Positions 1 to 64,000 of a stretch of DNA of 64,000 nucleotides are shown in pieces. Every line of letters begins with the position of its first letter. The stretch's first letter is position 1. The position numbers were made by a program, and so were the translations under genes. Location of the stretch: assembly GCF_026212465.1 (NCBI RefSeq), contig NC_080047.1, positions 38,046,313 to 38,110,312 on the forward strand, given 5' to 3'. The notes under the pieces were generated by a model. That model had not been told where the DNA came from. It was given only the letters and a program-made list of their open reading frames with translations, and ran no database searches. This DNA comes from Amaranthus tricolor. Its lineage: Eukaryota > Streptophyta > Magnoliopsida > Caryophyllales > Amaranthaceae.

Positions 1-690
1 TGTCAGAATAAATACCTTTAAAGTCAACTTGAAAAAATTTTAAATTTTAAATTTTAAAATTTAAATTTGGATTAGCCCATTTACAAGTGTTTGTGAATAA
101 TAAATTTGAAATTAGACAAAAGAAAGTGAATCAACATAAAAAATGCAAATCCAATGAATAAATCAAAATAAAAGGTAGAAAGCTCTTGAGTCTAGTTTTA
201 ATGGTGTAAATCTTGCATTAATGCAATTTTTGCATCAAAAGTAATGGCCAAAAGAGAGAGCATGTATCAAATTTCAACATAAAACTTATGCATTATAAGC
301 ACATTTCTTCTCTTTTGCTCCTCTTTATTTGTAGAACATTTTCAATCGAGCTAATATAAAAAATTTAATGAAATAAAAATATAAATATTAATCAAATAAA
401 TAAATTAGACCCAATCACACAAAACACGCAACTTAGCCTTGGTCGAGTCATACAAAACGTGCGACTGAGTCCATTTTTTAATTTTTGTACATTTTTTAAG
501 TTAATATTTACAATTATTTTTAAAATTAATAATTTTAGTTTAATAATAATAAGTTTTATTTTATATTTCAAAATAGATTTAAAAGTAATTTGGTAATTTC
601 ATTAAAAAAAAATGACAATACAATAAAAAGAGGGACGACATCAACAAAATATCAATCGAGGAGTTTTATGTCCGAGTAAACTAGGAGTAA
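1..690. other. AT-rich intergenic region upstream of the RRM gene
   Basis: No coding region is supported here. The sequence is A/T-rich low-complexity DNA. The only structured part is a pair of short related motifs near 411-467 built around CACAAAACACG and TACAAAACGTGCGACT. They resemble the 33-bp hairpin repeat at 19804-19892. GC content rises abruptly from about 720, which looks like the transcribed leader of the downstream gene. Confidence 0.6.
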
Positions 691-881
691 ATTGTAAATG
701 TCACGACTCACAAGTAGTATGAATAGAAGCGCCGCCTAAGAATTTTGCTCAACATACATTCCGCCATTCCTCCACAGTCCTCACATCATTCGCGATTGAC
801 CACCTTCATCCTTCACTGACGTCCGCAGCCGCGCCCCACCGAAACTGTCGCACAGTCGTAGCCAGCCCCAGCCACCAAACC
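690..881 (+). promoter_or_regulatory. Probable 5' leader of the RRM gene
   Basis: A local GC-rich, C-rich island in otherwise AT-rich DNA lies immediately upstream of the split start codon and runs into the exon 1 donor at 884. It contains no upstream ATG in a strong context. No TATA box was clear; the leader extent is inferred from composition only. Confidence 0.4.
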
Positions 882-3800
882 ATGTATATACTTTTTCCAC
901 TAAAGATTCATATTTGTGCAATTGTTATGGATTTTGCATTTCTTTGAATGTTAGTTGTTAAACATTTTTTGTTCATCAATTTAATCAATTAGTTAAATTT
1001 AGGGTATTGTTAATCAATTTAGGTTTTTAGTTTAACTGGTGGTAAATTTATAAATTTAGGGTTTCATTTTTAATTTCTTGGAATTTTGTTAGAGTTTTAA
1101 TTGATTAGTAATTTAATTCTACAATTGATGTAGGGTTTATACATTTTCAAATGATGGATTAGTAACTTATTTCTACGATGATTCTGTATTTCATTTTTTC
1201 GGTTGTGTATTTCATCTTCATTCTTCATTTTGCCTTTATTTTTCTTGATTTTTATGGAGGAATGCTTCAATTTGCTGTGATATTAGACTATTAATGAGTA
1301 ATTTTGGTGAGTGATTTTAGTGAATAATGGTACTTAATAATACTTAAGGAATGCTTTAACGGAGGAATGCCTTAATTTGTATTGATGGAGGAATGTTGCT
1401 AATGGTGGTACTTAATTGTTGGGATATTAGTGAATAATTTTAGTGGGCTTTTCTTACTATTTTATTGTGGTGGTTAATGAAGAACACTTGCTAGCTTAGT
1501 CTGATGGCTGATTAGGTATGTCTAAAATGGTGAAAATTGCTAATGTGTTAAAAATGGAGTTTTTGTCGACAACAGAAAATTTGTTATTAAGAATTTTTTG
1601 CCTCCGGTCAATAACAAACAAATTCTTTGTTATTACAAAAATAAAGTTGTGCAAATGAGTCTTTAGCCGACCTGATTTGTTTTCTTAATTTTGATCATGC
1701 TTGTTTTCTATCCTTTTATTGAGAATGCTTGTTTTTGGTAGTAAATTATTGGTTTTCTTAGTTTTGAATTGGCTTGTTTTCTTCAATTTTTTTGCATTGA
1801 ATTTGTTACAAAATTCTTTCAATTTCTTAGTTTTAAAAGCAATTTCTTAGTTTTGACATTACGTGGACAATTACCATAATAGAACATTGATAATATAATT
1901 TTCATTTTATTTTAATCGTTGACAATGCTTGATTTTTTTTTTTCTGGATCCGCCGCTGTAATCTGAAATCTTCCATTCTACTTCTTTTTCTTTTTTCGCG
2001 TTCCTAAATATTGTTATTGATTTTGTTTTGTAACTGTATAGGTCTCGAATTCTTGTCAAGGATTTGCCTAAATATGTCAACGAGGATCGTTTAAAGGAGT
2101 TTTTCTCTCAAAAGGGTGAAGTTACTGATGCCAAACTCATGCGAACAAGGTTATATTTTTGCTCTTAAGTTTTCTTTTGTATTAAGAAAATTAATCCCAA
2201 AATATTGATTGATAGTGTTATTGAATAATGTAAATTACAGAGAGGGCAAAAGCAGACAATTTGCTTTTATCGGATACCGGACTGAGAAAGAAGCGGAAGA
2301 GGCTATTAAGTATTTGAACAAGTCATTTCTAGATACGTCTAGAATTACATGCGAGGTTTGTTGCATATTTATTTTGTAGGATTATAGGATATACTCGTTT
2401 AGCTGTTTATTATTATGATTTATGATAAAATATTAAAGTTTATTGCTTTTCTTTTGTAATAAATATTAGATTATTAGTTATAAATTTGTGAATGATAAAA
2501 TTAATATTACATCATGAATTTTATGTTTGACTTTCTAACCAGATCTATGTCAATGTGCAATATAAGCTTTCTAACCAAGTCTAAGCAAGAAACTATTACT
2601 ATCCATTGTCACCTTAAAAGTGGTCAATTGTAATGGGAATTTCGAGGTGGGCTCTGGGCAGGTAGGAAATTGACGAGAGAGATAAGGGTTTGAGAAGGTT
2701 TTTTAATTTTGGAAGGTATTCATGGAATCTGCCTATTCTATGGCTTTCTTGATGAATGCATCAATAGCTAGGTGTTTATTTATTAAAAAGAATACAATGT
2801 ATTTGGTTAACATTCATTTGTTAAAGCAAAGAAATAATGTTGCAACTTTATGTTTATCTTTTTTTTTTTATGCTAACTGAACTTTTGAAAATGAAGTATG
2901 CAACCGGCCACTATATAACTTGGGAATGAATGCTGATAGGTTATTAGTAACTTAAGCTGACACATCAAAATGAAATATATGTAAATGTTAATCGGTTATT
3001 GTCACTGTTCATGCCCATACCTTTCTGAATGCTAATAGTTGAATTAGAAACTTGAAGAAAACCAGCACTTGCTAGGAAAATTGTGTCGATAATGTGTTAT
3101 GGTATATTCTCATTTAGGATATTTCGGTCAATATTATACTTTACGCAATATGAAGTTAAAATTAAATATTATATTAATGATTTTCATAATAAATATGTAT
3201 ATTTTAGTTGTCATCCTTGTATGGCACCATGATTAGTATTTTATTGATTGGATTAGTGATGCATAAGTTAGATTTGAGGTTGCTTGAATCATTTGGCTAA
3301 AAAGTATTCTTCTTTTAATTTGTAATATTTATGCCTTTATTACATGTTCATACTAATTAGCCTTCATCAAATTCTCTTGCTGTGGTAATTATAAAAGATT
3401 AGCCAAAGTGTAGGTGCTCAAGGGCAAGTGTCGAAGGGTTTTGTCCAAGTATAGATTTCCTTCACCATGCTTATTGTCATGTTCTCTTACATTATAGCTG
3501 CCATGATTTCTGTGCGTACAGTATGTCTGCCTAGCTAAATGGATTTTTTTACATCTACATGTTGTAAAACCAAGAAGAATGCTTCTGACATTAAAATTTT
3601 GTTTACCCATGCTTAGTTTCATTTTCGCTTTATTTGGGATTTGCGAATATTTTTGTTTATGTTTGTTTTGCATCATACCTATAGTTAGCTTGGAAAGTTG
3701 GGTCTACAAATGTTCCTCGTCCTTGGAGTCAGTATTCTAAAGAGAAGCAAGAGAAAAGGGCTGAGAAGAGCAAGAAGGTTTCTAGTGGCGAAGCTAAATC

Positions 3801-6800
3801 TGAAAAGGAGCACTTAAACAAGACTAATAGAAATGATGATCCGAAACTTCAGGAGTTTTTTCAGGTGATGCAGCCACGAAGCAAGTCAAAGTTGTGGGCG
3901 AATGATCTAGTAGTTCGTACTCTTGACCAAAATGGCAAAGGTACTGAGGTGCTAGATAAGTCGAAGCAAAAAGTTTCCAAAAAGTACCATAAAGATGAAA
4001 ATTCTGAAAGGCAGATTGATATGAATGATGGAAAGGATGTGAGCGTTAGAGATTTGGCTCAAGATGAAATCGTCTCTGATGTGGATTATTTTAAAAGTAG
4101 AGTAAAAAAACAATGGTCAGATTCGGAAAGTGATGGTGATGAGGATGGGGTTGATCTTAATATGAATGATGAAGATAATGCGTATGCCTTTCAAGTTAAC
4201 GGAGATAAGGAGGATGTTCAGGAGAAAATGTCCTCTAAAGAACAAAAGTTTCCAGAAGTAGTTGATTTTGAAGAAGCTGGTTGTGAATTGACGAACTGTG
4301 TAAGTACATCATCTAAGCCAGAAGACATTAATGAAGTGCTTCAGATTGGTCGTCTTTTTGTTCGCAATCTGCCCTATGGTGCAACGTAAAATATTTTCTT
4401 TAAATGTCTATGTAGTATGTCAAATTGTTGTAAGTTACATATTATTTGATTAATGATCTAATTTTGATTTGTATTAATTGCGTATTTCACAGTGAGGATG
4501 AGCTGATGGAGCTTTTCAGTAACTTTGGGAATGTTTCGGAGGTTCATCTTGTCATTGATAAAGAGACAAAGCGGTCTAAGGGTTATGCTTATGTTCTTTA
4601 TAAAGTTCCAGAACACGCTGTCAGGTAAGATTCTTAGCCTTGTCTGTCGCTTACCGGATGATGTAAATGATCATTTGAATAAGGATTTTAGAGCTCTCAA
4701 ATCTGAATGGTTGCAATATTGTTTTTTCTTAATATGTCATGTTTGTTTTTATGTCTATGGGTGGATAATGGAGATAGTCATGCAAAAGTAGGTTAAAAAC
4801 TCTTTTTAGAGGCGTTTTTCAGGAATAAACTGCGGTTAAAGTGGAGAAGCTCCTTTAATGTTATAGTCTTGGTTTTTGAATTTTATTTTTAGATGGCGAG
4901 TAATTTCAAATGAAATGTAGAAGATGGAAAAAAACTTAAATGTCGAGTTCTCGTATGCTAGATTAGCGTAGTTCTTTGTAGAAAGGTATTAAAATTAATA
5001 ATCTGAATTTTTTTGTATTTGTATCTCAGGGCATTAGAAGAGTTGGATTATTCAATCTTTCAAGGAAGATTGTTGCATATTTTACCAGCAAAAGGAAAGA
5101 ATCCTTTAAAAAGTCAAGAGTAAGTTTGTGTTGAGTTTGCACCTTTTGGTTTGTTATCACTTTTCCTCTCGGAGATTATTGTATTTCATGCTAGCCTAAT
5201 GTAGAGGAATGATTCATTTCTGGTTTGTTAAGAACCAAACTTGCATTATGGGGAAGTATTGGATATGGGATGCTTTCAGATCATAGGCTAGCAGTAAGCA
5301 TTTAGAAATGGACGGGGAAACACTTTACGAATATGCTTGTCACGTTTGTACTATTGATTGTTTCCTTGCCCATCTGGTAAGAAAAAAGGGTGGAGAAAAT
5401 TAGGTTTTTTCTTTGTCTTCTTAAGCTAGCCAAAAATTTTCTATTCTGTTCAGGGTTTTTATTGATGAGGTGGTGTCTAAGTTAAGTTAATACCTAGTTC
5501 ACTATATGAGTTTGTAATTTGTCCAAACTACACTGCCAAAGCCCGTCATTCTCTAGTTTTTAGTTCGCATTTTTGTCTGAAAATTTGTGAATTAGGTAAC
5601 TATGCCCCGATCACAAGGGCTTTTGGGAATTGTTGTGAGACTTATCCTTCTATGAAGCTGCTGATGATCATCTGGTGGCCAGCTCAGGTCCTAACATTGA
5701 TTAAATCTTGCGGATGAGATATTTGTGAGAAATAAGGGAGAGGGAGGGTGAATTGTTAAAAAGGAAACAGAGAGCTCAGTTGGCATTTGTCAAGGGCAAG
5801 TCTCGGTGATTTGTTTGCTGTTCATTTTTTTTCCAATTGAATTTGTTGTATCCATACTATTTTAGCAGCCCCATCCCCCTTCGTTTCTTCTTGAACCGTT
5901 TAGGAGTAATGACATATGTTGCACACCTAGACTTTTCAAAAATCATACTTAGGTTTCTGTATCTGCTAATTCGTTTTTCTTGAGGAGGCAGTGATTGTTA
6001 GTATTTTAATTAATTTGCAGTTGGACCAATTTTTTTGTTTACTATCTTATGCTGTGTACGTTTTAAACGCTATATTTGTATTAATAAAGCTATTATGCCA
6101 TTCGTAAGTCATAACTTGTTTAACTGTGAGAATGTTATTTTGTCTCACTGCACCATAGATTCTTAGATTGGTTTTGGTAGTATAATAATTTACACGTATG
6201 ACTAGCTCTAAGTCATTATATCTTTATTTCAGAACTCATGTTATTGAGGGGAAAGCCAAAACATTTAAGGAGCAGAGGGTGGAAGAGAAAAAGGCATTAG
6301 AAGCTTCCGGCAATACTCAAGCTTGGAATAGTTTGTTTATGCGTTCTGACACTGTATGTCTATTTCTTATATCTTTTAATTTGTTGGATTTTATTTTCTT
6401 CTGTCATGTTTACATATTATCATGTGCCTTTTTCTGTTTTTTTTCTTCTTTTCCTTCTAGGCATTTATTATAGGTGGCAATATGTTCTTGATGCACATTT
6501 AATTTTAGTTTTGGTTTTTTAGTCTAAACTCTGAAATGTCTAGTAAAAGCTCTACCATTGTTTGTGATTTATTTTGTTGTTATAGTCTATGTTACTTCTG
6601 TGGAAACCTCTAGTATAAGCTCATATCTAGAATTGCAAAATGGGCTAGAATAGGGTATCCAAACAAGAGAAAAGAATGAAAAAAGAGTGAATTAAGAGTG
6701 AGAGTATTTTCTGAACTGCAGAATAATAGAAAAAAAAACTCAAGTAATTGAATGGAAGAAGAGAGAAGGACATACAACTTACATGGAGGTGATGAAGGCT

Positions 6801-9800
6801 TTGATGTTCAGCCGCCTAATTCTAGGGTTTTTCTTTATCAAGTGTTTGCTTTTGTCCTTCTACTTTAGGCTAAGCCCATTTAAAAGTTATCAGACTACAT
6901 TTTTTTTTAAAACCTTTTCTTTATATTTTTCTTTTTTTTTTTTTTTTCCTTTCTTTTCCTTCAATGTTATTTGATTAGTTATGCCCATTTTAACTTTTCT
7001 TTTTCTCTTATTTAGTGTCACCTTATTTTTTTTACACATTGTTTTATTCATAAAACAATACAATACAATAGTTAATGTCATGACTACATATATTTTTATA
7101 ATTATATTAAATAATACCTAAAATTTGAACAAACAAGTTAAGCGAAAATGTAGTTTGTAGAAACCAAGATGAAAATGTAGTGGTAAGGAAAGAGCCACAT
7201 GTATGTCAACATGAATAATAGGGAAAATGAAGGTGATTATGACTTCTAGTTTGTAGGTACTTGGTTGGGTAAGTTGAGGTTGATTTTTTTTTTTCTTTTT
7301 TTTTTTTTGCTTTGGGTCATTTATGGCTTAGTAGGATTGTTTCTGACTTCGTGCCAAAGTGACATTTTATGTACTCAGTCTTGCTACAATTTTGTTTATC
7401 CTTTTGTAACAAACATTTGCTTCCATATTTTTATATTAGCACACAATATAAGCACTAATGACATTTAATGTTTCTCTTTAACACATAAGCTTACCCTCAC
7501 AATTCAATCATTTATTCTACACATCAATCTACATCATTGGCTAACAACTGATTCATCAAAGCTAACTATGTGTACCTATCTTTTCCTGAGTAACAAGTTG
7601 CTTTTTTCTCCTTTCTTTGTAATTCCATTGCACTTTGTCTCTAGTATACATATTGAGTTTGTGAAAACTAGTACTCCGATAGTGTTTAGAAATTGATGCT
7701 TAAATCATCATTACTCGACTAATAAACTTCAATCAATGCAGTTGAATGTTGCTTAATTGAATATAGATTATGCTACTATAGTAATTTGTGCAAGACAGGT
7801 ACAAAATTTGATCACACCATCTTGGTCAAACAAGGATGATTTCAGTCCTCAAAACTTGCCACACGATTCAATCACCAACAAGATGACATGGGTCACAATC
7901 AATCAACAAACAAACCTTTTCTAATCATTATAAAAGTAACAAAACCAAGCCCAAAGCCCCAAACAGTTAAACATATACTTGTTGCAGACTTGAGGGACCT
8001 TGATTCTGATCAATACATCTTAAATTCAAGCTTAGAAGCCAAGTGAAGGAGAGCTTGCATCATGTTTTTTTTTTATCTTATGCTTCATGTGCTATCATTT
8101 GAGCTTAGAACATGCTATAATTGGCTTAATTATAGGTCTGCTGGTCTGGGTTGTTCTGAAAATATACAGCTTTCAGCGGTCATTAAAGAATTAGCTAAAA
8201 CTTGTCCATACTTCATCTCAACTATGTAATTTTATTGGGCTGTGGCAAATATAAGGAACCTCATTCAAGTTTCATCTTTTTTGTTTAAATTGAAGTTTCA
8301 AGTATTTTCACATGAAAAATATTGATTGTTAACACAAATATTTTAATGCATTTGTGGGATATCATATTTAGCTTTTAAAATATCATATGCTTATAGAAAT
8401 TTCCTTATTGTAACTTCTTTGTCTTTTTCCTTATCTTTTTAATTGTCGTTTTATTTGCATTCAGAGTGAAATTTAATGCTGCAAGTTGAACTATCTGACG
8501 AAATGTAGAATATCCATGAAGAAAAATCTTTTTAAGATATACCTTTTATGATTGCCTAATGACGTCCAGTTTGTTTTTGTCTTTTTTTCCTTCAAAAATT
8601 TATGTTCACTTCCTAAATGTGGCTTGCAAATATTGCTATCTTGACCTTGTTTGTAATTTTGCGGACTGACGCTAATTTATATTTTTTTGTCGTCCATTAT
8701 TGATTATGGGTTGAATTATCATTTATACTTTTAAAAGTAGGTGTTGTATGATTTTTTATGCTTTAGAGTTTGAGTTGCTTTTCTCCTTTCGATGTATATA
8801 CCTAGTAATGTAACAATGTTATGGTTACTCAGAGCATCATATGAACACAAAATAAAAACAAGAGTCAAAATTATTGTCAAAGTCAGGATTTACTTGGTTT
8901 ATCTACATGTTCTAGTTTTAGCTTAAATTTGTGACCAGTTGCTTTACCACACAGGTTGTAGAAAATATCGCTAGGAAATTTGGAATCAATAAAAGCGAAT
9001 TTCTAGATCGTGAAGCTGATGATCTTGCTGTACGCATTGCTCTTGGAGAAACTCAAATCATTGCTGAGACTAAGAAGGCTTTGGCCAATGCTGGCGTTAA
9101 TGTGGCTTCCTTGGAAGAACTTGCGTCTGGGAATAGTGAAGGTGTAAAGAGAAGCAACCATGTATTACTTGTAAAGAACTTGCCCTACAGTTCAATGGAG
9201 AGTGAACTCTCTAATATGTTTGGCAAGTTTGGTAGCATTGACAAGATTATACTACCTCCAACAAAAACGTTGGCCTTGGTAAGTCATACAGATGCTTAGA
9301 CATATTGTTAGTGTTATAATATTTTGCAAGTTTCAAATGATTCAGTGCAAGGGTTTGTATATCTGACCACCATGATTATAGTTTGTTATTCTTTACGAGG
9401 ATTGTCTCGAGGTGAGTAATTTTCAGTTCTTTTTTGGGGTGGGGTGGTTTAGATGATGGGTCAACTTAAAATGGCTATTGAAAGACTTTACAACTCCATG
9501 TCTTTAGCCTTTTCTTTGGTGGGTATTTGGTCTTCATCAATATTTAAAAGACACACAGTAACTTTCTGAGAAGTAGTAAGATGCAATTTCGTTTGCTTGA
9601 TTAAGCTTAAAAGGTGTCTCCTAGGAGTGGTGAGACGGTGTTATTTAATGTATTGTGGATACTGAAGTAAACTTGGATTTTGGTGGAGCATGATTCTTTC
9701 TTTATTTCATGGTTTGTGAATGTGCAAGTAGCACTTCACATCTAGCAAATAAATAAATTTATAAATAGTAATTATTTAGATCACAAGACAAGTGGCATTA

Positions 9801-12800
9801 CACCCTTTTCATCATATCCCGTTCTCATCCTTCAATTGTGGCTGCTTATGCTCCATTCCCTGCATGTGTGATATCCCCTCATCCTATTACTTGATAAATG
9901 TCTACAAAATTAGTGGTTTTGTTTACTGCATCAGAATTTGAATTTACCTTTAACTTAGTTTGAGTTATATTTCTTCAAGAAATCAGTTTTTTGGCTTTAC
10001 GTTTCCTCAACATGACAAACATTTGAAGTTTAGTATTATTTTTATTAGCTTTCCCTTGTTGTTAGATGATGTTTGTTTTGTCCTTCCTATATATGATGCC
10101 ATCAGTTTATTTTGGCTGCATTTGAAATTGAATAGTGTCACTAGAAATATTATATAATGGATATTTAAGTATTGATTTTAAATTTCAATACTTATTCTCA
10201 GTTTTATTGCTTCCATGAGAGGTCAAGACGGGATGGGCATGGAATTTTGTTTGAGGAGGTTGAATATGAATAGAAAACTCATTTCAATTAGTGTAAACTG
10301 TATTTTCTGTATTAAGACTTGTCTACAACACCCCATTTTTTGGAACTAAGACTCTGATATCATTGTTGTAAAGTCTTGTGTCTACTTTTTCCGAAGTATA
10401 AGGGCACTGTTTTTATCTTGTGGTTTGCATATTTCGAATTTGCGTGTGATTTAGATTTCTTCGGCTTGAAAGCCACCTTACTTTCGGTGCATTTTTTTAC
10501 GAATTGGATATCAAATTTTCGAATTTGCATGGGATCTGTCTCCAACATTTTAAAAATTTCTCATTTGTCTGCTTAATATTGGTTTTAGGATATTCAACCT
10601 TTTCTTTTAACCTATGACACCTGGTTTTTACTATAAGAAGCTACTAGGTGCTTAATTATTTGTACAAAAAATCATTAGTAGGTTTTATAGTTACATGTCA
10701 TCACCATGAATAATCAAGTTTATGCATAATGAAGATTCATTTTCTATTCCATTTTGATACTTATTTTGGACTTTGTGAAATGTTAATGACCAAGGATTTT
10801 AAAAGTTTGGTCTTGTTAGCAAATCTCTTTAAATTTCTATGTCAGTATTTAATATATAATTGTATATACTTGTTCATTGTTCCACCCTTCATCAATTCCA
10901 TCTAAAAGACTTTTTAATTCAGACACTTCCTTGAGTTTCTTATGCATCATTTTGTCCTGTTCTATAACTACCTCTTCATAATCCGCCTCACATTCTTTTG
11001 GCAAATTAGATTAAAAAAACTAAAGTTTCCTTAAAGATTAGGGTGTTTTCTTGACTCGTGTCTTGTGTAAGCTCAACACTTTGGAGAACCTACAAAAAAG
11101 ACGATCTCATTTCAATTATCTCTGAATCTCTTATGGTGGATAATGTGTTCTAATAGCATGAAAGATAATGACCAAGTCCTTTTCCACTGACAGGTACATG
11201 TGAATTAGATTATTTAGTGCTAGGGAAGGGCCTTGGATTTAGGCTTTAAAAATTGGAGATTTCCTTCAAACAAGAAAGGTCATGTAATACTTTTTTTGGA
11301 ATAGTTGTTTCTTTGCCATTATTTGGAGTTGTTGGACCTTATGGATGGAAAGATATAATAGTTTTTAAGGATATAGCTCTTTTGTTCGATGTTCGGGAGA
11401 AAGTTAAGGTCCCAGTCACGTTTTTAGCTATTTCAAATGGCTTGTTTTCAGATTTCGCTTTCTTTTTCAGGGTTGCTTCATTCCTTACTGAGTATCTTTT
11501 TTTGTAATTAATTTTTCTTTATAAAAGAAAAGTAGTTGTATACACTTACTCACCATTCAATACATTTAGGTATTGGAATGATATTGTACGTACTTATTTT
11601 GAATCGACTACACGACCTCCAAATTTCTTTTCTAATCTTTTTTAATTGTTTAGGTAATCTTTCTTGAACCAGCTGGAGCTCGTGCAGCTAGCAAAGGCTT
11701 GTCGTACAAGCGATACAAGTAAGTTGTATACCATGTCCTTTTTTGCAATTATTTAATGTGGTTTGATGTTCACGGTGATGCTTTCAGACCGTAGATAGAT
11801 GATTTCTTTGCCAAAACCACAAGATATTGCTTAAACCAACCTAAAAGGATATTTTTTACATCTTGATGATGCGAGTATTTATAGTTCGTGTGATTTGATA
11901 ACCTATACAATTAAGTCAATAAGGGATAATCTTAATATTTTTGATATAAAAAAGTACCAAAGGCTAACCTAGGAGCTAGCTTTTAAGAGCGCACAAAATG
12001 CGCTTTTGTTGGTTCAGACACGAACACATAGTGAGCTAGGTCGATTATATCAAGTATGTACTTTTAAGAACATTTTGGTCAAGTACATCACTTTTTATGG
12101 CTGTAAGGGAAGTTTGATGCGAGAGACGGTATGAGCCTTGTACTTTTAATAAAGGGATTTATATTAATTTACTTCCACCCCAACTTTGCTACAACAATTC
12201 AACCAAAAACCCTAAATTAATTCAATAAATTTTCCAATTTAACGCTAAATTAATATCCTTGATCTTGAAGAAAATCCTAGATTGTGATTTTACAATTTTT
12301 CTATAAGAACAACGATATTTATCAAGATGGAAAGCTTGGGTTAAATGGAAAATTCTAGTGGTTTGCCTTGTCTAGTGGTTAGAGTGTTGATTTATAAAAG
12401 AGGTCATTTTAGGAAGATAGAGGTAATTGAGATGCCTATGTTAAGAGTGGACATAAACTAAAAGAGAACTTGAAATGAGGCATAAATAATGATCTTGGAG
12501 TCGCAAATATTTCAAACAACAAAATGAGAAAAGTTTTTACATTAGTTTGATCATGTGCAAAGAAGATAAAAAAATGCACTTGAGGGTTGAAACTTGAACA
12601 TTGAAGAGTTTAGAAAAGGAAGAGGTAGACTAAAGTTGACTTTGATGATTGAAGTGAAGATTTAAAAAAAGACTTTGAATTTATGGGAGCAATAACAAAT
12701 TTACAATATTAAGATTTAAATAATATACGTAGAATATAAATAGAATTGGTAGTCTTTGCCGTAGATTAATAATCATAATAATGTTTAATATGTTTTCGAC

Positions 12801-15800
12801 AATTCTCACATTAATTTGCTTTGGTTCATATAATCAATCTTATGTGTCGGGATTAAGATTTTGATATTATTGTTGTAGTTGTATTCTCTAACTTCTTACT
12901 TTTCAATCCTTTGACTCTCTTTTTCCTTGTGTTTGATTTTTACGAACATCGAGGCTAGTCATATATGTTTTATAGATATATTCTCCCTTGCTATGACTTT
13001 GCATTCCAGGGAACACTGTTTATTCTCCTTGTGAAAATAAAATCTAATTTTGTGTCATTTACTCCGCTTCAAATTGTTACCAATAGCCTTGAACAAATCA
13101 TGATTAGAGCTTTTTTTAAATTGATCCAATTAACCAACACAGAGTATGACCCAACTCGACCCAAAACACCCCAAATATAAAAGTTAAAATCTGATTGTCT
13201 TGATACTTACATATATACTCAAGAATCAATACTAGCCTAAACAAAGATAATATACCCGAAACCCGCACAAACACTAAAATGGACACTTCTAATCATGGTT
13301 GTGCAAAGTCCAAAATTTTTTCTTGCCCTTTGTGTAGCTTCCATATTTGAGACTTTAATGGACACTATAAAAGCAAGCTCACCGAATCTGAACATGCTCA
13401 TTTTTATCACCCCCTTGATATATAGCAACATGATTGATTGTTTGGTGGAAGATTTTGCTGTAATATTGACTGTATGTCATGGGAAATTAAAAAAAATAGT
13501 CCATTAGTGATTTAAGTTGGTAAATGTTAGTTGCCATGTCAAAATATTTAATAGGGTAGCTGAGGGAGAGAACCTTTGCTACCTTATCTCAGTGACCATG
13601 GTGCAAAAGCGCGATTTGGGAATTTGGGTATTGTGTTATTGGTCATGGTGATGCAGTTGTATCGCAGCCGAGAGCGTGAGAGATTTTTTGAATCGGTTGA
13701 AAACATGGTTTTTAACACTTTATGTGTTTGTTCGTTTGGTAGATTTGAAAACCTTTACAACAATAAATCTTAAATTTGTTTTTGCACTATATTGGTGACT
13801 CAGATTAATGGGTGAAACATTAAGTTTTCTAAACCATCCAACCATTGTCTGCATTCTAACTTCATAGTATCAAATTAGGCTATTTCAGCACTTCATGCTC
13901 ACTTTAATCTTGTGCTATCTGACTCCAGAGATGCTCCACTGTACTTGGAATGGGCGCCCAGTAACATATTGGAAAGAAACACTAACACCATGAGTGATGT
14001 GATTGTTGGGGAACATGAAGTCAAGAAAGTTTTACTCGAACAGCAAGTTGAAGGGACTGTAGAAGCTGAAATAGATCCTGATCGAGTTGAGGTTTGATAA
14101 ATTTCCATTTGTTTTCCTCCCTGCTTTTCTGGGTGTTTGTGATCTGTTCATTTGAATATCTGATTTGATTGGTTGATTTTCATGCAATTAAGTCAACTCT
14201 TTTACAACGGGCCACGATGTTTGGCATGATGTCCAAAACTAGCTTTCCTAAAAATCAGTTGACCAGTATGTTATGTATTTTATCAGATATCTGTTAGCCT
14301 GGCAAATAGAAATTGGCAATGGTAGACTCCCCCATGAGCTCTCTAGATCATAACACTCTTACCTAGACCCATAAAGTACTTGTCTAGGGTCGTAAATGGG
14401 TCCTGCACCATTTACTCTTTTTTCCCATATTTCCTTATTTACAAATTCATTATGTTTTTCCCATATTTCCTTATTTACAAATTCATTATGTTGGGATTGA
14501 GACTTTGACATTGTTATTGTTGTTCTTTTTTTAACCATTTTTTAGTATGGAATAGCAACGCAATTAGAAAAATTTATATGCCATGTTGGCCTCATCTAAA
14601 AAACAAAATAATTATAGTCCATTTAAAATTATATAGTCTAGCACATGACTTGTAAATACTAATGAAGTGCCAAAAAAGTATATTCTAATACACCAAGTAA
14701 TAGGTAGTTTGGATTTCGTATAAGTAAAAAGTAGCGCTTAAAAGAGGTAATATTGCTTAAAAGTATACTTATTCAATTCAAAGTTCCCATTCCTTAAAAA
14801 ATACCGTAAATAATTAAGTAGTCGATCTATGGAGTATGAATGTGTACCCCTACCCCTATGTTACGTTGACTCCGAAACTCAAAATCGACATGTGTCCAAG
14901 CGTTAGACTTGGCTTATTTATGAAAATTTGCATAAATTAGTTCAAAATGAAGTGTCCAAGTGTCCTACTCATGTCTGAGTGTCAAGGATCGACATGGGTA
15001 CTTGAGGTAAAATAATGAGTTCAAGTAAAGTAACCCTCTAATTTCGGACCCGTAACCCTCTAATTTCGAACCCGAGCCTATATGGTTTGTTAAAAGAGCA
15101 AATCTTTTATGACTGTCTCATAGTGAGATATGTCCATAGAAGCACGGAGTAAAAATATGAGTGTTTTAATATCCAAAGTGTTAATTTTTAACTTTTAAAA
15201 TGATGTGTTAAACACGAAACAACTAAAATTGAGTTTTTAAAATACAAAAATGAATGTTTTAATTATTTAGTTGGACTATCAAGCTCAATTTAACCACTCA
15301 TGGTAAGACCGTCTAAGTGAGAATTTGTGTTATTAAAATTAGACTTGAACCCTTTGGCCTAGGGTCGTCCAAAAGTGTCTGGCCAAGGGCCCATGGGACA
15401 AGATCAATCCATTGACGCAACAACATCATCATATCGTACTCATAAAAACTATGATCATGTATCCATAAAGGAAGATGTGGCCAAAGAGTTTCTTGGCTCA
15501 AAAAAGAGCTGCAAAGAAAAGCAAAGGAAGACAAGATAAGACAGAAAAATACAAGGCATTGCAAGATAAAAATTAAGGCTAGTAAAATGACCAAAGAAAT
15601 ATAACAAACGTCATAGGTGACATAGGTGTAGGCATAAGTGACTATCGAAGGTCTAGGACACAAATACGGCGTTTGCAACTAGCTTCGTCCCTATTCAAGT
15701 CCTCAGAGAGGTGCAACTTACTCATGTCATTCCTAATTTGCTTCTCCCATGTTTTTTTAGCCTACCGCGATCCATCAACTATGATTCTTTCTACCATGAG

Positions 15801-17259
15801 CATGATAACCTTTCAGCAAAAAAATTTGCAAACTTGATATGTTACTGTTGGCTTATCATAGGATTGTCAATTCTGGCTGAGATCTTAACTGCAGTTTATT
15901 GTGCATTTCTTTATTTTATTGCTTTGATTTCTCAACTTGTGATTGATTCATTTCAGTCTCGGTCTCTTTATGTGAAGAACCTAAACTTCAAGACATCTGA
16001 TGAAAATTTGTGGAAGCATGTCAGTGATAATATGAAAAAAGGAAAAGTTCTAAGTGTCAGAGTAAGCACATCTCACATTTGAGAGTTTGAATACTTTTAA
16101 TTACTGTTCTAGCTTATACTTACCGTTGGCTTACCTTGGTTCCTCTCTTTAGATAAAAAAGCACGTAAAGAATGGGAAGAATGTTTCGATGGGTTTTGGA
16201 TTTGTAGAATTTGATTCTGTTGAGACAGCAACAAATGTTTGCAGGGATTTGCAGGTATATTGATATCATTATGGCAAGTTATCAATTCTTGACTGCCTCG
16301 ACTTCTGGGTTTCAGAGTACAGAATTTTGTAATATCTTTATAATTAATTGTTTTTACTTTGGGTAGGGAACTGTGTTGGATGGGCATGCCCTAATGTTCC
16401 AACTTTGCCGTGCTAATAAGGATGAGAAAGTATTGAATAAAGGTGGAAATGATCAAAGCTCAACAAAATTAATAGTAAGAAATGTAGCATTTGAAGCAAC
16501 AAAAAAGGATCTCAGACAGTTATTCAGTCCATTCGGTCAGGTAATTAATAGACTACTTTTATTTGAAAATTTGAGATACTTTCTAATGATGGAGAGGCTG
16601 TTTCTTCATTGTGTTTTTGGGCAATGTAGTTTTTGTTAACGATATTGTGGCTTTGTTTGATCTATTTTTTCCCTATTGCTATCAAATTGGATGAGTTTCT
16701 TTCAATAGAACCTCTGGTCATTGCGCTGCATTTGGAATCATGGGTTTTTCTACAGAGTTGCAATTGACAGTTTAGTTTTGCATGACAGATAAAAGTCTTG
16801 AGGCTTCCAATGAGGTTCGGGAAACACCGAGGTTTTGCTTTTATTGAATTTGTCACCAAGCAAGAAGCACAAAATGCTCTCAGTGCTCTTTCTAATACGC
16901 ATTTATATGGCCGACATCTGGTAAGTCTCTAGCTTTTGTGTAATTTCAACTTGCATTGGTTTAAATTTCTTTGGGGAACTATGATATGCTATTTTTAATA
17001 AATTTTTGGATATTATGGATAGATGCTGTTTTAGACATTACTGATTGAATAGAGGTTATTTATATTTCGAAAAATGAGAACAAGTCTTTTTGTTGTGTAT
17101 TTTTTCTAAACCAAGATTGTTTGGTAGGTTCTTGAAAGGGCAAAAGAAGGTGAAACTCTGGAAGAACTAAGGGCTAGAACAGCTGCTCAGTTTGCTGACG
17201 AGGAGTCTCAGACGGCATCTGGAATATCTAGGAAGAGAAAACGTACGATAGCAGAATGA
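882..17259 (+). CDS. MRD1: Multiple RNA-binding domain protein, Mrd1/RBM19 family (5 RRMs)
   Basis: Hand splicing gives one uninterrupted frame of 821 codons. Exons: 882-883, 2042-2149, 2241-2355, 3685-4385, 4493-4624, 5030-5119, 6233-6353, 8955-9278, 11654-11718, 13929-14091, 15957-16061, 16153-16254, 16367-16540, 16789-16920, 17128-17259. All introns are GT-AG. The first two bases of the ATG are the last two of exon 1 and the G opens exon 2, so translation starts [10 protein letters not shown]. RRMs lie at about residues 2-77, 297-375, 490-570, 610-690 and 708-785; RNP-like motifs include [30 protein letters not shown] and RGFAFIEF. An acidic, lysine-rich linker (about 80-295) follows RRM1, and the C-terminus has a basic RKRKR stretch (813-817), a likely nuclear signal. 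The domain order matches Mrd1/RBM19 proteins, which act in the nucleolus in U3-dependent 18S pre-rRNA processing. The role is inferred from family. The 3' neighbour DXS is convergent. Confidence 0.93.
12370..12885 (+). mobile_element. Decayed 3' end of a non-LTR retrotransposon (LINE) in intron 9
   Basis: Broken reading frames retain the order of the C-terminal part of a plant LINE reverse transcriptase ORF: a MPMLRV-like stretch near 12430, an FDHVQRR-like stretch near 12545 (from the usual WFGHV motif) and a KGRGR-like stretch near 12615. The insert ends with a GGGATTAAGATTTTGATATT/TTGTTG tail at about 12848-12880, typical of these elements. Many stops and frameshifts show it is old. It lies wholly in the intron between exons 9 and 10 of the RRM gene, same strand. 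Confidence 0.5.
14419..14490. repeat. 36-bp tandem duplication in intron 10
   Basis: Two essentially identical 36-bp units beginning TTTTTCCCATATTTCC follow one another without spacer. A GGGATTGAGACTTTGACATT/TTGTTG tail follows at 14494-14525, like the LINE 3' end at 12848, which suggests the tract belongs to another retroposon remnant. Confidence 0.8.
14857..15008 (-). repeat. MITE-like repeat related to 25330-25505
   Basis: The segment starts CTATGTTACGTTGACTC and carries AAAATGAAGTGTCCAAGTG, which match in inverted order the element at 25330-25505 inside DXS. One terminus is eroded, so the boundary at 15008 is approximate. It lies in intron 10 of the RRM gene. Confidence 0.5.
15101..15330. 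repeat. Foldback MITE of the GACGGTCTCAC family in intron 10
   Basis: The left end (ATGACTGTCTCATAGTGAGA) and the right end (AAGACCGTCTAAGTGAGA) are imperfect inverted copies, separated by about 180 bp of AT-rich DNA. Related termini occur at 27653-27785 and near 50980 and 51310. No coding capacity. Confidence 0.6.
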
Positions 17260-18150
17260 TTCGTTTTTGGTTAGGAAACCTAATATTCTGTAAGTCCCCA
17301 ATTTTATTAGTGAGTAGCCTCATATATTTGTTAGATTTACGTGTATAATACTTTAAATTAGTATATGATTGCATTTTATACTTAAACCTCATATGTTGAT
17401 CGGAGCTGATAATGGATTAAATAACTCCATTTATACTGCCTTATACGTCCTCGTTTCTTTGTGTTGAAAATCATAGGATTTTGAAAACAGAGAAAAAGAA
17501 TGTTCAAAAACATTGACTTGAGAATCGGGTGTTATCTATTACAAGTATCACTTTTTCCGGCTAAGGTCATGGGTGGGTACGACTGGCTGCACAAGAAAAG
17601 TGGTTGGCATCGGTGATCTCATCGTCTGAGTCCCTATGTATGAAGGCGAGACCAGCTTCTAAGAACTTTTGAAGATATGTAGTAACTAGTATGTCTTAAA
17701 GAAAAGAGTTAATATTATTGCAATCAAGAACCATCTCCATCCTAATGAATTGTAGGAAAAAGCCTTGTTGCTATATTGATTTGGCAAGTTTGAGAAAATT
17801 TTTGATTATAAGAGACTACTGAGTTGATTTTAGTAAGCAAGTTGCTTTCTCTGTATTTTTGAGAATGCATTAAGAATTTGTTTTGTTTTGTTTTCAGTGA
17901 AATGAGATTGTGGCTTGGGGAATAATATTAACATCCTTTTTTTTTTTTTTTTTTAATATCGTCATCTTTTTTATTGTGTCGTCATTCATTATATATTGAA
18001 TTTTCAATATTGTCTTTAATGATTTCATAACTCATCTAGCTTTTCTCTAAAAGAAAATGCTCCGAATTGCTATTGATGTCAAGTTATTCCATATTTAATA
18101 GAAAATAATCCCCAAGTTTGCATATTATAAAAAACTTATATATAAATATA

Positions 18151-18222
<72 letters not shown>

Positions 18223-18971
18223 AGAATAAAGATATAAAAAAAGTTAAATTAAAAAAAGTCCTTAACTAACTGAAAATATCAAATTCAACTTCTTTGTATT
18301 ATATTTTATTATACTTGGTTATTTGTAACTGCTACTTGATTCGAATTAATTACATATTTCCTTAATTGTTTATATTATGTATAGTATTTACTGTTCTATT
18401 TAATAATTTTCTTTTTTTTTTTTGTGATAGGAAATTATAATAATGCAATTAATCTGCCATGTGAGCGTATTCAACCAATGAAATTAATTCATTTGTCTCC
18501 TCATAAGATTGTCATGTAGAATTAAACTTCATTTTTAACATATTGTCTACCCTTAATGATTTCATAACAAATAACATTATTTTTAATAGATTGTGTGACT
18601 TCCAATGTTACCCTTAATGACTCAATCTTTCCAACTTCTCTCTTAAAAATGATCTGAAGTGAAATTAAATATCAAAACAATATGATTGATGAATTTGATC
18701 ACCTAAATAATTATTTATAAATAACTCGCAATTAATATTAATATTATTATTATTAATTAAACCAAATTATTTCATGCATATTAAAATAATTGATCAAAAA
18801 TTATTATTAATCAACTAAATTATTATTATTATTCATTAACTAAAAATTAAATTAATTGATACTAATTAATTTACTAAAAACTAAAATTATTAAGTAAATA
18901 AATCAATAATATTAATACAAAAAGAAAAAAATTGGGTTAATTAATATTAATTAATTAACTAAAAACTGAAA
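17260..18971. other. Intergenic AT-rich region with a TA microsatellite
   Basis: 3' side of the RRM gene. It contains a long poly-T run near 17937-17954 and an alternating TA tract at about 18152-18220, then AT-rich DNA with many TAAT/ATTA repeats up to 18970. No gene or coding remnant seen. Confidence 0.7.
18152..18220. repeat. (TA)n microsatellite
   Basis: Nearly uninterrupted alternating TA for roughly 65-70 bases. It is self-complementary and prone to slippage and assembly error. Confidence 0.95.
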
Positions 18972-19244
18972 TTTGATACATATTTTCTTTTTTGGGCATA
19001 ACTTTGATAGGAAAATCACATTAATGCAAGGTTTACGACATAGAAACAAGACTTCAAGAGCTCTCTAACGATTTATTATATGCCTGATTTCGACGACCAA
19101 GTGAGAAATGACGACTATTTAAAATTTTGCTTCTAAAAGTTTGATATACATTTACTCTTTTGGCCATAAATTTTGATAGGAAACTCACATTAATTCAAGG
19201 TTTGCAACAATAAAAGTAAATTTCAAGAGCTTTCTAACGATATA

Positions 19245-19727
19245 CTCTCTCCTATTCACCCTAAATGTTTCATTTTTTTATTTGGTCAAGTCACTCTAAA
19301 TGTGTCACTTCTATTTTAGGTATATTAAATTTACCAATTTACCCTTACTAAACTTAACTTTTTCACACCTTTACACTAGAATTGTTCATGGGTGAACTTG
19401 GACGGGTAGCGGACCGGATAATATATTAAACTAAGCGGGCGGGCCGCGGGTATTTTTTTGGTGTCGCTACCCGCCCGCCCATTTATCTTGGCGGGCGGGT
19501 ATTTCCCGTCCAAATTTAACTTTTTTTTGAAAATCGTTTAAGCCCGCCCGTTTTTCAAGCCTGGCGGGTAGCCCGCCCATGAACAACTCTACTTTACACT
19601 TACTAACCCCATTTTATCCCTATTAAAATTTAAAAACACTAAACTTTTTCTTTCACCTGTGGTCCCATTTCACCACGTAAAAAATGGTAAAAAGTCAAAT
19701 GGGACACATTGGCTGAATAGGAGGGAG
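19245..19727. mobile_element. Stowaway-like (Tc1/mariner) MITE, interrupted
   Basis: Termini are CTCTCTCCTATTCACC on the left and the complement of CTCCCTCCTATTCAGCC on the right, flanked by TA on both sides, as expected for Tc1/mariner-type MITEs. Without the nested hAT element and its TSD it would be about 260 bp. It has no ORF. Confidence 0.85.
19377..19591. mobile_element. hAT-type MITE with perfect 8-bp TSD (215 bp)
   Basis: The 8-bp sequence CTTTACAC directly flanks both sides (19369-19376 and 19592-19599). The terminal inverted repeats read TAGAATTGTTCATGGG and, on the opposite strand, TAGAGTTGTTCATGGG. The interior is rich in CCCGCCCGCC and GGCGGGCGGG blocks. It is nested in the Stowaway-like MITE and is an internally deleted relative of the element at 31508-32235. 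Non-autonomous, no transposase. Confidence 0.92.
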
Positions 19728-19803
19728 TATAATATACCAAATTCTGACAACCGAGTGAGAATTGACAACCATTTAAAGTTTACTTAGTACACGGGTAAAT
19801 GGA

Positions 19804-19892
19804 CCAGTCGCACAAAATGCGCGACCAGACCGAGGTAGAGTAGTACAAAACGTGCGATCAGACCGCGGTAGAGTTGCACAAAACACGCGATG
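19804..19892. repeat. 33-bp tandem repeat with short hairpins
   Basis: About 2.7 units start at 19811, 19844 and 19877 when keyed on the ACAAAA core. Each contains a small inverted repeat such as GTCGC-ACAAAATGC-GCGAC. Units are separated by CAGACCGAGGTAGAG-like spacers. The same motif occurs in two diverged units at 411-467. Confidence 0.8.
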
Positions 19893-20398
19893 GAGATAAC
19901 AAATTTTACGTTTCAATTATGTAATTATAAATGAAAAACACTAGTGTACTCAAATTCTCAACTTTAATTACTTTTAAAACAATAGTGAAATTGACTTAAA
20001 TTTTTTATTTGCTAAACACTAAATTTTAGCAATTTTTCCAACAAATATTTTTTTGAGCCAATTCAAAATCGCCACTTTTTCTATTATGTTGCCACTCTTT
20101 TTGACTTTTTAACCTCAAAAAATTTTATCACTTTAACTTCTCTTTAGATTAACCTATCTTAACTTAATCTCAATTAATTATCTCTGTGTCAATGCAATAT
20201 TAAACGTGAATTCAACATAAAATTGTCGAGATAACTATTATGAAAATTTTAAGATATTTTCTTAAATTTAACATTTTTTTCAAGTAAGTATAATGGAAGA
20301 TAGAATAAATAAGTTACAATTATTATTTTTCGATCATAATTGATATTCAAACTTGAAAATAAAGGTAAATCATAATTGATATTCAAACTTGAAAATAA

Positions 20399-20634
20399 AG
20401 GTAAAGGACACTCAGTATTCCGCACAAGGCAGGATCCGGGTAGAGGGTTTTTCTTTTTCCTGAAAGATGCGAATAAATCATACTCGTTCCCCTTAGGAGG
20501 GAATAAAGAGAGATGTCCGCAATCAAGAAACCCCCAACTGATACCTGCGCTCAGTGGGGGTCGAATCCTAAACCTTCTACTACACGAATCCTAAACCTTC
20601 TACTACACATGTAGATGCTCTATCAATTGAGCCT
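20399..20634 (-). mobile_element. tRNA-derived SINE
   Basis: Read on the minus strand, the head has a pol III A box-like GGCTCAATTGATAGAGC followed by a B box-like GGATTCGACCCC, duplicated with a 23-24-bp step. A roughly 180-bp non-tRNA body follows. The flanks CAAACTTGAAAATAA (20384-20398) and CAAATTTGAAAATAA (20635-20649) form a 15-bp TSD with one mismatch. A functional tRNA is not supported because no cloverleaf closes. Next to it at 20333-20403 the target sequence itself is duplicated. Confidence 0.75.
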
Positions 20635-20940
20635 CAAATTTGAAAATAATTCATATTTAAATGTTTTCGATTTTAATTGCAGCCTCTTTCTACAGTGACC
20701 TTACTTTTTCCCTATAATTTTATCAATTTTACCCTAGCCAGAAAACCTCCCATTTTAATACAAAAAAGGCACAAATTATGTGTTTGTATCCTAATACAAA
20801 CACAAGAACAAGAACGAAGTGCTTGTGCCCTAGGACCTGGTAAAAATGCACCGTGCATGCATTTTTGCTAGGGCATGACGTCATGTTAGTGTGTTTATAC
20901 CTTAGTTACAACGTTCGAACATGTTGCTTGTTGTTTATGT

Positions 20941-20941
20941 C

Positions 20942-20984
<43 letters not shown>

Positions 20985-20985
20985 T
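20941..20985. repeat. (TTA)n microsatellite
   Basis: An uninterrupted run of about 14-15 ATT/TTA trinucleotides in the interval between the convergent RRM and DXS genes. Confidence 0.95.
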
Positions 20986-21412
20986 TAGTAACATGTAACA
21001 TATAATAATGAAAAATAACAGTTTTAGTTTAGCACCCATAAAAAGATAATTATTCGGCTCACCCTATTGTAATACCCTTGATTCACCACTGATTCTTTAA
21101 GTGGTTAAACATGTTCAAATAATTTGGAGTTGTACTAAATTAATGTAAAGGCAAACTAATCAACATGCCCAAATGCTACAGAACTAAGTTATGTACATCT
21201 GTATTAGTCATGGAGGGGCAATCCCACCAAGCTTTTTCAAACAAACAAAATGCCAATTCTTTCCTATATATTCATACGCCCAACCCCACATCTATAAACC
21301 TTTTGTAGGAACTGTCCCAAACCCCCCTTACTTCTTCCTCTATATACCAATCTAACATAGATCATAGCAATTTGAGTAAAGCCCGATAATGCACGAAGCC
21401 ACATATATAAAT

Positions 21413-24400
21413 CTATGACATGACTTCAAGGGCCTCTCTCGTTTGGCCAAGGATATTGAACACTGTCGCGGCAATATGTGCTGGTGTTAGTCCAGCTTCG
21501 GCTAACTGGTCTGCTGGCGCACCATGTTCAATGTATCGATCAGGAAGGACCAAAGGTCGCCACTGCACACAAGTTCATAGCATATGAGACAACATGGAAC
21601 GGAGTAAATTAATTGTTAAATTGAGCTGGATTTATTGTGAATGCCAGCATAAGTGCACACAGTTTATAAGCCAATGAGATATATCCCATCCCAAAACCAT
21701 AGGACAATGGGAAGAAAGTTCTAATAACTTATAAGGTGTGCACACCATCTTTAATTTGTCGATGTGGGATAAACCATCCTAACGTTAATTACATTAGTAT
21801 TGATATGTAAGAGTTGTAAATAAACACATAGACTACTCAACATTTACCTTTAGTTTTCCATCAAGAAGGCCATCAAGAGCCATGAACTGAGCAACATGAG
21901 ATCCAAAACCTCCGATGGATCCCTCCTCGACTGTAATTAAAACCTCATGGGATTTTGCTAGACTTCGGATAAGTGCATGATCTAATGGCTTGCAAAACCG
22001 TGCATCTGCTACAGTTAGACGCAAGCCACGACCTTCAACTAAGGCTGCGGCAGCTAAACAGTATTGGACAGCTGCTCCGTAGCCTAGAAGTGCCACTGTC
22101 TCCCCTTCCTTCAAAATTCGTCCTTTTCCAATCTGCGACATATATGATATTTTTAATCCTATTGAAATAGTTGTCCCTTATTTAAATGGGGACCAAAATT
22201 TTTTAGTTTCGGATTTTAGTGTACTATATTAAAACGATTTATTGAATCATACGCTCTACTTATTTATATGAAGTTGCAAATGATGTTTGCTACCAAGGGT
22301 TAATCAGAAACAACCTGTCTGTTATAACAAACAAAGATAAAGTTGCGTACATATGACCCATATAGTGGGAATCCCTCATTGGCATTAGGGCAATAAAATG
22401 TTATAAATCTAGTAAGAATACCGAAAAATATTAAAGTTATGGAGTTCGTAAGATTGAGGCTCACCTCGAGTGGAACACCTTTGTTCCCAGGTGGCAACTC
22501 GATACCAATACCATTTCCTCTTGGATAACGAAAGCAACTAGGTCTATCATCAATAGCAGCGGCAGTAGCAACCATATGGAATAACTCTGCCTCGTCTGAA
22601 GGCGCCATCACTATCATGTTGGGAAGACATGCCATGAATGTGACATCAAAAGAGCCACAATGTGTAGGGCCATCAGCTCCCACAAGGCCTGCTCTGTCCA
22701 TAGCAAACCTTACTGGTAGTTTCTGTAAGTCCACATCATGAACTACCTGTATTGTAACAAAAAACGGATCTTTTACAAGGATTTACAATCGTGCATGTCA
22801 AAAATTAACTTCACCACATGCTATTAAGCCTATAGATAACTGTTACATGATTCACTACTCTCTTTGCGAACTGCGAATCAAAAAAAGCGAATGATGGTCA
22901 ATTTTTGGCTATTTTAGGGTCATTTTGAGCGAATCGTGAATCCAAAAAGCGAATTAACTGGCGAATCATGTTACACGTCTATAGATTTGACTAAACAAGA
23001 AGGAAAAGAAGTATTGCCTGATCATATGCCCTTTGCATGAAAGAGGAGTAGATTGCACAAAAAGGTTTAAGACCTTCACATGCTAAGCCAGCAGCAAAAG
23101 TTACAGCATGCTGTTCAGCAATTCCCACATCAAAGCAACGGGATGGAAAGCGTCTGTCGAAAAGATTTAAGCCTGTACCACCACCCATGGCAGCATGAAT
23201 AGCAACTATATCCTTGTCTACTTCTGCTTCTGCAATCAATGCCTCGGCAAAGTAGGTTGTATAAGACTGAGTGGTTGATTGGCCTTTGAATTGCTTGCCA
23301 GTAGCCGGATCAAATTTGGCCACCCCTACACCAGAATAAACAGAAGTTCTTAGCTATAAGATGATTCAAAATTCAGAAAAAAAAATGAGTCTGAACTAAG
23401 TAGGCTCGACAAAAGCGGACCTGATTTGTTATCCCAACCTGAACTTAACCTAAAGCAAGTGGGTTTGGGTTGAGACATTTGACCCGATTAAGCAAATGAG
23501 TCCATTTGACCTAACCAGTTATTAATGAGTTAGGTTAAGGTCAAAGTTTAAAACCTAAGCTTGTATAACCCATTTAATTAAACAACTTAATTTCGAGTCA
23601 AGTCAATCATTATAACCTAAACTTAAATTATTTATTATTTATCTATTTTTCATTGTAAATACAAAATAAACAACTCATAAACTAAAGTATAAAACAAAGG
23701 CCTAAAAACTAAGATGTAGTCAATGTTAAACTTTTAATGGGTTAAGTGGGTTGAAATCAGGTTGATTTAATCTATTACAAATCTGGCTTGAATTGTAATT
23801 TCCAACCCAATAAACTAAATGGGTCACGTTCGGATCAAGGGATTTTAGACCCGTTTATATTTGACACAAACTTAAAAGTAAGCTAGGAGACAAATAAATG
23901 AAATTTGTGAAAACACATATGCACTATATTAGTAAAATGTAGATATACCATGGTATTTATCTGCGGCTCTCTCAGCATAAGGATATCCTCGACCTTTCTC
24001 CGTGACAACATGTATAAGCACAGGACCTGTTGTTTTTGTACTCCTAACTTCTTTAAGTATAGCTACGAGATCATCTATATTATGGCCATCCACAGGACCA
24101 ATGTAATAAAGTCCAAGTTCTTCAAATAAAGTTGATCCTTCACCACTAATCATCCCTCGAGCATACTCATCAACTTTGGCCGCTAACTGATACATGGTCC
24201 CTCCGATTTGTTTGGTTACTCCCTGCAAAAATCCCCGTGGATAAATATAGATTATCTTTACTTATATATCATTCAAGAAGAGAAGCATGGTTTTTATCTC
24301 GGTATACTCTACCTTGGCAACTTCTCGTAATTCTCTTAGAGGTTTGTTCGATTGCAATCTACTCAAAGCACTGCTAAGAGCTCCTACAGGAGGTATAGGT

Positions 24401-26826
24401 CCTTCTAGGTTGGCAGTGGGTAACGAAACCTGCTTGTTATCGTTGAGAATGACAATCATATCAGAATCTAAATACCCGGCATTGTTCATTGCCTCGAAGG
24501 CCTGCCCGGCAGTCATGGCACCATCGCCAATAACTGCAACAACATTGTTCTGTCTACCCTTTAAATCCCTTCCCACAGCCATACCTATATAAACGAGAAC
24601 ACAAAATCGACCTTTTTCAGTAGAAGCATGATAATAGCATTAAGGTAAGAATATTTTATCCAAGGATTGTTTTTCGTGCAGAAGATGTTTTGTGCAAGAA
24701 AGTGACTCAAATGTGGCTAGTTCTTAACAACAATCTCTTAAGATGCCACTAAAAAATGTTTTCTTAGCATTATATATGTTTTCTTTGCAAATTCAGTCTA
24801 TTTGGTTAAATCCGATGTCTAAGAGTTGTTTACCAAGCGACACAATGGAGTCATTCAATGAACCAAAATGAATATGATCATAAGAGAAAGTTACCCAAGC
24901 CAGCCGAAATGCTGTTTGAACTATGGCCTGCACCAAAGCTATCGAATTCGCTCTCCCCTCTCTTTGTAAAACCCGACAATCCATTTGTCTGTCTCAATGT
25001 TCTCATCTTACCTCTTCTCCCCGTCAAGATCTTGTGTGGATAGGACTGCAAATTAATAGGCACACCATTTTATTGTCTATTCAAGCAAATGATTGATTAT
25101 ATATGCCCTCCATTGTCTAACTATCATAAAATGTTTATTTAACCCTTAAGATCCAAAAACACCGGTATGCAACATTTTCTACTCATTTATAGGTAAATAC
25201 TTGAAATGTTCAACATACAAGTTAGTACTCCTCTGTCTCGTTGAATTTGCTACATAATGCAAATTCAAATGAGATTTTTTTCAATGTTGTGTAGCATATT
25301 CAAAGATCGGATGGATCATATATCTCAGGCTATGTTACTTGGACTCTTCAAGTTGCTTCACGTACCTGTATCTAATCCTTGAGGCTCGGACACTGGTATG
25401 TCACTTAGACACTTCATTTTAGGCATAAAATTGAATATTTAGACGTATCCAACACTTGGACACGTACCAGTATCCGACATCAATACCCAAGTCCAAGTAA
25501 CATAGATCTCAAGGAGTAAAGTGTCAAAGACTATTATGATTAGAACATAGAAGATAAGGGAATGGTAAGGTGTTAGTTGGATGTGTATACCTGGTGACCA
25601 ACATCCCATAATATCTTATCTAAAGGAGCATCAAAGACATAATGAAGAGCCACTGTTAGCTCTACTACACCAAGGCTGGAACCCAGATGACCACCAGTTT
25701 TAGACACATTGAAGATCACATCTGACCTTACTTCGTCAGCTAATTGTTTAAGTTCCTGCATTCAAAGCCAATCCAATGAATACACAAAGGACCTTCTTCA
25801 AATTATAACAACAATACAACAATTCTATTACCGCGATGATGTTAAGTGTAGAGGTTGGTTTTGGTATGTGCAAGGTGCCCGAGTGCACAAACCCCGTAGA
25901 ATAAGGGGCGTCAAATATTGGTTGTCATTTGTTTACATTACCTTTGATTCAGTTTGATTACTTGTTTTTACGCCCAAAAAGAAAAAAAATTATAAAATAA
26001 TCATGGATTAACAAATTATTATCGTGTATTTTATTGCTAGGTGGCTCCTACCCAGCACGGTTGGAATTAGACGTACACAATCTTATACTCGTTAATATAA
26101 CACAAAAGGTTGTAGGTTGTTTTCTATTAGTCTTAATTCTTAAACCAATTAAAATCTTTTTAATTAAAAAAAATTAAAGTAAAAGCAAGTCAAAACCATC
26201 AAACTAAGTCATAATCAATAAAAAATCAATTTCAAACAATTGAAAGCAATGAGTTTCAACTAAGTTGTTAACAAAGAAAGAGGCTAATGCAAAAGGACCC
26301 TTTTACAAATAATTTTAAATCAAACCAAAACTAACAAATTGAACGAGGTTGAAAAATCGGGTCTTATTTCAGCTACAGCAAGTACACTTTTTCCGTACAA
26401 GATTTCGAGTTTGATTCTCACATACTACTCTATACAAGATTAAAAAAATTAAAAAAATAGAGAAGAGAGTACCTTAATAGATAAATTTTTCATATGAATT
26501 GGAAAGTTAATGGTATCCAATAAAGGAGTAGGTGGTTTTTCAGAGTGATAATCTCCTTTTTCAGCCAATGATGCCCTTACTCCATAAGACCTTCTCTTGA
26601 CCTGAAATACCCATTTTTTGTTAACATCAAAAAATCATTTTCCAAGCAAGAATTCATCAAAAACATGCAAAATTAAACACCCAACAAAAAAAAGACAAAC
26701 CTGAGAGAAATTTAGATTAGGGTGATTATACAGATGATGGGTAGTTTTAGAAAAAAGAGGGGTTTTACAGAAATCTGATGAAGTAAAATGGGCAGTAAAA
26801 GACGAAGAACAAAAACAAAAAGCCAT
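21413..26826 (-). CDS. DXS: 1-deoxy-D-xylulose-5-phosphate synthase, plastid (DXS1-type)
   Basis: Thiamin-diphosphate enzyme condensing pyruvate with glyceraldehyde 3-phosphate to 1-deoxy-D-xylulose 5-phosphate, the first MEP-pathway step in plastids. Exons in transcript order: 26826-26701, 26601-26473, 25755-25591, 25045-24895, 24584-24313, 24222-23949, 23325-23018, 22746-22465, 22132-21848, 21562-21413; together 713 codons, close to the usual ~715. Start MAFCFCSSS at 26826 is the first in-frame ATG; a Ser/Thr-rich transit peptide (about 1-50) follows. Landmarks: GGHLGSSLG (His108), ThDP/Mg motif GDGAMTAGQ (210-218) closing at Asn238, [11 protein letters not shown] with catalytic Glu443, [13 protein letters not shown] (492-504), C-terminal transketolase domain to about 700. 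Intron 7 begins GC rather than GT. Several introns carry MITEs. Sequence is closest in style to housekeeping DXS1 rather than DXS2; that subtype is inferred. Confidence 0.96.
21630..21785 (-). repeat. Dispersed repeat in DXS intron 9
   Basis: Read on the minus strand, it contains TATCCCACATCGACAAATTA, TTATAAGTTATT and CCATTGTCCTATGG in the same order as a plus-strand copy at about 46806-46935 (CCTACATCAACAAATTA, TTATAAGTTATTGG, CCATTGTCATAT). It looks like part of an LTR or a MITE family; boundaries are approximate. Confidence 0.5.
22838..22978. mobile_element. hAT-type MITE with perfect 8-bp TSD in DXS intron 7
   Basis: CTATAGAT flanks both sides (22830-22837, 22979-22986). Termini AACTGTTACATGATTC and, opposite strand, ACGTGTAACATGATTC are inverted repeats, and the interior is rich in GCGAAT/ATTCGC. 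The element lies in the intron that starts with the GC donor. A diverged relative sits at 56107-56255. Confidence 0.88.
23395..23880. other. AT-rich part of DXS intron 6
   Basis: Non-coding; many short GGGTT/AACCC and GACCCG words on both strands suggest an old foldback element, but no clean termini or TSD could be found. Confidence 0.35.
25330..25505. mobile_element. Foldback MITE with near-perfect 8-bp TSD in DXS intron 3
   Basis: Termini CTATGTTACTTGGACT and its complement (AGTCCAAGTAACATAG region) form the inverted repeat. Flanks ATCTCAGG (25322-25329) and ATCTCAAG (25506-25513) differ at one position, consistent with a hAT-type insertion. A reverse-oriented relative is in the RRM gene at 14857-15008. 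Confidence 0.75.
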
Positions 26827-27094
26827 CTGAAAGTTAATTTTGGTAAGAATGAATGGTGGGAAAGATGCAGATAAGAAAGAATGAGTAAAAAAATGGAGGA
26901 AAAAGGAAGAAGGATTAAAGTAAGGAAGAAAATGGAGATTAGAGGACGTGTTTGGCAGGTAATGGAGGAATGAAGATGGTGGAAATGGCACTATGAGATG
27001 ATGATTTTTTGGTGGGATTAAACAAGGAAGCTAGGACTGTACTGAAACTAGCTGAGTGAACTCATGAATCAATAAAGGGAATGCCAAACCGCAA

Positions 27095-27108
27095 CCGTTT
27101 TATATTGC
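27095..27108 (-). promoter_or_regulatory. Candidate TATA box of DXS
   Basis: On the minus strand the sequence reads GCAATATAAAACGG, about 270 bases upstream of the DXS start codon. It would place transcription start near 27070 and give a pyrimidine-rich leader of about 245 bases. Spacing and motif fit; no direct evidence of use. Confidence 0.45.
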
Positions 27109-27199
27109 ACAAAGATTAAAAAAAATTGGTATGAAAATAGTGTTAAAAAGCAAAGTTGAAATGCGGAGAAAGTTTTATGTAGACTTGCAGAAATCTTAA

Positions 27200-27480
27200 T
27201 GGTCTGTTTGATAATTAGTAATTTTATTGTGAATATGTTTTGATTAATTTAATGGATATGGTGAATCTTCTTTAATAATCTCAATTGCTTTTCAAAAGTT
27301 ATTTCAATGTATTACCACTGAAAATAAAGTATTAAGTAGTAATTAAAAGTGTAAATTTTCTTATGATTAAACTTTTATTACTATAATTGAAAATGAATAA
27401 TGATATAATACATACATGAAAATTTATACTACAAAACAATTAAATTATCACTAACTAGTAGTGATAAACCAAACGGGCAA
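27200..27480. repeat. Foldback MITE upstream of DXS
   Basis: Left GGTCTGTTTGATAATTAGTAA-like end and right GTGATAAACCAAACGGGC end are inverted relatives (GCCCGTTTGGTTTATCAC on the opposite strand). About 280 bp, AT-rich, no ORF. It sits about 100-400 bp upstream of the inferred DXS TATA box. Confidence 0.6.
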
Positions 27481-27652
27481 TAAAGTTATTAAAATACTAG
27501 TACTTTATTTTACTTGACAAGTACGTATTAATCAGGTACAATCAATAAGAAATACATGTTATTATTAAATTAATGTACATTAAAATAACGGAATTCACGA
27601 TCTTCAAACTTTTACCGGAATGTGAAGATGGAAAAAAATTGTGACGGAGACA

Positions 27653-27785
27653 AATTTTTGTATGAGACGGTTTCACAGTGAGACATGTTTTATAGTTGGG
27701 TTAAATAGTGTAATAATAAAAAGTTTAACTTAAGGGCTTTTGTTTTAAGATCGTCTCACCGTGACACGGTCTTATACAAAATGAG
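27653..27785. repeat. Foldback MITE of the GACGGTCTCAC family
   Basis: Left arm TTGTATGAGACGGTTTCACA and right arm, read in complement, TTGTATAAGACCGTGTCACG are inverted copies about 130 bp apart. No coding capacity. Confidence 0.75.
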
Positions 27786-28254
27786 TTGAAGAGAAAATTA
27801 TAACAAGAGATTAAAAAGAAAAGTGTGACGATCAGTTAGGATAAGACGGAGAATAAAGTAAGAGTATTTAGAGAGAGAATGCGTTTCCAAAATGCAGCCA
27901 TACCATGGTGAATTGGTGATAGTGAGTGTATGTTTAACTGTTGTCGTGCTGACTTGTGAGCGCTACAATCAACAATCGAGATTTCTGGTTATTTATTGGA
28001 CCACGTCATCACATATCTTATAACGGATAGCGCGGAAATATATCCTTTCCCCTTTTCCATTTTCTATTTCCTTTATTACTTTTTCTTAGTCTTCGGATAT
28101 ATACTCGTTTCTCGCATGAGTTTGATGTATAATTTTTATTTTTTTATTTTATTTAATTTGTTACATTCTTTTTATAAAAACAATTTTTTTTATATATACA
28201 CTAGATATATATACTTACATAAAATAAATCAATTTAATTTTAACAAACTTAATT

Positions 28255-28346
28255 ATTTCTTCTATTTTTTAAAGAAATTCTTATTTGACAATTTAAAATG
28301 TTTTATATGTTGTTCTCACAAAGCATTTTTATATTTATATCTATTA
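28255..28346. repeat. Left fragment of a MITE split by the LTR element
   Basis: The order TTTTTTAAAGAAATTCTTATTT, AATGTTTTATATGTTGTTCT resembles the left half of the intact-looking MITE at 49070-49494, and its right half continues at 32698-32995 beyond the LTR element. The left end is weakly defined. Confidence 0.45.
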
Positions 28347-29019
28347 TGAGGTCAAATAATAAACCCATAATTTATTTAATTAAACTCTAAACCATCCACC
28401 TTGATCCACCAACTTCCTATGATAACTACCCACAACTCATCATAACCTACCACTATCACTCATCATGCCTATGATTCCCACATTAACTCACCATCTAATC
28501 TCCATTCTACCATTATAAATACTTGTTGCTATCATTCATTTACCCCAGAGCTTTTATATTTCTACCGTTACTCCGCAAAAATACACCGCCCTCCTACTTA
28601 CAATCTATACTTAACTAAACCAAACATCTAATCTTCATTCTACCATTATAAATACTTGTTGCTATCATTCATTTACCCCGGAGCTTTTATATTCCTATCG
28701 TTACTCCGCAAAAATACACCACCCTCCTACTTACAATCTATACTTAACTAAACCAAATATTCCTTCAATTGATCTGAACTCATCCTACAATCCATTAATC
28801 TTGTATTCATTCAATATCATACATTCATTGATTTTTGTTTTTCGATCTGACTTGAACGTCGGAGGGATTTTCCGGAAAATCACCTCGGGCAAGGCTAACG
28901 TTGTATGACAGGATTTGAAGTCTCATCGTCGGAAGGATCACAAGTGCTTTCAACATACTAACACCTTATTTTCAGGTATTTTAAGTGTCTTTTACATTTT
29001 CTCATTTTATTACCGAAAC
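28347..29019 (+). repeat. 5' LTR, with a duplicated core-promoter segment
   Basis: Matches the LTR at 31434-32694 except that a 133-bp block containing CCATTATAAATACTTG (a TATA box-like site) and the CTCCGCAAAAATACACC stretch is present twice in tandem (about 28493-28625 and 28626-28758). The 3' LTR has it once. Confidence 0.85.
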
Positions 29020-30136
29020 TTGTCTCTGGGATAACAAACATAAAAGTCATATCCGACCTAAATAAAAAAAGACGATGGAAATAAATCAACCCAAATTGTC
29101 TTGCTAATTGACGTCTACTAACAAAAAACCCAAATAATTATCATAGTAAACAGTAAAAAAGGGGTTATGCTTCAAACTGTCATCACATTCATGGGTAATT
29201 CCGTAGTTGTCATTCAACGTTAATCTTTATCATCCGCGAGAGGGAATTAAGCTCATGAATTTATCATTCATATTTTTTTTCTTATATTTCCATACCTTAG
29301 TTTGTTAATTTCTCCGGCAAAAATGGATATTTTTCCATACTCTCCGGCGGAAATCATTAAATGCAATTGATTCGGCTCGGAATTCTCAGTCCTGATGAAA
29401 TTCGACCAAAGTGAGATGTTCAAGTGGAGTTTAGTGAGACCACAAAGAGAGGGAAATCGAAGCCCAATGGATTTTCTCGTCGGTTCTTCCATGGCTAGCG
29501 TTAATCTTAATGAATGACAATTAATGGCGAATACCGATGACCCTGGGGTAACTCTGTTATATCTTCGATGAAGTATTCTCTTATCTATCGATACAACATC
29601 GGATCATCCTTTTGGAATCTTCTTGCAAAATCAGCTCCATTTTTAATCATCTGATCAAAATCAGATAAATTCGGATAGTAAGACTCCATTTTCGGAGGAC
29701 TATACCATATCATATATCTAAAATTACAATTGATTATATTGTTGTGTTGATGAATTTTGGGGCAATGCAAGCTACCGAATGAAAATAGCCATCTTAGAGC
29801 ATTATATATTGCATTATTCCATTACAAGCAACAAAAGAGGCAATATTTTAAAGTAGCCCAGGAAGAAGCTGTCTAAATGTGTGTTTATTCATTCATTCAT
29901 TCATTCTAAAGCATTTTACAATGGTTGAAGAGTTGCCAAGTGTCAAGCTTTATTAGTCATCATTAATTATATAGAGTTAGAGAGACAATTTTTTATGTTA
30001 TGAAACAAATTTTGAAAATGGGAGCAAAGAAAAATGTGGAGTGCGGTACTCAACTCTCTTTATTGGTATAAAGTGAATGTCGACCATAATATGACTTCGT
30101 ATGTGATATTCGCTATGAAAGATAATCATCGGATGT

Positions 30137-30330
30137 TGATGCACTTTCTTAAAGGGTTATTAGATTCGTAGAATATTTTCAAAATAATTTTAACTGACTA
30201 AAAAATTTAGACCCAATGTTGAATTTCGGTTTGATGCACTATCTAAAGGATTAGATGATCCGTAGAACACTTCCAAACTAACTGTAACTAAGTGGTTTCG
30301 GTCTAAAAAATCAGTCTAAATAGTGTCCAA
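30137..30330. repeat. Degenerate 96-bp direct repeat in the LARD interior
   Basis: Two diverged units begin GATGCACTTTCTTAAAGG (30137) and GATGCACTATCTAAAGG (30233) and both continue with TTAGA-GAT-CGTAGAA. They directly precede the 80-bp array. Confidence 0.6.
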
Positions 30331-30335
30331 TTTAA

Positions 30336-30625
30336 TGTATTGGGTGGATCCGGGTACGATATGACAATAATTCAAACTATCTACATCGGATCCCCGGAAA
30401 ACTACCTACATTCAATGTATTGGCTGGATCTGGGTACGATATGACAATGGTTCAAACTATCTATATCAGATCCTCGGAAAACTACCAACATTGACTGTAT
30501 TGGTTGGATCCGGGTACGACCTGACAGTGGTTCAAACTATCTACATTGGATCCCCGGAAAACTACCTATATTGACTGTATCGGCTGGATCCGGATATGAT
30601 CTTACAGTGGTTCACACCCTCCACG
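30336..30625. repeat. 80-bp tandem repeat array, about 3.6 units
   Basis: Units begin TGTATTGG at 30336, 30416 and 30496, and TGTATCGG at 30576: exact 80-bp spacing. Each unit has GGATCCGGGTACGA-like and GGATCCCCGGAAAACTACC-like blocks. The fourth unit is truncated near 30625. The array lies inside the non-coding interior of the LTR element. Confidence 0.93.
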
Positions 30626-31116
30626 CGTGAAAGGACAATCTCAGGTGACTTGATACATGAAGCAAAATCATCACCATCGCATTCTAATTAAATGCTACAT
30701 AAAGGAAGCAAATTTTTAACTAGTATTGTCAAGTGAAGTATATATTGATGATCATACAGTTATTCTTGCTTTTATTCATCAACGTATATCGGGTGTTTCA
30801 TATTTGTTGTATTCATGGGTCAATGTGAAAAGTGATAGAGTATGATATTGACACATATTGGAAGAATATTATATTATTTATGTGTGGGAATTCAATACTT
30901 TGCCATTATTATTCTTATTATATTGGGTCTTACTTATACGTGATTTTCAATGATGATTATATAAAGTCATCCGAGCTTTTACCTGGTTTGAAAGTCATAT
31001 TATTATTAAAGTCCCAAAATGTGGGCGTATGCGATCCGAATATTCATCAATACTTTTGAAGGATTCATCTAGTGTGAGTCCTTATCTAAGTCTCAAGTGA
31101 TTGACTGTTGGGCCAT

Positions 31117-31205
31117 ATCATCATATCAGGCTCAAATGCTGAATCATCATATCAGGCTCAAATGCCAAATCATCATATCAGGCTCTAAAGCCGAATCATC
31201 AAAAG
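31117..31205. repeat. 26-bp tandem repeat array
   Basis: Units starting ATCATCATATCAGGCTC at 31117, 31143 and 31169 and a partial ATCATC at 31195 follow at exact 26-bp steps. Confidence 0.9.
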
Positions 31206-31433
31206 TGGCCCAAAGGCTAAATATTTATAACTCATAGGGCTTCCACCAAGCATGGACTCACCGAGGCAAGAGTTTAAAGTTTATTTTATTCGGACCTAAT
31301 TGTATGGTTTCTTCCGAACATTGAATTGGTCTACATCACAGGTATGATTTCCGCATAAAGACTGATACTTTTGCTACATTAAATTTCCTCCTCTATCACT
31401 CTTCATGCATGGGGCTAATGTTATGGGGTCAAA

Positions 31434-32694
31434 TAATAAACCCATAATTTATTTAGTCAAACCCTAAACCATCCACCTTGGTCCACCAACTTCCTATGAT
31501 AAACAACAAGAGCTGTTCATGGGTGGGCTACCCGCCAGACTTGACCCATCCGGCTCGAAAAACGGGTAGGTATGGACAATGTTTTTCAAAAAAATTTAAA
31601 GTTTGGATGGGTAACACCCGCCCGCCAAGATAAATGGGCGGGTAGTGACACTAAAAAAATACCTGCGGGTATACCCGCCCGCCCGCTTAGTTTAATATAT
31701 TATTTATTAAATATTTAATTCTATTAATTATTAAACTAAATACTACTACATGATCCATACCCAACTTTAGTAATTAGTACTCATACCCAACTTTAGTTTA
31801 TTACTCTTTTACTAGTCCTATGGTTTGCTTCTTTTAGACTTTAAAGTTTCTAATTCTACTGTCTACGTTCAATATTTTTAACCCTCAAAGCACTCAAGCA
31901 GTCGACTATCAAAGTTCAAACAAGTAGCCGACTCAACCGTCTATTTCAATATTCATGTAATTTGAGTATTTTGAGACTTTATATATATTTAAAGTATTTT
32001 AGACAACATATTGTATTTTAATTGTTATTAAAACTTAACTTTATAATATGATTTATATTTTTAATTTTTATATAAGAAATACCCGCGGGTCCCACCCGCT
32101 TTAAAAATGGGCGGGTAGCGACAAAAAAATACGCCCGCAAATGCGGGCGAGCTATTTAATATTTGAGCCCGCGGGTAGAATTTTTAGGTACTACCCTGTC
32201 CGCTACCCGCTCAAGCCCGCCCATGAACAACGCTACCCACAACTCATCATAACCTACCACTATCACCCATCATGCCCATGATTCCCACATTAACTCACCA
32301 TCTAATCTCCATTCTACCATTATAAATACTTGTTGCATCATTTATTTACCCTGGAGCTTTTATATTCCTACCGTTACTCCGCAAAAATACACCGCCCTCC
32401 TACTTAAAATCTATACTTAACTAAACCAAATATTCCTTCAATTGATCTGAATTCATCCTACAATCTGTTAATCTTGTATTCATTCAATATCATACATTCA
32501 TTGATTTCTGTTTCCTGATCTGACTTGAGCGTCGGAGGGATTTTTCGGGAAATCACCCCTGGGCAAGGATAACGTTGTATTGTAGGATTTGAGGTCTCAT
32601 CATCAGAAGGATCATAAGTGCTTTCAACATACTAACACTTTATTTCCAGATATTTTAAGTGTCTTTTGCACTTTCTCGTTTCATTACCGAAACA
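31434..32694 (+). repeat. 3' LTR, carrying a nested hAT element
   Basis: Same sequence as the 5' LTR, but split by the 728-bp hAT element at 31508-32235. Without that insert it is about 530 bp, with a single TATAAAT-containing block. Confidence 0.85.
31508..32235. mobile_element. Longer hAT-family element nested in the 3' LTR (728 bp)
   Basis: Termini AGAGCTGTTCATGGGTGGGC and, on the opposite strand, TAGCGTTGTTCATGGGC match the 215-bp element at 19377-19591, in reverse orientation relative to it. The first ~190 bp are collinear with most of the short copy; about 500 bp of AT-rich interior is extra. Flanks end ACAAC on both sides, but the left flank has lost bases relative to the empty 5' LTR, so the TSD is imperfect. 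No transposase ORF. Confidence 0.85.
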
Positions 32695-32697
32695 ATA

Positions 32698-32995
32698 TCA
32701 TAAATTTTGGACAAAAATAACCTTATTCATCTTTATTTTGTAGTATTTAATAATGCTTATAGTCTTCACATATCATTCACTAATTTTCTTTTAATATTTT
32801 TATATTCTTTATGGTCTATACATGCAATATTTTTTTCCAATAACTTTTCAAATATTTTTTTAATGTTTATGGTCCCCACTTTTCCTCCCTTAAATTTATT
32901 ATTCAATAAAATAATACTCTTATATCCACTAGCTACAGATTCTAATGTTTTTAATTTCCGTGAATATTCCTTATGGAAATTTCATTAAGAAATAG
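32698..32995. repeat. Right fragment of the MITE split by the LTR element
   Basis: Collinear with 49150-49494: ACAAAAATAAC, TTTAATAATGCTTAT, ACTCACATAT-like, TAATATTTTTT, AAATTTATTATTCAATAAA and a terminal ATTAAGAAATAGAGGAA. It is the continuation of 28255-28346. Confidence 0.65.
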
Positions 32996-34228
32996 AGGAA
33001 ATATATTTTAATCTAAACATATGCGCCAAGTACATAGGTTAGAATGATGGTGGATATAAAATTTATATTAAATAGGGACAAAAAATTTAAAGTCATAGTG
33101 AAATTAAATTTAATATATTGTATAAATTAAATTTGCAAAATATAAAAATTTTTAATCTGAACTAAAAAAATTAATATTTTTTTTAGGAAAAATTGATATT
33201 AATAATCTAAACTTTCACTCATCCGCTATAAATAATTTCACTTTTGGATAATTTTTTTTAATAATCCAACCTTTGCTCTTAGTTTGCTAGCAGCTTAATG
33301 TCTTATTTGCTTTTTGAACACTATTCATCTCTTACATTTAATTTGTATTTTATTATAAATTTATAAGTTAAAATATAGTCAAGTGGAATCTTTTTAATCA
33401 AAGGGGGTTAATTGATCCCATTGGCATGCAAGATTAGAAAAACCGTTATAGAAATAATACCAACTATTACTTAATAAAATCTACAATTTTTACTTACTAA
33501 CATCAAAGTAAAAGGTAAAAAAATATTTTGAGTCTATTCAAGGACGGAGTAAAAATTGACAAATTTTTTTAAGGTATTGTGCAATTTCTAAAATTATGAT
33601 ATTTTTATAAAAATTTTGTATCATTAAACACTTAACATATACTATGTAATCTAATTATGAGGCGTCCAATATTTTACGGCCCTGTGCGGTCGAACATGTT
33701 ACACAATACTATAATAGTGTGTAACAGTATATGGGTTGAATCCTTTACAGGAGTAGACCAAATGATTCCGATGTCCTACAATTTTAATTTTAAGTTCTAG
33801 AATTAAATAAAAACTCAATATATCTAATTTTATTAATATTGATTTTATTAAAATAACTTAAATTAAGTCGTTAAAAAATGAATTGTCATCTCAATTATTA
33901 AAATGGAAGAGAAAAATTAGTAATAGATTGATGACTAATAAGAAAGAGAGTAAAAGTTTGAAGGGTTGAAAAATTAAGAAATGAATTATTAAATATTTTT
34001 AAAAATTAAGTAAATGATAATTCATATTTGATGAATGTGTAAAAAATAAATAATATAAGAGAAAATATTTAGCAGTTAAAGAAGTTGCTTTAGAAAGAGA
34101 TAAAAAGAAAAGAACGAATGCAATTAAAAGAATTTAAACATATGACAGTTGAATTGTTAGGTAAAACTCTGCACAGCCCTAAAGGCCTAAACTGCCCCTG
34201 ATCCTTTATATACATGGCTAAAAATATA
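32996..34228. other. AT-rich intergenic DNA
   Basis: No gene seen. A short TTAGTTTGCTAGCAG motif near 33280 resembles a family of inverted repeats at 45538-45735. Otherwise featureless. Confidence 0.6.
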
Positions 34229-34594
34229 CTCCCTCTGTTCTTTTTTGATCTCTCACTTTAAATTTTTCACGCATATTAAGGAAGATAGAATCTTTGGGTT
34301 GTAGTGAGTATTATTTTAATTAAATAGTAGTGTGAAGTAATGATTGTATTGGAAGTATGAGGTTGTAGTAGGTATTATTTTAATTAAATAGTAGTGTGAA
34401 GTAATGATTGTATTGAAAGTATGAGAGAGAAAATAATTATAAATAAAAAAAGGGGTACATTAAAAGAAAATGGGGGGTTTTAAGGGGTAAAAGTGGGATA
34501 AAAACTTTTTAAAAATAGAAAGTATTCTAAAGTGGAAGAACTTTTGAAACTACCCGTTATAGTAATGTGGAAGATCAAAAAAGAACTGAGGGAG
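34229..34594. mobile_element. Stowaway-like MITE, copy 1 (366 bp)
   Basis: Terminal inverted repeat CTCCCTCTGTTCTTTTTTGA / complement of the right end GATCAAAAAAGAACTGAGGGAG, flanked by TA on both sides. It contains an internal 64-bp direct duplication around TATTATTTTAATTAAATAGT. A close copy lies at 48411-48766. Confidence 0.9.
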
Positions 34595-35913
34595 TATAAT
34601 ATATGTGAAAATATATACCAAAAGAAATGCATGAGTAATCAACTATATATTTCAATATCTATTATACTCACATTTGGTATTTTTAAACATATTTGTATCA
34701 ACTAAGATTTGATATATCAATAATTCAATATAAATATTTTCTTACTAATAAAACTTTTGATTAATAATTTCAAAAATCAACTAAGATTTAATATATCATA
34801 TATTAATATTGATATGCTAATCATTAATATGCTATATTAAAAAACAGTTTTAGATGAATTATTTCAAATTTATTATTAATTTTATTACAATATAATTTAT
34901 TTAAAAATAGCTTTTTAAATAAATAAATAGTAGTACTCCTATTAGAATATACTATAGATCATTAAATTAACTTTTATTAATTATTTTAAAAAAGTCGTGG
35001 ATGGCACTAGAAGCTATCTAATAATGGTCCCATCTATTAAAAATGAAGCGAAAAAAGTATAAATTATTTTATATGTCTCAATGAAATAACGGCAAAAATA
35101 AATAAGGTGAAATAAAGAAAAATGAATAAAAATGATAACAAAATATTATATTTTATGAAAAAGTAAAAAAATGCGTAAATAAGATGAAAATATAAATTAA
35201 ATAAGTAACTCAAAATTGAAAAAAAATAATGAGTCATGACTAGCTCATGACCAAAACATTAAATTTAAGGATTTCACACAAAACATTTGTAGGAACTTAT
35301 AATATGTTGCAAAACATACACATTAATTAGTATGCTTTAAGTGCATCTAACTTTATATAATCCAAAAAATCTCTTGTCTAAAGCTTGATATGCATTTTGA
35401 AACACCCCTTAAATGCATATAAAATACACTTTTCCCGACTATATTTATCCAAGAAAAATATAAAAGCAGATTTAATGGGTTTTAGACTTTTATTAGCATT
35501 TAAAAGGTCATGACCGATATCTAGGGTTGTTGGATTTATATCATAGTAGTGCGAAATGTGAAACACCCTTTTTTTATTCTGAATTGTTTGTAATTTGTAT
35601 TAAAACGCTATATAAACATGTCCAGAAATTTAATAGTAACGTTTTTTCCAAGACGGAAACAAAGAAATAAAGAAAATAAAAAAGTAAAAAGAAAAAAGAA
35701 GAAAGCGTAGTTGCATTGGTTTTTCAAAAAAAAAAAAATTATTGTTTTTCCTACTATACACTCTTTAATCTACTTTGTATGTCCTAATGCGAGTCTTTTA
35801 ATTGTCTTGGCAAGCTAGAGGTGTGATGATCAACAATAAGCAAACAATGATTAGAGTAAATGTGATGAGCTAAAATGGAATAAGTGCATCCACTTCTAGG
35901 TTTAGACACGACT
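34595..35913. other. AT-rich intergenic DNA
   Basis: No gene or recognisable element; homopolymer runs and scattered short ORFs only, up to the copia insertion site. Confidence 0.6.
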
Positions 35914-36474
35914 TGTTGTGCGACAGCGGAAGCAAGGTCGATGAACAATAATGAAACAACAAGAAATTCAATGCAAACAATAAGAAAATGACACAAGAAA
36001 TTTAACGTGGTTCACTATCAATGTGATAGCTACGTCCACCGGCACCGAGAACAAACAATTTCACTATGATCGCAAAGAATACTAGATGAATTACAATCAC
36101 GCTCACAAATTACGATGGCTCTCTTGTGATCTCTCTCTCAATTTGTGAATCATACATCCCTAGTGCTAACAAGAAGGTGTATTTATAATAAAACAACTTG
36201 AAAGACGGTTTTAGGAACTAAGTAACCACAAATAACAAACCACAAATAAAGGTAACCGTCCCAAAAGACGTTTCCCGTGAAAAACTGGCATTTCGTGACC
36301 TGTGTAAAACTACGCGAGCCGCGAAGTAGGAACAGAAGCAGCTCCGCGCCCCGCGGAGAATTACACGCCCCGCGTAGTTGATCAGAACAGTCTCCGCGCC
36401 CCGCGGAGGTCACTCTGACCCAAATTCATCTTCTTCCAATGGTGCTAGCAAGTTTGAGTCACCATTTAACAACA
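35914..36474 (-). repeat. Copia element 3' LTR (561 bp)
   Basis: Begins TGTTG and ends CAACA. Contains GC-rich palindromes CTCCGCGCCCCGCGGAG at 36342-36358 and 36392-36408 with a related CACGCCCCGCGTAG unit between them; the partner LTR lacks that middle unit. Confidence 0.95.
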
Positions 36475-36753
36475 ATCTCCACCTTGACGAAAACTCGTAT
36501 TCAGCAAATGAACTCATCAACACATAGTGAACATATCTCAAGCCAAAACCCGATGTAAAGCTCATGCATAAGCCGTACATCCTAATAAATCTTCAACCAA
36601 GACTCATCCCGAAAAGTCTCCAACCAAGACCTATCACCTACTTGTCACCAAGTATAACAACTCATAATGCTCCACCTGCATCACAAGCCCTGGGCAAGCT
36701 CCACCTTAAGGCCAACATGCCCGCAACTCCCCAACACCGCCCCTAAGGGCCTA

Positions 36754-39700
36754 CTACATCACATAGTAATCGATATTTAGTAAGTCTAAGCAATGTTTAA
36801 ACTTACTAAATGGAACAGACTTGGTAAAGAAATCAGCTGGGTTGTCAGCGGTCCTGATCTTCTTTACCTTTATCCTCTTGTCAGTACGCAAGAAATGATA
36901 CCTGACGTCAATGTGCTTGGTCCGATCATGGTGTACTTGGTCTTTAGCTAAGCAAATGGCACTTAGACTATCACAATACACCGTAGCAAAATCCTGTGCG
37001 ATACCCAGTTCACCTACAAGGCCTTTGAGCCACACAGACTCCTTAGCTACAGAAGTTAAAGCCATGTACTCAGCTTCAGTAGTAGACAGCGTAACCGACC
37101 TCCTGGTATCCACATCAGCTGCTATGTACATGGCTTTAACTGGACCCAAAGTAAACACATGGCTTGTTGTAGACTTCCAACTCACCACAGAACCACCCAA
37201 AGTAAACACATATTCGGTCACCGACCTCCTGGTATCCACATTAGCTGCATAATCAGAATCACTATATCCAGTTACCAAACACTCCTAACCATTTCCATAC
37301 ACAAGACCAATATCAGCTGTTCCTCTCAAATAGCGAAAAATCCTTTTCACCCCCTGCCAGTGCTCTCTCCCAGGTCAAGTCATGAACCTACTCACAACAC
37401 TGATAGCGTGCGCAATATCCGGCCTAGTACAGACCATAGCATACATCAAACAGCCAACAGCGTTGGCATAAGGAACTCTAGACATATACGCCAACTCCTC
37501 CTCAGTTTGAGGTGACATAGACAAAGACAGTTTGCAGCTAACAGATGTTGGTGTACTTATAGGCTTTGATTTCTCCATCCCAAAACGAGACAAAATCCTT
37601 TCGATGTAACTTTTCTGAGTCAAGAAAAGCTTACTTCTAGCCCGATCCCTATATATCTGCATACCCAAAATCTTCTTAGTTGGACCCAAATCTTTCATGT
37701 CAAATTCCGAGTTAAGCAACTCTTTAAGTCTAGCAATATCCGATTTATTCTTTGTGGCAACAAGCATTTCATCAACATATAATAACAAATAAATCATGGA
37801 ACCATCATTCAGCTTACTATGATACACACAGCAATCATACGAATTCCTATCAAAACCATGCGTAACCATAAAAGAATCAAATCTCTTGTACCACTGTCGA
37901 GGGGATTGCTTAAGTTCATACAACGACTTTAGCAATCTGCATGCATAATGCTCTTTCCTTGGAATCTCGAATCCCTCGGGTTGCTTCATCAAAATCTCCT
38001 CCTCCAAATTGCCATGAAGGAAAACCGTCTTAACATCCAGCTGCTCCAACTCAAGGTCATAATGTGCTACAATTGACAATAGCACACGAATAGAAGTATG
38101 TCGAACCACCGGTGAGAATATCTCTACAAAGTCAACCCCTTCTACCTGACTGAACCCCTTTGCAACTAGCCTAGCCTTAAAACGAACTTTCTCAAATTCA
38201 GATGACCCTTCTTTCTTCTTAAAGATCTACTTACACCCAACAAGCTTTCTCCCTTCTGGTACCTTCACAAGTTCCCACACTCTGTTCTTGTAAAGAGACT
38301 GCATCTCTTCACCCATTGCAGCAAGCCGTTGCGCAGACTCACTACAACTGATTGCTTGTTTATATGTGGCAGGTTTATATGACTCTACATCATCAGCTAC
38401 ACTCAATGCATAACCTGTCAAATTCTCAACAAAGCAATTCCTTCCTTCCATCTCTTCAATACACCTAACAGGCTTCTTGATAACTCGTCTAGGTCTCTCA
38501 AGAATGGTGTCAGATTGACTAGATGACCCCTGATTAGACTGCTCCACCTCCTCCCCAGAGTTAGAAAAAGATGGAACAACCTCAGGTTCAGGAGTACTCA
38601 TACTCGGCACTAGAACCTCAGCATCATCATCAATAAATTGTACTCGAGGTAAATCAGCAATTGATGACTGATGTACCTCAAGCACCCCATCTGTCTGTAG
38701 TATGTTCTCTCCTTCTTTCCCCAAGTCAGAAGACTCCGAGTGCTTCTTGGAATACATGGTGCTCTCATCAAAAGTGACATCCCTACTAAGAATGACTCGA
38801 CCCTCCGAAGGCGAATAGATCCTAAACCCCTTCACACCATCATCGTACCCAACAAAACACCCCGTCTTGGCTCGTGGATCCAGCTTACCCTCACTAACAT
38901 GATAATAAGAAACACAACCAAAGATCTTCAAATTAGAGAAACTAGGCAACTTACCACTCCAGATCTCAAACGGGATTTTGAAGTCAATTCCCAAATAAGG
39001 ATCCCTATTGATGATATAACAAGCTGTCATCACAACTTCACTCCAATACCTCCTCCCAAGCTCTGCATTAGAGAGCATGCATCAAACTCTTTCAAGCAGC
39101 GTCTGATTAACCCGTTCTGCCACACTGTTCTGTTGTGGTGTCATCTTGACGGTATGATGCCGACTAATACCCTCATTTGCACAGAACTGATTAAACTCCT
39201 CTTTGCAAAACTCTAGCCCATTGTCTGTTCGTAGCTTCTTGATCTTCCTACCCTGTCGATTCTCCACTAAAGCTTTCCATTGCTCAAAAGCTTTGAAGGC
39301 CTCATCCTTTGACTTAAGCAACCTAAGCCATGTGTATCGGGATTTGTCATCTACAAATGACACAAAATAGCGGAAACCTCCCATACCTTCAACCCTAGAT
39401 GGACCCCAGCAATCTGAATGGACATAATCGAGCACTTCATCAGTAATGTGAGCACCCTTGCTGAACTTTGACCTGTGTTTCTTCCCAAACACACAATGCT
39501 CACAAAATTCAAGGTTGGCAACCTTGATCCCGGATAGTAGACCCCTCTTAGACAAAAGCTGCATCCCCTTCTGTCCCATATGACCAAGCTTCATGTGCCA
39601 AATCTTGGTCATCTCCTGGTGAGATACTGATGCGCAAACTGCAGAACTAGACAGTGTGACACCCTCAAAGACATAGAGGGTGTTCCTCTTGATACCCTTA

Positions 39701-39930
39701 AGTACCAACTCCGAACCTCGATAAATGGACAGCTCCCCATCTGAAAACGTTCCATTGTACCCCAAATCATCCAAGGTACCCAATGAAATCAGATTCTTCC
39801 CCAAAGCAGGGACATGCCGCACCCTAGTCAATGTCAACTTTCGCCCATCTCTAGTCCTCAATCTTATGGATTCGATACCCGTAACCTTACAAGATCCGTT
39901 GTTACCTACAATAACATTACCCCATTGCAA
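36754..39930 (-). pseudogene. Copia pol (integrase, reverse transcriptase, RNase H), broken by stops
   Basis: One reading frame runs from 39930 to the natural stop at 36754 with four in-frame stops: TGA 39082-39084, TAG 38227-38229, TGA 37375-37377 and TAG 37285-37287. Integrase features are the HLGH-like zinc region, CEHCVFGK and the D-D-E core (HSDCWGP, RTDNGLEF). Reverse transcriptase has LDVKTVFLHG and YVDEM, where copia elements have YVDDM, so a catalytic Asp is replaced. RNase H (TEAEYMAL, DNPADFFTK) carries a 126-bp in-frame partial duplication (repeat starts 37096 and 37222). Not functional. Confidence 0.92.
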
Positions 39931-40880
39931 GACTCATACGTGTCAAACCAATCTCGACGCGGACTCATATGGAACGAACACCCCGAATCTAGAACCCAAT
40001 CATCAGAAAGATCCCCAGACTTAGCAGAACTCACTAATGCCAAGTCTTCCTCCGAATTATTGTTCTCCTTCGGTTTTACTTCAACTACAGCAGCTTGGGA
40101 CTTGCCCTTCCTCACCGGACAATTAGCCCTAAAGTGACCCAGTTCTTTGCAGTAATAACAGGTCTTCCCCGCAGTCTTACCAGATCCCTCATTGCCGTTT
40201 CCAGCACTCGACCCAGTATTGTTGCCCTTGTTAACCCCCTTCTTCTTTTTAGATTTCCCGGACTTAACAAACAACCCATTGCCACTATCCCCGTTATCAC
40301 CTATAGCCTTTTGACGAAGTTTCCTAGTATGAAGTGCTGCCTTCACTTCTTCTAGGGTCAGGGAGTCTTTACCAACAACAAACGACTCCACAAAATTCTC
40401 ATAGCTAGACGGTAGAGACACAAGTAAAATCAACGCAGCATCCTCATCATCTACTTTAACATCTAAGTTACGCAAATCTAGTAAAATAGAGTTAAGTTTT
40501 TCAAGATGTTCCTGTAAGGGAGTACCTGACTGCATTCGGAGGCTGAACAACCGCTGCTTCAGCAATAATTTGTTGGTCAGTGACTTAGTCATATACAATG
40601 ACTCCAACTTCATCCAAAGTTCCGCCGCTGTAGCCTGATCAGCGACCTCCGTGATGATATGATCATCCAAACTTAGTAAAATGGTAGAATGAGCCTTTTC
40701 CTCCATTACTACTAATTGCCCGTCGGTTAATCCATCATCCGACCCCGCAGTGGTACTCCATAAAGCCAACGGACGCCAGATTTTTTGCTGTTTCAACAGA
40801 GTCTTCATCTTTATTTGCCATAGCCCGAAGCTATTTTTCCCGGTAAATTTCTCAATTCTTATTGTAGGATCTCCGGCCAT
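39906..40880 (-). pseudogene. Copia gag and protease start
   Basis: Open frame from ATG at 40880, in the family-typical context MAGDPTIRIEKFTG. It contains the gag core (LLSLDDHI, TLEEVKAALH), a lysine-rich stretch, the zinc knuckle CYYCKELGHFRANC (CX2CX4HX4C) that binds RNA, and the protease active-site WVLDSGCSFHMS near its end. The frame closes at 39906, just as the integrase frame opens at 39930 in another phase, so a small indel separates gag-protease from the rest. Gag alone looks translatable. Confidence 0.88.
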
Positions 40881-40934
40881 TGTTTCACTCAAAAAACTCT
40901 CCAAGGAATTAAAACCTGAACTCTTGATGCCAAT

Positions 40935-41478
40935 TGTTGTGCGACAGCGGAAGCAAGGTCGATGAACAACAATGAAACAACAAGAAATTCAATACAAACA
41001 ATAAGAAAATGACATAAGAAATTTAATATGGTTCACTATCAATGTGATAGCTACGTCCACCAGCACCGAGAACAAACAATTTCACTATGATCGCAAAGAA
41101 TACAAGATGAATTACAATCACGCTCACAAATTACGATGGCTCTCTTGTGATCTCTCTCTCAATTTGTGAATCATACATCCCTAGTGCTAACAATCGGTGT
41201 ATTTATAATAAAACAACTTGAAAGACGGTTTTAGGAACTAAGTAACCACAAATAACCAACCACAAATAAAGGTAACCGTCCCAAAAGACGTTTCCCGTGA
41301 AAAGAAACTGGCATTTCGCGATCCGTGTAAAACTACGCGAGCCGCGAAGCAGGAACAGAAGCAGGTCCGCGCCCCGCGGAGTTGATCAGAACAGTCTCCG
41401 CGCCCCGCGGAGGTCACTCTGACCCAAATTCATCTTCTTCCAATGGTGCTAGCAAGTTTGAGTCACCATTTAACAACA
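40935..41478 (-). repeat. Copia element 5' LTR (544 bp)
   Basis: Direct copy of 35914-36474. Because transcription is on the minus strand, this is the promoter LTR. GTGTATTTATAATA at about 41194-41207 reads TATTATAAATAC on the minus strand, a TATA-like site. Confidence 0.95.
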
Positions 41479-42932
41479 CGACTTGTGAATGACAAAGGAG
41501 ATCGGGTCTTGGGCATCCAAGCCTTTGACCATTCAAAGATCTTTCAATCCGTTTGATTATCAGTTCTTATTGGTGGTAATGAGAATAATTTGTTGTGTAA
41601 ATTTTCAAGATATGTAACATTTTATTCACATGGTAATGAAACTTTGATTATAAAAAGTTTTTTTATTCACAATTCTCCATTACAACTTAATATCACATAT
41701 TTAAATGATAATACATTAAAATGAAATTTGTGAATGAAGAAAAATGAGATTGTTGAGATAGAAAAAGCATGAGCATTAAACTTATCAAGATATATTCCAC
41801 TAAAATTGCACTAACATTTTATTACCATTACCATAATTTAATACCGATTATTAATCGAACCATTAGTGTAAAAATTATCACTAGTTGTAGTTTTTCTCAC
41901 AATACTTCATAACAAATAATCTCCATAGATTAAACAAATAATCTTCCTAATGAAGTTAAATAAATGACTCATTGAAATGACTAATGTAACACTACATGAA
42001 TGTAGTACGAAATCAACAATTTTGTCAACAACTTGTAAAGAATGTTCGTTGCAATCGTTGGTTACACAATCTTTTATTTTTTAATTATCGTAGTAACTAA
42101 AAATGTAAAAATTAATAAGATTAAACAGCATATGTTATCACATAATAAATGGTGGTTATGTTTAATGTTGAAAGACCTCTTGATCAACCACAGTTAAGCT
42201 TTCCAAATTTTATGTAATTTTCTTTTAAATCTCTATAGATGGGAAACAGAAAAAAAAAATTGTAACTTTTTAAATAAATTCTAGTAATTTAACTTTTTTC
42301 TCCTACGTTGTGAATTCACTTTTAAATCACTTTTTAATAATTTAATATTTTTTTTAATTAGCTGTGAATAATCCAAACTGTCTTAATTTGCTGACAACAT
42401 ACTCTATTATAACCTATTATTAATAATATAATATGTTGACGGTAAACATATGACAAAAGTTAGATTATTAGAAAATAAACCAAAAGCAAAATTATTTACA
42501 ACAAAATAGATGAAAGTTTGAATTATTAATATCAAAATGTCCTAAATTCTAATATTATTTTTAATGAGGCGTGTTACATCAATTTTTATGATACGTATTG
42601 AAACTCTTAATTTCTTTTTTTTTTTTTTTTGGTTTTCCTCACAAATTTTTGTTTCCACCTTGACTATAAATCTTACAAGTGATAATCAATGAGAGAATAA
42701 TTCTTTCAAAGAAAAGTAGTGAACATGATTATAAACCAAGTAATACATTATATAATATTTTCAACAACAAAATGTAGAATATAAATTTTTTTTTCCACCA
42801 GTCTTCGCTTACTAGTTTGTATATTTGCTATATTTTTGTGTACGTTGCATGAATTAGACTATATTTTTATTTTTAGCTAATATTCATAATCTTTCTTCCA
42901 TCCTCATTCAATAATTCAACTTATTTTTTTTC
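41479..42932. other. Intergenic AT-rich DNA with a foldback element
   Basis: No gene seen. About 41563-41868 is a foldback with TTGGTGGTAATGAGAA on the left and the complement of TTAATAATCGGTATTAAATT on the right, related to the one in the transporter intron at 56518-56820. 42235-42560 has loose inverted motifs (GTGAATAATCC, TTTGCTGACAAC). Confidence 0.5.
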
Positions 42933-43853
42933 GAAAAATTATTGGAAATAATTCCATCTATTGACGAACCGCTATGAATAATCCGTACTATCGATTATTT
43001 ATGAATAACGCCACCTTTCCACCATTTTTGCTCGTAGCGCCCCTTAGGAATCAGTAACCGACTAATGCAAGTTACCATATGGCATTTATTTCTTCTATCC
43101 CTTTTATTTTATCTATCCCCTTAGAAAGCTATTTTCAAACCATCATCTTCAAATTCCTCTCCTTCCATCTTTAAATTCCATCTTCAAATTCCTCTCCTTC
43201 CATCTTCAAATTGTTGTGTTGATTTCCTCCCCCTCATCTCCAATTTCAGATTCCTGCATCTTCATCTCCATATGCATCTGCATCAGTTGAAATTAAGGTT
43301 GGATTATCCACATTTGCATCTCCAATTTCAGAGACTGAACCGTGTGCTGTTGGTGGTCTCCATCAACATGGTAAGTTAATTCCATTTAATCTTTGATACT
43401 TTAATCATTACATTGTTCTAGTAGAATCAAACTGGTAATGCATTTCAATAATGTGTTGCATGTTTAGGTTAATGATTTCGAAAAATAAGCAATGTTCATC
43501 AACCCCAAACAACCAATTTCAAACAAGAATGTAATAGAGTTAAGGAAGTAGGTGAAGAAGGTAGGTGTAGAAGAAGAAGAAAAATGAAGAAAATAGGTGA
43601 AGAAGAAGAAGAAGAATAAGAATGAAAAAAGTTAGGGTAAAGGAAGAAGATGGGTAAACAAGATGAAGACATAAAAAGGAATGAGAAGAACACTAGCAAC
43701 GACTAGTTTGTAACCTGCATTAGCCTATTAATTTTTTCCAAGGGGTGCTACGAGCAAAAAATAGTGGAAAGGTGAGATTATTCATAAATAATCGACAGTG
43801 TGGATTATTCACAGCGGTTCATCAATAAATGGAATTATTCTTGACAATTTTTC
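42933..43853. mobile_element. Foldback element with ~150-bp terminal inverted repeats (MULE-like)
   Basis: The left arm (about 42933-43087) and right arm (about 43702-43853) pair over roughly 150 bp: TAATTCCATCTATTGA, GAATAATCC, TCGATTATTTATGAATAA, CCTTTCCACCATTTTTGCTCGTAGC with complements on the right. The interior has a pyrimidine-rich left half and a GAAGAA-rich right half. Long TIRs suggest a Mutator-like MITE; flanks are poly-T, so a 9-bp TSD cannot be judged. No transposase. Confidence 0.78.
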
Positions 43854-43984
43854 ATTTTTTTTTATCTTATCCGTACATTTTTTCTCAATTTCCGATAACA
43901 TTGATTTTTTTTCTCCCTTTTCTTGATTTGCATAAAATTTATGATTGGACCAAACTTGTTTGAGACAAAGAGAGTATCACAATT

Positions 43985-44537
43985 AGGGACGAACATGGGT
44001 TGGATTTGGGCCAAGTCTTGCTACATCAAGATTGAAACCCTATTCTTTTATTAGACCTAGATCAGAACCCAGTTTTATAAGCTCTGAAAAATTTAGACCA
44101 AAATCCAGACGTAGCAAGTCTAGGACCTGGATAAGAGTCCAAAATAATATTTTTTAAAAAAAAATTCAAAAAATATATTATATAATTTCGTTCATTCATG
44201 TAAAATTAATTAAACATTTTCAACTAATAAGGATTTTCTAATACTTTATATTAATTGATCAGTGACCAATTATATGAAGCTTTCAGATATTCAATTTCCT
44301 AAATTGAAATATTTATCAGATCTTTCGATCTTTAAAGTAATGCTCCAAAACATAACAAAGTTACAAATCAAACAATCAAATAGTAGTATACATAATAGCT
44401 AATAAGGACCCTTAGTCGTTTATGGACCCCAATTCCGACCAGGTTTCATGGGGTCCAAAAATAGTTGAATCCAAACCCTTAAAATAGGGTTAGATTGGAT
44501 CTAAACTCTTAGAATCCAAGACCCATGCCCATCCCAG
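43985..44537. repeat. Foldback element, ~550 bp
   Basis: Left GGGACGAACATGGGTTGGAT and right, read in complement, GGGATGGGCATGGGTCTTGG form imperfect termini; further inner words (GGGTCC, TTGGATCC) are also inverted. Possibly hAT-derived; no TSD recognised and no ORF. Confidence 0.5.
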
Positions 44538-47500
44538 TTCAGAATAGCTTCCCCAACACTTTCGTGAACAAAATCCTTACGTAACTGAAAGCTCCATTTT
44601 TATGTAGTTTACTTAAAGAGAGTGATAATCCATGAAAAAAGAGGCAACATCAAATTCATATGCCCAAAGCTGTATTGTTTTACCAGCATAACACTGAATT
44701 ATAGCCAATCATGAACATAATAGTTGAAACAATACCTTTTCCCTCCCAATAAAACACTAACTGTTTTCTATTTTTAGTTTTCATTATCTAATTTTTTAAG
44801 GATTTTATATGTAATAACTTTTGTTGTCTTATAATTAACCTGAACAACGACAACAATAAAAACAAATACAAGTTCAGTATTACACTTCAATAATTAATCA
44901 AAATGTTAAATACAAATATATTAAAGCACCATTTTATTCAATTTTATTTAGTTAATGCTATATTTGGGAATGATGAATTTATTTAATCATCTAGAATAAG
45001 TTAAATTTAATGTTTGACAATATAATGAAATTCAATTTTGGATTTGAGCAAATTCCATCATTGTTTTAAAAGTAGGTAAAGACGTGAAGTTGATCAATTG
45101 AGAATGACTTTCCAAATCTTATCATTCTCAAATTGGGGCTCAATATCCCAAGTTTGAAAGTCAGTCTATGTCAGATGAAATTTGAACCTCTGTTAGACAT
45201 CAAACTTGAAAGTTGAACAAAATATTTTAAATATAAAAATATGTTCGAATTAAATGAAAGTCAGACTCGTTTTAAATGTCAAATTTAAAAAAGTAAAAGA
45301 TCTAAAAGTAAAAATTTTCGAGCTGATAAAATTTAAACCTTTAATTTGGCCTCACAATAAATCCGATTGTTAACTCTTTAAAGCCGAAGAAGATCAAAGC
45401 CAAGACACCAGGGATAAAGATCTGACAACTCAAGGAAACATTATATGTTTCAAAAATTATCCTTGTCCGTAAAGTTCACTAGCCGAGACATGGAGTCGAA
45501 CACTATGATCAAAATCCATTTAAAAAAGTTAACATGTGAATAATTTTAATTTTGAATTATTTTTTAATAAAGTGATCTTTACCTTTAGTTTGCTGTCATC
45601 ATGATAATTCCAACTTAAGAAATGTTGATAGCAAACTAAGGGCAAATATTAAATTATTAAAAAATAATTTAAAAGAGAAATTATTTACGATGAATGTGTG
45701 AAAAGCTAAATTATTAATATCAATTTTTCCATCCATTTTTACTTATTTACTTTACTTGTATTTTGATGATAACATATCAGATTGTTAAGTATGATTATTT
45801 TGGCATAAAGTCCAATCTCCTATCTCACTGGTTCCTTCCTTTGTCATCCTTTAAACGTAGGGCACTAGGGCTAGTGTTATGGGTTAGATTAGCCAGTGTC
45901 TTGGATGAGGTCAAAAGCCCAAAAAGAATTAAAATAGAAAAAAATCAACTCGAAAAAGACAACCTTAAAACCCAGTCATTGGCCCTAAACCTAATCAACC
46001 TCAACAGGAGTGATAGCCTGGCCACCAAATGCCACATCACCATCAGTTGTATGAAAGTCTATTATTCTTAAGCAACCAATTTGATCACACCACTTCTCCA
46101 CCAGATACCCAACAATTCTTCCTTTAAGCATCTTTTATAAATACCTATCTTAATGGGATATTTCAATTATCTAATAATACGTTATATTGAGAGCTTCTTA
46201 ACCTTCTCTTTACACAAATCTAGTTTGACAATGTCAGTTAAGAGTAGAGATGTTCAATGGGGCGGATCCTGTCATATTCGAGTATGCTCGAACTCAACTG
46301 CTACTTGTGAATCCTTATTTGTACTCTACACACACCAATACTCTCTATTACTTTCTCAATAAGATCTTATAAAATTAGTTCATCAATGTTTTTAAGAGAC
46401 TAATTACTTTTTAAGGGTCATGATAAGATATGCCTAACTCGTCACTAATAAAGATATTATTTATTTCCTTCTGATCGGGTTAATTACATATTAAACTACT
46501 CTGTTTTAAAATACTTTTAACTGATTATGATATATTATGTGGTAAAATATCACTATTAATAATAACTATATTGAAATGAAAAAAGTATATTTATTTATTT
46601 ATTAGTTTATTTTGGATCCAGTTATATTCCAACTACTTATAAAATATTTAAAATACTAGAATGCTCAAGACTTAGCAACATGCATGCAAGTAAATAAAAG
46701 ATAAAAACATAACTTTAATGTATTACCAATGTTCACTCAAGGGCAAAATAGAAATTTAAATTAAAGGGTTATATGGTCGCATGTAAACTTGATGGGAGTT
46801 TACGTGCGAGGGGTGTTGGGATTGATTATCCTACATCAACAAATTAAAAATGATCGTATACTTTATAAGTTATTGGAGCCCTTTTATCCATTGTCATATA
46901 ATTTTGTGATGATATATCTTTAGCTTATAAAATGTATCCACCTCGCATTTCTCTGATAATATACTGACATATACAATAAATTCAACTCAAATTAACACAT
47001 TCTTGATGTTGAATAATTTTTTTTGGTTTGAACAATACTTATATCGTGTTATGAGGGCTCCTGTTCATTGTTTTGGTTCTTTCCTCGTCAAACATTTGAC
47101 TAATTTAGTTACATTTTCAACTTTCCTTGAATTCGATCTCGAACTCCCATCTTGAACAATCTTGAGCTTGTGATACTCCATTCATTAGAGATACTTTCAC
47201 CAAAAAATCTAAATTATTTGTTTATATATATTTTGGTTTGAGATAAACCAAATAATATCAAAAGATATACTCGTATTCGTTACTAAATGATGTTCTTACA
47301 GAAAACATTCACAAAATTTAAGAAAGTCAAAATCTTCGTGATTGGATAATAAGGTAGAAATTAAAAATATTTTATATTGATTTTAATTATAAATAGAAAA
47401 CATATAGAGATCAGGTAAATAAAATAAAACAACAAATAAAACTATTTTAAAATGACAAATAAAAATATTATTTAAGAATCAAGAGTACTTTGTATGGGTC

Positions 47501-47574
47501 AAAAATGGAATGATTAATTAAAGTACATACAGCCAATAAGCCAAATATGCAATGATTATGTTATAAATCCCGGT
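44538..47574. other. Gene-free AT-rich region with repeat remnants
   Basis: No gene. 45538-45735 is a small foldback centred on TTTAGTTTGCTGTCATCATG with the complement TTGATAGCAAACTAAG. About 46806-46935 is the plus-strand copy of the dispersed repeat found in DXS intron 9. Remaining DNA is unstructured. Confidence 0.5.
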
Positions 47575-48121
47575 TGATGCTGTATTTGGATCCATCGGAT
47601 TCGGAAATCCGGATACCCGATATTTCGAATAGTGAAAATTACTATCCGGATCGGATACTGGATATCCGATTTTTAATTTTTTATATTTTTTGTATTTTTT
47701 AAAATAATTTTACTTTTTTTTCGACATAAATATTTAAGCTCACTTCGTTTTCTTTCTTTAATCAAGCTTATTTTTTTAAACAATTTCAAAAAAAGCTTAC
47801 TTTTTAAACTTAGAATACAAATTATTTTGGAAATATGAATGGATTTTCAAAAGTCTAATTTAATTAATAATAACTTAGTTATACAATTTAATTATAATTA
47901 AGAATTGTTAATATTAGTAAATTTAACAACCAAAACAAAAAAAAAATTAAAAATTGTTTATATAATTTAAAAATAAAAAAAAAAGCAAAAAATCGGATAT
48001 TCGGATACCTAGTTTTGCCAATACCCTGACTCAAATCCGAAATTTAAATTATCCAATTTTCAAAAATCAGATATTAAATATTTCATATCGAATAATTCGG
48101 ATCAGATATTTTTGAACAGCA
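47575..48121. repeat. Foldback element rich in CGGAT/ATCCG
   Basis: Left GATGCTGTATTTGGATCC and right, in complement, GTGCTGTTCAAAAATATC are the terminal inverted repeats; inner CGGATTCGG, ATCCGGATACCCGATAT blocks recur inverted near 47990-48110. About 547 bp, probably a hAT-type MITE; TSD not clear. Confidence 0.65.
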
Positions 48122-48410
48122 CTAATATTAATATAGCGTTGATTCTTTAAAAAGAAAAAAATATAACGTTGATGAATGGAGTCAGTTAAGATTAGAGATT
48201 AGAGACCATACGTAAGGTTAAGGACTCAGGTCCAGCTAATTTCCACATGTAAACAGCCAACCCCAATGGTCAGATTTCTTCTAGGTTCCTCTTTTTTAAA
48301 TCTTCTACTTCAATCATTCTTTACTACTCGACAAAATATCCCTAAAATATCTTTGCCCTTTTCCTATTTTTTTTTTCCTTTTTAGTTTTTTTACATATTA
48401 CTCCCTCCGT

Positions 48411-48766
48411 TCCTATTTGTTCTTCCTATTTGGGTATTTCACAAAGATTAAGAAAAAGAGAATCTTTAGTGGTAGTGGGTATTATTTTAATTATATAATA
48501 GTGGGAAGTAATGATTGTATTGGAAGTATGAGGTTGTAGTGGGTATTATTTTAATTAAATAGTAGTGTGAAGTAATGATTATATTGGAAGTATGAGAGAG
48601 AAAATAATTATAAATAAAAGAAAATTGGTACATTAAAAGAAAAGGGGGATTTTAAGAGGTAAAAGTGAGATAAAAACTTTCTAAAAATAGAAAGTATTCT
48701 AAAGTGGAAGAACTTTTAAAACTACCCGTTATAGTAATGTGGAAGATCAAAAAAGAACGGAGGGAG
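48411..48766. mobile_element. Stowaway-like MITE, copy 2 (356 bp)
   Basis: Termini CTCCCTCCGTTCCTATTTG and right AAAAAAGAACGGAGGGAG, TA on both sides. The interior is closely similar to 34229-34594, including the 64-bp internal duplication. Confidence 0.9.
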
Positions 48767-49069
48767 TAATAACTAAAAATAACAAATGAGAATTAGTGTT
48801 TCTCAATCTTTATTTGTCAGTTTTCAAAAATATTATATTTCTAATATATTTGATTTTTTTTATTAATTTTTCTAAGTGTATATATATTAATTTACAAAAT
48901 AGATAGATTTGTTAAAATACCATTTGTTTATTTTTTCTAACCTTAGCAATATAGCAACATTGATAAGGAAAATCATTTTTATTTATTTATAAAATATAAT
49001 TCCTACGTTTTATTATATTTGCAACTGGTTAATGGTACTTTTTTATATAATTAGGTAATACTTCTACTA

Positions 49070-49494
49070 CTCCCTCTGTTTCTTAAAAAAGTTTTTATTT
49101 TTCCATTTTAGGGTGTTTTATTTGTTATTCCTATAAGAAATCTCTCTATTTTTTTAATAAATTTTAAACAAAAATAACTTTGTTTTCCTCATTTTAATAT
49201 TTTAATAATGCTTATGACACTCACATATCTTCCACTATTTTCATTTTAGCACTTTTTTATTCCTTATAGTCTCTATATATTTTCCGTTAACTTTATAATA
49301 ATATTTTTTAATTTTTTGTGATCCCATATTTTTTTCACTAACTTTCTTTTAATATTTTTTTAATATCAATTGTACTCACTTATTTTCTATCAAATTTATT
49401 ATTCAATAAATAATATATCCTCTATCTAAAAGATTCTATTTTTCTTCGTTGAAAACATTTTTTTTTGGAAAATTTATTAAGAAACGAGAGGAAC
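49070..49494. mobile_element. Second Stowaway-like MITE family, ~425 bp
   Basis: Starts CTCCCTCTGTTTCTTAAA after TA and ends TTAAGAAACGAGAGGAAC before TA. The sequence is collinear with the split copy 28255-28346 / 32698-32995. It ends about 300 bases upstream of the transporter ATG. Confidence 0.75.
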
Positions 49495-49802
49495 TATATC
49501 ATAAAACTTTTGAAAAATCAAAAAAATCTAAAACAAGAGTATTACCAAACCACCCCGTTTTCTAAACTCTTCTTATGCATCATTATAAGTACGTTCACGC
49601 TAATCGTCGCTTATCACCCCTTTTCTTTTCCCTTCCTTTTCACTTCTTTTTTTTTTTATCTTATTTTTTAATTTTCCTTTTTCTTACTATACACATAGGA
49701 GTAGTTTTTTTTTTTTTTTTTTTTTTGTTTTTTTTGATCCTAATTCTTTATTAAAAGAAAAAGGTTAGTTGATTATTATAATTTTAATTAATAAGAGAAA
49801 AA

Positions 49803-52800
49803 ATGGGGATTAAAGAATGGAAGGATAGCGAAAGGTTGGAAAGTAATTATCTTAGTGATTCGGAATCAGCATTGATGAAAGAAGAATGGAGGAATGAAGA
49901 ATATGATGATGAAGACGGGTCAATTACTATGGTGCTTTTTAGTACTTGCGTCGCTGTTTGTGGTTCTTTCATCTTCGGAACCTGTGTAAGTATATCTCCC
50001 AAATATGTTTAATAGGGTTAAAATAATTATAATTTTGTAGCGGAATGATAATTATCTTCTCAAATTTATCAAAAATATACTCCCTCTAACTAGTATTCTT
50101 ATTTAATTTTTGATTATTATTTACTTATCATTCTTAATTTGTATTTTATTTATAATCTATAAATTAAAATATAGTCACGTCACGTGAGATCTTATTTAAT
50201 TCGTTTCAATGCAAGAATTATTATACATAATGTTGAGTTGTGGTGGAGTTCTATAAGATATTTTACAAAACAAATACTAATAAAGTAAACTAAACAAAAA
50301 AAATAAATTAAAATGCTAAAAGCCCCACCCTACATACTACCAAATTTTTTCACATAAAAATAATTTGTCAATATTATAAATCATCGTTATTTATTTAGAC
50401 TACCTATGATCAGACATATTAAAAATAGTATAGGTAACAAAAAATAAGAGGAGTATACAAATGCGGATGATTGATTATGCAGGTTGGATATTCAGCACCT
50501 ACACAATCAGCTATTAGGGGAGATCTTAATCTATCTCTTGCTCAGGTTTGTAAATTGAAATACTTTCTAACATTTTTAATAGTTACTTAACCGTAGACCG
50601 CATTTACTACTGTTAATTAACTGATAAATATATTTATCTATATATAATGTAAAATATAGTTATATGTATTTTTATTTGATTCGTTTTAATGCATATTTTC
50701 ATAATATTATCTTCTTAAATTTTTTATCACATAAAATAAAAAATATGAAGATTAAACTTGTGGATTTGATAGCTAAAAAATAGAAATGTAGTAATTATTG
50801 ATACCACAAAAGTATAACAAAATAGTTAATTGATTAACTATTTTTAGTGTCTATTTGTTATCCATATATGAATTTTTCCTGCAACATCGGAGAAAAAGAA
50901 GAGTATAAACGCGTTATAAACTTAAGGAGTAACTCCTATTATAATTAATTTTCTTATTAGTGGACCTAGCTCCTTTAAATTTGTATCAGACGGTCTCGGT
51001 CTCTTAGGCCCATTTATGTTTAATGCTTATTTACTGTATCTTTAATACCTAATTACATCATCTTTAATGCATACTTACTATATCCTTAATGTTTATTTAC
51101 AATATTTTAAATGCCTACTTACAAGATCCTTAATGCCTACCGAGTAAGCATGCGGTACTTACAATATCTTAAATGTATACTTAAAATATCCTTTATGTCT
51201 ACCGAGTAACTTACCCTATATTTTTCTATATAGGCTAGCCCAATTAAAGATAATCTTTCACAAAAAATTTAGGAATTATATATGAATTATCACTAATTTT
51301 TTAATGAGACGGTCTCACGGTGAGACCATCTCTATTGGGTTGGCCCAATATATATTTTTTGTCTTAAAATAATCACTAATAATGTTAAAGTGATCACTTA
51401 TAATTTTAATATAATTACTTTTATATTCTTAGAGTGATTACTTATAACCTTAAAACAATTAGTTATAATCTTAAAGTAATTAATTGAAGAAATAACCTAT
51501 TATATGAGCAGCTGACCAATTATATATTATTCTCCTTTTTGTTTAAATTGGTGAGGCTCATTTAATAAATTTTATCAATAATGTGTAAAGTTAATTAATA
51601 TAGTGTTTTGTAATGGGGGCATGCAGTACTCAACATTTGGGTCAACATTAACAATAGGTGCAATGCTTGGTGCCATCAGTAGTGGTCCAATTGCTGATTT
51701 TATTGGTAGAAAATGGGTATGTCACTCCTATCTTTAAAATTCATTGTTTTCAATATTGCCAATTATGATTCAAATTATTAACTTAAATTTTTTTTTTAAT
51801 ATAAGTATTAAAGAGATTGCAACAATAATATTTGATACATAAGAAATAAATAAATATTACTAAATTATATAGTCATGATAAAAATAAGAGAAAATTAAAA
51901 AAATATAATGGTAAAAATAAAAAATATGACAAATATATGTTATTAAAAATATAATAGAAATATTTAAAAATTAAAGAGATAAACTAAAACAATAAATATG
52001 ATTTGCTTTTATAATTAAAAAATACTACTATTAAAAGATTTTTATCAAGATACATGTCATGATCATTTCTCTACATTTACTTCACTACTATACAGGGTCG
52101 GCTATTAGGGAGAGCAGCATGAGCTATCGCTCAGGGCCCCAATTTATAAAGGGCCTCATATTTTGCTATATGGTTAAAATTAAAATATGAGCTTTTTGTG
52201 TATTGTGTAGCAAAATTAAATGGATAGGGAGATCATTAAAATTTAATGTATTCACATTCAATCTATTTTTCAAAAGATAATTATATAAATTGGTTAATAA
52301 ATTTATATTATCAGCTTATATTGAATGATTAGGATATACTAGTATACATTATTGTAGGTGAGCAATATAATCTCTCATGATAAATTTTAATGTTTTACTT
52401 TTATTATTAATTCAATTAACATAATGATAAATGATAATAGTGATTTAAACTTTAAACTCAAAAGGATGACTATTTGAATTTATGATTGATAGTTGTTGGT
52501 TCCATGTAATTATAAAATTTAGAAATATTTTAATATATTGATAAAAAATAATTATACTAATTAAAGTATTGATAAACAAATTGCAATCACCAAAATGTAA
52601 TAGAACGTAATTTAGATTTTAGGGGCCCATTTTTTATATTTTGCTCAGGGACTTTGAAATGTCAGAGACGACCCTGCTACTATACTAGTCAAGCAGTCCT
52701 CTTATTTATTTACAAGTTTCTAAGCATTTATTTTTATACTTATTTTTATAAAAAATGATTAAAAATTCATAATACCTATTAAGTATAAATTAATTAATTC

Positions 52801-55800
52801 ATCTCAAAAAAAAGTATAAATAAATTAATACTCCCTCTTTTCGGCTCTATTCTTCCATTGCATTTTGAAATGCACTGTTTTTAAGAAATTAATTATTGGA
52901 AACCATTTTAAAAGTGTCCTCCATTTTAATAAGCAAGATTAATAATGAACCACTTAAAAAGTAAAAGAAAATACAAAATCATCCCCAAAAAATCCCTAAA
53001 AACAAATTAAAAAAAAATATTTATTAGACTACCTAAAAATAAAATAAAAATACAAAGGTAGCCTTGGTGGGATGGAGCTAGGGAGTAATTATATTTTGAG
53101 GCCTAATTATTTAAACTTTTTATTTTTGCATTTATACAAAGCAGAGGTGAGGAATTCTTAATAAATAACGGTGATTTATGAAGTTAACAAATCATTATTT
53201 TGTGGTAGGATTTGATAAGGGAAAAATTTTATGATTTTAATTTGGCTTGAATTTGTTTATTTTGTTATTATTATTTTTGTCTTTTTATAATGATTTACAA
53301 ATTATGATTATTAATTAGAAATTATTGCAAAACAGGCAATGAGGATGTCAGCTGGTTTCTGCATGGCAGGCTGGCTTGCTCTCTATTTTGCCACGGTATG
53401 TCATCTTAATTCTCCTTTTTTTTTAAGTTAATATTTTGCTTTCTATTTTTCTTACATATTAGCCTCATGGTATATAAAATGGAGGAAGTATTATTTAATA
53501 TAAGAATCATTTTTTATAAATCTTTAATATTAGGACTTTTGTCTTACTAGCATTTTAAGTTAACTTTGAGTTTTGACAGTATATAAATGCCATATCATGA
53601 GATATTAACTATAAGTGTCAACTTAGCTTTTGGTTGGATTTATTTTTTAATATAGCTTTTGGTTCCACATAATGAACTAGTTATTACGGGTCGAATCTAA
53701 ATATCTAATCCGTCTCCATTTCACATAAATATTTAGGATTATGTATGAAGAAGACACATGTTTTATTCACATTCTAGCCCTAACAATTTTTTTCTCTCTA
53801 TTTACTATGTTTTATTTGAAGACCCTTCTCGAACCGAGGGATTCTTTGACCGTACTCTCCTTTATGGGTATGAGCTGCCGTCTTTCTTCCCTCCTCAAAC
53901 CCTGACCATAATTTTCTATGAGCGAGATACACTGGGTATGATGGTGATGATTACTATATTTTATTTCAAAATACCCCAATACTTATTTTTAACCAATTTT
54001 ACTAATTCTTTAGTATTTATGCCGAAAGCAAATAAGACAAATTTGCTAGGTGGTACGAGTATTATTAGTAGATAACAAATGTTAATTTTTATGTAATAGT
54101 AGTTTTATATAATATATACTTCATATTATTTTGATGTTGATGAATAGGGAGCAATGACATTGGACATAGGAAGGCTATTCGGTGGATATGGAATTGGAGT
54201 TCTTTCCTATGTGGTAAAAAACTAAAATCTACTACTCCATTAACTCAAACCATAATTTCATTTCTCATAGGTAATTAACAATTAGGTCACTTCTTTTTCA
54301 TTATACTATCTATTATCTACTTTTTTTTTTTTTAAATAGCTACATTTCATCATTTTATGTGAAAGCATTTTGAGTAAAATATAACTATTAAAAACAAAGT
54401 ATTTGTTAAAAATGAATAGATAGTTTCATTTCTTTTTTTTTGATTTGTGAAAATTAAATATTCCCACATGAAATAAACAGGTTCCTATTTTTATTGCTGA
54501 AATAGCACCAAAAGAGCTAAGGGGAGGCCTTACCACTCTAAATCAGGTACCACTTATTAGCTTAATCTTTTGGTCACTCATTTAGGGTGTGCTTCGTTTG
54601 GGGAAAGCATTTTTTTGGAATTTTTTTTCTTCATTTTCTTTTCCGGACTTTGTTTGATGATTGATTTTTTCGCCGATACTTAAGTGACATTTGGATTTTT
54701 ATTTCTTATGTTTTTTTTTTCTATGGCTCTTAACTTGCTAAATCACATTCAGCAATACTAACTAACAATCAATAATTAATGTTTTCAAAAATCACAAAAA
54801 CGAAAATACTTGTCTCTACATACCAACGCGTAGCATCATGAAAAGAAGCTCAAGTATACCTTAAATATTTTCCAAAAGTTTTTGCCTTTAGAAAGTGAGC
54901 CATGCTTAAATAAGCCATTAGGGTGCTCAAACAAGCTCTTCTCAGCTCGAACGAGCACCCTATGTGTTCGAATAAGCACATGTTCCCTAAAACCTTTTGT
55001 ATTTGTCTTGTTTTCTTTAATCAATTGAGCATTTTGACCGTCGAACAAGCGTTCCACGGGATATTCCCATCAACTTTTTTTGTTTATCTAATGTGTTGTT
55101 CTAAATCGTTTTGCAGCTTATGATCGTTACAGGATCATCTATCACATTTTTGATGGGATCAATTATTTCTTGGCGTGTTTTAGCATTGGCCGGTAAACTT
55201 CTTATTCCCATAATCTCCTGTTTTAGGCTTCATAGTATGCACCACTAAATTGTTCCTTCGTTTTGATCTAAATGAAGGTCTAGTGCCATGCATTGCACTA
55301 CTTTCAGGCTTGTTTTTCGTACCTGAGTCCCCTCGATGGCTCGTAAGTATCTCTACTTTATCGCGTTTTCTATCTGTTTAGACAAATCTTCTAGATCCCT
55401 ACATATTTCTTACCCTGTTTGTCGTTCGATTTTAGGCCAAAGTTGGTCGTCAAAAACAGTTTAAGCTCGCTTTAAGAGTACTCCGAGGCCAAAATGCTGA
55501 TATTTCTCGCGAATCAGCTGAAATCGAGGTTTGTTTTGTAGAAAATCATAATGCGTAAATAAGACTGATTTGAGTTTTGAATACTTGGTTTGTATTAAAT
55601 TATCAATGAGAGGAACACCTTTATTTATACAAGAGATAAGGACTAAAATAAGAAAACAAAATATTACAAATTAAATCACAATAATATAAAATATAAAATA
55701 TAATATTATAATAATAATCCACTTTCCTACATATTTACCTTGCTTACTACATGATTATGGATGATCATAGTTTCATTTGACATACATGTAATCTAAGGAA

Positions 55801-57754
55801 ACTAAACCTTTCTTTTTGTTTCTTCCCTAGGATTACCTTGTGATACTCAAAACCCAACCGAAAGGTGGTGTGCTCGACTTATTCCAGAGCAAGTACATTC
55901 GATCTGTTATTGTAAGCACTTAACTTTGTTTTCTTTAATAAGAGTCAATGACGGCTCTTGAGCTGTAAGTCAAAGGAGCCGAAGTTATTATCCAAATATA
56001 AAATCAGGGGCTACACGAAATGTTTGTATCATAAACATTAGATAATGTTTTTGTTTTATAGAACACCCAAATATTTTCAGGGTCGGACCCACCATTAAGT
56101 CAAACTGGGGAAACATAATTTGCTAGTTAGTTCGTCTTTTAAATTCGCGATTCGTTCAAAATGATTCAAAAACATCCTAAAAATTGATCATAATTCGCTT
56201 TTTTCGATTTGCGATTCATCAGGTGATTAGCAAATCATGTGACACTGCCAAACACTATATACAATTCATAACTTGTTTTGTATTGAATGGTGCAGATTGG
56301 AGTAGGATTGATGGTATTTCAACAATGTGTTGGAATAAATGGAATAGGATTTTATGTGAGCCAAACCTTTGTTGAGGCAGGGCTGTCTTCAGGCAAACTA
56401 GGAACAATAGCCTATGCTATTGTCCAAGTCCCAATTACCCTTGTTGGAGCAGTCCTTATGGACAAATCGGGAAGAAAGCCTCTTGTCATGGTATATTTTC
56501 AAAACTACTACAATCCATTTGGTAGGTGGTATTAAACGGTAGTAATGAGAATGAAAATTAGTTTAATTTTGGTTTAAAAATCTCTTTCTACCATGATGGA
56601 CATGCTTGTCCAACTTCAATCATCTTATTTTTCTTCATAAAGTTCATTCTAGTGCATTATCATTGAAAGAAGTGGAATTAAGTGATAATAGAAATTTATA
56701 AACAAAATTTTTTTTTATGATCATAGTTTCATTACCGTGGGAATGACATGAAACTTTGATGAGATTTTACACTATAAATCATTCTCATTATCACCATATA
56801 GTACCACTAACCGAACGGGCCGCTAGTATGAATGTATAAAAGTTTCTTTTACTTCAATACTAACGTCGCCTTTTTGTGTGTCATGGGGAAGATTTCCGCC
56901 ATGGGAACCTTTGTAGGTTGTTTCCTTGTAGCTACCGGCTTCTTACTCAAGGTAAAATCGATTATACATCTACTTGGTTATTTGTTTGTTACATGCTCTT
57001 GTTATAATCTAAGAATTCATATTGTGATATCTAATTCTTCGGCATAAATGTCTTGTAGAGCTATGGCGTTCTTCTAGACTGGGTTCCGATATTGGCAGTT
57101 GGAGGTGTCTTAGTAAGCTATCGTCCATTTAAATGAAATTGCTACATTTTCTTCCCCCATATGAGAGCTTTTTTAGAGAAACGTACTGATTTATTGGAAT
57201 ATAGGAGTACTGAGTTCATATGTTTACTCGATCAAATTTTGTGCTTCTAATAGATCTTACCATATAACAGACCTATATATCGGCATTTTCCATAGGCTTT
57301 GGTGGTGTTCCTTGGGTTATAATGTCCGAGGTATAATCTTGAGCCAACTCATTTTTTTGTTATGCATCGTTTGGTGCTCGATCATCTATTTGCTAACAAA
57401 TTGGCCATGTTCATTTCAATGGACTAGATATTCCCCTTAAATGTGAAGGGAGCAGCAGGAAGTTTAGTCGTCTTAGTTAATTGGTCCGGAGCATGGCTAG
57501 TTTCGTACACTTACAACTTCATGATGAAATGGAGTACTTTTGGTAAGCGTTTCGTATTACTAGCTTTTCTGAATTGCCCATCGTTCTTTTACTGATCTAT
57601 CTTGCACATTTGGTTCACAGGCACCTACTACATCTACGCGGCATTTTGTATACTGACAGTCCTATTTGTTGCGAAATTTGTACCTGAAACAAAGGGGAAA
57701 ACCCTTGAGGAAATACAAGATTCTATCAACGCCAAAACCGATGCAATTTACTAG
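49803..57754 (+). CDS. ERD6-like sugar transporter (MFS, monosaccharide transporter family)
   Basis: Exons 49803-49985, 50483-50545, 51627-51716, 53336-53395, 54148-54213, 54481-54546, 55117-55192, 55278-55342, 55436-55528, 55831-55911, 56296-56490, 56892-56951, 57059-57112, 57271-57330, 57428-57542, 57621-57754; all GT-AG; 486 codons, the normal family size. An acidic cytosolic N-terminus (1-42) precedes the first membrane segment ([19 protein letters not shown]). Sugar-transporter signatures: GRK (109-111), PESPRWL (217-223), [12 protein letters not shown] from 290, the DKSGRK repeat (337-342) and [12 protein letters not shown] (464-475). The family has 12 transmembrane helices; characterised ERD6-like members move glucose and other monosaccharides by facilitated diffusion or proton coupling, often out of the vacuole. 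Substrate and membrane are inferred. Introns 3, 4, 10 and 11 carry transposon remnants. Confidence 0.95.
50979..51500. repeat. Two adjacent short-period arrays with GACGGTCTCAC hairpin, intron 2
   Basis: About 51020-51210 repeats CTTAATGCCTACTTACAATAT-like units of 21-24 bp. About 51345-51490 repeats AATCTTAAAGTGATTACTTAT-like units of about 24 bp. Between them at 51304-51331 is a near-perfect hairpin, GAGACGGTCTCA/CGGTGAGACCATCTC, and the first array opens with CAGACGGTCTCGGTCTC at 50987. They appear to be decayed ends of the GACGGTCTCAC MITE family. Confidence 0.65.
52093..52676. mobile_element. hAT-type element with perfect 8-bp TSD in intron 3 (584 bp)
   Basis: CTACTATA flanks both ends (52085-52092, 52677-52684). 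Termini CAGGGTCGGCTATTAG and, in complement, CAGGGTCGTCTCTGAC; subterminal TGCTCAGGG/CGCTCAGGGCCCC motifs are also shared. AT-rich interior without transposase, so non-autonomous. Confidence 0.92.
53815..53955 (+). mobile_element. SINE-like remnant in intron 4
   Basis: The order CTTCTCGAACCGAGGGATTC, CCGTCTTTCTTCCCTCCTCAAACCCTG and CACTGGGTATGATGGTGATG resembles the body and the G-T-rich tail of plant tRNA-derived SINEs. The tRNA head and TSD are not recognisable. Confidence 0.45.
56107..56255. repeat. MITE related to the DXS intron 7 element, in intron 10
   Basis: Interior TTCGCGATTCGTTCAAAATGA...AAAAATTGATCAT...ATTCGC matches, in reverse orientation, the element at 22838-22978. Ends CATAATTTGCTAG / TAGCAAATCATG are inverted. 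Flanks ACTGGGGA and ACTGCCAA agree at six of eight positions, so the TSD is eroded. Confidence 0.6.
56518..56820. repeat. Foldback MITE in intron 11
   Basis: Left TTGGTAGGTGGTATTAAACG and AGTAATGAGAATGA match the complement of the right end (TCGGTTAGTGGTACTATATG, ATAATGAGAATGA). About 300 bp, no ORF. Related to 41563-41868. Confidence 0.7.
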
Positions 57755-60334
57755 CATTTCTGATTCATTACAGCGCACGCACGAGTGTGTTCATGCTCAT
57801 CAACAAAAGGGTGATCTAGTTTCTAAATTTGGGGGTGATCAATCTATATGCAGTATTGAAGCTTTTACTTGCTATATATAGAATTATGTACTATTTAGTA
57901 TCAACAATGTTAGACACTAGGCTACATTATTTGTAGTTGATTATTGAAGCATATAACACATTTTGTCGGCATTGGTTAGAGCATTTTCATTTTATGTTGA
58001 GAAATTATTTTTTTTGAACAAGGTAGATGCAAAAAACAAACATGGGACTTATGTTCTGATAGAAGGTCTAAATTGTAAAAGACACATAAACTATATTTTA
58101 CAGATATATGCTCAACTGATACGTAAAACTGTTATCTCTTGATACCAATTGTTGGTGAAAAGTATAGATTAGAGAATGTTTGTAAGATGAGAAGATTAAA
58201 GTAATAGAATAATTTAGAAACTTTGATTATCTTTTGAAATCCTAATTCTAATTGCTAATATAATAACAATTTTTCTAACATATACACTTAGTGTACACAA
58301 TAAATTTCATAATTATTTTAAAGTCAATAGAAGATATATTCTAAAATAAGTAAATATAATAATATTTTGAAAAATATTCGAATTGAAATTTCAAATAGTT
58401 ATTAATTTTATTGATTAAATCTATGCACCATATGTCAGAATTATGGTAATATCAATTATTTTATTAATTGAGAAAAAATTAACTCTTAAGTTAGTTTTGA
58501 TTGAAAGAAATTATCATAAGATTAATCCAATCATATGATAATTTTATTTTTTTAGTTTAAATATTACTCCGACTAATTTAATTGTTTGTATTTGGTGGTC
58601 TATGAGAGATGCACAATACAAATTACAAATTGGTTAATAAATCATTGTCTTATTGTCTGATATGATAATAACCTTTATTCCTCGTGTGTGTGGAGTTTCA
58701 GTTCAAATTTATTGTATTCTTTTTCGCTTTTCTAAATAACTGAAATCGTAGATTTCAATCATAAATTTATAAATAAAATATTTGAGAATATTAAGATTTA
58801 AAAGATCATTATTAAATTTCAATTTTAACTACTTTTAAAATAATAGTATTAGAATTGACTCATACAAATATAATTTTTTTTTATTTGCCAAATACTTAAT
58901 TTGAGCCAAATCAAATATTGAAAATAAATTTATCATTTCCAAATATAGCATAATAATTTAATATCATAATGATATTGTATTCACTTGAATAGTTATGAAA
59001 ACTCTAATAAGAAAATTCTACTTAATTCAATGTGATAAATTAAAGCAACAACTACAATAAGTCTCAAATATAAGAAAATTCTACTTCGATGTGATAAGTT
59101 ATTTCTTTTTACACATTATTGTTTAAATAATCAATTCTAACTTGATGTGTAAATTATTGGGACTACTATATAAAAAACGGGAGGAATTTAAATGGAATAC
59201 TTAGAAAGAAAAGAAATATATTTGGTTTAGAAAGAAATGTGGTAAAAAAGTTGTATGTGTGTGGTTATTTTATGGATTTAGGAAAAGTAACGGATTTTTA
59301 TTTGGATTAGTTTTCAAGGGATTAAAAACGATTCCAAGGATTTTCTAGTTATGAATTCGGATATTTAAACATATAGAAAAACAAATTAACAAACAATTGT
59401 TTTTGTAAGTAACATTCACTTGAATCAAACTTAGGATATGTAAGCAAGGATTACTCACTTAAGCATTTTACTTTTGGAATTTCACAACTTAACGTATAAT
59501 CTAACATTTTTTAGGCATTAATGTTACAACAACTTAAACTCCAAAAGTACAATGCTATTTTGTAGAGTTTTGAGGAAAGAAAGTTATTGTATATTAATGA
59601 AAAATGACAAGGGTAAAAACGAAATTTCACAACTTAACGTATAATCTAACGTTTTTTGGGCATTAATGTTACAGTAGCTTAAATTCCAAAAGTACAAAGC
59701 TATGTTGTGGAATTTTTTTAAAGATTTGCCACCACTAGCCTTTTGTAAAAGTCCGTGCCTACTATGTAGAATATCTCTATTTTATAAATATCAACTTTTA
59801 TAATTTTGAAGTATGTAGAATAAGAATTACTAAGGGTTGATTAGTCCATTGATAAGTATGTCATTTCAAAAGGGACAAATAGTTGAAAAATGAAGGAACA
59901 TTTAAAAAATTATTTTTTAATTTCAGTACAAAATTATAATATCAGACAAAAATATATAGTTGTATTCTAATTAAAATTTAAACTTTTGCTAGATTGTTAT
60001 TATTAGTTTAAATTGGACTGTTAGATTTAATATATTTGAAAATATATTAAACTTTTTTACATTGTAAAAGTTTAATTTACATAATATTGATTTTAAAGAT
60101 GATTTTAATTTTGACTTTTTTGACTCCACGTATTATAAATCCTAGATCTGCCACCTAGACTAACTAGAGAGTTAAGATTACAAACTTAGAACATGTACAG
60201 AACCAAAAGAGCACGATCGACTTAGTTTGATGATTCCCGAAGTTTAGCTTAATTTGGCTAAGACATTTTCGGGACATAGTCTCTTCTTTCAACACCCTTT
60301 GACTCCAAATGGTTAGGTCTAGATACCCATTGCG
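57755..60334. other. Intergenic region downstream of the transporter
   Basis: No gene seen. AT-rich, with one direct repeat pair described separately (59466-59710). The last ~100 bases before 60335 run into copia gag homology. Confidence 0.6.
59466..59710. repeat. ~100-bp direct repeat, 145-bp spacing
   Basis: TTCACAACTTAACGTATAAT begins at 59481 and again at 59626; both continue through TAACNTTTTT-GGCATTAATGTTACA and AAAGTACAA-GCTAT. The spacer holds AT-rich DNA. Confidence 0.8.
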
Positions 60335-60811
60335 GTACAATTATCAGCTTTAGATCATCCTATCTCCGACGAACGCTTGGTGCTCCAATTGGTGGGACGC
60401 CTTCAAAATGATGATTATCGGGTTGTTTCTTCTCTCATTCAACTGGCTGACCCAATACCTTCTTTTGATAAGGCATGCTCTATGCTTGAACTGGATCGCG
60501 TCAATCGTGAAACCAAATCCCAACAAACTCCGACAAATACCGTTTTGTTAACCACTCCTTCATCCAATCCAACACCTTCATCTAACTCACAAACCCAGAA
60601 AACCCCCATACAACAATTATAGTGGTCGACACAATAATGGTTACATTTACCAGGAGCGTGATTCATACAGGGGACGGCGAGGTGGTGGCCGATCTGGAGG
60701 TCGTGGTAAAGGGCAACAATACAACAGTAATCGTGGCCCTCCTGCTTGGTTTTCGGATTTTATGAACACATGAGCTCCATTTCATGGTTCTAATTGGTCT
60801 TCACATAAATA

Positions 60812-61286
60812 GAATTTTTGAAATTGTTGAGCGAAAAAATAAAAAAAATTAATCAAATAAGCGATTTTTTAAACTTTTTTCAAAAGTAAGCGTCCAATTC
60901 CCAAGCTGTGCTTTGGAGCTGTTCGCAGTTACTAACTGCGAACAGCTATAAAAGACAAACTAACTGTTCGCAGTTGGTAACTGCGAACAGTTCAAAAAAC
61001 ACAAAATAGTTGTTCGCAGTTAGACTGCGAACAGCAAAAAGACAAAATAGCTGTTCGCAGTTACTAACTGCGAACAGAAAAAAAAATTTTTTTTTTTTTT
61101 TTTTTTTCTGTTCGCAGTTAGTAACTGCGAACAGCTATTTTGTCTTTTTTGACCTGTTCGCAGTTACTAACTGCGAACAGCTCCAAAGCACAGCTTTGGG
61201 GTTTGGACGCTTACTTTTGGGAAAAGTTTAAAAAATCGCTTATTTGATTAATTTTTTTTTATTTTTTCGCTCAACTTTTTTAAATT
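60812..61286. mobile_element. Foldback element made of six short palindromes
   Basis: The whole 475-bp insert folds back on itself: GTTGAGCG, TTAATCAAATAAGCGATTTTTT, AAGTAAGCGTCCAA and CAAGCTGTGCTTTGGAG at the left recur as complements at the right. Inside are six palindromes, CTGTTCGCAGTTA plus its complement, at 60919-60945, 60964-60990, 61010-61034, 61051-61077, 61108-61134 and 61154-61180, with an A-run/T-run centre (61078-61107). Direct flanks TTCACATAAATA (60800-60811, 61287-61298) are identical over 12 bp. Superfamily unassigned; no protein coding. Confidence 0.93.
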
Positions 61287-63769
61287 TTCACATAAATACG
61301 CCCCTCCTTTTCCTAATCCATTTCAACCCACTTCTCAACAGGCCCATTTGACTTCTTATCCACAACAAGGGATATTAGGACCTCAACACAATGCTCCAGC
61401 GCAGTTCGTCGATTCTAATTATCAACCCACTGATCTTTCTAATCTATTCAATTTGGACAACTTATTAAAGCTTTGCAATGTGACAATGGCCGAGAATTCA
61501 AACATGATGACTTTTATAAGTTTTCACAAACTCATGGTATGATTAGAACGATTAATAATGTTTGTCGTTCTCTTCTCTTCCATGCATCTCTTCCTAAAAA
61601 ATTTTGGGTCGAAGCTCTTAACATGGCTACATATTTATTAAACATTCGCCGCACTTGTGTTCTTGATTTTCTCACTCCTATGCACCTACTCTATCGTAAA
61701 AGTCCATCTTATTCTCATCGTCAAGTCTTTGGTTGTTTATTATTTTTCTAGGCTATCCGACTTCACATAGGGGATACCGATGTTTTGATCTTAAAAGTAA
61801 TAAATTTATTATTTCTCGACATGCGATCTTTGATGAACAGGTTTTTCCCTACGGCTTCATTATAGAAACCAAAGTGGCAGGATTATAAATTTCCCTCTTC
61901 TAATATTGAACCCATACCATTACTTGTCCACAATCCCACCCCACTAATTCAACCCAATCAAGTGTCCAAGGAATCAATTCCTGTACTTGTTCCTGTCCCA
62001 CTTTCAACTTCTGTTTTGACTTAAAAAATGAGCAGTAGGTCATCCACCCAACCTCCTCCTCCTTCAACTCTTAAATCCTTGCCTCACCTAGTTTGCTAAC
62101 TCTAGGTGACCATACCGCAACCCACTCTCCACATTTAGCTACCAATCAAATATTCCAACAGCGTACTAAATCTATGCACACTCGTTCTAAGAGTGGGATA
62201 ATCAAATCAAACCCAAAATATGCTACCCTTGCTCTTCTTTCTTCTTCCTCAACCATTTCTCCTATTCCAAAATCATATCTTTCTGCCCTTCAAGATCCTA
62301 ATTGGTATAAGGCGATGTGTGACGAATATGATGCCTTGATTGCCACTCATACATGGGATTTAGTACCTCGTCCTCTTAATGCCAATGTGATTCGAAATAT
62401 GTGGGTATTTTGTCATAAGGAGAAGTCAAATGGACAATTTGAGCGGTATAAGGTTCGACTTGTGGCAAATGGCAAAGGCCAAGAAATTGGTGTTGATTGT
62501 GGTGAGACATTTAGTCCAGTTGTAAAGCCTACTACAATTCACACAGTTTTAAATCTTGCAGTTGCTAAAAAATGGGGTATTCACCAACTTGACGTCAAGA
62601 ATGCTTTTTTGCATGGGGATTTGCAAGAAACGGTCTATATGCATCAACCTTTGGCTTTGTTGATCCTAATGTTAAACATGTTTGTCTTCTTTGTCGATCT
62701 CTTTATGGTCTTAAACAAGCTCCTCGGGCTTGGTATCATCACTTTGCTACTTACATTTTGTCTCGGGGTTTTATTAATAGTAAGAGTGATCCATCCTTAT
62801 TTATTTTTCGCCGAGGGTCTGAGATGGCGTATTTGCTTTTGTATGTGGATGATATTATCCTTACATGTTCATCTGACGCTTTACGACATAAGGTGACTGG
62901 TTTTCTTAGCTCTGAATTTTCTATGAAGGATCTTGGACCTCTTTCTTATTTTCTTGGTATTGTCGTTACTCGTACTTCGAATACTATGTTTTTATGTCAA
63001 GAAAAATATGCTCAGGAAATTCTAGCTCGAGCTAACATGTCTTCTTGCAAGTCTGCCACAACCCCTGTCGATTCTAAGTCCAAGCTAAGTGTTGCTAGTG
63101 GTTCACCCATTGCTGATCCGACTTCCTACATGAGTCTTGCTGGGGCTCTACAATATCTTACGATTACCGAACCCGACATACCTTATGCTGTACAAAAAAT
63201 CTATCTTTTTATGCATGACCCTTGAGAACAACATTTTCATGCTATGAAGCGAATTCTTCGTTACATCAAAGGTACTCTGCATTATGGTCTTCATTTGAAC
63301 TCTTCTCTTGCTTCTGGCCTCGTTTTATATTCAGATGCTGATTTGGGAGGGTGTCATGATACACGTCGGCAATCTTATTTCTTCGTCATCTAAACGTCAG
63401 GCTACTATATCTTGTTCCACTGCAGAGGGTGAATACAAAGGGGTAGCTAATGTTGTTGCTGAGACAGCTTGGATCTGAAATTTGTTGTTAGAGCTTCATT
63501 GTCCGTTACCTAAGGCCACTATTGTTTATTGTGATAACATTAGTGTTGTTTATATGTCACATAATTCGATTAATCACCAGCGTACGAAACACGTTGAGTT
63601 AGATATTCATTTTGTTAGGGAGAAAGTTGCTCTTGGACTCATACGAGCTTTACATGTTCCTTCTTCATTTCAGTATGCAGAAATTTTTACCAAGGGCCTC
63701 CCCACCCCGTTGTTCACTTCTTTTCGTTTCAGCCTCAGTGTTCGTCCATCTCCCGCTTAACTGCGGGGG

Positions 63770-64000
63770 TGTAATAGGAAAATATATTAAGAAAATATTG
63801 TGGGAATATTTTATATTTAGAAAATATTATGTTTCCATAACTATTATCTTGTAAAGGTGGAAACCCTAGTGTAATTACTTGTATAAATATTCTAATTATC
63901 AATAGAAGCAGTCAAGGGAGTCTCATTATTTACTATACTAGCAAGACTAAGCTTGGGTGAATCAATTAGTTACCAAATCACCTTCATTAAAACATAACTT
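63770..64000 (+). repeat. Start of the 3' LTR of the degenerate copia element
   Basis: Begins TGTAATAGGAAAATA directly after the polypurine tract. It contains a TATAAATA box at 63882-63889. The end was not identified before the window edge, so the length is unknown. Confidence 0.6.

Follow-up and report, generated by a model that had tools for sequence, protein, structure and literature searches.

A foldback element of Amaranthus tricolor with tandem palindromes in its arms is very probably a nonautonomous Mutator-like MITE

Results

A foldback element lies within a damaged copia

We analyzed a stretch of 64,000 nucleotides of the Amaranthus tricolor genome (contig NC_080047.1, positions 38,046,313 to 38,110,312), which we call the window and to which all coordinates below refer. 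Its plus strand holds exons of an RNA recognition motif protein at positions 3685 to 16082, with one RRM match (24.3 bits) and an RBM19/MRD1-like appearance by eye, and its minus strand holds exons of a 1-deoxy-D-xylulose-5-phosphate synthase at positions 21833 to 24639 (DXP_synthase_N, 86.7 bits; Transket_pyr, 72.2 bits). A copia at positions 35913 to 41478 has long terminal repeats that are 93% identical and gag and reverse transcriptase frames on the minus strand that are broken by stops. Near the end of the window, remnants of copia sequence flank a foldback element of 478 bp (positions 60812 to 61289).

The upstream copia remnant (60323 to 60811, plus strand) is gag-like, with a PF14223 match of 12.8 bits that is below the cutoff of 27, and it carries one frame change and one in-frame stop. 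The downstream remnant (61299 to 63757, plus strand) has a clear RVT_2 reverse transcriptase domain (61.4 to 96.3 bits), an rve match of 14 bits that is below the cutoff, and a segment at 63479 to 63757 that is RNase H-like by eye and has no Pfam match. Read by eye, the copia sequence passes abruptly from a gag-pol linker to integrase-like sequence. When one copy of the repeat flanking the foldback element is retained, the copia frame is open across the site (...GSNWSSHKYAPPFPNPF...), which argues that the element entered a copia. The copia host is damaged independently of the insertion. A preliminary description of this DNA had the element splitting a copia gag and pol, which is roughly right, in that the element lies between a weak gag-like segment and the pol of an already damaged copia.

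Tandem palindromes make up the inner part of both arms

From each end inward, the element consists of an outer repeat that is rich in AT, measures about 107 bp, and ends in a small hairpin of the CCAAAGCTGTGCTTTGG type, followed by a tandem array of palindromes. The outer terminal inverted repeats (TIRs) lie at positions 60812 to 60918 on the left (plus strand, AT-rich) and 61181 to 61289 on the right (minus strand), and the outer arms are 91% identical over about 104 bp. By sequence reading, the inner edge of the left TIR is the hairpin CCAAGC-TGT-GCTTTGG (60901 to 60916), one base shorter than its right counterpart, CCAAAGC-ACA-GCTTTGG (61183 to 61199). The six palindromes of 25 to 27 bp have the arm CTGTTCGCAGTTA and are spaced by A-rich linkers of 16 to 19 bp that resemble one another. 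Four are in the left arm, namely, U1 (60919 to 60945), U2 (60964 to 60990, one mismatch), U3 (61010 to 61034, shortened and with one mismatch), and U4 (61051 to 61077), and two are in the right arm, U5 (61108 to 61134) and U6 (61154 to 61180); U1, U4, U5, and U6 are perfect palindromes with 13-bp arms. An A-run/T-run center (61078 to 61107) separates the arms. The arrangement of four plus two palindromes around this center, as given in the preliminary description, could be located by coordinates in every part. The foldback of about 475 bp described there also stood, with its length corrected to 478 bp because the last TTC belongs to the element terminus. The element therefore has a long TIR, the outer repeat plus the palindrome array, and its inverted repeats are composite, with tandem subrepeat arrays in both arms whose number varies across copies. 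Tandem Repeats Finder reported an array of period 41 with a consensus of about 44 letters.

The window holds 10 palindrome registers whose 12-bp arms are not made of A and T alone, and nine of them are inside the element. Counting palindromes of any composition, the window has 57, compared to 0 or 1 in 20 shuffles of the whole window that preserved base composition and not dinucleotides. The whole strand of the element is predicted to fold as one long hairpin, with energies of −313 kcal/mol as RNA (z of −36) and −216 kcal/mol as DNA (z of −33), and in each case, none of 100 dinucleotide shuffles folded as well. The earlier suggestion that the units extrude separately describes a possible structure. 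The predicted stability of the full-length hairpin is nonetheless much greater than that of the units alone, which gave −142 and −144 kcal/mol when RNA pairing was limited to 30 and 45 nucleotides, respectively. No conserved RNA family matched at gathering score in positions 59500 to 62500. The longest reading frame inside the element has 73 amino acids, and a search for homologues gave two candidates, neither of them significant.

The element belongs to a large family with common termini

We searched the A. tricolor genome (a eudicot of the Caryophyllales; 519,850,330 bases in 45 contigs) and found 1,781 exact palindrome units, compared to none for a reversed-pattern control. Fifty of these sites fell in 31 regions, and extrapolation to all 1,781 gives an estimated 1,100 or so places with an exact unit. 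The exact unit pattern occurred zero times in the viral contigs and zero times in the bacterial and archaeal genomes searched, and the element had no match in plasmids. A genome search with a 501-bp query gave 1,506 first-look candidates, of which the best 40 were scored, with 87 match rows. From these we took 39 other copies, whose best rows were 79 to 95% identical, and compared all of them with the element of the window.

Termini could be set in 39 of 40 copies, the exception (L039) having no recognizable second end. The termini are GAA...TTC or near it, with up to three substitutions over 15 bases, and the copies with set termini are 419 to 527 bp long. The other copies that the preliminary description had asked for were thus found, and they share termini with the element of the window. 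The terminal 15-mers differ by subfamily; 15 of the 39 copies pair the same two unlike end types and others have matching ends, a mixture that suggests recombination between end types. The layout of four plus two units is present in 23 of 39 copies, within a range of 3+2 to 5+2 and 4+3, and the arms are asymmetric in 38 of 39, counts that are biased because resemblance to the window decided which copies were taken; in L036, L040, and L043, there is no A/T run at the center, and the split between arms is uncertain. Given how general the asymmetry is, the 4+2 layout of the window copy looks inherited rather than the result of damage. These copies are short and numerous, are without coding capacity, and have common ends, as expected of miniature inverted-repeat transposable elements (MITEs).

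An exact 12-bp repeat, TTCACATAAATA, flanks the window element at positions 60800 to 60811 and 61287 to 61298, just as first described, where it was read as a 12-bp target site duplication (TSD). Comparison with the family rules out that length. With the termini placed by the family motif, the duplication is the 9-bp sequence ACATAAATA, flush with the element at positions 60803 to 60811 on the left and 61290 to 61298 on the right (both plus strand), and the TTC that precedes the right copy (61287 to 61289) is the element's own end. The match of these three extra bases is a coincidence that recurs at L046. Part of the 12-bp repeat, 3 of its 12 bases, belongs to the element after all, an objection that the preliminary description had foreseen; this alters the TSD and does not undo transposition. 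Within the same likeness-selected and so biased set, 25 of 39 copies have an exact flush repeat of 9 bp and 5 have one of 10 bp, while 9 have neither, two of these (L036 and L037) being off by one base. As a control, left and right 9-mers taken from different copies agreed exactly in 0 of 1,482 comparisons; allowing one mismatch brought the number to 4.

We also took a sample by position, namely, the first 50 of the 1,781 exact unit sites, which lie in 31 regions. These regions gave 31 clusters of one to seven units each, counts from which single units lacking an exact 27-mer were dropped, including L059 and one end of L062. Seven clusters had exact 9-bp repeats, and 12 had repeats with no more than one mismatch, among which that of L062 is spurious; the terminus motif fits the window's subfamily best and fails in many clusters of diverged subfamilies in this sample.

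The preliminary description favored transposition over local rearrangement, and the family bears this out. A rearrangement that formed the palindrome in place would account for the palindromic form alone, but dozens of copies on many contigs have common termini and flush duplications, and the flanking 9-mers differ between copies (0 of 1,482 across copies). We consider a local origin hardly credible.

Long relatives encode MULE transposase

Several longer elements in the genome have the same kind of ends, among them L060 and L062, each from one of the sampled regions. The element L060 is 3,048 bp long, with palindromes at both ends and flanks that agree at eight of nine bases; L062 is about 4.2 kb, also with palindromes at both ends, and its flanks agree at seven of nine by eye; and L079 is a 4.0-kb element, divided over two regions, with TGCTAATGT (9 bases) at both ends, or 10 bases by eye (GTGCTAATGT). 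A further relative, L110, is 5,616 bp long (ends set by reading) and carries four units in one terminal array and three in the opposite one, with flanks ACGAAATGT and ACCAAATGT that agree at eight of nine bases by eye. Between its arms are transposase domains of Mutator-like elements (MULEs), namely, MULE (PF10551; 61.3 bits, cutoff of 27.6), DBD_Tnp_Mut (PF03108; 26.2 bits, cutoff of 25), and SWIM (33.1 bits, cutoff of 19.6). The outer TIRs of L110 are 86 to 91% identical to those of the window element (left TIR, 86% over 107 bp to one L110 end; right TIR, 91% over 108 bp to one L110 end), the small hairpin motif is present at both L110 ends, and the right arm of the window element is 91.2% identical to an L110 arm over 182 bp. 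By this likeness, the window element has MULE ends without a coding interior.

L110 also has two matches to the plant mobile domain (PMD; 136.5 and 62.6 bits, cutoff of 34.9), in open reading frames (ORFs) located after those of the transposase. In L062, the PMD match is clear (44.1 bits, cutoff of 34.9) and the DBD_Tnp_Mut match is weak (22.4 bits, cutoff of 25). The PMD ORFs lie beside MULE transposase in both elements (L110, 451 to 2314, minus strand; L062, 2373 to 3062, minus strand), and the PMD may be a capture. Fusions of PMD and MULE sequences also occur in two Heliosperma proteins, P0018 and P0022. Heliosperma belongs to the Caryophyllales, and to judge by these protein sequences, PMD capture may be old in this order.

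We searched the genome with the DNA-binding piece of the L062 transposase, scored the best 150 matches of 1,003 candidates, and fetched 30 transposase loci, one of which (L080) is the query's own. In a scan that allowed up to six substitutions and had no shuffled control, palindrome units were present in the 1.5 kb 5′ of the transposase piece at 26 of 30 loci, the query's own included; L086, L098, and L106 had no units, and L102 had units downstream only. Exact units were present in the same 1.5 kb at 11 of 30 loci, compared to about 0.15 units expected in 45 kb from the genome density of exact units.

Because the long relatives encode MULE transposase within ends of the same kind, we assign the family to the Mutator-like elements, and the element of the window is very probably a nonautonomous Mutator-like MITE with foldback, composite inverted repeats. 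MULE-type TSDs are 8 to 11 bp, usually 9, and those of the family are 9 bp (25 of 39 copies) or 10 bp (5 of 39). The family had gone unrecognized at first, and 12 bp was taken as too long for Mutator; with a TSD of 9 bp (10 in some copies), this argument fails. Assignment to hAT, to some other superfamily, or to a novel superfamily whose TSD is 12 bp would draw on the exact 12-bp repeat at the window copy and on the 12-bp repeat at L046 that also starts with TTC. But 30 of the 39 copies have TSDs of 9 or 10 bp, and relatives with the same kind of ends encode MULE transposase, which makes such an assignment very improbable. For hAT in particular, the TSD is 9 to 10 bp and not 8, and the five ORFs scanned in a long relative have MULE and not hAT domains. 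With regard to Pack-MULEs, the window copy holds only the A/T center between its TIRs.

MULE transposases act in trans on short derivatives. The window element very likely moves by means of a transposase that its larger, Mutator-type relatives within the genome encode. It would have arisen from a long relative by loss of the coding interior, the two arms meeting at the A/T center. The transposase of the long relatives would cut at the outer termini and join the element to a staggered 9-bp target, in this case a decaying copia.

The palindromes are the least divergent part of the ends

We compared the parts of the element for divergence from the window copy in 38 copies. The units differ at 2.3% of positions (136/5,812), the linkers at 4.1% (110/2,694), the outer TIR at 8.5% (593/6,981), the A/T center at 11.0%, and the terminal 14 bp at 13.5% (144/1,064), the highest value; the copies share ancestry, which inflates this test and the double-change test below and makes the p-values of this comparison too small, and both these values and the double-change counts are biased because units were chosen for their resemblance to a consensus. 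The terminal 14 bp, where the transposase would cut, differ most, a poor fit to the rule that functional parts change least.

If pairing between the arms of a unit were maintained, matching double changes should be in excess. Among 203 units, there were five matching and one nonmatching double changes, compared to 3.6 doubles expected. Among 74 units, there were 19 matching and 8 nonmatching, compared to 16.4 expected; in this set, all doubles together (27) exceed the expectation, and the test is not clean. We saw no clear excess of matching double changes and set aside compensatory evolution of the unit arms. Since matching doubles are barely above independence, the letters rather than the pairing seem to be kept. 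Low unit divergence without a clear compensatory excess favors a protein-binding role, and we propose that the 27-bp palindromes are putative subterminal sites, repeated along each arm, to which a dimeric transposase would bind, a proposal to which we give about an even chance. Docking of such a dimer on the palindromes would explain both their low divergence and the variable number of units.

The palindromes might instead be kept not as protein sites but for the shape of the DNA or RNA, a cruciform or hairpin with a part in replication, in excision, or in the processing of small RNAs. The very stable predicted fold (z of −36 for RNA and −33 for DNA) fits this idea, as does the identity of the innermost 51-bp arms compared to 91% for the outer arms (Fisher p of 0.03 with the terminal 14 bp and 0.17 without them). 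Against it, matching double changes exceed expectation slightly if at all, and the conservation is located at particular letters; we judge it unlikely.

Low unit divergence could also reflect recent homogenization of the array. The units would then be functionless, a tandem array grown and homogenized by slippage or unequal exchange that rides on an outer TIR used by the transposase. Unit number does vary (one to seven per cluster; 3+2 to 5+2 and 4+3), and the period-41 array has linkers that are alike. But the linkers of the same array diverge more than the units (4.1% versus 2.3%), and units persist at 26 of 30 transposase loci. We consider functionless units unlikely.

Discussion

What began as an unexplained palindrome cluster is now a large family whose probable driver transposases are encoded in the genome that it inhabits. 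MULEs of the foldback type that have composite TIRs and TSDs of 9 bp are already established, with Tm1, MuTAnT, and, by citation, FARE as examples. The uncommon trait of the amaranth family is that its ends hold tandem self-palindromes, which are their least divergent part. We met no description of the family in the open literature searched. Among the 17 papers listed whose texts contain words of the unit sequence, none was recognizably about this element by its title or the start of its abstract; some were plant microRNA papers.

The closest likenesses, taken from the parts of the reports consulted, are with other Mutator-type foldback elements. Tm1 of Meloidogyne, a Mutator/Foldback element (PMC3169594), has composite inverted repeats with a variable number of internal motifs, mostly 9-bp TSDs, and both MITE-like and transposase-bearing members in one genome, with a MULE-type transposase. 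It differs in that its motif of about 14 bp is not called palindromic in those parts, its 7-bp ends are asymmetric, its transposase is of the Phantom/FLYWCH type, and its host is a nematode. MuTAnT of Medicago (PMC4486113) comprises plant MULE MITEs of several sizes, 292 bp among them, whose foldback TIRs are modular and whose TSDs have 9 nucleotides, but it has GGGG ends and TA microsatellite targets, and the sections seen describe no tandem self-palindromes. FARE of Arabidopsis, as cited in the reports on MuTAnT and Tm1 (PMC4486113, PMC3169594), is another foldback MULE of a plant, and each of its ends has long palindromic repeats. Tetris of Drosophila virilis (PMC4079207) is an apparently nonautonomous foldback element with tandem TIR repeats and an 8- to 10-bp TSD, assigned to Mutator by its TSD; its repeats (TIR-220) are larger, and the portion of the report consulted mentions no transposase-bearing relative being found. 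Plant MULEs with tandem TIRs (PMC3310237) likewise have ends duplicated in tandem, possibly aiding recognition, but as far as that account was seen, entire TIRs are duplicated and not short palindromes.

For the proposed docking role, the tested parallel is Galileo of Drosophila (PMC3688188), whose long, repetitive TIRs resemble those of Foldback and contain internal repeats; extra transposase-binding sites lie within two of these repeats. In the part of that report seen, internal repeats as transposase-binding sites are shown for Galileo and called untested for Foldback and Phantom. Galileo is not homologous to the amaranth family, being a member of the P-element superfamily with a THAP domain. 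The amaranth family allows a sharp test of whether repeats inside foldback ends are transposase-binding sites.

The PMD in the long relatives offers a testable link to transposon silencing. PMD-bearing MULEs in which the domain is fused to the transposase are reported, in the portion of the source consulted (PMC5418596), from Amborella and a number of grasses; they share with the long relatives a plant mobile domain on a MULE and differ in host, amaranth being a eudicot. A broader scenario, in which the amaranth family evolved self-palindromic, dimer-type docking arrays as the working ends of its elements together with a PMD protein derived from host silencing as a counter-silencing factor, strikes us as quite unlikely as a whole. 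If true, it would mean that PMD capture also took place among eudicots, in addition to the cases that the source names from grasses and Amborella.

From the parts of their reports seen, we set aside the SIRC repeats of Arabidopsis (PMC10342631), Foldback4 (PMC2955051), and barley Hvu_Abermu (PMC9168764) as less close. The A. palmeri MITEs that neighbor EPSPS (PMC3677901) are not this family; in the text consulted, their TIR is 13 bp long and their duplication is TAA. The window holds other repeat structures as well. Two related MITEs at positions 34225 to 34598 and 48388 to 48779 are 89.5% identical, are Stowaway-like by eye with ends TACTCCCTC..., and each have an internal 64-bp tandem duplication. 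A second inverted-repeat structure at positions 42933 to 43853 has 144-bp arms that are 82% identical and is flanked by a 9-bp repeat, ATTTTTTTT, that is low in complexity and therefore not diagnostic.
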